Source: a virus
DNA: 24,034 bases
Virus record (IMG/VR): IMGVR_UViG_3300034064_000487
Location: 1-24,034 of that record
Direction: 5' to 3' (one strand)
The notes under the pieces are model-generated. The model saw only the letters and a program-made list of their open reading frames with translations, did no database searches and was not told where the DNA came from. Below are positions 1 to 24,034 of this stretch, in pieces (within the stretch, counting starts at the first letter, position 1; each line of letters begins with the position of its first letter). Made by a program: the position numbers and the translations under genes.

Positions 1-2
1 AT

Positions 3-101
3 CAGTTAACAGGAATCATTACTGAAAAGACAAATGATTTCTTAAAGAGATTGGCAAGATTTGATAAACATGAACTGAATGAAAGTACTTCATTCTGGTA
101 A
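3..101 (+). CDS. C-terminal end of an unidentified protein (partial)
   Basis: An open frame enters from the left edge and ends at TAA (99-101), giving 32 residues rich in charged and helical residues and ending in SFW. The other two forward frames are closed by stops within the first 25 bases, so this is the only frame that could carry a gene end. Too little is present to name a family. The next gene on the same strand starts 114 bases downstream behind its own late promoter, so the two are probably transcribed separately. Confidence 0.55.
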   Translation, partial: QLTGIITEKTNDFLKRLARFDKHELNESTSFW

Positions 102-201
102 GAAATCACCTTAGGACCGGTACTCGTTACCGTGGTGTAGCCGGCTGCTGGCTTGATGTACTGACTCGCTACCAGGAAATCTAAAGTGAGCTTTATCTCT
201 A

Positions 202-209
202 TATAAATA
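202..209 (+). promoter_or_regulatory. T4-type late promoter TATAAATA, leaderless geometry
   Basis: An exact TATAAATA lies 5 bases before the ATG at 215. In T4 this octamer is read by the phage late sigma factor and covers about -13 to -6, which places +1 at 215, the A of the start codon. No purine-rich ribosome site lies between the octamer and the ATG or just upstream of it. Confidence 0.7.
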
Positions 210-214
210 GTTAG

Positions 215-1105
215 ATGAAAAAACTATTAGCACTATTCTTATTGGCATTTGGAATAGCAAATGTCCAATCACACACATTTAAGTTTATACTATCATCTGG
301 CCCTGGATCTGGATCAGACGTAAGTATTGAAACGTATGCACCTTGTTTAAAGAAACAAAATATCAATGTTCTTAAGGATTACAGGCCCGGAGCAGAAGGC
401 TTAGTAGCACTTAAAGCATTACAAGCCGCACAAGATACAGACAACACAACTCATTTGCTTATGGGTAACTTTGGGCTAAACACTCTAAGTAAGTTTCCCG
501 GAGTAGATTTACTTGAAGATATTAATCCATTAGTATATATGAACTCTACTCCACTAGTCTTTGTAGCTAAAGCGGGTAAGTATAAGTCACTTGATGAATT
601 AGTTAATGAGAATAAAGGAAGAATGCTTAATATAGGTTCTCCGTCAGCTTCAGGTACATTTTTATCAGATACTATTTTTAAAGAAATGAACGTACAGTTT
701 CAAGTAGTGCCGTATAAAACTAGTGTGCAAGGTTTAACTGATGTAGTTAATGGTAACTTAGATATGTTCGTAGATACATTCATAGGAGCACGACCGTTAG
801 TAGAAGCTAATAGAATACAGATTATGACAAGTACATTTGATAAAGCATATGCTACTAAGTTTAACCATTCTAATGTAGGAACTTATAGTAACAAGTTAGC
901 TAAGTCACCCATTGGATTAGGATTAATACTTAGTGTTCAACCATCACTAGATAAAGATACACGTAATATTATTATTAAAGCAATACACACATGCGGCAAA
1001 GATACAGATGTTATTCAAAAACTAGAAGCTAATAGTTCACATCCAGTATTCTTATCAACTAATGATATTGTACGCATGGTTAAACAGTTTTCAGGAAAAC
1101 AATGA
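215..1105 (+). CDS. Bug/TctC-family periplasmic solute-binding protein
   Basis: 296 residues. The first 19 or so (MKKLLALFLLAFGIANVQS) form a clear signal peptide, so the product should reach the periplasm. The mature part follows the Bug/TctC (tripartite tricarboxylate transporter receptor) pattern. GPGSGSD sits at the first ligand loop, DYRPGAEG replaces the usual NRPGAGG, then NSTPLVFVAK, SLDELV, IGSPSASGT, and VPYKTSVQGLTDVVNGNLDMF, which matches the family motif VPYKG..PALTDLLGG. The length fits the family. Host Bug proteins bind small carboxylates or similar ligands for uptake; the ligand here is unknown. No membrane partner (TctA/TctB) is visible nearby, so it may feed a host transporter or act at the surface. 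The stop overlaps the next ATG (ATGA, 1102-1105), so the PP-loop gene is translationally coupled. It starts behind a leaderless-type late promoter, so late expression is likely. Confidence 0.85.
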   Translation: MKKLLALFLLAFGIANVQSHTFKFILSSGPGSGSDVSIETYAPCLKKQNINVLKDYRPGAEGLVALKALQAAQDTDNTTHLLMGNFGLNTLSKFPGVDLLEDINPLVYMNSTPLVFVAKAGKYKSLDELVNENKGRMLNIGSPSASGTFLSDTIFKEMNVQFQVVPYKTSVQGLTDVVNGNLDMFVDTFIGARPLVEANRIQIMTSTFDKAYATKFNHSNVGTYSNKLAKSPIGLGLILSVQPSLDKDTRNIIIKAIHTCGKDTDVIQKLEANSSHPVFLSTNDIVRMVKQFSGKQ

Positions 1106-2301
1106 CACAACATTATCTACCACACTGGACCGTTAACGGAGAAAGAACATCTAGTCAGTTTGACGCATGGCGAGCCGCAGTTGCGACAGGAGTAAAGCCC
1201 AAGTTTTATTTTTATGAAACAGAGTATGATACTGTAGATTGGACAAAAGAACCAAAAGAAACATGGGATGAGCTATGCCATGAAAGATGTATTAACCTTC
1301 GTCAGAAATATAAAAAGATAAGTTTGTTCTATAGTGCAGGACGTGATAGTCATCATATTCTCAAATGCTTTTATCATTTTGATATCCCGTTAGATGAGAT
1401 TGTATTATTAAATCTAAAAACAAATCATATGCGACAAGATGAGCTGATTAGATTGATATATCCGCATGTGCATAACTTCTTACGTAAGTATCCAAACACT
1501 AAGGTCACTACGGTAGATGTTGGACCGGAAGAGTTTGATAACTATTTCACAGATGATTGGTTAGAGAAACCAGCTACTGCATTGGTGCATGGTTATTTTC
1601 AGCCTACTAACTTTAGTTATTATGTTAAGAAAATCATGCATGCCGATGAACCTAATCATGGTATTATTCTAGGTGTAGATAAACCTAGAATCGTACTAGA
1701 GGATGGGAAATACTATTCTGGTATTATTGATAAGACGTTAGAAACGTTTATCACTGATATTCCAAATATTGAATTGTTCTACTATGCACCTGACATGCCT
1801 AAACTACATTTAAAACAAAGTTGGATGACGTTAAATCATATTGAAAAGACATACGGTGGTGCAGAATATAGCACTATTCAAATTGATCCATTACTTAATA
1901 GTAAGTTTGTATCACCTAGCGAAACTCCTTTTACTATTACTGACAACATACTTATTAAAAAGCCAAGTAGTATTACTAATGAGTTTTTAAAAGACTATTG
2001 CGGAAACAGCCATAGTCAATATTACGATGATTTCTGTATTGCATCCGGAAGAGGAGCAGCCTGGAATGTTAATCTAGGCATTCAGAATGGTAAAAGTAAG
2101 TACAAGAATAATGGTAGAGAACTTATATTCCAAAACTTAATAAGAGAAGCAAAAGAATATAAATGGAAATCAGTTCATAACTTTACAAATGCTATGGATT
2201 ATTTGAAAGCAGCCTATGGTTCTGCCTTCAATGATGGTGATCCGTATCAGGGTACTTTAGGATTATATAGTAAGTTATACTATATGAAAGATGTTACTTA
2301 A
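1102..2301 (+). CDS. PP-loop (adenylating) ATPase-like protein
   Basis: 399 residues. The segment ISLFYSAGRDSHHIL (PP-loop at residues 78-83, SAGRDS) follows a hydrophobic strand and precedes a helix, as in PP-loop ATPases (N-type ATP pyrophosphatases such as asparagine synthetase, QueC and TilS). These adenylate a substrate using ATP. The second residue is Ala where most have Gly, an accepted variant in some families. A later GVDKPRIV motif (about residues 193-200) may line the nucleotide or substrate site. No glutaminase domain is present, so this is not a complete asparagine synthetase. The start overlaps the stop of the Bug-type gene by 4 bases, and the 3' end overlaps the converging methyltransferase-like gene by 8 bases. 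The substrate is unknown. Confidence 0.7.
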   Translation: MTQHYLPHWTVNGERTSSQFDAWRAAVATGVKPKFYFYETEYDTVDWTKEPKETWDELCHERCINLRQKYKKISLFYSAGRDSHHILKCFYHFDIPLDEIVLLNLKTNHMRQDELIRLIYPHVHNFLRKYPNTKVTTVDVGPEEFDNYFTDDWLEKPATALVHGYFQPTNFSYYVKKIMHADEPNHGIILGVDKPRIVLEDGKYYSGIIDKTLETFITDIPNIELFYYAPDMPKLHLKQSWMTLNHIEKTYGGAEYSTIQIDPLLNSKFVSPSETPFTITDNILIKKPSSITNEFLKDYCGNSHSQYYDDFCIASGRGAAWNVNLGIQNGKSKYKNNGRELIFQNLIREAKEYKWKSVHNFTNAMDYLKAAYGSAFNDGDPYQGTLGLYSKLYYMKDVT

Positions 2302-2905
2302 TACCGATTAGCATAAATCGATTATAACTGAAGGTACTATAATATATTTCTCTAGTACCTTTATAAAGTACATCAGTTAATGAGAAACGTTCTTGTAACT
2401 CAGACATATCTTTTGTAGTTTGTTTAACAAACCAGGGATCATTATCTTCTTTTATATCAGTTGCCTGAATACATACTAATCTACCTTTAGGGATAGAATC
2501 AAACCATCTAGTACTCTCTAACTGGTCTACACTACAGTTTATAAAAATAGATTCTTCTCCTGCTGAAGAAAAATCAGTCGCATTAATATCTAACACATGA
2601 TTATATACTTTTGGATAATCATGTATCCAAGTATTTGTTATTTGATTAGCTGAATGAATGGCGCCTTCATCTATATCATAGCCATGCACAACTCCATAGA
2701 ACTTAGGCTTTCTAGTTAATAACATAAATGCTAATAAGTTATCCCAACATGCTAGTATATGTAATGCAGGACAATGCATTTTTTGTTTGTACATTATACC
2801 TTCAAGTTCTTGGCATAACCAAATCTTACTATTAACTAACCCATGATAAAATGACTCATACGGGTTTTTTATTGAATCAAATGGTGTGTCAAAAATGTCT
2901 TCCAT
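2294..2905 (-). CDS. class I SAM-dependent methyltransferase-like protein
   Basis: 203 residues with a Rossmann-like pattern. A strand ALHILACW followed by a helix (about residues 45-60) stands where the SAM-binding loop is expected. GYDIDEGAI (about 73-81) supplies the acidic residue that usually holds the SAM ribose. A later strand RLVCIQATDI follows WFDSIPKG. The classic GxGxG is missing (ILACWDNLL instead), so the call rests on the overall pattern and my memory of similar phage proteins. The target is unknown. It lies 10 bases after the stop of the second PP-loop gene, and an AATAAATA octamer ends 4 bases before its ATG. No Shine-Dalgarno is present. Confidence 0.5.
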   Translation of the reverse strand: MEDIFDTPFDSIKNPYESFYHGLVNSKIWLCQELEGIMYKQKMHCPALHILACWDNLLAFMLLTRKPKFYGVVHGYDIDEGAIHSANQITNTWIHDYPKVYNHVLDINATDFSSAGEESIFINCSVDQLESTRWFDSIPKGRLVCIQATDIKEDNDPWFVKQTTKDMSELQERFSLTDVLYKGTREIYYSTFSYNRFMLIGIK

Positions 2906-2909
2906 AGTT

Positions 2910-2917
2910 TATTTATT
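2910..2917 (-). promoter_or_regulatory. late-promoter-like octamer AATAAATA, leaderless geometry
   Basis: Read on the minus strand, AATAAATA differs from TATAAATA only at the first base and ends 4 bases before the ATG at 2905. It overlaps the stop codon of the upstream PP-loop gene. Predicted +1 falls on or one base into the start codon. Confidence 0.45.
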
Positions 2918-3791
2918 AAGCAAATAATGTATTAGAATTTGTTGACGAACCTATCATATTAGATATGATATCTCCCCAAACAATATTTGATTTAGTAATA
3001 CCTAGTTTCTTTATCAGTTCAAGTTTGTATTTTTTTATATTAAATATGTCAGGAGAACATTGTTCCCATCCATAACTTCTTAATCTAGGTTCTATATTGC
3101 CATACATTTTTTGTTTCAAGTAAGGTACAGGTATGTTATTAGAATGATGTGTTATTTGTAAGTTTATAAACTTACAGGTAGATTCAAAGCTATGACCAAT
3201 CATATTTCCTATACCATATATCCCGTTATTTTCCATAAATCTCTCATAACAGTTATATGATAGTCTTTGAGGTGATAATACATTTTTATGTATTTGAACC
3301 CACGGCCAATCACCACCTATTATAGGATAGTTTGAACATTGTTCAATAAGCCAAAAATGACTAGCCACATGTGGTTCATCAATATGATATGGTAATAGAT
3401 ACTCTAAATACCTACCTCCCTCATAAAACTCGATTGGATCAAGGTAGAATAAGTTTTGTTTAATATTATTTTCTCTACAAAACTTCTCAGAATAGTACAA
3501 GTCAGTTGTATTAAGTATTAATCCATTTGTTTGTATTATCATTGTCATAACTTCAAATGGTATATTATTCTTTATACAGGATAATAGAACCAACTCACTA
3601 TCAGTACCACCACTATACAATACTTCTATTTTGGGTGTTTGTCTATTGGACAAATGGTCATAGAAAATATCATACACATTTCTACCCGATTCATATTGAC
3701 ATTCGGTAAGTTCTGTAGTAAAATGATAATCATCTAGGGTATGCTTTTTGTACCCATTTAAACCAGTCGACCATTGTAATATTTCTGACAT
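2916..3791 (-). CDS. PP-loop ATPase-like protein (SGGTDS)
   Basis: 291 residues. IEVLYSGGTDSELVLLS carries a canonical PP-loop, SGGTDS at residues 60-65, after a beta strand and before a helix. The rest shows a YSEKFCRENNIKQNLFYLDP segment, typical of the second alpha/beta unit of the HUP fold, and IIGGDWPW (about 157-164), which may correspond to the conserved loop near the active site. It is clearly different in sequence from the PP-loop proteins at 1102 and 9872. The substrate is unknown. It leads a two-gene minus-strand unit with the methyltransferase-like gene, which suggests that an adenylated intermediate and a methyl transfer could belong to one process. The start is ATG 3791 behind ACTAAATA at 5 bases, with no ribosome site. 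Confidence 0.7.
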   Translation of the reverse strand: MSEILQWSTGLNGYKKHTLDDYHFTTELTECQYESGRNVYDIFYDHLSNRQTPKIEVLYSGGTDSELVLLSCIKNNIPFEVMTMIIQTNGLILNTTDLYYSEKFCRENNIKQNLFYLDPIEFYEGGRYLEYLLPYHIDEPHVASHFWLIEQCSNYPIIGGDWPWVQIHKNVLSPQRLSYNCYERFMENNGIYGIGNMIGHSFESTCKFINLQITHHSNNIPVPYLKQKMYGNIEPRLRSYGWEQCSPDIFNIKKYKLELIKKLGITKSNIVWGDIISNMIGSSTNSNTLFA

Positions 3792-3796
3792 GATAA

Positions 3797-3804
3797 TATT
3801 TAGT
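3797..3804 (-). promoter_or_regulatory. late-promoter-like octamer ACTAAATA, leaderless geometry
   Basis: On the minus strand ACTAAATA matches the last six bases of TATAAATA and ends 5 bases before ATG 3791, the same spacing as the exact octamers at 202 and 6195. It is the weakest match of the five. Confidence 0.35.
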
Positions 3805-3838
3805 GGACAAACTAAATAAGCGTATATTTACCATATAG

Positions 3839-3846
3839 TATAAATA
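3839..3846 (+). promoter_or_regulatory. T4-type late promoter TATAAATA with a leader
   Basis: An exact TATAAATA puts +1 near 3852. This leaves about 16 leader bases, containing the purine run AAAGAGAAC, before ATG 3868. It is a useful contrast to the leaderless cases. Confidence 0.65.
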
Positions 3847-3867
3847 CACAAAAGAGAACACCATACC

Positions 3868-4317
3868 ATGCTACACTTCATCACAGACCTAACACACAAA
3901 CTATTAACCTTCATTAAAGACGACCCGGTAAGACCAGAAATACCTACCGATTTTAGAGTAACTAATGGTAGAATGGTTGCGGCATTAAGTGATAATGACG
4001 ATGACCCAGATGCAATGGTATGTGTTAGTTTCCATGATTTTGTTCCAGCCGGAGTAGACGATTTATCTAATGTATCCGAAGTTCCGACTACAGCAGTATT
4101 CTATACTATTTGGAGTTATAAAGCCGGTAAAGGCCGTGATTTATTAATACAAGCGGTAAAAGGTATTCAGGAGCAATATCCAAGTGTAAATAGATTTGTG
4201 ACATTAAGTCCTAAAACAGAAATGGCAAGAAGATTTCATTTAAAAAATGGTGCTATTATATTCCGTGAGAATATAGAAACCATTAACTACGAATATACTA
4301 AAACATCAGGTGAATAA
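3868..4317 (+). CDS. GNAT acetyltransferase-like protein
   Basis: 149 residues. The second half reads like a GNAT fold. A strand TTAVFYTIWSY is followed by KAGKGRDLLIQAVKGI, where AGKGR could be the acetyl-CoA pyrophosphate loop at the start of a helix. Next comes the strand NRFVTLSP, then MARRFHLKNGA, resembling the family's A..FY.KNGF motif. The N-terminal third is less typical. Catalysis and target are unknown, and the protein could be a degenerate GNAT used as a binding protein. It is followed one base after its stop by a small acidic gene whose ribosome site (AGGTGA) lies inside its last codons, so the two are one operon. Confidence 0.5.
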   Translation: MLHFITDLTHKLLTFIKDDPVRPEIPTDFRVTNGRMVAALSDNDDDPDAMVCVSFHDFVPAGVDDLSNVSEVPTTAVFYTIWSYKAGKGRDLLIQAVKGIQEQYPSVNRFVTLSPKTEMARRFHLKNGAIIFRENIETINYEYTKTSGE

Positions 4318-4318
4318 T

Positions 4319-4597
4319 ATGGCAAAAGAAGTTAAAATGGTTAGTACTGCTGAAGAAGTAGAACAAATAGAAAATAGCGCATTATTAGCTTGTGATTTTA
4401 TATATGAAACATTATTACCACTATTAGATGAATTTGAAAATGATAATGATGATCCAGAATATATTCCTGGTGTTGCTACTCACGGATTATTTATAGCATT
4501 AATACAAGAGTTGGCCGATTTAGGATATACTCAAAAAGACTTAAACAAAGAAATCAAAACGTATATGAATACCTCTCTAGGGGAAGTAGTACACTAA
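4319..4597 (+). CDS. small acidic conserved phage protein
   Basis: 92 residues, strongly acidic in the middle (FENDNDDPEY), with predicted helices on both sides and the segment PGVATHGLFIALIQELADLGY. It resembles small proteins I associate with marine T4-like phages, but I know no function. I chose ATG 4319 because AGGTGA lies 6 bases before it. An in-frame GTG at 4310 would add three residues and has no ribosome site. The stop codon lies in the loop of a terminator hairpin. Confidence 0.7.
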   Translation: MAKEVKMVSTAEEVEQIENSALLACDFIYETLLPLLDEFENDNDDPEYIPGVATHGLFIALIQELADLGYTQKDLNKEIKTYMNTSLGEVVH

Positions 4598-4618
4598 TAC
4601 TTTAGTACTACATTTTTT
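4586..4618 (+). terminator. Rho-independent terminator
   Basis: GTAGTAC (4586-4592) pairs perfectly with GTACTAC (4605-4611) around a 12-base loop, and six T follow (4613-4618). The left arm lies in the last codons of the preceding gene. It ends the GNAT-like operon. Confidence 0.65.
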
Positions 4619-4639
4619 ACAAACAAAAGTACTCATTTT

Positions 4640-4654
4640 AGCCCCTCAGGGGCT
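4640..4654. repeat. GC-rich short palindrome
   Basis: AGCCCC-TCA-GGGGCT forms a 6-bp stem with a 3-base loop in the gap between the terminator and the next promoter. No T-run follows on either strand, so it is not an obvious terminator. It stands out in AT-rich surroundings. Confidence 0.5.
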
Positions 4655-4656
4655 TC

Positions 4657-4708
4657 AAAATCGCTAGAATATTCAGGAACGCACTCTGATACACTTCTAG
4701 CGATTTTT
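4657..4708. terminator. long inverted repeat, possible bidirectional terminator or small RNA
   Basis: AAAATCGCTAGAA (4657-4669) is perfectly complementary to TTCTAGCGATTTT (4695-4707): a 13-bp stem closing a 25-base loop, ending in five T. The A-start and T-end allow termination in both directions. The loop is larger than in normal terminators, so a small structured RNA is possible. It lies directly before the promoter of the GIY-YIG gene. Confidence 0.5.
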
Positions 4709-4716
4709 GCCAATAT

Positions 4717-4745
4717 TTGACATTAAATGGGTTTTCATGTACAAT
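4717..4745 (+). promoter_or_regulatory. sigma-70 promoter, leaderless geometry
   Basis: TTGACA (4717-4722), 17-bp spacer, TACAAT (4740-4745). The ATG of the GIY-YIG gene begins 6 bases after the -10 box, so the expected transcription start is the start codon itself. This also rules out the in-frame ATGs at 4707 and 4737, which lie upstream of or inside the promoter. Confidence 0.7.
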
Positions 4746-4751
4746 ACTAAC

Positions 4752-5090
4752 ATGAACTCAAAAATCGCCCGTAAACGTAGAACTGATAGAAATCAAGTGA
4801 TTTACTTTATCCAAGATACTGTAACACTTGAGTACTACATCGGTTTGACTGCCCTTTCATACAAAGGTAATGTGTTTTTGACACTACGCCGTCGTATGCA
4901 AAAACACATGCAACGTGCCTTAGCAGAAAACAAAAACTGGGGTCTGTCACGTGCTTTGCGTGAGCGAGGCGCTGACCGTTTTGTATTTGGAAAGTTAGAA
5001 GTGATTCGAGGCAAACGTCCTGCTCATGCACATGAGACAGAATTGATTAACACATTAAAACCCGCACTTAACACATTTGGAGTAAAGTAA
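4752..5090 (+). CDS. GIY-YIG family nuclease
   Basis: 112 residues. The GIY-YIG signature appears as VIY (16-18) and YIG (29-31) around a short hairpin. It is followed by a basic helix with Arg (LRRRMQKHM, about 45-53), which normally holds the catalytic Arg, and by HETELINTLKPALN near the C-terminus, where Glu 95/97 should bind the metal and P.LN closes the domain. The protein is only this catalytic domain plus a basic N-terminal tail (ARKRRTDR). It could be a free-standing homing nuclease, or a DNA-processing or host-DNA-attack nuclease. No interrupted gene is seen here to support homing. The last codons (FGVK) contain the GGAGT ribosome site of the next gene. Confidence 0.8.
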   Translation: MNSKIARKRRTDRNQVIYFIQDTVTLEYYIGLTALSYKGNVFLTLRRRMQKHMQRALAENKNWGLSRALRERGADRFVFGKLEVIRGKRPAHAHETELINTLKPALNTFGVK

Positions 5091-5320
5091 TGAACGAAAG
5101 AATTAAAGAACTTATTGAACAGGCTGAGGATTATGCGGCAGAGCAACATGATTTTCATACGCATCTTGAACGCACCTTGCGTTATGAAGCCTTCAAGGAG
5201 AAGTTTGCTGAATTGATTGTGAAGGAATGCGTAACAATTATGACTGATGCCAGTGATTCCAAATTACGTCTTAGTGATGCTATTTGGAATACAAAGATAC
5301 ATTTTGGAGTAGAAGAATGA
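5090..5320 (+). CDS. small phage protein, KFAELIVKEC family (copy 1)
   Basis: 76 residues, mostly helical, with the core EKFAELIVKECV (about 36-47) and the ending HFGVEE. The next gene encodes a paralogue with the same core and ending. Proteins of this type are common in aquatic phages, often several per genome, and I know no function. The start ATG overlaps the TAA of the nuclease gene by one base, with GGAG 7 bases upstream. Confidence 0.75.
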   Translation: MNERIKELIEQAEDYAAEQHDFHTHLERTLRYEAFKEKFAELIVKECVTIMTDASDSKLRLSDAIWNTKIHFGVEE

Positions 5321-5529
5321 ACGAACAAATTGAAAAATTGATGTATCATTCAGGACTAACCGCACAAGGATGTTGGGATGAAATGGATGATTATGACAAA
5401 CAGGCTATTGAAAAATTTGCCGAGTTAATTGTTAAGGAATGTATGAATGTTTTAGATCCAGGTGGTCATCAATTGATAGCACGTTTCCACACAAGACAAT
5501 GGTTGTCAGAACATTTTGGAGTAAAATGA
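5317..5529 (+). CDS. small phage protein, KFAELIVKEC family (copy 2)
   Basis: 70 residues. The N-terminus (MNEQIEKL), the core EKFAELIVKECM and the end EHFGVK match the preceding protein, while the middle differs. This points to a tandem duplication that has diverged. I chose ATG 5317, which overlaps the upstream TGA (ATGA) and has GGAG upstream, over the in-frame ATG at 5284 inside the previous gene. No function is known. Confidence 0.75.
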   Translation: MNEQIEKLMYHSGLTAQGCWDEMDDYDKQAIEKFAELIVKECMNVLDPGGHQLIARFHTRQWLSEHFGVK

Positions 5530-5753
5530 AATTAAACGATATATTACAATGGACTGGTGCAGTATTTGTGATTATAGGACACATACTAAATTCAATAGGA
5601 CCTAGTGTTTATCCCTACAATATTGTAGCATTTACATTAGGCACTGTTGCGTTTTTAGCTTGGGCTAGTCGTGTAAAAAATAGTCCACAAATGGTTGTTA
5701 ATGTAGTTTCAATGGTTACGTGTGTAATAGGATTAGTTAATGCTTGGAGATAA
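5526..5753 (+). CDS. small membrane protein
   Basis: 75 residues with about three hydrophobic segments (near 8-22, 31-46 and 55-72) and short polar turns, so an inner-membrane protein. The order WTGAVFVIIGH, YPYNIVAFTLG, ASRV..SPQMVVNVVS recalls short phage and bacterial membrane proteins of unknown role. The start ATG 5526 overlaps the preceding stop (ATGA), with GGAGT 5 bases upstream. A longer reading from 5439 would run antiparallel to nothing but would overlap most of the previous gene, so I reject it. Confidence 0.75.
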   Translation: MKLNDILQWTGAVFVIIGHILNSIGPSVYPYNIVAFTLGTVAFLAWASRVKNSPQMVVNVVSMVTCVIGLVNAWR

Positions 5754-5754
5754 A

Positions 5755-6063
5755 ATGAACAAATTAGTTAGAGATGGAAACGTGGCTGTATTGTATAGCC
5801 CAGGATTTGGTGCAGGATGGTTCACTTGGAACCCTACAATGCCTGAACTTATTTTTGAACCTGCCATAGCACAATTTGTATTGGACGAAAAGTTTGACGA
5901 ACTACAAACTTATGTGGCATTGAAGTATCCTGAAATATACGATGGTGGTATGATGGACTTAGAAGTTGCTTGGGTACCTGAAGGCACTGAGTTTAAAATC
6001 AATGAGTATGACGGAGCCGAATCGGTTGAAACAAAAGATGAAATAGGTTGGTTAGTAGCGTGA
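5755..6063 (+). CDS. conserved phage protein, GFGAGW..WN type
   Basis: 102 residues, acidic, no membrane segment. Distinctive features are VAVLYSPGFGAGWFTWNP near the N-terminus, a central helix (EKFDELQTYVALKYP), GGMMDLEVAWVPEGTEFKINEYDGAESVE and a short tail. I recognise this as a family widespread in phages of many hosts but with no known role. The start is ATG 5755, one base after the preceding stop, with GGAGA 4-5 bases upstream. Another start 15 bases earlier (5740) lacks a ribosome site. Confidence 0.75.
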   Translation: MNKLVRDGNVAVLYSPGFGAGWFTWNPTMPELIFEPAIAQFVLDEKFDELQTYVALKYPEIYDGGMMDLEVAWVPEGTEFKINEYDGAESVETKDEIGWLVA

Positions 6064-6173
6064 GATATATTACTAATAAGTATAAGTCAGTCATTCTTCC
6101 ATACGAGGAGGGTATGTTAGAATGGCTACACGAAACTTATCCTCATAGTTGTTATTATATCGTAGAGGTATAA
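6060..6173 (+). CDS. 37-residue small protein starting at GTG
   Basis: A GTG overlaps the TGA of the preceding gene (GTGA, 6060-6063) and opens 37 codons ending at TAA 6171-6173. The product is rich in Tyr (five) and ends EGMLEWLHETYPHSCYYIVEV-like with no repeats. Support is the stop-start overlap, which is the usual arrangement in this gene run, and the fact that it fills an otherwise empty gap. There is no clear ribosome site, so expression would rely on coupling. Confidence 0.45.
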   Translation: MRYITNKYKSVILPYEEGMLEWLHETYPHSCYYIVEV

Positions 6174-6194
6174 TATTTCTGTCACATTTATTGA

Positions 6195-6202
6195 TATAAA
6201 TA
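6195..6202 (+). promoter_or_regulatory. T4-type late promoter TATAAATA, leaderless geometry
   Basis: An exact octamer ends 5 bases before ATG 6208, placing +1 on the start codon. No ribosome site is present upstream. Confidence 0.65.
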
Positions 6203-6207
6203 TCAAT

Positions 6208-6432
6208 ATGGACTTTTGGGATATTGTACACTTGCACAAACAAAAAATATTTGCTATACTAGCTATAGTGATTGGATTGTATTGGTTGCATGTTCCCGAA
6301 GATGAGCCTCCTCAGCCAATCATCACTCTTAAGTATAGGTGTGAATTAATTGTAAAAAATTTACACGATTTTCCAAAAAATGTTAGTGACAGTTGTGAAA
6401 CCTTTTTGAAAGAAGAAGATGAAATTGAATGA
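6208..6432 (+). CDS. single-span membrane protein
   Basis: 74 residues with a short N-terminal helix, one hydrophobic segment (IFAILAIVIGLYWL, about 14-27), a proline-rich hinge (PEDEPPQP) and a charged C-terminal half with two Cys (44 and 61) that could pair if exported. It resembles a small spanin- or anchor-like layout, but nothing ties it to lysis. The late promoter immediately before it implies late expression. The gene overlaps the next by 14 bases. Confidence 0.65.
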   Translation: MDFWDIVHLHKQKIFAILAIVIGLYWLHVPEDEPPQPIITLKYRCELIVKNLHDFPKNVSDSCETFLKEEDEIE

Positions 6433-6943
6433 AGTAAATGAAGCATTGGATCATAAGATTACCGGTGGCAGTGAGTATCATTGGAATTGCTATCCTGATG
6501 GTAGATACCTAGATTATGAAAGTGACTTTGCCCATGTATCTGTATTATATAGTGCCGTGGATCAAACTGTATACCAAGCTGAAGTTTCTGTTAAACGTGA
6601 AGCTTGGGATGAAGATAAAAAACCATATCGTTGGTTAAATCCCGATTATGTAGAAGCTTTCTATAAAGAATCAGAGAAACGACAAGTGGATACTGATATT
6701 GCTTGGGACGATGTTACGTGGATTGATTTAGAAATGGAAGAAGATTTCCTAGAGAAGGCTACAGCTATATTCAACGGAGAAGAATGTGATACCCGTGTTC
6801 AATTCCCGATTGATATCGATGATGAACTAATATTAAAACTCTCTATGGAAGCACATAAACGTGATATCACACTAAATAAGATGATAGAGATTATCTTACA
6901 AGAGGTAATCGATAATCACCGTGTCAACGGAACATTAGCCTGA
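6419..6943 (+). CDS. conserved phage protein with C-terminal ribbon-helix-helix-like domain
   Basis: 174 residues. The N-terminal two thirds are acidic and Trp-rich (TGGSEYHWNCYPDGRYLDYESD, DEDKKPYRWLNPDY) and I do not recognise them as an enzyme. The last 50 or so read FPIDIDDELILKLSMEAHK followed by RDITLNKMIEIILQEVI: a strand, a helix, a turn with T-x-N and a second helix, as in Arc/MetJ-type ribbon-helix-helix DNA-binding domains. It may be a regulator or a DNA-bound accessory protein. Start ATG 6419 lies within the preceding gene behind GAAGAAG, a weak site. A 7-bp inverted repeat sits over its stop codon. Confidence 0.65.
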   Translation: MKLNEVNEALDHKITGGSEYHWNCYPDGRYLDYESDFAHVSVLYSAVDQTVYQAEVSVKREAWDEDKKPYRWLNPDYVEAFYKESEKRQVDTDIAWDDVTWIDLEMEEDFLEKATAIFNGEECDTRVQFPIDIDDELILKLSMEAHKRDITLNKMIEIILQEVIDNHRVNGTLA

Positions 6944-6947
6944 CACG
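6920..6947. repeat. inverted repeat CGTGTCA / TGACACG
   Basis: Perfect 7-bp arms (6920-6926 and 6941-6947) are separated by 14 bases and span the stop codon of the ribbon-helix-helix-like gene, 26 bases before the next ATG. No T-run follows, so it is not a standard terminator. It could be an RNA hairpin or an operator for the neighbouring regulator-like protein. Confidence 0.4.
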
Positions 6948-6973
6948 TTATATAAGTGTAACAGGAGATCGTT

Positions 6974-7276
6974 ATGAAAAAAATTCTAGTAGCATTATCA
7001 CTTTTGGCCTTAACTAGTACAGCAATGGCACAATACTATCATGGACATGGCTTTCGCCATCATGGTCCTCGTGTTATCTACCGTGATAATTGGATTGCTC
7101 CTGCAGTTGGTGCATTGATTATTGGTGCGGCAATCAACGAAGCACACAATCGTCATGTTCAGTCACAAGTGATTATACAAAATCAACCTACACTATTAGG
7201 TCAAGTTTGCACACCCTGGACAGAGACACAGAATTCAGATGGCACTATAACTAGGACACGCACGTGTAATCAATGA
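6974..7276 (+). CDS. exported His-rich small protein
   Basis: 100 residues. MKKILVALSLLALTSTAMAQ is a textbook signal peptide with an AMA cleavage site. The mature protein begins with a His/Tyr/Gly-rich stretch (YYHGHGFRHHGPR), followed by a hydrophobic Gly/Ala segment (APAVGALIIGAAI) and a Cys-containing end (QVCTPWTETQNSDGT, RTRTCNQ) where the two Cys could form a disulfide. Similar exported proteins occur in aquatic phages with no known role. The His cluster could bind metal. The start is supported by AGGAG 7 bases before the ATG. Confidence 0.75.
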   Translation: MKKILVALSLLALTSTAMAQYYHGHGFRHHGPRVIYRDNWIAPAVGALIIGAAINEAHNRHVQSQVIIQNQPTLLGQVCTPWTETQNSDGTITRTRTCNQ

Positions 7277-7285
7277 CCGAAACAG

Positions 7286-7314
7286 TTGTAGTATTATCGT
7301 TCATAGTGTATAAT
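7286..7314 (+). promoter_or_regulatory. sigma-70 promoter, leaderless geometry
   Basis: TTGTAG (7286-7291), 17-bp spacer, TATAAT (7309-7314). ATG 7320 begins 5 bases after the -10 box, so a leader of zero or about one base is expected. Confidence 0.5.
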
Positions 7315-7319
7315 ATATT

Positions 7320-7607
7320 ATGAACGATATTTTTTATGGTATTTTTTCGTGGATAAAAGATGACTTTAAGTCTAACCGAATTCGCTTTGTTATTGAGTTG
7401 CTTGCTTGGGCTATTAGTATTGGGTGTAGCATTACTATGGCATTCACAGTCCCCGCCCCTCCGCTTCTTGTTCTTTATCCTCTTTGGATCTTTGGCTGTG
7501 CTATGTATGCTTGGGCTAGTTATACTAGGAAATCTTTTGGCATGTTGGCTAACTATATACTGTTAACCACCATTGATAGTATCGGACTAATAAGGATGTT
7601 AATGTGA
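7320..7607 (+). CDS. small membrane protein, three spans
   Basis: 95 residues with hydrophobic segments near 23-43, 47-67 and 73-92 and a charged N-terminus (WIKDDFKSNRIRF). AWAISIGCSITMAF, LYPLWIFGCAMYAWASYTR and SFGMLANY resemble a membrane-protein family seen in marine T4-like phages. The function is unknown. There is no ribosome site, and the -10 box of a sigma-70 promoter abuts the start. Its stop overlaps the GTG of the DUF805 gene (GTGA). Confidence 0.75.
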   Translation: MNDIFYGIFSWIKDDFKSNRIRFVIELLAWAISIGCSITMAFTVPAPPLLVLYPLWIFGCAMYAWASYTRKSFGMLANYILLTTIDSIGLIRMLM

Positions 7608-7990
7608 TAAACAAAATAGAAAAATATAAAAAATACTTTGCTTTTGAGGGCAAAGCTTCCCGTAGTGAATACTGGGGTGTGTACTTGATAGGAGTACTAT
7701 TGTTAATGTTGGTAGGCCTACTTGGAGCAATGGTTGCATTGATAAGTACACCCTTTACGTTAGTACTGATAGGTTTTATTGGATGGATTTCTGCACTTGC
7801 AATAATTTGTGTAGGTGCTATATTAGCATTTTGGATGTGGATTGCTACTGCTGTTAGACGTTGTAATGATGCTGGAATCAATTCTTGGTTTGCAATAACA
7901 ATACTATTACCCACACCACTAAATCTTATACCATTCGTTGTGTTTGGTTGTTTACCCTCGGAGAAAAAAATTGATGAACATCAGTACTGA
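7604..7990 (+). CDS. DUF805-family membrane protein
   Basis: 128 residues. The N-terminus YKKYFAFEGKASRSEYWG is the DUF805 signature (F.F.GRASR.EYW), then three or four hydrophobic segments, with AVRRCNDAGINSWFAI matching the family's RRLHDTGRSGWW motif before the last span. DUF805 proteins are common bacterial inner-membrane proteins of unknown function, so this may be a host-derived gene. It starts at GTG 7604, overlapping the preceding stop, and overlaps the next gene by 17 bases. Confidence 0.85.
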   Translation: MINKIEKYKKYFAFEGKASRSEYWGVYLIGVLLLMLVGLLGAMVALISTPFTLVLIGFIGWISALAIICVGAILAFWMWIATAVRRCNDAGINSWFAITILLPTPLNLIPFVVFGCLPSEKKIDEHQY

Positions 7991-8264
7991 TTGGACAGAT
8001 AAAGATTGGGACAAGTTTAATACTTGGTTAAATGGTATGTTACGTATTGGGCCTGCTACAGTAACATTTACTAAAGCTGACGGAACTGACCGTGTAATGA
8101 AATGTACACTAGAAGAAGATAAACTTCCTAAGGTTGAAATCAAAGAGGGTGCAAAAACCCGTAAAGAATCTACTACAAGTATGCGTGTGTTTGATTTAGA
8201 AAAAAATGAGTGGCGTAGCTTCACTCTTAAAAAAGTAAAACAAGTTAATATCTCTATACCATGA
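7974..8264 (+). CDS. SH3-like beta-barrel phage protein
   Basis: 96 residues. TVTFTKADGTDRVMKCTLEEDKLP, a basic linker and MRVFDLEKNEWRSFTLKKV form a strand-turn-strand pattern of small SH3-like barrel proteins frequent in tailed phages, sometimes annotated as DUF2693. A nucleic-acid-binding role is plausible but not shown. I chose ATG 7974, with GGAG about 10 bases upstream, over an in-frame ATG at 7938. The stop overlaps the next ATG (ATGA). Confidence 0.65.
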   Translation: MNISTDWTDKDWDKFNTWLNGMLRIGPATVTFTKADGTDRVMKCTLEEDKLPKVEIKEGAKTRKESTTSMRVFDLEKNEWRSFTLKKVKQVNISIP

Positions 8265-9595
8265 ATGACTTTGAGCAAGGTAACATTCACTACATGGCTA
8301 AAGAATACTATGAAGCCAGTGAATGTTATAAAAGATTTTTACAACAAGAGCCGAATAATTATGTAGTGTGGCATAATCTTGGCATTACATTATGTCAACT
8401 AGGACAAGATGAGGAAGCATTAACTTGCTTTGACTTACCTTGTCAACATCTCTATGCAGAGAGTTGGTTAAGTCGAGGCACTGCATTACGTAACTTAGGT
8501 AAATATAAAGACGCACTAATAACATTTGCACATACTTTTGCATTAGATCCTAAACACTCCACTGCATATAGTAACTATGGTAACACATTACGTGAGTTTG
8601 GATTACCAGAACTTGCTATTCCTTTCTTAAAGATAGCACAAGAGTTGACACCTGGGAATGTTAACTATGAGTTAAACGAATCTGTGGCTCATTTAATGAA
8701 AAGTGACTTGATTGAAGGATGGAAAAAATATAATGCGAGATGGTATTATCAAAGCGATGTTAGTTTTAAGCCTAGCATTCCTGGCCCTGAATATGACGGC
8801 TCCCAAGATGTTGTTGGTAAAAGAGTCCTCGTATATTATGAACAAGGATTCGGCGACAGCATACAGTTCATTCGATTTGCAAAGGTACTAAAAGATAAAG
8901 GTGCAGATGTTATTTTAGTAACTAAGCCACAGCTTTATGATTTGTTTAAGTACAACTTCCCTGAGTTTGAAGTAGTCAATGCTGATAAGCAGTTGCCACC
9001 ATATCATTTTCATGTAGCATTGATGGATCTTCCTAAATGCTTTGGTACAACTATTGACACTATCCCTTATCCTACCCCCTACTTAGATGTAAGTGATAAA
9101 ATGAAAAAATCATGGAAAAAGAAGTTAGGACCAAAGAATAAGAAGCGTGTTGGTATACTATGGAGCCCAAACAAGATTGCATTCATATCACGCTTCCGTA
9201 GAATTGAATTAGAACAACTATTATCCATTGCAAGTGATGAATATGAATTTGTAAGTTTGTCATATGAAGTAGATGAAAATACATTGGAGTTGTTATCAAA
9301 ATACAATGTTAAAACTTTCCATGAAGACTTATCCGGATTCTATAACACAGCAGGATTAATTAGCCAGTTGGATTTAGTAATATCAATCGATACAGTTATC
9401 CCTCATTTAAGTGGTGCAATGGGAATACCTACGTGGGTAATGCTAACTGATTACGGATGTGATTGGCGTTGGTTTATGAATCGTAATGATAGCCCGTTCT
9501 ATAGTTGTATGAAGTTATATCGTCAACAAAATAGTACCTGGGACAATGTATTACTAGACATTAGAAATGATTTATTAAATGAAACCAAATATTAA
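8261..9595 (+). CDS. TPR protein with GT9/heptosyltransferase-like domain
   Basis: 444 residues. Residues 1-135 hold about three to four tetratricopeptide repeats (YYEASECYKRFLQQEPNN, AESWLSRGTALRNLGKYKDA, STAYSNYGNTLREFG). The remainder resembles the glycosyltransferase-9/TPR-glycosyltransferase family. VYYEQGFGDSIQFIRFAKVL (191-210) is the N-terminal nucleotide-sugar domain motif, RVGILWS (296-302) starts the second Rossmann domain, and DLVISIDTVIPHLSGAMGIP (371-390) is the usual donor-site loop. DWRWFMNRNDSPFY follows. Family members transfer sugars to LPS, proteins or other acceptors, and here the acceptor is unknown. In a phage the target might be host LPS, a virion protein or DNA. The ATG overlaps the upstream stop. 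Confidence 0.75.
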   Translation: MNDFEQGNIHYMAKEYYEASECYKRFLQQEPNNYVVWHNLGITLCQLGQDEEALTCFDLPCQHLYAESWLSRGTALRNLGKYKDALITFAHTFALDPKHSTAYSNYGNTLREFGLPELAIPFLKIAQELTPGNVNYELNESVAHLMKSDLIEGWKKYNARWYYQSDVSFKPSIPGPEYDGSQDVVGKRVLVYYEQGFGDSIQFIRFAKVLKDKGADVILVTKPQLYDLFKYNFPEFEVVNADKQLPPYHFHVALMDLPKCFGTTIDTIPYPTPYLDVSDKMKKSWKKKLGPKNKKRVGILWSPNKIAFISRFRRIELEQLLSIASDEYEFVSLSYEVDENTLELLSKYNVKTFHEDLSGFYNTAGLISQLDLVISIDTVIPHLSGAMGIPTWVMLTDYGCDWRWFMNRNDSPFYSCMKLYRQQNSTWDNVLLDIRNDLLNETKY

Positions 9596-9872
9596 ATTTT
9601 ATAAAATAAAATTCATTAAAGAGTTTAATGAAAAATGTGACTTTGAACGTAATCAACTAATCAATGAAATGATTGATAATGCAACTGATCCAACAATAGT
9701 TAAACGTAGAATTAGGATGCTGGAACAACTAGCAGAGTATCAGGTTCAGATTTATAAAAAAATAGAAGCATTTGAAACTGATGATCCACATGATTATCTT
9801 ATCCCATTACATAAAGAGTGGAGAAATAAATTTCCACCTGAAACTGTACTAGTAGTGCATAGGGGAACTTAA
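9579..9872 (+). CDS. small basic/helical protein of unknown function
   Basis: 97 residues, mostly helical and charged, with no membrane segment and no motif I recognise. The start lies 17 bases inside the glycosyltransferase gene, and the stop overlaps the ATG of the asparagine-synthase-like gene by one base. It is therefore fixed between two enzymes in one transcript and could be a small partner of either. Confidence 0.65.
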   Translation: MKPNIKFYKIKFIKEFNEKCDFERNQLINEMIDNATDPTIVKRRIRMLEQLAEYQVQIYKKIEAFETDDPHDYLIPLHKEWRNKFPPETVLVVHRGT

Positions 9873-11029
9873 TGAAGCCTTTATTACTAGCAACAAATCC
9901 TGAATACCTTTATAAAATTTTAAACTGGAAAGGTATCTCATATGAGTTTGCAGGTAACCTGTTTAAAATTAACGGGTTTACTGACTATAATAAACTCATT
10001 GATATCAATAGTATATTCTCTAGCTACCCGTTTGGTGAAGTGGTAGACAGAACTAATACAGTACATTCACCTCTCAAGTATAAAGTATTACGTGATTGGA
10101 AAATACCACCATCAAGTTTATCATTTGAAGATATAATGTATAATCAAGTCATGCGTCACGTATGTTCTAATAGAAAAATAAACTTATGTTGGAGTGGTGG
10201 TATTGATTCTACTACAATGCTTGTTGGATTTTTAAAACACGCACCCGACTTAAGTCAACTAAGAGTATTGTATTCTCCGTTTTCTGTATATGAGAATAGA
10301 GACTTTTTAGAACTATTACATAGAGACTATCCACAAGTAGAGACACTTGATATCAGTGGTACAATCTATATGGATAATCATTTTGATGGGTTGATGTTAA
10401 ACGGTCACGGTGGCGATGAATTTGTTAGTAGTTTAGATGATAGTTTTTATGAGAAGGTAGGCGGTGATGGATTGTATAAGCCCTGGAAAGATTATTTCCG
10501 TGAGCAGAATCAGGACTCACTGATTGATTTTGCTGAGAACTATTTTGCTAACGCAGGTAAACCTATTGAAACTTTGTTAGATGCACGATGGTGGTTTTAT
10601 GCATCAACCAAATCGCAGGTGTTTCAAATAGCAGATAATGTTTTTCTTGCTAATCAAAAAGATACTAAGATAGAAGATACTATTGGGTTCTATGACAACT
10701 ATGAATTTGAAGCGTTTATGTATTTCAATCCACAACTGATTATTGAAAATAGACACGATTACAGAACACATAAAAACTTTATGAAGAAATACATCTTTGA
10801 GTTTGATAAGAATGAAGATTACTTTGTAAACAAAAGCAAATCCAACAGTATACAGTTTGCATGGTATACACTTAAAAAAACGTGTATGAGAGATATGAGA
10901 TGGATTGCACGATTATCTGACAGTACTATAATCAAAACTCCTAATCTACCGTTCTTTAGTAAAAAAGAGTTTGATAGTCTTTATGGAGATAGTTTAGATT
11001 ACCTGTTTAATGAGGTCTATAATGTATAG
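9872..11029 (+). CDS. asparagine-synthase-like PP-loop ATPase
   Basis: 385 residues. NLCWSGGIDSTTMLVGF carries the PP-loop SGGIDS (108-113), and MLNGHGGDEFVSSL (175-188) matches the second asparagine-synthetase motif (SGEGADELFGG). Together they identify the synthetase domain of class B asparagine synthetases and related beta-lactam or amide-forming enzymes. The N-terminal Cys-nucleophile glutaminase domain is absent and the first 100 residues match nothing I recognise, so the amine donor may be ammonia or a separate substrate. These enzymes adenylate a carboxylate and then form an amide. Its position after the glycosyltransferase suggests a shared pathway, perhaps modification of a sugar, peptide or surface molecule. 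SD AGGGGA lies 6-7 bases before the ATG. Confidence 0.8.
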   Translation: MKPLLLATNPEYLYKILNWKGISYEFAGNLFKINGFTDYNKLIDINSIFSSYPFGEVVDRTNTVHSPLKYKVLRDWKIPPSSLSFEDIMYNQVMRHVCSNRKINLCWSGGIDSTTMLVGFLKHAPDLSQLRVLYSPFSVYENRDFLELLHRDYPQVETLDISGTIYMDNHFDGLMLNGHGGDEFVSSLDDSFYEKVGGDGLYKPWKDYFREQNQDSLIDFAENYFANAGKPIETLLDARWWFYASTKSQVFQIADNVFLANQKDTKIEDTIGFYDNYEFEAFMYFNPQLIIENRHDYRTHKNFMKKYIFEFDKNEDYFVNKSKSNSIQFAWYTLKKTCMRDMRWIARLSDSTIIKTPNLPFFSKKEFDSLYGDSLDYLFNEVYNV

Positions 11030-11303
11030 TATGCCTGGAAAAATCCCCTTTGTTAAAAAGTTTGTAGTTGATGTAACTACTGCACCCGATTTAGAAATCA
11101 AACTAGATGGCAATATACTTGTACTATCCAATGGACAATACGAAATAATTGATGACAATCAAACACACACACTGACCTTTAATATGCCCGTGGCTAATGT
11201 ATGGATAGAAAACATTTCAGTACAACATTTGATTGTAGATAACACACTAACCTTCACAACACCCATTTATCGTTGGTTGATTTCAACTATTGACAATAAA
11301 TAA
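11022..11303 (+). CDS. beta-rich small protein of unknown function
   Basis: 93 residues. Alternating hydrophobic strands (FVVDVTTA, LEIKLDGNILVLSN, YEIIDD, HTLTFNM, VWIENISV, LIVDNTLTF) suggest a beta sandwich or barrel. The family is not recognised. I prefer ATG 11022 because GAGG sits 6-7 bases before it, although ATG 11010 and ATG 11031 are also in frame. It overlaps the previous gene by 8 bases. Its last codons (IDNK stop) coincide with the -35 box and spacer of the next promoter. Confidence 0.65.
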   Translation: MYSMPGKIPFVKKFVVDVTTAPDLEIKLDGNILVLSNGQYEIIDDNQTHTLTFNMPVANVWIENISVQHLIVDNTLTFTTPIYRWLISTIDNK

Positions 11304-11318
11304 GACTCATGCTATAAT
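11290..11318 (+). promoter_or_regulatory. sigma-70 promoter, leaderless geometry
   Basis: TTGACA (11290-11295), 17-bp spacer, TATAAT (11313-11318). The next ATG (11326) begins 7 bases after the -10 box, so the mRNA is expected to start on or one base before it. The promoter lies inside the 3' end of the upstream gene. Confidence 0.75.
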
Positions 11319-11325
11319 ATGGGTT

Positions 11326-11484
11326 ATGAAAAAAGAAATACTATCCTTCACTGTTAAAGAGCCTAAACACAGGGCTCACAAAGTGTTGTTTTGTTGCAAC
11401 ACTCCATTCAAACCTAAGGTTGTACAATCCAAAAAGGGTGAGTACATTCGTAAACCTAAGCATCCAAACCGCATCGAAATTTGA
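11326..11484 (+). CDS. small basic protein
   Basis: 52 residues, strongly basic (about 14 Lys/Arg, plus His), with VLFCCNTPFKPKVVQSKKGEY in the middle. Size and charge would suit binding to RNA, DNA or a host enzyme, but no family is recognised. I chose ATG 11326 because the longer in-frame start at 11290 lies within the promoter. There is no ribosome site. The TGA stop is part of the next promoter's TTGACA. Confidence 0.6.
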   Translation: MKKEILSFTVKEPKHRAHKVLFCCNTPFKPKVVQSKKGEYIRKPKHPNRIEI

Positions 11485-11509
11485 CAATAAATCGTTTCGG
11501 TGTTACAAT
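11481..11509 (+). promoter_or_regulatory. sigma-70 promoter, repeated family
   Basis: TTGACA (11481-11486), 17-bp spacer, TACAAT (11504-11509). +1 near 11516 gives a leader of about 26 bases with AAAGGAAA before ATG 11542. Confidence 0.75.
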
Positions 11510-11541
11510 ACTTATATTGAAACTTAGAAAGGAAAATCAAT

Positions 11542-11781
11542 ATGTCAGAAAAAACTGAAGCAGTCGCCCAGACAGCAAAAGAATTGGCACTCGCCGTAAT
11601 CGCAGTATCCGCAACCATATATTTGTTCACACTAATTCCAGTGTCAGCAGTACCTTACATTGGAATTACATTCTGTATTGCTATGTTGGTTTACGTGATG
11701 TATACTATCAATCTTGGCCGTATCCAGTATCGCAAGCACCTGGAAGACATGGAAAATTCGATGAAAAACATCAAACAATAA
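11542..11781 (+). CDS. small membrane protein, two spans
   Basis: 79 residues: a polar helical N-terminus, two hydrophobic segments (about 16-35 and 38-58) joined by a short Pro-containing turn (IPVSAVPYIG), then a charged helical tail (RIQYRKHLEDMENSMKNIKQ) likely to be cytoplasmic. No family is recognised. The ribosome site AAGGAAA precedes the ATG. The gene has its own consensus promoter, so early expression is likely. Confidence 0.65.
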   Translation: MSEKTEAVAQTAKELALAVIAVSATIYLFTLIPVSAVPYIGITFCIAMLVYVMYTINLGRIQYRKHLEDMENSMKNIKQ

Positions 11782-11785
11782 AAGG

Positions 11786-11814
11786 TTGACAATAATTGGA
11801 TTTGGGTATATAAT
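11786..11814 (+). promoter_or_regulatory. sigma-70 promoter, repeated family
   Basis: TTGACA (11786-11791), 17-bp spacer containing GGATTTGGGTA, TATAAT (11809-11814). The leader of about 23 bases carries AAAAGGAG before ATG 11844. Confidence 0.8.
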
Positions 11815-11843
11815 AGAGTCTTATTCAGTCAAAAGGAGTTCAA

Positions 11844-12119
11844 ATGAACATCAAGCAAATTAATACTGCTATTATGCAGGGTGACTTCACTAACGAAGAA
11901 TTGAATAGCATCGGTGATGCAATGCGTTTTGCCCGTGCCCAACTAGTGGTACGAAACAAATCGGCATTGACAATTGGTTCTAATGTTAAATTCACTAGTT
12001 CAACACGTGGCACAATCTCCGGTGTTGTAAAGAAAATCAATCGTAAGTTTATTATTGTAGATCAACCAGGTCAGTTCCGTAGTTGGAAAGTGCCCGCTAA
12101 CATGTTGGAGGTATTGTAA
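11844..12119 (+). CDS. small phage protein with KOW/SH3-like C-terminal half
   Basis: 91 residues. Residues 1-40 are helical (MNIKQINTAIMQGDFTNEEL). The second half, IGSNVKFTSSTRGTISGVVKKINRKFIIVD followed by WKVPANMLEVL, has the strand pattern of a small KOW-like barrel, as in short phage proteins of this type. RNA or ribosome contact is possible but unproven. A strong ribosome site (AAAAGGAG) precedes the ATG. The TAA overlaps the start of the next small gene. Confidence 0.65.
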   Translation: MNIKQINTAIMQGDFTNEELNSIGDAMRFARAQLVVRNKSALTIGSNVKFTSSTRGTISGVVKKINRKFIIVDQPGQFRSWKVPANMLEVL

Positions 12120-12292
12120 TGAGTAAGATGGCTAACTTATATATGGAGATTGAGGAAATGCTTGAAAAAGGCACACATCCTGCAACAATCTCCGCGGTTC
12201 TTGACGTTCCGGTGGTTTTTGTCTATGATGTAGTGGAATCTATTGAAGGCCAGACTGAGGAATTTAGTCCTTTTAAGACAATAAATTCTTAA
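12119..12292 (+). CDS. 57-residue HTH-like small phage protein
   Basis: The ATG overlaps the previous TAA by one base, GGAGG lies about 7 bases upstream, and the frame runs 57 codons to TAA 12290-12292. LEKGTHPATISAVLDVPVVF with VYDVVESI resembles a helix-turn-helix (helix, tight turn, recognition-like helix) as in small phage proteins of the same length that I recall from T4-like aquatic phages. A regulator role is possible. It is co-transcribed with the preceding gene. Confidence 0.65.
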   Translation: MSKMANLYMEIEEMLEKGTHPATISAVLDVPVVFVYDVVESIEGQTEEFSPFKTINS

Positions 12293-12297
12293 AAAGG

Positions 12298-12326
12298 TTG
12301 ACAATAAATCGATTTGGGTATATAAT
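12298..12326 (+). promoter_or_regulatory. sigma-70 promoter, repeated family
   Basis: TTGACA (12298-12303), 17-bp spacer, TATAAT (12321-12326). Identity with the promoter at 12492 continues past the -10 box through AGAATCTTAGACAG, that is, into the transcribed leader. Confidence 0.8.
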
Positions 12327-12358
12327 AGAATCTTAGACAGTTGAGAAAAGGATTAAAA

Positions 12359-12490
12359 ATGTACAAAGCAAATGGTTATTTATTTAGAAGTGTCGAAGCC
12401 CTAGGTGAATACTTAAAGATTCATTCTGGAAAAGATATTATTGTCACCTACGTCACTGAGTATTTTCTCGGTGACCCGATGGAACAATAA
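12359..12490 (+). CDS. 43-residue small protein
   Basis: ATG 12359 follows AAAAGGA by 6 bases and opens 43 codons ending at TAA 12488-12490. It contains the segments YLFRSVEALGEYLKIHSG and KDIIVTYVTEYFLGDPMEQ, a short alpha/beta unit with no known family. The dedicated consensus promoter and good ribosome site make it a credible gene despite its size. Confidence 0.6.
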   Translation: MYKANGYLFRSVEALGEYLKIHSGKDIIVTYVTEYFLGDPMEQ

Positions 12491-12491
12491 C

Positions 12492-12520
12492 TTGACAATA
12501 AATGGATTTGGTGTTATAAT
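12492..12520 (+). promoter_or_regulatory. sigma-70 promoter, repeated family
   Basis: TTGACA (12492-12497), 17-bp spacer, TATAAT (12515-12520), followed by the same AGAATCTTAGACAG leader start as the promoter at 12298. Confidence 0.8.
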
Positions 12521-12552
12521 AGAATCTTAGACAGTAAAGAAAAGGAAACAAA

Positions 12553-12966
12553 ATGGCTTACATGAATCAAGAACGCAAAGCGAAGATTACTAAAATGCTT
12601 AAGCCAATCTTGGCTAAGTACAAGGTTAAAGGCTCACTGAGTGTCCGCAATCATAGTACTATTGTATTAACGCTCAAATCCGGTTCTATTGACTTTATTG
12701 GCAATAGCAACAAGGTTTGCGGCAATGACTTTTATCAGGTACAACGTGGCTTCAAACCTACTACAACTGGTTACGATCAGGTGAACCCTTACTGGTTCCA
12801 GGATCACTATGACGGTGATGCTAAGGCTTTCTTAACCGAAGCATTCAAGGCATTGAAGTCGGCCGATTGGTATGACGAATCCAACGCAATGATTGACTAC
12901 TTCAATATTGCCTACTATGTTGATATTAACATTGGCAAATGGGATGCCCCATACATTGTCCAATAA
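12553..12966 (+). CDS. conserved phage protein, possibly LPD29-like
   Basis: 137 residues. AYMNQERKAKITKMLKPIL, then LSVRNHSTIVLTLKSGSIDFIG, VNPYWFQDHYDGDAKAFL and a C-terminal YFNIAYYVDINIGKWDAPYIV. This order of segments matches proteins I recall in phages and mobile elements, sometimes assigned to the LPD29 (large polyvalent protein associated) domain. No enzymatic residues are recognised. It lies behind its own strong promoter with AAAGGAAA as ribosome site, so abundant early expression is likely. Confidence 0.65.
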   Translation: MAYMNQERKAKITKMLKPILAKYKVKGSLSVRNHSTIVLTLKSGSIDFIGNSNKVCGNDFYQVQRGFKPTTTGYDQVNPYWFQDHYDGDAKAFLTEAFKALKSADWYDESNAMIDYFNIAYYVDINIGKWDAPYIVQ

Positions 12967-12989
12967 TCGAATAATGGGTAACACAATGG

Positions 12990-13018
12990 TTGACAATAAT
13001 GTCCGATTGTGTTATCAT
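12990..13018 (+). promoter_or_regulatory. sigma-70 promoter, repeated family (TATCAT -10)
   Basis: TTGACA (12990-12995), 17-bp spacer, TATCAT (13013-13018). It differs from the others in its -10 box and in its longer leader of about 53 bases with a 5' hairpin. Confidence 0.7.
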
Positions 13019-13025
13019 TATAACA

Positions 13026-13052
13026 GTGCTGAGTGATATCAGTACATTTTTT
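13026..13052 (+). promoter_or_regulatory. 5' leader hairpin plus U-run, possible attenuator
   Basis: GTGCTGA (13026-13032) pairs with TCAGTAC (13039-13045) with one G-U pair and a 6-base loop, and six T follow (13047-13052). The stem begins at the predicted first bases of the transcript (+1 near 13025). It could terminate early, protect the 5' end, or be conditional. Confidence 0.5.
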
Positions 13053-13077
13053 AACTTAGCTTTTTTAAAGGAAATAT

Positions 13078-13458
13078 ATGGCTAATTCTAATCAAACTTT
13101 CAAAGTCGCTGGTATTACTATTCACAATGGTAACGCTAAAGTTCGTTTCACTGATGACATGGTCCGTCGTATCAAGCAGTTCACTAAAGGTGGTGCTTCA
13201 CGTGTAGATTTCGTTGAGCTACCTTCAGAAATGACAAAGGTAGAAGCATTGAAATATCTTGCTACACTTCCCGAGTTCGCTAGCCCATCAGATCAGGCAA
13301 CTATTGCTGATACACTTGCTGATAAATCTAAAGAAGCAAGTAAAGGTGAAGTCAAAGTAAAAGCTTCTAAAACAAAGCCTAGTATCGATGCTATCAAAGC
13401 ACGTGCTAAAAAATCAGAAGTGTCCGCAGAACAAGTATTATCTGCTATCGCTGAATAA
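13078..13458 (+). CDS. conserved phage protein with Lys/Ala-rich tail
   Basis: 126 residues. The N-terminal half (FKVAGITIHNGNAKVRFTDD, MVRRIKQFTKGGASRVDFVELP) is compact and resembles proteins I associate with T4-like aquatic phages. The middle is helical (EALKYLATLPEF, DQATIADTLADKSKE) and the tail is Lys/Ala/Ser-rich (KGEVKVKASKTKPS), ending in a short helix. The tail would suit nucleic-acid binding. AAAGGAAA precedes the ATG. Transcription passes a leader hairpin first. Confidence 0.65.
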   Translation: MANSNQTFKVAGITIHNGNAKVRFTDDMVRRIKQFTKGGASRVDFVELPSEMTKVEALKYLATLPEFASPSDQATIADTLADKSKEASKGEVKVKASKTKPSIDAIKARAKKSEVSAEQVLSAIAE

Positions 13459-13463
13459 AAAAC

Positions 13464-13477
13464 GGGGCTTCGGCCCT
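13464..13477 (+). other. UUCG-tetraloop hairpin between genes
   Basis: GGGGC-TTCG-GCCCT forms a very stable 5-bp RNA hairpin with a UUCG loop, 7 bases before ATG 13485. It has no T-run, so it is more likely an mRNA stability or processing element than a terminator. Confidence 0.5.
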
Positions 13478-13484
13478 TCAAACT

Positions 13485-13697
13485 ATGAATATGAATCTAT
13501 CTACATTTCGCCGATCATTTAATCCTCGTAGAGAATTTAATCCTGCAGATAAAAAAGATTTGCAAGAGTTCAAGTTCTTTAAGAAGAATGGCAAATGGAA
13601 AGCTGGGTGTCCATTCTTTCTTGAGGATCCGTTTGTTGAGATTCCGGCAATGTGTGAAAGTAAATTCACAACTTATATGCTAGAGAAGATGAAGTAA
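13485..13697 (+). CDS. small basic conserved phage protein
   Basis: 70 residues: STFRRSFNPRREFNPADKKD, then LQEFKFFKKNGKWKAGCPFF, LEDPFVEIPAMCESKFTTYM. Rich in aromatic and basic residues, with two Cys. It resembles small proteins conserved in related phages, and the function is unknown. No ribosome site is visible before ATG 13485 or the in-frame ATG 13491, and a stable hairpin sits just upstream, so translation may be coupled to the preceding gene, whose stop lies 26 bases away. Confidence 0.6.
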   Translation: MNMNLSTFRRSFNPRREFNPADKKDLQEFKFFKKNGKWKAGCPFFLEDPFVEIPAMCESKFTTYMLEKMK

Positions 13698-13724
13698 AAA
13701 AAGCCCCTTAAGTGGGGCTTTTTT
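13697..13724. terminator. bidirectional Rho-independent terminator
   Basis: AAAAAAGCCCC (13697-13707) and GGGGCTTTTTT (13714-13724) form an 11-bp perfect stem with a 6-base loop. It lies between convergent genes and has T-runs on both strands, closing the early plus-strand run and the minus-strand fibre operon. Confidence 0.9.
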
Positions 13725-13728
13725 GTGG

Positions 13729-15105
13729 CTAAGGAATCGATGTTACGGAGTTAGTAAGTGTACTAGTTGCACCAGTCAATGATGATGTTGCCGCAGTAAA
13801 TGATGGAGTGCCGGCAGTCATTGTAGTAGTAGTTGCAGACCACGCAGACAAATCAGCTTGTGGCATTGTTGGTATACTATAAGTGAAACTTATTCCACTA
13901 GCAGTGTATGTTCCAGTTGGTGTGCCATCACCCGGTACTTTAAGCATTAAGATTTGATTATTACTACCACTAGTAGGTCTTATGTAGCCGCCTGCAACTA
14001 TATTATCTGAACTATCTATTGTAATAGAATACAAATTTACCGAATGAGATGTTGCACTTAATTGTCGTTGCCATAATAAATTACCGCTGGTATTATATTT
14101 TAGAATATAAGTACTACCTGTTGTATATATATTTCCTGAACTATCTACTGTTATATCGGATAATATTGGGAAAGCAGGATCACCTATTTGTTTCTTCCAT
14201 TGCAATGCACCGGATGTATCGTATTTGGCTACAATACCATATTGAGTTCCACCAATGCCGGTTAATGAAATACCACAAACAAATATGTTATCTGAACTAT
14301 CAATCGTTATACCATTATAACCACTTTGTCCGGTTGCTTTACTTAGACCAACTTGCCATTGTAGTGTACCACTGGAGTTATACTTGATAAGCATTCCTTG
14401 ACCTGAACTAGTGCTAGTAGGGGTTGAACCAGCTATATATATATTTCCTGATGAGTCAAGTGCAATATCTTGGCAGGTAGCTTGGTCACTAGACGTTGAT
14501 GGAGTTAAACTTCTTTGCCATTGCAATGTACCGGAGCTATCGTATTTTAATAGTAGTACACGAAAGTCTTGAGGGAATGATGATGTTGGCAAAAAAGATC
14601 CACCGACATAGAAATCTCCAGTACTTTGTTCAACGACTACACTGAGTCCTTGTTGATTTAGTCCAGCACTGCCTAAAGTTTTCTGCCATTGTAAATTTCC
14701 ATTTGTATCATATTTTACTATTTGAACATCACTACCATCAGTGGTACCATCTGAACTTGTACCTCCACTTATATACAAATTGTTAGAATTATCTAAATCT
14801 ATTCCAAAAAAGTTAGTACTATTAGGAGATGATGCACCCAATGTTCTTTGCCATTGTAAAGTTCCATTTACATTATATTTTGCCACAATACCCGTAGAGT
14901 TACTGCCACTATCAGTATATCCAACCATATATAAATTATTTGAACTGTCGTACACTAAATTATTTTGCCGACTAATTGTTGTACTTGGATTAGTAAAGTT
15001 GTTTCCAAATATATCAATGTATCCGCCGCTACCGACTGGACTACCTTGACCTATATCAATGCCTCCACCTACTGTTATTCCGCTTCCAAATATTATTCCT
15101 GACAT
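13729..15105 (-). CDS. seven-blade beta-propeller fibre/receptor-binding protein
   Basis: 458 residues. A Gly-rich N-terminus (about 1-40, GSGITVGGGIDIGQG) is followed by seven repeats of about 40-50 residues with the pattern ..IDSSGNIY..G.....G.ILIKYNSSGTLQWQ..L, the hallmark of SBBP/PQQ-type beta-propellers. Blades start near LVYDSSNNLY, IDLDNSNNLY, VVVEQSTGDFY, IALDSSGNIY, ITIDSSDNIF, ITVDSSGNIY and ITIDSSDNIV. Seven blades is a complete ring. A Ser/Thr-rich C-terminal region of about 60 residues follows. It is the last gene of the fibre operon and has its own late promoter and leader (AAGGATAAG before the ATG), which suggests a distal, highly expressed receptor-binding or sugar-binding tip. 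There is no signal peptide. Virion location is inferred from neighbours. Confidence 0.75.
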   Translation of the reverse strand: MSGIIFGSGITVGGGIDIGQGSPVGSGGYIDIFGNNFTNPSTTISRQNNLVYDSSNNLYMVGYTDSGSNSTGIVAKYNVNGTLQWQRTLGASSPNSTNFFGIDLDNSNNLYISGGTSSDGTTDGSDVQIVKYDTNGNLQWQKTLGSAGLNQQGLSVVVEQSTGDFYVGGSFLPTSSFPQDFRVLLLKYDSSGTLQWQRSLTPSTSSDQATCQDIALDSSGNIYIAGSTPTSTSSGQGMLIKYNSSGTLQWQVGLSKATGQSGYNGITIDSSDNIFVCGISLTGIGGTQYGIVAKYDTSGALQWKKQIGDPAFPILSDITVDSSGNIYTTGSTYILKYNTSGNLLWQRQLSATSHSVNLYSITIDSSDNIVAGGYIRPTSGSNNQILMLKVPGDGTPTGTYTASGISFTYSIPTMPQADLSAWSATTTTMTAGTPSFTAATSSLTGATSTLTNSVTSIP

Positions 15106-15122
15106 TTTCTTATCCTTTTGTT

Positions 15123-15130
15123 TATTTATA
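15123..15130 (-). promoter_or_regulatory. T4-type late promoter TATAAATA with a leader
   Basis: An exact octamer on the minus strand. +1 near 15117 gives a leader of about 12 bases with AAGGA, just enough for a ribosome site before ATG 15105. It lies in the gap after the 1027-residue fibre gene. Confidence 0.7.
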
Positions 15131-15137
15131 AGCTACT

Positions 15138-18100
15138 TTAAGCATTAGGTGCCTTGATAACCATAAATCTTATAGTGATTGTCTCATCACTAGTTGTAAA
15201 ACCACTGATGTTTACAATGTTTAAAAAGAATCCAGGGTTAAACCCACCGATAACAGCAGGGGTTGCGATACAATTATATGTTCCTTGGTTAGGACTAACT
15301 ATTTGTGCTAGTACAATATCACTAGTAGGATCCACTGAACTATTTGTGACAGAGAATGTATCAATTTCGCTTACCGCCATAGCGGCACTAGTTGTTATAA
15401 TAGTTCCTGCTAGTGTATTGATAGTTACACCGGTACCTCTATTTGTAGTTTGAGTAACAGTTGATCCTGATGCATAACCAATCTTACCAGTTGATGTTAG
15501 TGTACCAGTGACATTAGCACCAGTACTTGTAACTACTAATTCAACGTTGCTACCGGCTGCTTGAATTGAAACATTGCCGTTACTAGTAATAGTGATGTTT
15601 GAATTACCATTCTGCAATAGACCGCTATTGATAGTAGTGATGTTACCAGTTGTAATATTTGCTGTATTAGCAGTTACAACACCAGTAGTTGATATATTTC
15701 CACCAGCGATGTTACCTGTACTTGGTTCAACAGTAGCATAGTTTACATATTTTAGATTACCATCATATGTCATTATACTCATAGCACCGTTAGAGGTGAT
15801 ATCTTGTGTGACTCCTACTGGTACTTGTGTACCATTAGCATAGTTAACAGCAAAAGTATTACCTGGTAGTGTTAAGTTACCAGTACTATCAAACGTCCAT
15901 AAGTTTGAATTAGCATTTACAGTAACATTTGAGTTACCGTTAGTGAATTGTAGTGCGCTTACACTAGAGAAGCCACTAAGCGTAGGAGCAGGACTTGCAC
16001 CACTACTTACAATAGAACCAGATACAATCAGATTGCCGCCGCTAGGTAATGTTAAGTTACCTTCGTTATCAAAATCCCATACATATGAAGTGTTGGCTAA
16101 GTTACCGGTAGTCACAGTCATTGAACCCGGAGTAGAACTATTCAATCCTACTTGAACAACATTACCCGGACCAGTTGGGTTCTCATACCAAACTAGTGAC
16201 ATTCCACCATTGGCTTCTGATGATCCCAATAGTAATGGTGCGTCTAGTTGTGTAAAACCAGTACCTGAACCTAATCCAGTTGGACCAATCACTAAGTTAC
16301 TTGGTGTAGTTAAGTTACCATCAGTTCCAAATGTAAAGATATTGCCATTAGCATCAAGTGTGATGTTACCATCTACTGATGCAATATTGATAATACTATT
16401 ACCGTTGCTTAGTGGTAGACCACCGCCACCACCTAGTGGCACTTGTGTACCATTAGCATAGTTAACAGCAAATGTATTACCCGGTAATCTTAAATTACCG
16501 GTATTGTCAAAGAGCCAGTAGTTTACTGTAGTTGCGTTATTACCTACAGCAATCAATACATTGCCTTCACCACCGCCTGGGTAATTCATTGCTATTGTTG
16601 TAACACTATCGGGTGCGCTTGTATTTGCCGTCCAACCCAGTTGTACAACGGAGTTAGCACCTTCTCCTAGAATTTGTAGACCCTCATTATATTGAAATAT
16701 ACTTGAACCACTACCGGGCCCTGGGCCAATCACTAAGTTACTAGGTGTAGTTAAGTTACCAGTAGTGTCAAATGTCCAACTGTATTCAGTATTGCCGCCC
16801 GAGTTAGCCCAAATCTGAAGATTACCATCAGACGCAACTTCACCATCATCAGGATAAATCTTGATTGCGCTACCGCTAGAGCCGGTGAATATAGTATTAA
16901 GAGCCGTAATCTCAAGATTAGCAGGACCTGCTAAACTTGCATCTTCTGACAAGATTTTTGGATTTGCACCACCTGTAATAGTTAAGATAGGATCAGTCGT
17001 ATTAGGACCAGTATCACGCGGGAATACTAGAATGCCAGTAGTATCAAATGTCCAAGTGTTACCGCCGCTGTGAACGAATAAGTTAGGAGCGGCACCGTTA
17101 TAGTAACCTACTTCAAAACTTGAATCTTCACCACCTAAGAATATATTAGCATCTGGTTCGTCAATATTTGCACCTGGTGCTCGTAAGTGAATATGACTTG
17201 GACCAGTTGGGTCAATAACTAATGATTGTGAGGTATAATTTTGATCCGGTGTAAAGACCATTGTGCTGACATTTGCATTATTTGGATCCAGCGAACTATT
17301 AGCAATGCTCGTAATTATACTGTTGCCATCTGCTAATATTAAATTACCGTCACTAGTAAATGACCAATTGTACTGATTACCATTAGCATCATCAGTACCG
17401 ATTACGACATTGCCTGTATCACCTAACTCAAGTTTTACATATTTGGCATCATCCCCAAAGTATTGGTCATAAAATTGATTGTTGCCTGTGTCAAGGTGAA
17501 TGTGTGTGGGAGCATCACCGCCACGCACTCTCAGGTATTGTAATGCACTATTAGCAATACTATTATTTCCAGGGGCCAAAAACAATCCGGTACTGCCAAA
17601 TTCATCGCCTGTGCCAATAACAATATTATCGTCAAATGTGACGTTACCTGTGTTGCCACTGCCTCCACCAATTGATACTTGAGTACCATTAGCATAGTTA
17701 ACAGCAAAAGTATTACCTGGTAATGTTAGATTACCATCTGTGTCAAATGTCCACATAGCATTACTACTATTACCATCATTACTGTTGATGACAACATTAC
17801 CTGTATTTGCTAACTTAACATAGAAGTTATCACTGCCTAAGAACAACTCGGTTGCATACAAGTTTCCACTTGTCATATGTATATGGTCACCGTCAAACGC
17901 TGTTGGATATATTAATAACTGTTGATTGGCAGTAGTTCCACCTATTGGTTTTAAAGCAATAGCACTACCACTAAGTGATTGGTCTGGAATGTTGGTTTCA
18001 TAAACAATACTGCCTAATGGCAAGGTCAAGTTACCAGTATCATCAAATGTCCAAGTTTGGTCAGTGTTAGCATTGTCAGTTACAATAGCAAAGTTAGCCG

Positions 18101-18221
18101 CAGAAGTTATACTGAAGAAATCATTTAGACTTGGTGCCGCACTTGGATCACCGGATGAGTTGATATTTCCGCCCGAAGTGAATCCACCGTCCGACGTGAT
18201 TGGTTGTAAATTTGCTGCCAT
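15138..18221 (-). CDS. large repetitive tail-fibre protein
   Basis: 1027 residues, poor in Cys and charged residues and rich in Asn, Gly, Ser and Thr, as in trimeric phage fibres. The N-terminus MAANLQPITSDGGFTS is shared with the 157-residue neighbour and probably attaches it to the tail. About nine copies of a W[TS]F[DTG]..GNL.LP module are spaced along residues 55-860, three of them followed by GNTFAVNYANGTQV. The last 100 residues (SEIDTFSVTNSSVDP to ITIRFMVIKAPNA) resemble the C-terminal heads of other aquatic T4-like fibres. A weak late-type octamer (TATAAAAA, 18239-18246) and an AAGGAAAA ribosome site precede the ATG. Confidence 0.8.
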   Translation of the reverse strand: MAANLQPITSDGGFTSGGNINSSGDPSAAPSLNDFFSITSAANFAIVTDNANTDQTWTFDDTGNLTLPLGSIVYETNIPDQSLSGSAIALKPIGGTTANQQLLIYPTAFDGDHIHMTSGNLYATELFLGSDNFYVKLANTGNVVINSNDGNSSNAMWTFDTDGNLTLPGNTFAVNYANGTQVSIGGGSGNTGNVTFDDNIVIGTGDEFGSTGLFLAPGNNSIANSALQYLRVRGGDAPTHIHLDTGNNQFYDQYFGDDAKYVKLELGDTGNVVIGTDDANGNQYNWSFTSDGNLILADGNSIITSIANSSLDPNNANVSTMVFTPDQNYTSQSLVIDPTGPSHIHLRAPGANIDEPDANIFLGGEDSSFEVGYYNGAAPNLFVHSGGNTWTFDTTGILVFPRDTGPNTTDPILTITGGANPKILSEDASLAGPANLEITALNTIFTGSSGSAIKIYPDDGEVASDGNLQIWANSGGNTEYSWTFDTTGNLTTPSNLVIGPGPGSGSSIFQYNEGLQILGEGANSVVQLGWTANTSAPDSVTTIAMNYPGGGEGNVLIAVGNNATTVNYWLFDNTGNLRLPGNTFAVNYANGTQVPLGGGGGLPLSNGNSIINIASVDGNITLDANGNIFTFGTDGNLTTPSNLVIGPTGLGSGTGFTQLDAPLLLGSSEANGGMSLVWYENPTGPGNVVQVGLNSSTPGSMTVTTGNLANTSYVWDFDNEGNLTLPSGGNLIVSGSIVSSGASPAPTLSGFSSVSALQFTNGNSNVTVNANSNLWTFDSTGNLTLPGNTFAVNYANGTQVPVGVTQDITSNGAMSIMTYDGNLKYVNYATVEPSTGNIAGGNISTTGVVTANTANITTGNITTINSGLLQNGNSNITITSNGNVSIQAAGSNVELVVTSTGANVTGTLTSTGKIGYASGSTVTQTTNRGTGVTINTLAGTIITTSAAMAVSEIDTFSVTNSSVDPTSDIVLAQIVSPNQGTYNCIATPAVIGGFNPGFFLNIVNISGFTTSDETITIRFMVIKAPNA
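15830..15881 (-). repeat. fibre DNA repeat, copy A (NTFAVNYANGTQV)
   Basis: A 52-bp segment nearly identical to copies at 16448, 17684 and 20183. It encodes part of the fibre module L.LPGNTFAVNYANGTQV. Conservation at DNA level, beyond protein level, suggests recent copying between modules. Confidence 0.7.
16448..16499 (-). repeat. fibre DNA repeat, copy B
   Basis: Second copy of the 52-bp repeat in the 1027-residue fibre gene; its first 25 bases are identical to copy A. Confidence 0.7.
17684..17735 (-). repeat. fibre DNA repeat, copy C
   Basis: Third copy in the 1027-residue fibre gene, closest to its N-terminus; it differs from copy A at only a few positions. Confidence 0.7.
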
Positions 18222-18247
18222 TTTATTTTTCCTTATTCTTTTTATAC

Positions 18248-18721
18248 TTAAATTATAGTGTAACCATAATTAACTACTTGACTCGTTCCGCTATTGTTAG
18301 TGATACCGAATGTAAACACATTAGCCGTGTTGCCTAAGTAAGTATTAACATTGCTGATTGCACCCGCAGTTCCTACAAACTGATTAGGTATTGACGTAAG
18401 CACTAACGCATTCCCAACTGCATAATACCAACCATATTGATCACCTAGTACTGGTACATTTGTATTTGTAACAACCGCAGTAGCAGTGTAAGTTATGATA
18501 CCGTTTGGAATATTACCGTTAACCCAGATTGAGTAAGTGCCACTAGCGGGCACAGAAATGCTCACTGTATTATTACCGGACGCCAGTGTCCAACTACCTT
18601 CAACTTTAGTAGCAACATTAGATAAGCCACCACCGTTACCTAAAAAATTTGCAGCCGAAACATTACCGGTTGTCGTGGTAAATCCAGCATCAGATGTAAT
18701 CGGTAATAAATTTACTGACAT
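18248..18721 (-). CDS. short fibre-associated virion protein
   Basis: 157 residues. MSVNLLPITSDAGFTTTTGN is homologous to the N-terminus of the large fibre downstream (MAANLQPITSDGGFTS). The segment AANFLGNGGGLSNV is a common fibre-repeat motif. The rest (EGSWTLASGNNTVSISVP to the end) looks like a single beta-rich head domain, so this may be a short fibre with the same attachment end but only one head, or a truncated paralogue. AGGAA precedes the ATG 13 bases after the stop of the upstream fibre gene. Confidence 0.65.
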   Translation of the reverse strand: MSVNLLPITSDAGFTTTTGNVSAANFLGNGGGLSNVATKVEGSWTLASGNNTVSISVPASGTYSIWVNGNIPNGIITYTATAVVTNTNVPVLGDQYGWYYAVGNALVLTSIPNQFVGTAGAISNVNTYLGNTANVFTFGITNNSGTSQVVNYGYTII

Positions 18722-18734
18722 TTATGATTCCTAA

Positions 18735-21700
18735 TTAATCTACTGCGATACCGAATTCGGTAGCATCATATGTAACCCAACTGTTGGCTGCGCCTGAGTT
18801 AATTGTTACTGTAATATCCATAAAGTTAGAGCCGTTCAGGTCAACTACTACTGTACTGTTACTGATTGTTGGTGGTTGAACTCTGTTGCTTACTGTGTAG
18901 TAAGTATTACCATCTGTAGATGTAGCAGACACATCAAAAAATTCAAATCCTAAGCCACTGTGCTGAATTTGCATTGTAACTTTCATTGAAGTTGTATCAA
19001 CACTGGTAGCAGTGTAAACAACTGTTGGTGTAGTACCAACAATTACAGCACTGTATCTAAGCCCTGGGATAATCTTACGTTGACTTTGAATTACTGTCTG
19101 CTCGTTGATAGTGTTACCTACATCTAACTCAATAGTTGGCAATCTTAGATTACCGTCATCCTGAAATTGCCATTGCCAAGCGTTAGTACCTGTATCAGTA
19201 TAGATGTTTACTGCACTAGATGCTTCAAGGCTGATAGCACTAGTGCTACCAATATCAATGTTGTTGCCGTCATTACCAATAGTTCCGCTATTAGGTAATT
19301 CAAATATGCCTGCACCATTGAATGTCCAAGTGCCACCGTCGCCATTATCACTACTAGATATGATTAGTTGTATTTGTCCTGCTAATGCGTTTGCACCGGC
19401 ATCGCCTGATCTTAGAATGATATCACCACCAGGATCACCATTACCAGTACTATCACCGGCATTTATAGTTACGTCACCGCCTGAATTACCTAGGTCAATA
19501 TTACCATTGTTGCCACCGGCGTTACCTGCATTAAGTGTAAGAGAACCGCCGCTTCGTGCAGAGATATTAGCACCTACGGCAGCACCGCCAGCACCGGCTT
19601 CAATGCGAACAAATCCACCATCACCACCAAAATCAAGATTGGCTGCGCCACCCTGACCGGCTTCAATAACAATGTCACCTCCTGATGCATCACTATCTTC
19701 GGCACTATCACCAGCAAAGATATTAATGTCACCGCCTTCACTGGTAGATCCTGCATCACGATCACGAGCCTGTAACAATATGTCATCGGCTGAATATAGA
19801 TTGATATCTGCACCGTTACCAGTAGCACGGTTGTCAAATTCTATTGTATTAGATCCAATAATAATTCCTGGGATGCCAATATTGCCGGTAGTACTGTCAA
19901 ATGTAAAACCAGAATTAGCACCAAAATTACCATTGTCATTAAACTGTATTTGTGTATTAGAACCACCAGGTGTACCATTGCCGCCGCCGGCTACTGCCGC
20001 AAATACTCCGTTACCGTACAACACATTACTGTTGCTACCATCTAAGTTGAGTGTTGCTATGTTACCAACTGTTGGAACTACTGGAATAGCAACATATGTA
20101 CCATTACCAGTTAATAGATTACTTACATTACCATCTAAGTTGATTGTTGCTATGTTACCAACAGTTGGAATAGTTACTGCTGTACCATTAGCATAGTTAA
20201 CAGCAAATGTATTACCTGGTAGTGTTAAGTTGCCATCTGCATTAAAGTCCCATCTAGCCGCAACATTTGCATTTGCACCCATTGATAGAGCAAAATTACC
20301 TGATGCAACAACAAACACATTAGAGGTGTCAAACATCAATGTACCGTCAGGGTAAGTTAATGCCCCGTTAGATTGGAAGTTCCATGTTTTGCTATTACCA
20401 GTAATCTTTACGTTAGAGTTACCAGATGCATCAATCTCAATATCTTGAGCTACGTTACTAGATATAGTTGTTCCACTAAATGTGATGTTACCTGTAAAGT
20501 TAGAACCATATATCGCACCGTTTGAATATTTGATAACACCTTGATCGGATAAAATAGTATTACCTGATGTATCAAAAGTCCATGATGCGCCCGAGTTACC
20601 ATTACTTGTTTGAAGTACAATGCTGTGATTAGGTTCGGCTGCGATTCCTATAGTAGTGTTACCTGCTACTTCACCCATGTAACTACCGCCCGGAAATACT
20701 ATATTACCTGCTGGTGCAAAGTCACCGTCTGTTTGAAATACTGATATAAATGTATTAGCACCGTTACTAGTTTGAACATACGCACCGTCATCTTCTACAA
20801 AGAACTTCATAGTTCCATTACTATTACCTAAGATTGCAGAGCTATTCGCAGCCGCTAATATTGCACCATTGTTTGGTACTTGTATTGAACCATTTGCGTT
20901 AAATGACCAACTGGCAGTACCAGTAGCATTTATTACAACATTGCCATTACTAACAGGGACAGATACGTTACTATTTCCATTACTAATTTGACTTGAATTA
21001 CCACCTGCTATTGCCGCAAATACACCATTACCATACAATACATTACTATTGCTACCAGTTAAATTGGTAGCAGAGATATTCCCCAAATTATTAGCAGTGA
21101 TATTACCGGTAGCTGACAAGTTACCAGTTACTGTTGTGTCATGCAGATCAGCATTGCCATCTACACTTAGAAAGCCACCGGTGCTAAGTCCAGTGCCCGA
21201 TGATATGTTACCGTTTGCTACGACTTCTCCGCCGGTTACTAAATTGCCACCACTAATATTACCTGTAGTTGTGATTGTATTACTTCCAAATGCAGCCAAG
21301 AATGTTGCTACATCACTATTACCATATGTGCCGTTGCCACCAGTTACCGGAGCAAATACACCGTTACCGTATAACACATTACTATTGCTACCAGTTAAGC
21401 TAACTGTAGAAATATTACCTAAATTATTAGCTGTAATATTTCCAACACTAATATTACCTGTCGTAGTTATTGTATTACTACCAAATGCTGATAATAATGT
21501 AACTACATTGCTATCGCCGTAACTGCTATTTCCACTAGAAACAGTTGTCCAACTTAAGTTACCGTCACCGTCAGTAGTCAATACTTGTCCATCAGTACCA
21601 CCTTCAATGATTACATTATTAACACTACCTAAGTTAGCAGTTGTACCAACATTTAATGTTGTGATAGATGCTAATCCAGTCGTGCTAATATTACCTAAGT

Positions 21701-22001
21701 AAGAAGTTCCATTACTTGTTATGTTACCATTGATTGACGCATTACCTGAAACTGTAATATTACTTAATGTACCGACACTAGTAATATTTGGCTGAGCCGC
21801 ATTGCTAACTGTTTGAGCAAGTAATGCTACTGAAGCTTCTGGGTAATCAACGCCAGCACCTTCTAATATAATATTAGCAATATTACCAATATTTGTTTTT
21901 TGTGTGACTGGCGTACCCGCCATATTGACTACTGGTAAAACCGTAGAGCTTGCTAAGTTTACCCCAATGTCTGATAGTTCTGTTATTTTTATTGTTGTCA
22001 T
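18735..22001 (-). CDS. large repetitive tail-fibre/adhesin protein
   Basis: 1088 residues. The N-terminus (MTTIKITELSDIGVNLASST, VLPVVNMAGTPV) matches attachment ends of aquatic T4-like fibres. Residues of about 90-330 carry GNIS/GNIT repeats and two of three copies of GSNSNVLYGNGVFA. The central part holds W.F...G....P modules and one NTFAVNYANGTAV copy. Residues near 750-860 form a Gly-rich ladder (GGDINIFAGD, GGDIVIEAGQGG, GGDVTINAGD, GGDIILRSGDAG). The C-terminal 140 residues form a separate non-repetitive beta-rich domain. Very few charged residues or Cys are present. AGGAAA precedes the ATG, and the gene lies 18 bases after the preceding virion gene. Confidence 0.8.
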   Translation of the reverse strand: MTTIKITELSDIGVNLASSTVLPVVNMAGTPVTQKTNIGNIANIILEGAGVDYPEASVALLAQTVSNAAQPNITSVGTLSNITVSGNASINGNITSNGTSYLGNISTTGLASITTLNVGTTANLGSVNNVIIEGGTDGQVLTTDGDGNLSWTTVSSGNSSYGDSNVVTLLSAFGSNTITTTGNISVGNITANNLGNISTVSLTGSNSNVLYGNGVFAPVTGGNGTYGNSDVATFLAAFGSNTITTTGNISGGNLVTGGEVVANGNISSGTGLSTGGFLSVDGNADLHDTTVTGNLSATGNITANNLGNISATNLTGSNSNVLYGNGVFAAIAGGNSSQISNGNSNVSVPVSNGNVVINATGTASWSFNANGSIQVPNNGAILAAANSSAILGNSNGTMKFFVEDDGAYVQTSNGANTFISVFQTDGDFAPAGNIVFPGGSYMGEVAGNTTIGIAAEPNHSIVLQTSNGNSGASWTFDTSGNTILSDQGVIKYSNGAIYGSNFTGNITFSGTTISSNVAQDIEIDASGNSNVKITGNSKTWNFQSNGALTYPDGTLMFDTSNVFVVASGNFALSMGANANVAARWDFNADGNLTLPGNTFAVNYANGTAVTIPTVGNIATINLDGNVSNLLTGNGTYVAIPVVPTVGNIATLNLDGSNSNVLYGNGVFAAVAGGGNGTPGGSNTQIQFNDNGNFGANSGFTFDSTTGNIGIPGIIIGSNTIEFDNRATGNGADINLYSADDILLQARDRDAGSTSEGGDINIFAGDSAEDSDASGGDIVIEAGQGGAANLDFGGDGGFVRIEAGAGGAAVGANISARSGGSLTLNAGNAGGNNGNIDLGNSGGDVTINAGDSTGNGDPGGDIILRSGDAGANALAGQIQLIISSSDNGDGGTWTFNGAGIFELPNSGTIGNDGNNIDIGSTSAISLEASSAVNIYTDTGTNAWQWQFQDDGNLRLPTIELDVGNTINEQTVIQSQRKIIPGLRYSAVIVGTTPTVVYTATSVDTTSMKVTMQIQHSGLGFEFFDVSATSTDGNTYYTVSNRVQPPTISNSTVVVDLNGSNFMDITVTINSGAANSWVTYDATEFGIAVD
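19380..19760 (-). repeat. Gly-rich GGDI.I.AG ladder in fibre
   Basis: About eight imperfect units of GGD[IV].I.AG with Ala/Gly/Asp/Asn linkers. The period of 12-20 residues suggests a stacked beta or polyglycine architecture. The DNA is more GC-rich than the rest of the gene. Confidence 0.6.
19996..20040 (-). repeat. fibre repeat GSNSNVLYGNGVFAA, copy 1
   Basis: Near-identical DNA repeat with copies at 21013-21057 and 21351-21396; each encodes GSNSNVLYGNGVFA before a new module. Confidence 0.65.
20183..20234 (-). repeat. fibre DNA repeat, copy D (in a second gene)
   Basis: The same 52-bp element as copies A-C but in the 1088-residue fibre gene, so the repeat is shared between two genes. Confidence 0.7.
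21013..21057 (-). repeat. fibre repeat GSNSNVLYGNGVFAA, copy 2
   Basis: Second copy, followed (toward the N-terminus) by LTGSN and the NITANNLGNIS unit also seen with copy 3. Confidence 0.65.
21351..21396 (-). repeat. fibre repeat GSNSNVLYGNGVFAP, copy 3
   Basis: Third copy, adjacent to a larger duplicated stretch encoding AFGSNTITTTGNIS. Confidence 0.65.
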
Positions 22002-22019
22002 TTCTGTTTTCCTAAATTC

Positions 22020-22637
22020 TTATGCGAAAGTTACACTGTTATTACCGATGCAAAACCATTTGCTACTAATATATTGTAGTGTGCAAGCATCTCCTATATT
22101 AGCAAATGTGATAGTTCCAGTTCCACTTGATTTCCAACCTGCATTAGTTACAGTTAATACCATATTACCGCCGGATACTAGCATTGCAAATGTTTTTATT
22201 TGTCCAGGTAAACCGGCCGCTACAGTACCAGTCCAAGAACCAGTTGTACTGAATACGCTAGGAGTAACTTGTAAGTTTGCCGCACCACCGTTTGTGATTG
22301 TATCTACCCCGGTAGTACAAAATGTGCCGCTAGTAGCAAGATTGCTGACGTTAGCGGAACTTATGATTATATTACCATTTGCTCCGGATAAGCCAATACT
22401 ACCGTCGGTAGAAGTTAAACTAACTACTCCGGTGTTAGTGATAGTTAATGTATTTGTATTAGCATCACTATTGGCAGTTATACCAATCCCGTTAGCAAAG
22501 TTGCTGTACGGACTGGCCTGTGCAAATAAAGTTGCAAAGTTATCTTTTGTTTTATTGAAAGCGGTATATAATGAATCGCTGTTTGCCGACTCATTTTGCA
22601 ACCCTACCGCTATTATTAGTTCACCGGAAATTGCCAT
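22020..22637 (-). CDS. virion/short tail-fibre-like protein
   Basis: 205 residues. The N-terminus (ELIIAVGLQNESANSDSLYT followed by AFNKTKDNFATLF) is a recognisable start of structural proteins in aquatic T4-like phages. GIGITANSDANTNTLTITNTG and a Ser/Gly/Asn-rich middle follow, then a beta-rich end with KTFAMLVSGGNMVLTVTNAG and ISSKWFCIGNNSVTF. It is the first gene of the five-gene minus-strand fibre block, which suggests a proximal or connector component. A late-type promoter and a leader with AAGGAC precede the ATG. Confidence 0.7.
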   Translation of the reverse strand: MAISGELIIAVGLQNESANSDSLYTAFNKTKDNFATLFAQASPYSNFANGIGITANSDANTNTLTITNTGVVSLTSTDGSIGLSGANGNIIISSANVSNLATSGTFCTTGVDTITNGGAANLQVTPSVFSTTGSWTGTVAAGLPGQIKTFAMLVSGGNMVLTVTNAGWKSSGTGTITFANIGDACTLQYISSKWFCIGNNSVTFA

Positions 22638-22655
22638 TTTTTAGTCCTTATATTG

Positions 22656-22663
22656 TATTTATC
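22656..22663 (-). promoter_or_regulatory. late-promoter-like octamer GATAAATA with a leader
   Basis: GATAAATA on the minus strand ends 18 bases before ATG 22637. The predicted leader of about 13 bases includes AAGGAC. It could drive the whole fibre block. Confidence 0.6.
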
Positions 22664-22686
22664 AATAAGAACTAAATGTAAGATCG

Positions 22687-23013
22687 TCAGGATGGACTAA
22701 AACTTGACCCGCATCCGCATGTTGTTTGTGCATTTGGATTACTGATTTTAAACTGTGAGCCGTTTAAATCTTCAACGTAATCTATTTTTGCATTGGTTAA
22801 ATATTGTGCTGAAATACTATCAACTAGGACACTTAGAGAACCTGCTGGTATCTCAAAATCATCTTCGTTTAGTTCTTCATCTATACTGAAACCATATTGC
22901 ATTCCACTACATCCCCCACCTTGAACAAATACACGTATTTTAGCTTTAGGATTACCTTCCTCTGCTAGTATATCTGCTATTTTTATTGTTGCATTTTCTG
23001 TTATTTCTATCAT
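22687..23013 (-). CDS. erpA: A-type Fe-S carrier protein (ErpA/IscA family)
   Basis: 108 residues. The three Fe-S-binding Cys of A-type carriers are all present: Cys35 in [11 protein letters not shown] and Cys99/Cys101 in [57 protein letters not shown] and the CGCGSSF end follow bacterial ErpA closely in order and length, more so than IscA. Such proteins receive a cluster from the scaffold and deliver it to target enzymes. No scaffold or desulfurase is nearby, so it would work with host Isc/Suf. I chose ATG 23013, which overlaps the SOD stop (ATGA), over an in-frame TTG at 23028. It is co-transcribed with SOD. Confidence 0.88.
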
Positions 23014-23564
23014 AAACTCTTTCCCCAACGGGTGTTAACTACATTCCAATTGATTATTTTCCACTGTTCTTTTAGATACTTTTTCTTGTCTGCACCGTAC
23101 TCTAGTATCCAAGCGTGTTCCCACCAGTCTATGAGCAACAAAATGTCGTCACGTAGTTCGTGATTCTTTATCGTTTTAATTTTGCCGTCATATGCTAAGT
23201 AGATCCACCCCGACCCTTGAATCTTCATTGCTTCAGTTTCAAATTGCGCCTTCATATCATCATAACTGGTGAAATGTTTGTTAATGAAGCCTAACATAGG
23301 TCCGTTGGGTTTGTTGTTATTTCTAACTTCACGGAACTGTGGAAATAGTGTATTATGCAGAAAAGCCCCTGCATAGTTGAAATCTTTGTCACCCTCACCC
23401 TTGTTATATCGTTCAGCGTAACCGTGAGCTAACTTCCCGTAATGTAGGTCTAATGTGTCTTGGCTTAATACAGGTTTAACCTCACTCGCGGTGAAGTTTA
23501 GTGGGATAATTTCTATGTCTTGAGGCTTAGATTTGTCCTCAAGTAACTGTATAATGTCACGCAT
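23010..23564 (-). CDS. Fe/Mn-type superoxide dismutase
   Basis: 184 residues. By-eye alignment with bacterial SODs keeps all four metal ligands: His41 (LDLHYGK), His70 ([13 protein letters not shown]), Asp146 and His150 (IDWWEHAW). GSGW (117-120), QWKIINW and Tyr49 (the conserved active-site Tyr) also match. Differences are notable: the usual HH after the first ligand is missing (KLAHGYAE), and the hydrogen-bonding Gln seems replaced by His135, as in some actinobacterial and archaeal enzymes. An N-terminal extension of about 20 residues precedes the family start. No signal peptide, so cytoplasmic. It would convert superoxide to peroxide and oxygen. GATAAATA ends 4 bases before the ATG and no ribosome site is visible. 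Confidence 0.85.
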
Positions 23565-23568
23565 ATAG

Positions 23569-23576
23569 TATTTATC
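23569..23576 (-). promoter_or_regulatory. late-promoter-like GATAAATA, leaderless geometry
   Basis: On the minus strand GATAAATACTAT matches the extended T4 late consensus TATAAATACTATT except at its first base. It ends 4 bases before ATG 23564 of the superoxide dismutase gene. Confidence 0.6.
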
Positions 23577-23597
23577 TATATTGTGACTGGCTAATGA

Positions 23598-23813
23598 TTA
23601 TCGTCTACGCACAATGCGTCCTTTAGTTAAATCATATGGGCTGAACTCAATCTCTACTATATCCCCTAGTAGGATTTTAATGTCATGCTGACGCATTTTA
23701 CCGGATATATAACCGGTAACAGTGGGGCCACTGTTTAATATAACTCTAAAGACGGCATTGGGTAATACGTCTATTACCTTACCATCCATTCGTAAACCTT
23801 CTTCTTTAGCCAT
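23598..23813 (-). CDS. infA: translation initiation factor IF-1
   Basis: 71 residues, the full length of bacterial IF-1. MAKEEGLRMDGKVIDVLPNA, then VTGYISGKMRQHDIKILLGD and PYDLTKGRIVRR match the S1-like OB fold of IF-1 throughout, including the GKMR loop and the PYDL.KGRI end that contacts the ribosomal A site. Host IF-1 binds the 30S subunit and helps IF-2 and IF-3 choose the start codon. The start is fixed by the MAKE homology. An AAAGGAG lies unusually far upstream (about 16 bases). It stands upstream of SOD and ErpA on the same strand, with a late-type promoter between it and SOD. Confidence 0.92.
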   Translation of the reverse strand: MAKEEGLRMDGKVIDVLPNAVFRVILNSGPTVTGYISGKMRQHDIKILLGDIVEIEFSPYDLTKGRIVRRR

Positions 23814-23836
23814 GTTGATTGCTGTTACGCTCCTTT

Positions 23837-24034
23837 TTAATTCCTACGCATAGTGCTGATAGCCTTAGCCTCTTCATCACTAAAGACCGGTACTGCATTA
23901 CTTTTATGCATAGTGCCAATACCAATAATCTTATTACCTGTGTATTGCGGAATGTCTTTTGTGCGTACTGCACCTTTGTGTCCGGTATCTAAACTGTTAA
24001 TACGTACAGTCTCACGACCTGCAGGTGCGGACAA
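23837..24034 (-). CDS. conserved phage protein (N-terminus beyond the window)
   Basis: The frame is open to the right edge, so the gene probably begins outside. The visible 65 residues contain YTGNKIIGIGTMHKSNAVPV, then FSDEEAKAISTMRRN at the end. I associate this ending with small proteins conserved in T4-like aquatic phages, with no known function. The first visible codon is TTG at the edge and should not be taken as the start. Its last codons lie over the distant ribosome site of the IF-1 gene, so the two are probably one transcript. Confidence 0.65.
   Translation of the reverse strand: MSAPAGRETVRINSLDTGHKGAVRTKDIPQYTGNKIIGIGTMHKSNAVPVFSDEEAKAISTMRRN

Follow-up and report, generated by a model that had tools for sequence, protein, structure and literature searches.

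A TctC/Bug-type receptor gene coupled to a PP-loop-like gene, with a structured RNA beside it, in probable T4-like jumbo phages

Introduction

What would a phage of lake bacteria gain from a periplasmic receptor of the TctC/Bug type? TctC receptors operate with a TctA permease, and a gene for such a receptor, here called Bug2, was found at positions 215–1105 (plus strand) of a 24,034-base viral record in IMG/VR (this whole stretch is referred to as the window), where it shares an ATGA overlap with the gene for a PP-loop ATP-pyrophosphatase-like enzyme at 1102–2301 of the same strand. Two purposes had been offered in an earlier note on this DNA: import of a carboxylate for the downstream enzyme, or blocking of a surface site against superinfection. 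Among the receptors to which Bug2 can be compared, PstS belongs to another family, is of the ABC transporter type and serves phosphate, and we know of no enzyme coupled to it in cyanophages. Cyanophage PstS is a phage-borne uptake receptor, as is proposed here for Bug2; it is a periplasmic receptor for a host uptake system and is produced during infection (PMC6359870).

Gene layout and origin of the window

Both open reading frames start with ATG and encode 296 and 399 aa, respectively; the ORF calls, the Pfam match, the fold and the sequence motif confirm the earlier observation of a Bug gene with a signal-peptide-like start overlapping a PP-loop-like gene by ATGA. Upstream of the pair lie the 3′ end of a c3 gene (1–101, plus strand; truncated by the window start, with the stop codon at 99–101), whose coordinates were transferred from locus L003, where c3 ends 114 nt upstream of Bug2, and then, besides the promoter discussed below, a conserved structured RNA at 101–192 that was absent from the earlier note. 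Downstream, on the minus strand, follow c10 (2294–2905), a conserved neighbour without a family match, and a second PP-loop-like protein (2916–3791) with the motif SGGTDS, which is a neighbour in most Bug2 loci and has weak PDB matches to N-type ATP pyrophosphatases.

The window very probably derives from a T4-like jumbo phage, since gp23, the T4 capsid protein, is present on its large relatives, and since the gp23 of contig G006 and the superoxide dismutase of the window are both nearest to PA5oct and Vibrio 2.275.O. The large relatives measure about 300–520 kb, most of them with gp23. Gp23 was detected on nine of 14 large contigs that bear the module, the RNA or both, all nine being at least 320 kb long, and the gp23-bearing contigs with the same cassette span 320–524 kb. 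The gene arrangement of G006 (352 kb) is the same as that of the window, and its gp23 is 66% identical to that of PA5oct and Vibrio 2.275.O, the two phages that also gave the best matches to the window superoxide dismutase (43% and 34%, respectively).

Several other genes of the window deserve mention. A third PP-loop-like protein (9872–11029; SGGIDS) has weak asparagine-synthase and QueC-like matches, and a small protein encoded at 3868–4317 resembles the C-terminal domain of malonyl-CoA decarboxylase (E 1.4e-6) and is kept in most relatives. The regions 22687–23564 and 23598–23813 hold genes for Fe-S assembly (IscA/ErpA-like) and the Fe/Mn superoxide dismutase and an ORF that, by eye, resembles translation initiation factor IF-1. 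Two very long minus-strand proteins (15138–22001) with repeated WTFDTTGNLTLPGNTFAVNYANGTQV-like units are probably virion fibres.

The Bug2 receptor

Bug2 scored 39.7 bits against Pfam TctC (PF03401; cut-off 27, E 5.5e-10), a model matched by all 36 viral TctC members, and a profile built from Bug2 relatives matched Bug27, the terephthalate-binding protein TBP, BugE and BugD in the PDB. Its AlphaFold2 model (pLDDT 84) aligned with BugE (2dvz) at Z 28.4 over 273 residues, and the best 11 entries of the fold search were all TctC/Bug, the next receptor fold following at Z 18.0; as modelled, Bug2 is a full two-lobed (type II) receptor nearest to the TctC structures. Pfam, the PDB profile and the fold agree on the Bug/TctC identity assigned earlier, and the phylogeny did not place the protein outside this family.

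With the characterized Bug/TctC proteins BugE (2dvz), BugD (2f5x), Bug27 (2qpq), TBP (8hka) and MatC (6hke), Bug2 shares the Pfam family, the two-lobed fold, the glycine and aspartate of the carboxylate loop, a signal peptide (here a signal-peptide-like sequence) and the habit of an orphan gene. It differs from them in being virus-encoded, less than 25% identical and paired with a PP-loop gene, and in its loop, which reads GPGSGSD and not PFxAGGxxD. The Bug family signature is P-F-x-A-G-G-x-x-D, the beta1-alpha1 loop of these proteins holds the proximal carboxylate of the ligand, and hydroxyl substitutions in the signature loop are on record for some Bugs (PMC5812351). The corresponding loop of Bug2, G29–D35 (299–319, plus strand), was located by alignment and by the family motif; G31 and D35 are present, P and F are absent and the second G is replaced by S. 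The first glycine and the aspartate of the loop are conserved in all nine aligned Bug2 proteins.

The N-terminus MKKLLALFLLAFGIANVQS (215–271) was judged by eye to be signal-peptide-like. By inspection, lysine followed by a hydrophobic stretch was retained in all nine Bug2 proteins, even in L011, where the sequence itself has been replaced, and a loss in close relatives, which would have told against the earlier reading, was not seen.

Eight Bug2 relatives at 86–100% identity were obtained from IMG/VR, and further ones, down to 47%, from a second search. The dN/dS values between the window gene and its relatives are mostly 0.06–0.12, reaching 0.20–0.22 for the nearest relative (L003, with few changes) and for the most distant one (L026); Bug2 is under purifying selection. 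The PP-loop gene gave 0.04–0.09 in most pairs for which the ratio was computable, and the low values indicate that both genes are maintained. At the same time, Bug2 forms a long branch (2.2) in the TctC tree, and together with the altered signature loop this tells against the uptake role proposed below, in that Bug2 may have a different job.

The PP-loop partner and the promoter

The downstream protein carries SAGRDS at residues 78–83 (1333–1350), invariant across nine homologues, where the PP-loop pattern is SGGxDS following a beta strand, and a further homologue (G005/L280; 28% identity, E 2e-26) has SGGTDS in its place. No match was obtained in Pfam, PHROG or PDB sequence searches. Its model is of low confidence (pLDDT 52) and matches almost exclusively PP-loop/HUP ATP pyrophosphatases (best Z 7.9), the confidently modelled N-terminal part matching LarE, TtuA, NAD synthetase and asparagine synthetase; motif and model together point towards the PP-loop assignment of the earlier note. 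With the N-type PP-loop enzymes (asparagine synthetase, NAD synthetase, LarE, nitrile synthetase) the protein is linked by a similar motif and by fold matches of its N-terminal, Rossmann-like part, whereas it lacks a family-model match and its C-terminal half is modelled at low confidence. Many N-type PP-loop enzymes adenylate carboxylates, an activity that, by analogy, would fit a carboxylate receptor as partner.

Bug2 and the PP-loop gene are adjacent in nearly all Bug2 loci and are translationally coupled by the ATGA overlap. The pairing is not obligatory, since L014 (11047–12285) has the RNA but, through a natural deletion, neither Bug2 nor the first 44 codons of the PP-loop gene, of which the remainder is intact in place.

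The promoter box TATAAATA (202–209, plus strand) ends 5 nt upstream of the Bug2 ATG. Counted simply as an 8-mer, the box shows no enrichment in the window (5 occurrences, with 4.65 expected); nevertheless, its ATAAATA core is invariant at the same place in eight phages, so that it is likely to be a real −10 box of a T4-type late promoter. A transcript would then start at or next to the ATG, giving leaderless and late expression. Of the leaderless late promoter claimed earlier, the box and its conserved position stand; late timing and leaderless transcription are what we infer from them.

Viral TctC lineages and their conserved neighbours

Bug2 is one of two kinds of TctC protein in these phages. 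Bug1, the first viral TctC (318 aa), was found at 74 loci, with a sulfotransferase-like gene (ST1) near it in 64 and c3 in 56; in all, about 75 viral contigs have TctC beside sulfotransferase-like and oxygenase-like genes. The module in relatives, which continue beyond the upstream edge of the window, runs Bug1, sulfotransferase-like gene, c3, sometimes an APS-kinase-like (APSK) or glutamine amidotransferase (GAT) gene, Bug2 and the PP-loop gene. The c3 family (about 227 aa) shows a 2-oxoglutarate/Fe oxygenase-like His-x-Asp…His…Arg pattern with conserved H126, D128, H182 and R192 and a weak PDB match to the oxygenase AtsK (E 0.06); family searches assigned no confident family to c3 or ST1.

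When the viral proteins were placed in a tree together with nine TctC proteins from bacteria, all Bug1 sequences formed one clade and all Bug2 sequences another, each with full support and far from the bacterial sequences. The best cellular matches to the viral TctC proteins were found on plasmids, at 22–30% identity; at such a distance the betaproteobacterial host hinted at in the earlier note is at most a candidate. When genomes were scanned with a pattern of the viral TctC loop in search of cellular relatives, 11 sites fitted the pattern and no relative came up. Judged by the tree clades and by the low identity of the cellular matches, the viral TctC proteins are most simply seen as old viral lineages. 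Recent acquisition from a host is ruled out by the same tree and the same low identity.

The earlier note had called Bug2 an unusual phage gene. This description suits the isolate phage collection, in which Bug2 found no match and Bug1 matched one remote fecal contig (23%, unverified). It does not suit metagenomes, whose T4-like jumbo phages often carry TctC, a gene that has already been annotated in uncultured phages. UniProt already holds viral Bug proteins, namely the PBP2_Bug_TTT proteins of uncultured Caudovirales phages (A0A6J5T247 and others), which are viral TctC proteins whose fold matches Bug2 at 15–20% identity; no published analysis of them was found in the literature. What is new here is the combination of receptor and PP-loop enzyme and the permease-bearing relatives. 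Together, these contigs outline a lineage of uncultured T4-like jumbo phages in which a conserved enzyme cassette accompanies one, two or three TctC receptors and, in some members, a permease.

Permease genes and the purpose of the receptor

No TctA gene was found within the window, which is a fragment, and most Bug-bearing contigs likewise have none. A full-length TctA (E 1e-50 to 1e-95) was detected in four of 55 related or RNA-bearing contigs, all viral: L272 (7986–9446), L075 (5485–6942), L278 (1489–2928) and L280 (1474–2799). Each of the four adjoins genes of the Bug module. The order is APSK-TctA-secreted protein-TctC-ST1 in L075 and secreted protein-TctA-small membrane protein-c3-ST1 in L278, while L272 has APSK-TctA plus a run of sulfotransferase-like gene, c3 (33% identity), PaaA twice and GAT. 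In L280, a PP-loop homologue, TctA and a secreted protein gene follow one another, the PP-loop stop overlapping the TctA start. The secreted proteins beside the TctA genes score below the Pfam TctC cut-off, and that of L280 gave no alignment with the window Bug. Note that the TctA of L272 is to be read with caution, since it sits at the contig end beside bacterial-looking genes; these genes (12309–18912; CHASE2-adenylate/guanylate cyclase, FecR-like and CsgG-like) end a 383-kb T4-like contig and are either phage cargo or a chimeric contig end. A TctA domain match has been recorded in a SUP05 phage contig (PMC4164917); the four genes described here differ in being full-length and in having viral TctC, sulfotransferase-like or PP-loop genes as neighbours.

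Of all the observations, these neighbourhoods speak most strongly for uptake as the probable purpose of the receptor. Late in infection, the T4-like jumbo phage would make two proteins from a single message, leaderless and translationally coupled: a periplasmic receptor of the tripartite tricarboxylate transporter (TTT) family and a PP-loop enzyme that acts in the cytosol. Bug2, once exported, would bind a small carboxylate in the periplasm, handing it on to a TctA permease, presumably the host's own in the present case and the phage's own in some relatives, and the PP-loop enzyme may then activate or consume the imported compound with ATP. Late carboxylate uptake feeding an ATP-dependent enzyme is the reading towards which we lean, with slightly more confidence than doubt. 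The earlier proposal of carboxylate import for the downstream enzyme is strengthened on its transport side by TctA genes that belong to these gene groups and in one contig immediately follow a PP-loop homologue, while the carboxylate ligand and the enzyme substrate are inferred. If this reading holds, the module speaks for carboxylate uptake in bacteria that is steered by viruses, and it supplies testable gene sets.

The uptake need not concern an environmental nutrient. The cassette, which comprises TctC proteins, sulfotransferase-like, oxygenase-like, APS-kinase-like, amidotransferase, radical SAM and PP-loop genes, might make or modify a small molecule or glycan, with Bug2 recovering a periplasmic intermediate. 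The conservation of this enzyme content across diverse phages speaks for such a role, as does a diverged branch with the order TctC-PaaA-TctC-PaaA-GAT; however, the enzyme assignments of ST1 and c3 are weak, and we regard this explanation as unlikely.

Somewhat less likely again is signalling, in which liganded Bug2 would dock on a host sensor kinase or a host TTT permease and shift host gene expression, the PP-loop gene being an independent passenger. TctC proteins can signal, as citrate-bound BctC does via BctE in Bordetella (PMC5812351), and Bug2 is an orphan in the window, most contigs likewise being without TctA. A host sensor would, however, have to recognise a receptor only 22–30% identical to cellular ones, and in four contigs these very genes have TctA as a neighbour.

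Envelope defence, in which Bug2 would fill the periplasm or mask a surface site against a second phage without any need of a ligand, is very improbable. Bug2 is secreted, judging by its N-terminus, and is probably made late, as such a role would ask, but the ligand-loop glycine and aspartate are conserved, the modelled fold is that of a full two-lobed receptor, and Bug2 is accompanied by permease and enzyme genes. The surface blocking suggested earlier found no support in these features, and carboxylate uptake is favoured over it because TctA occurs in four contigs, one of them with PP-loop homologue, TctA and secreted protein in a row. Finally, a non-functional recent host gene or bacterial DNA mis-binned as virus, to which the abundance of TctC in bacteria might lead one, is refuted for practical purposes by the dN/dS of about 0.06, by the fully supported Bug1 and Bug2 clades far from bacterial sequences, and by the same cassette on gp23-bearing contigs of 320–524 kb.

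A structured RNA upstream of Bug2

The 92 nt that follow c3 and precede the promoter (101–192, plus strand) are about 95% conserved among the phages, including L026, whose Bug2 is 47% identical. The RNA is laid out as hairpin 1 (P1 enclosing CCUUAGGACC), hairpin 2 with the loop GGCUGCU, hairpin 3 with the loop UCGCUA, and the tail AAAGUGAGC. Single-sequence folding was no better than that of shuffled sequences (z 0.62), so the evidence for structure is covariation and not energy. When stem halves were exchanged among 47 unique copies, pairing was lost (0 of 2000 permutations did as well), and the same was found for all stems in 88 further copies (0 of 2000) that had been collected with a pattern specifying the three loops and, of the stems, only the innermost pairs in hairpin 2. 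The tail AAGTGAGC, though outside this pattern, is present in 87 of the 88. A structure-fitted alignment of 99 copies, which leans towards the structure as the swap tests do not, has two-sided changes in 13 of 15 pairs; 92.4% of its cells are paired, and 366 cells have changed on both sides, where sliding the partners gave 50 at most. The covariance model gives the window RNA 100.9 bits, the window being part of the training set. From these data, 101–192 almost certainly belongs to a real structured RNA family. A pairing of GUAGC with GCUAC was considered and dropped, as GUAGC varies while GCUAC stays constant.

A 17-base word of the RNA was found in 70 IMG/VR stretches, in many of which the neighbouring genes are different ones, and the consensus pattern in at least 119, as against none of 84,980 cellular genomes; Rfam gave no match at gathering score, the best being at chance level (E 0.42 and 1.2). 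Within this scope the RNA is a virus-only, new family without an Rfam counterpart. In 62 of the 88 copies, the start of the RNA follows within 60 nt on the stop codon of a gene on the same strand, whatever the gene may be; of random places, 11% do so.

The loops offer a tentative hint of function. Loop CCTTAGGACC is exactly complementary to positions 1920–1931 of E. coli 23S rRNA, CGGCTGCTG to 517–527 of 16S rRNA and TTCGCTAC to 1929–1937 of 23S rRNA, so that two of the three targets, both in 23S, are neighbours. None of the three loops occurs in sense orientation in E. coli rRNA, and the tail has no rRNA match. Simulated rRNA of the same dinucleotide make-up holds the complements at frequencies of 0.008, 0.014 and 0.096, respectively, and the joint chance is about 1e-5, for a comparison that was chosen after looking. 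The RNA might be a virus-only regulatory antisense RNA whose three loops pair with host rRNA at universally conserved sites, through which jumbo phages would act on host ribosomes; we consider this possible but doubtful, and it is weakened by copies with the third loop GUCGUGC, which lacks 23S complementarity.

The RNA family may open an unknown phage–host mechanism, and a copy in PA5oct, a cultured Pseudomonas jumbo phage, makes it testable. Blastn searches of isolate phages with three variants of the RNA yielded no convincing copy, and the covariance model detected the diverged PA5oct copy (E 2e-4). This copy (L276; NC_071039, 115467–115561) lies directly after gp295 and keeps loops 1 and 3, loop 2 being changed. 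Among 30 large contigs, 27 carry the RNA, almost always as a single copy; in the 524-kb contig G011, two strong copies (L253 and L254) are present.
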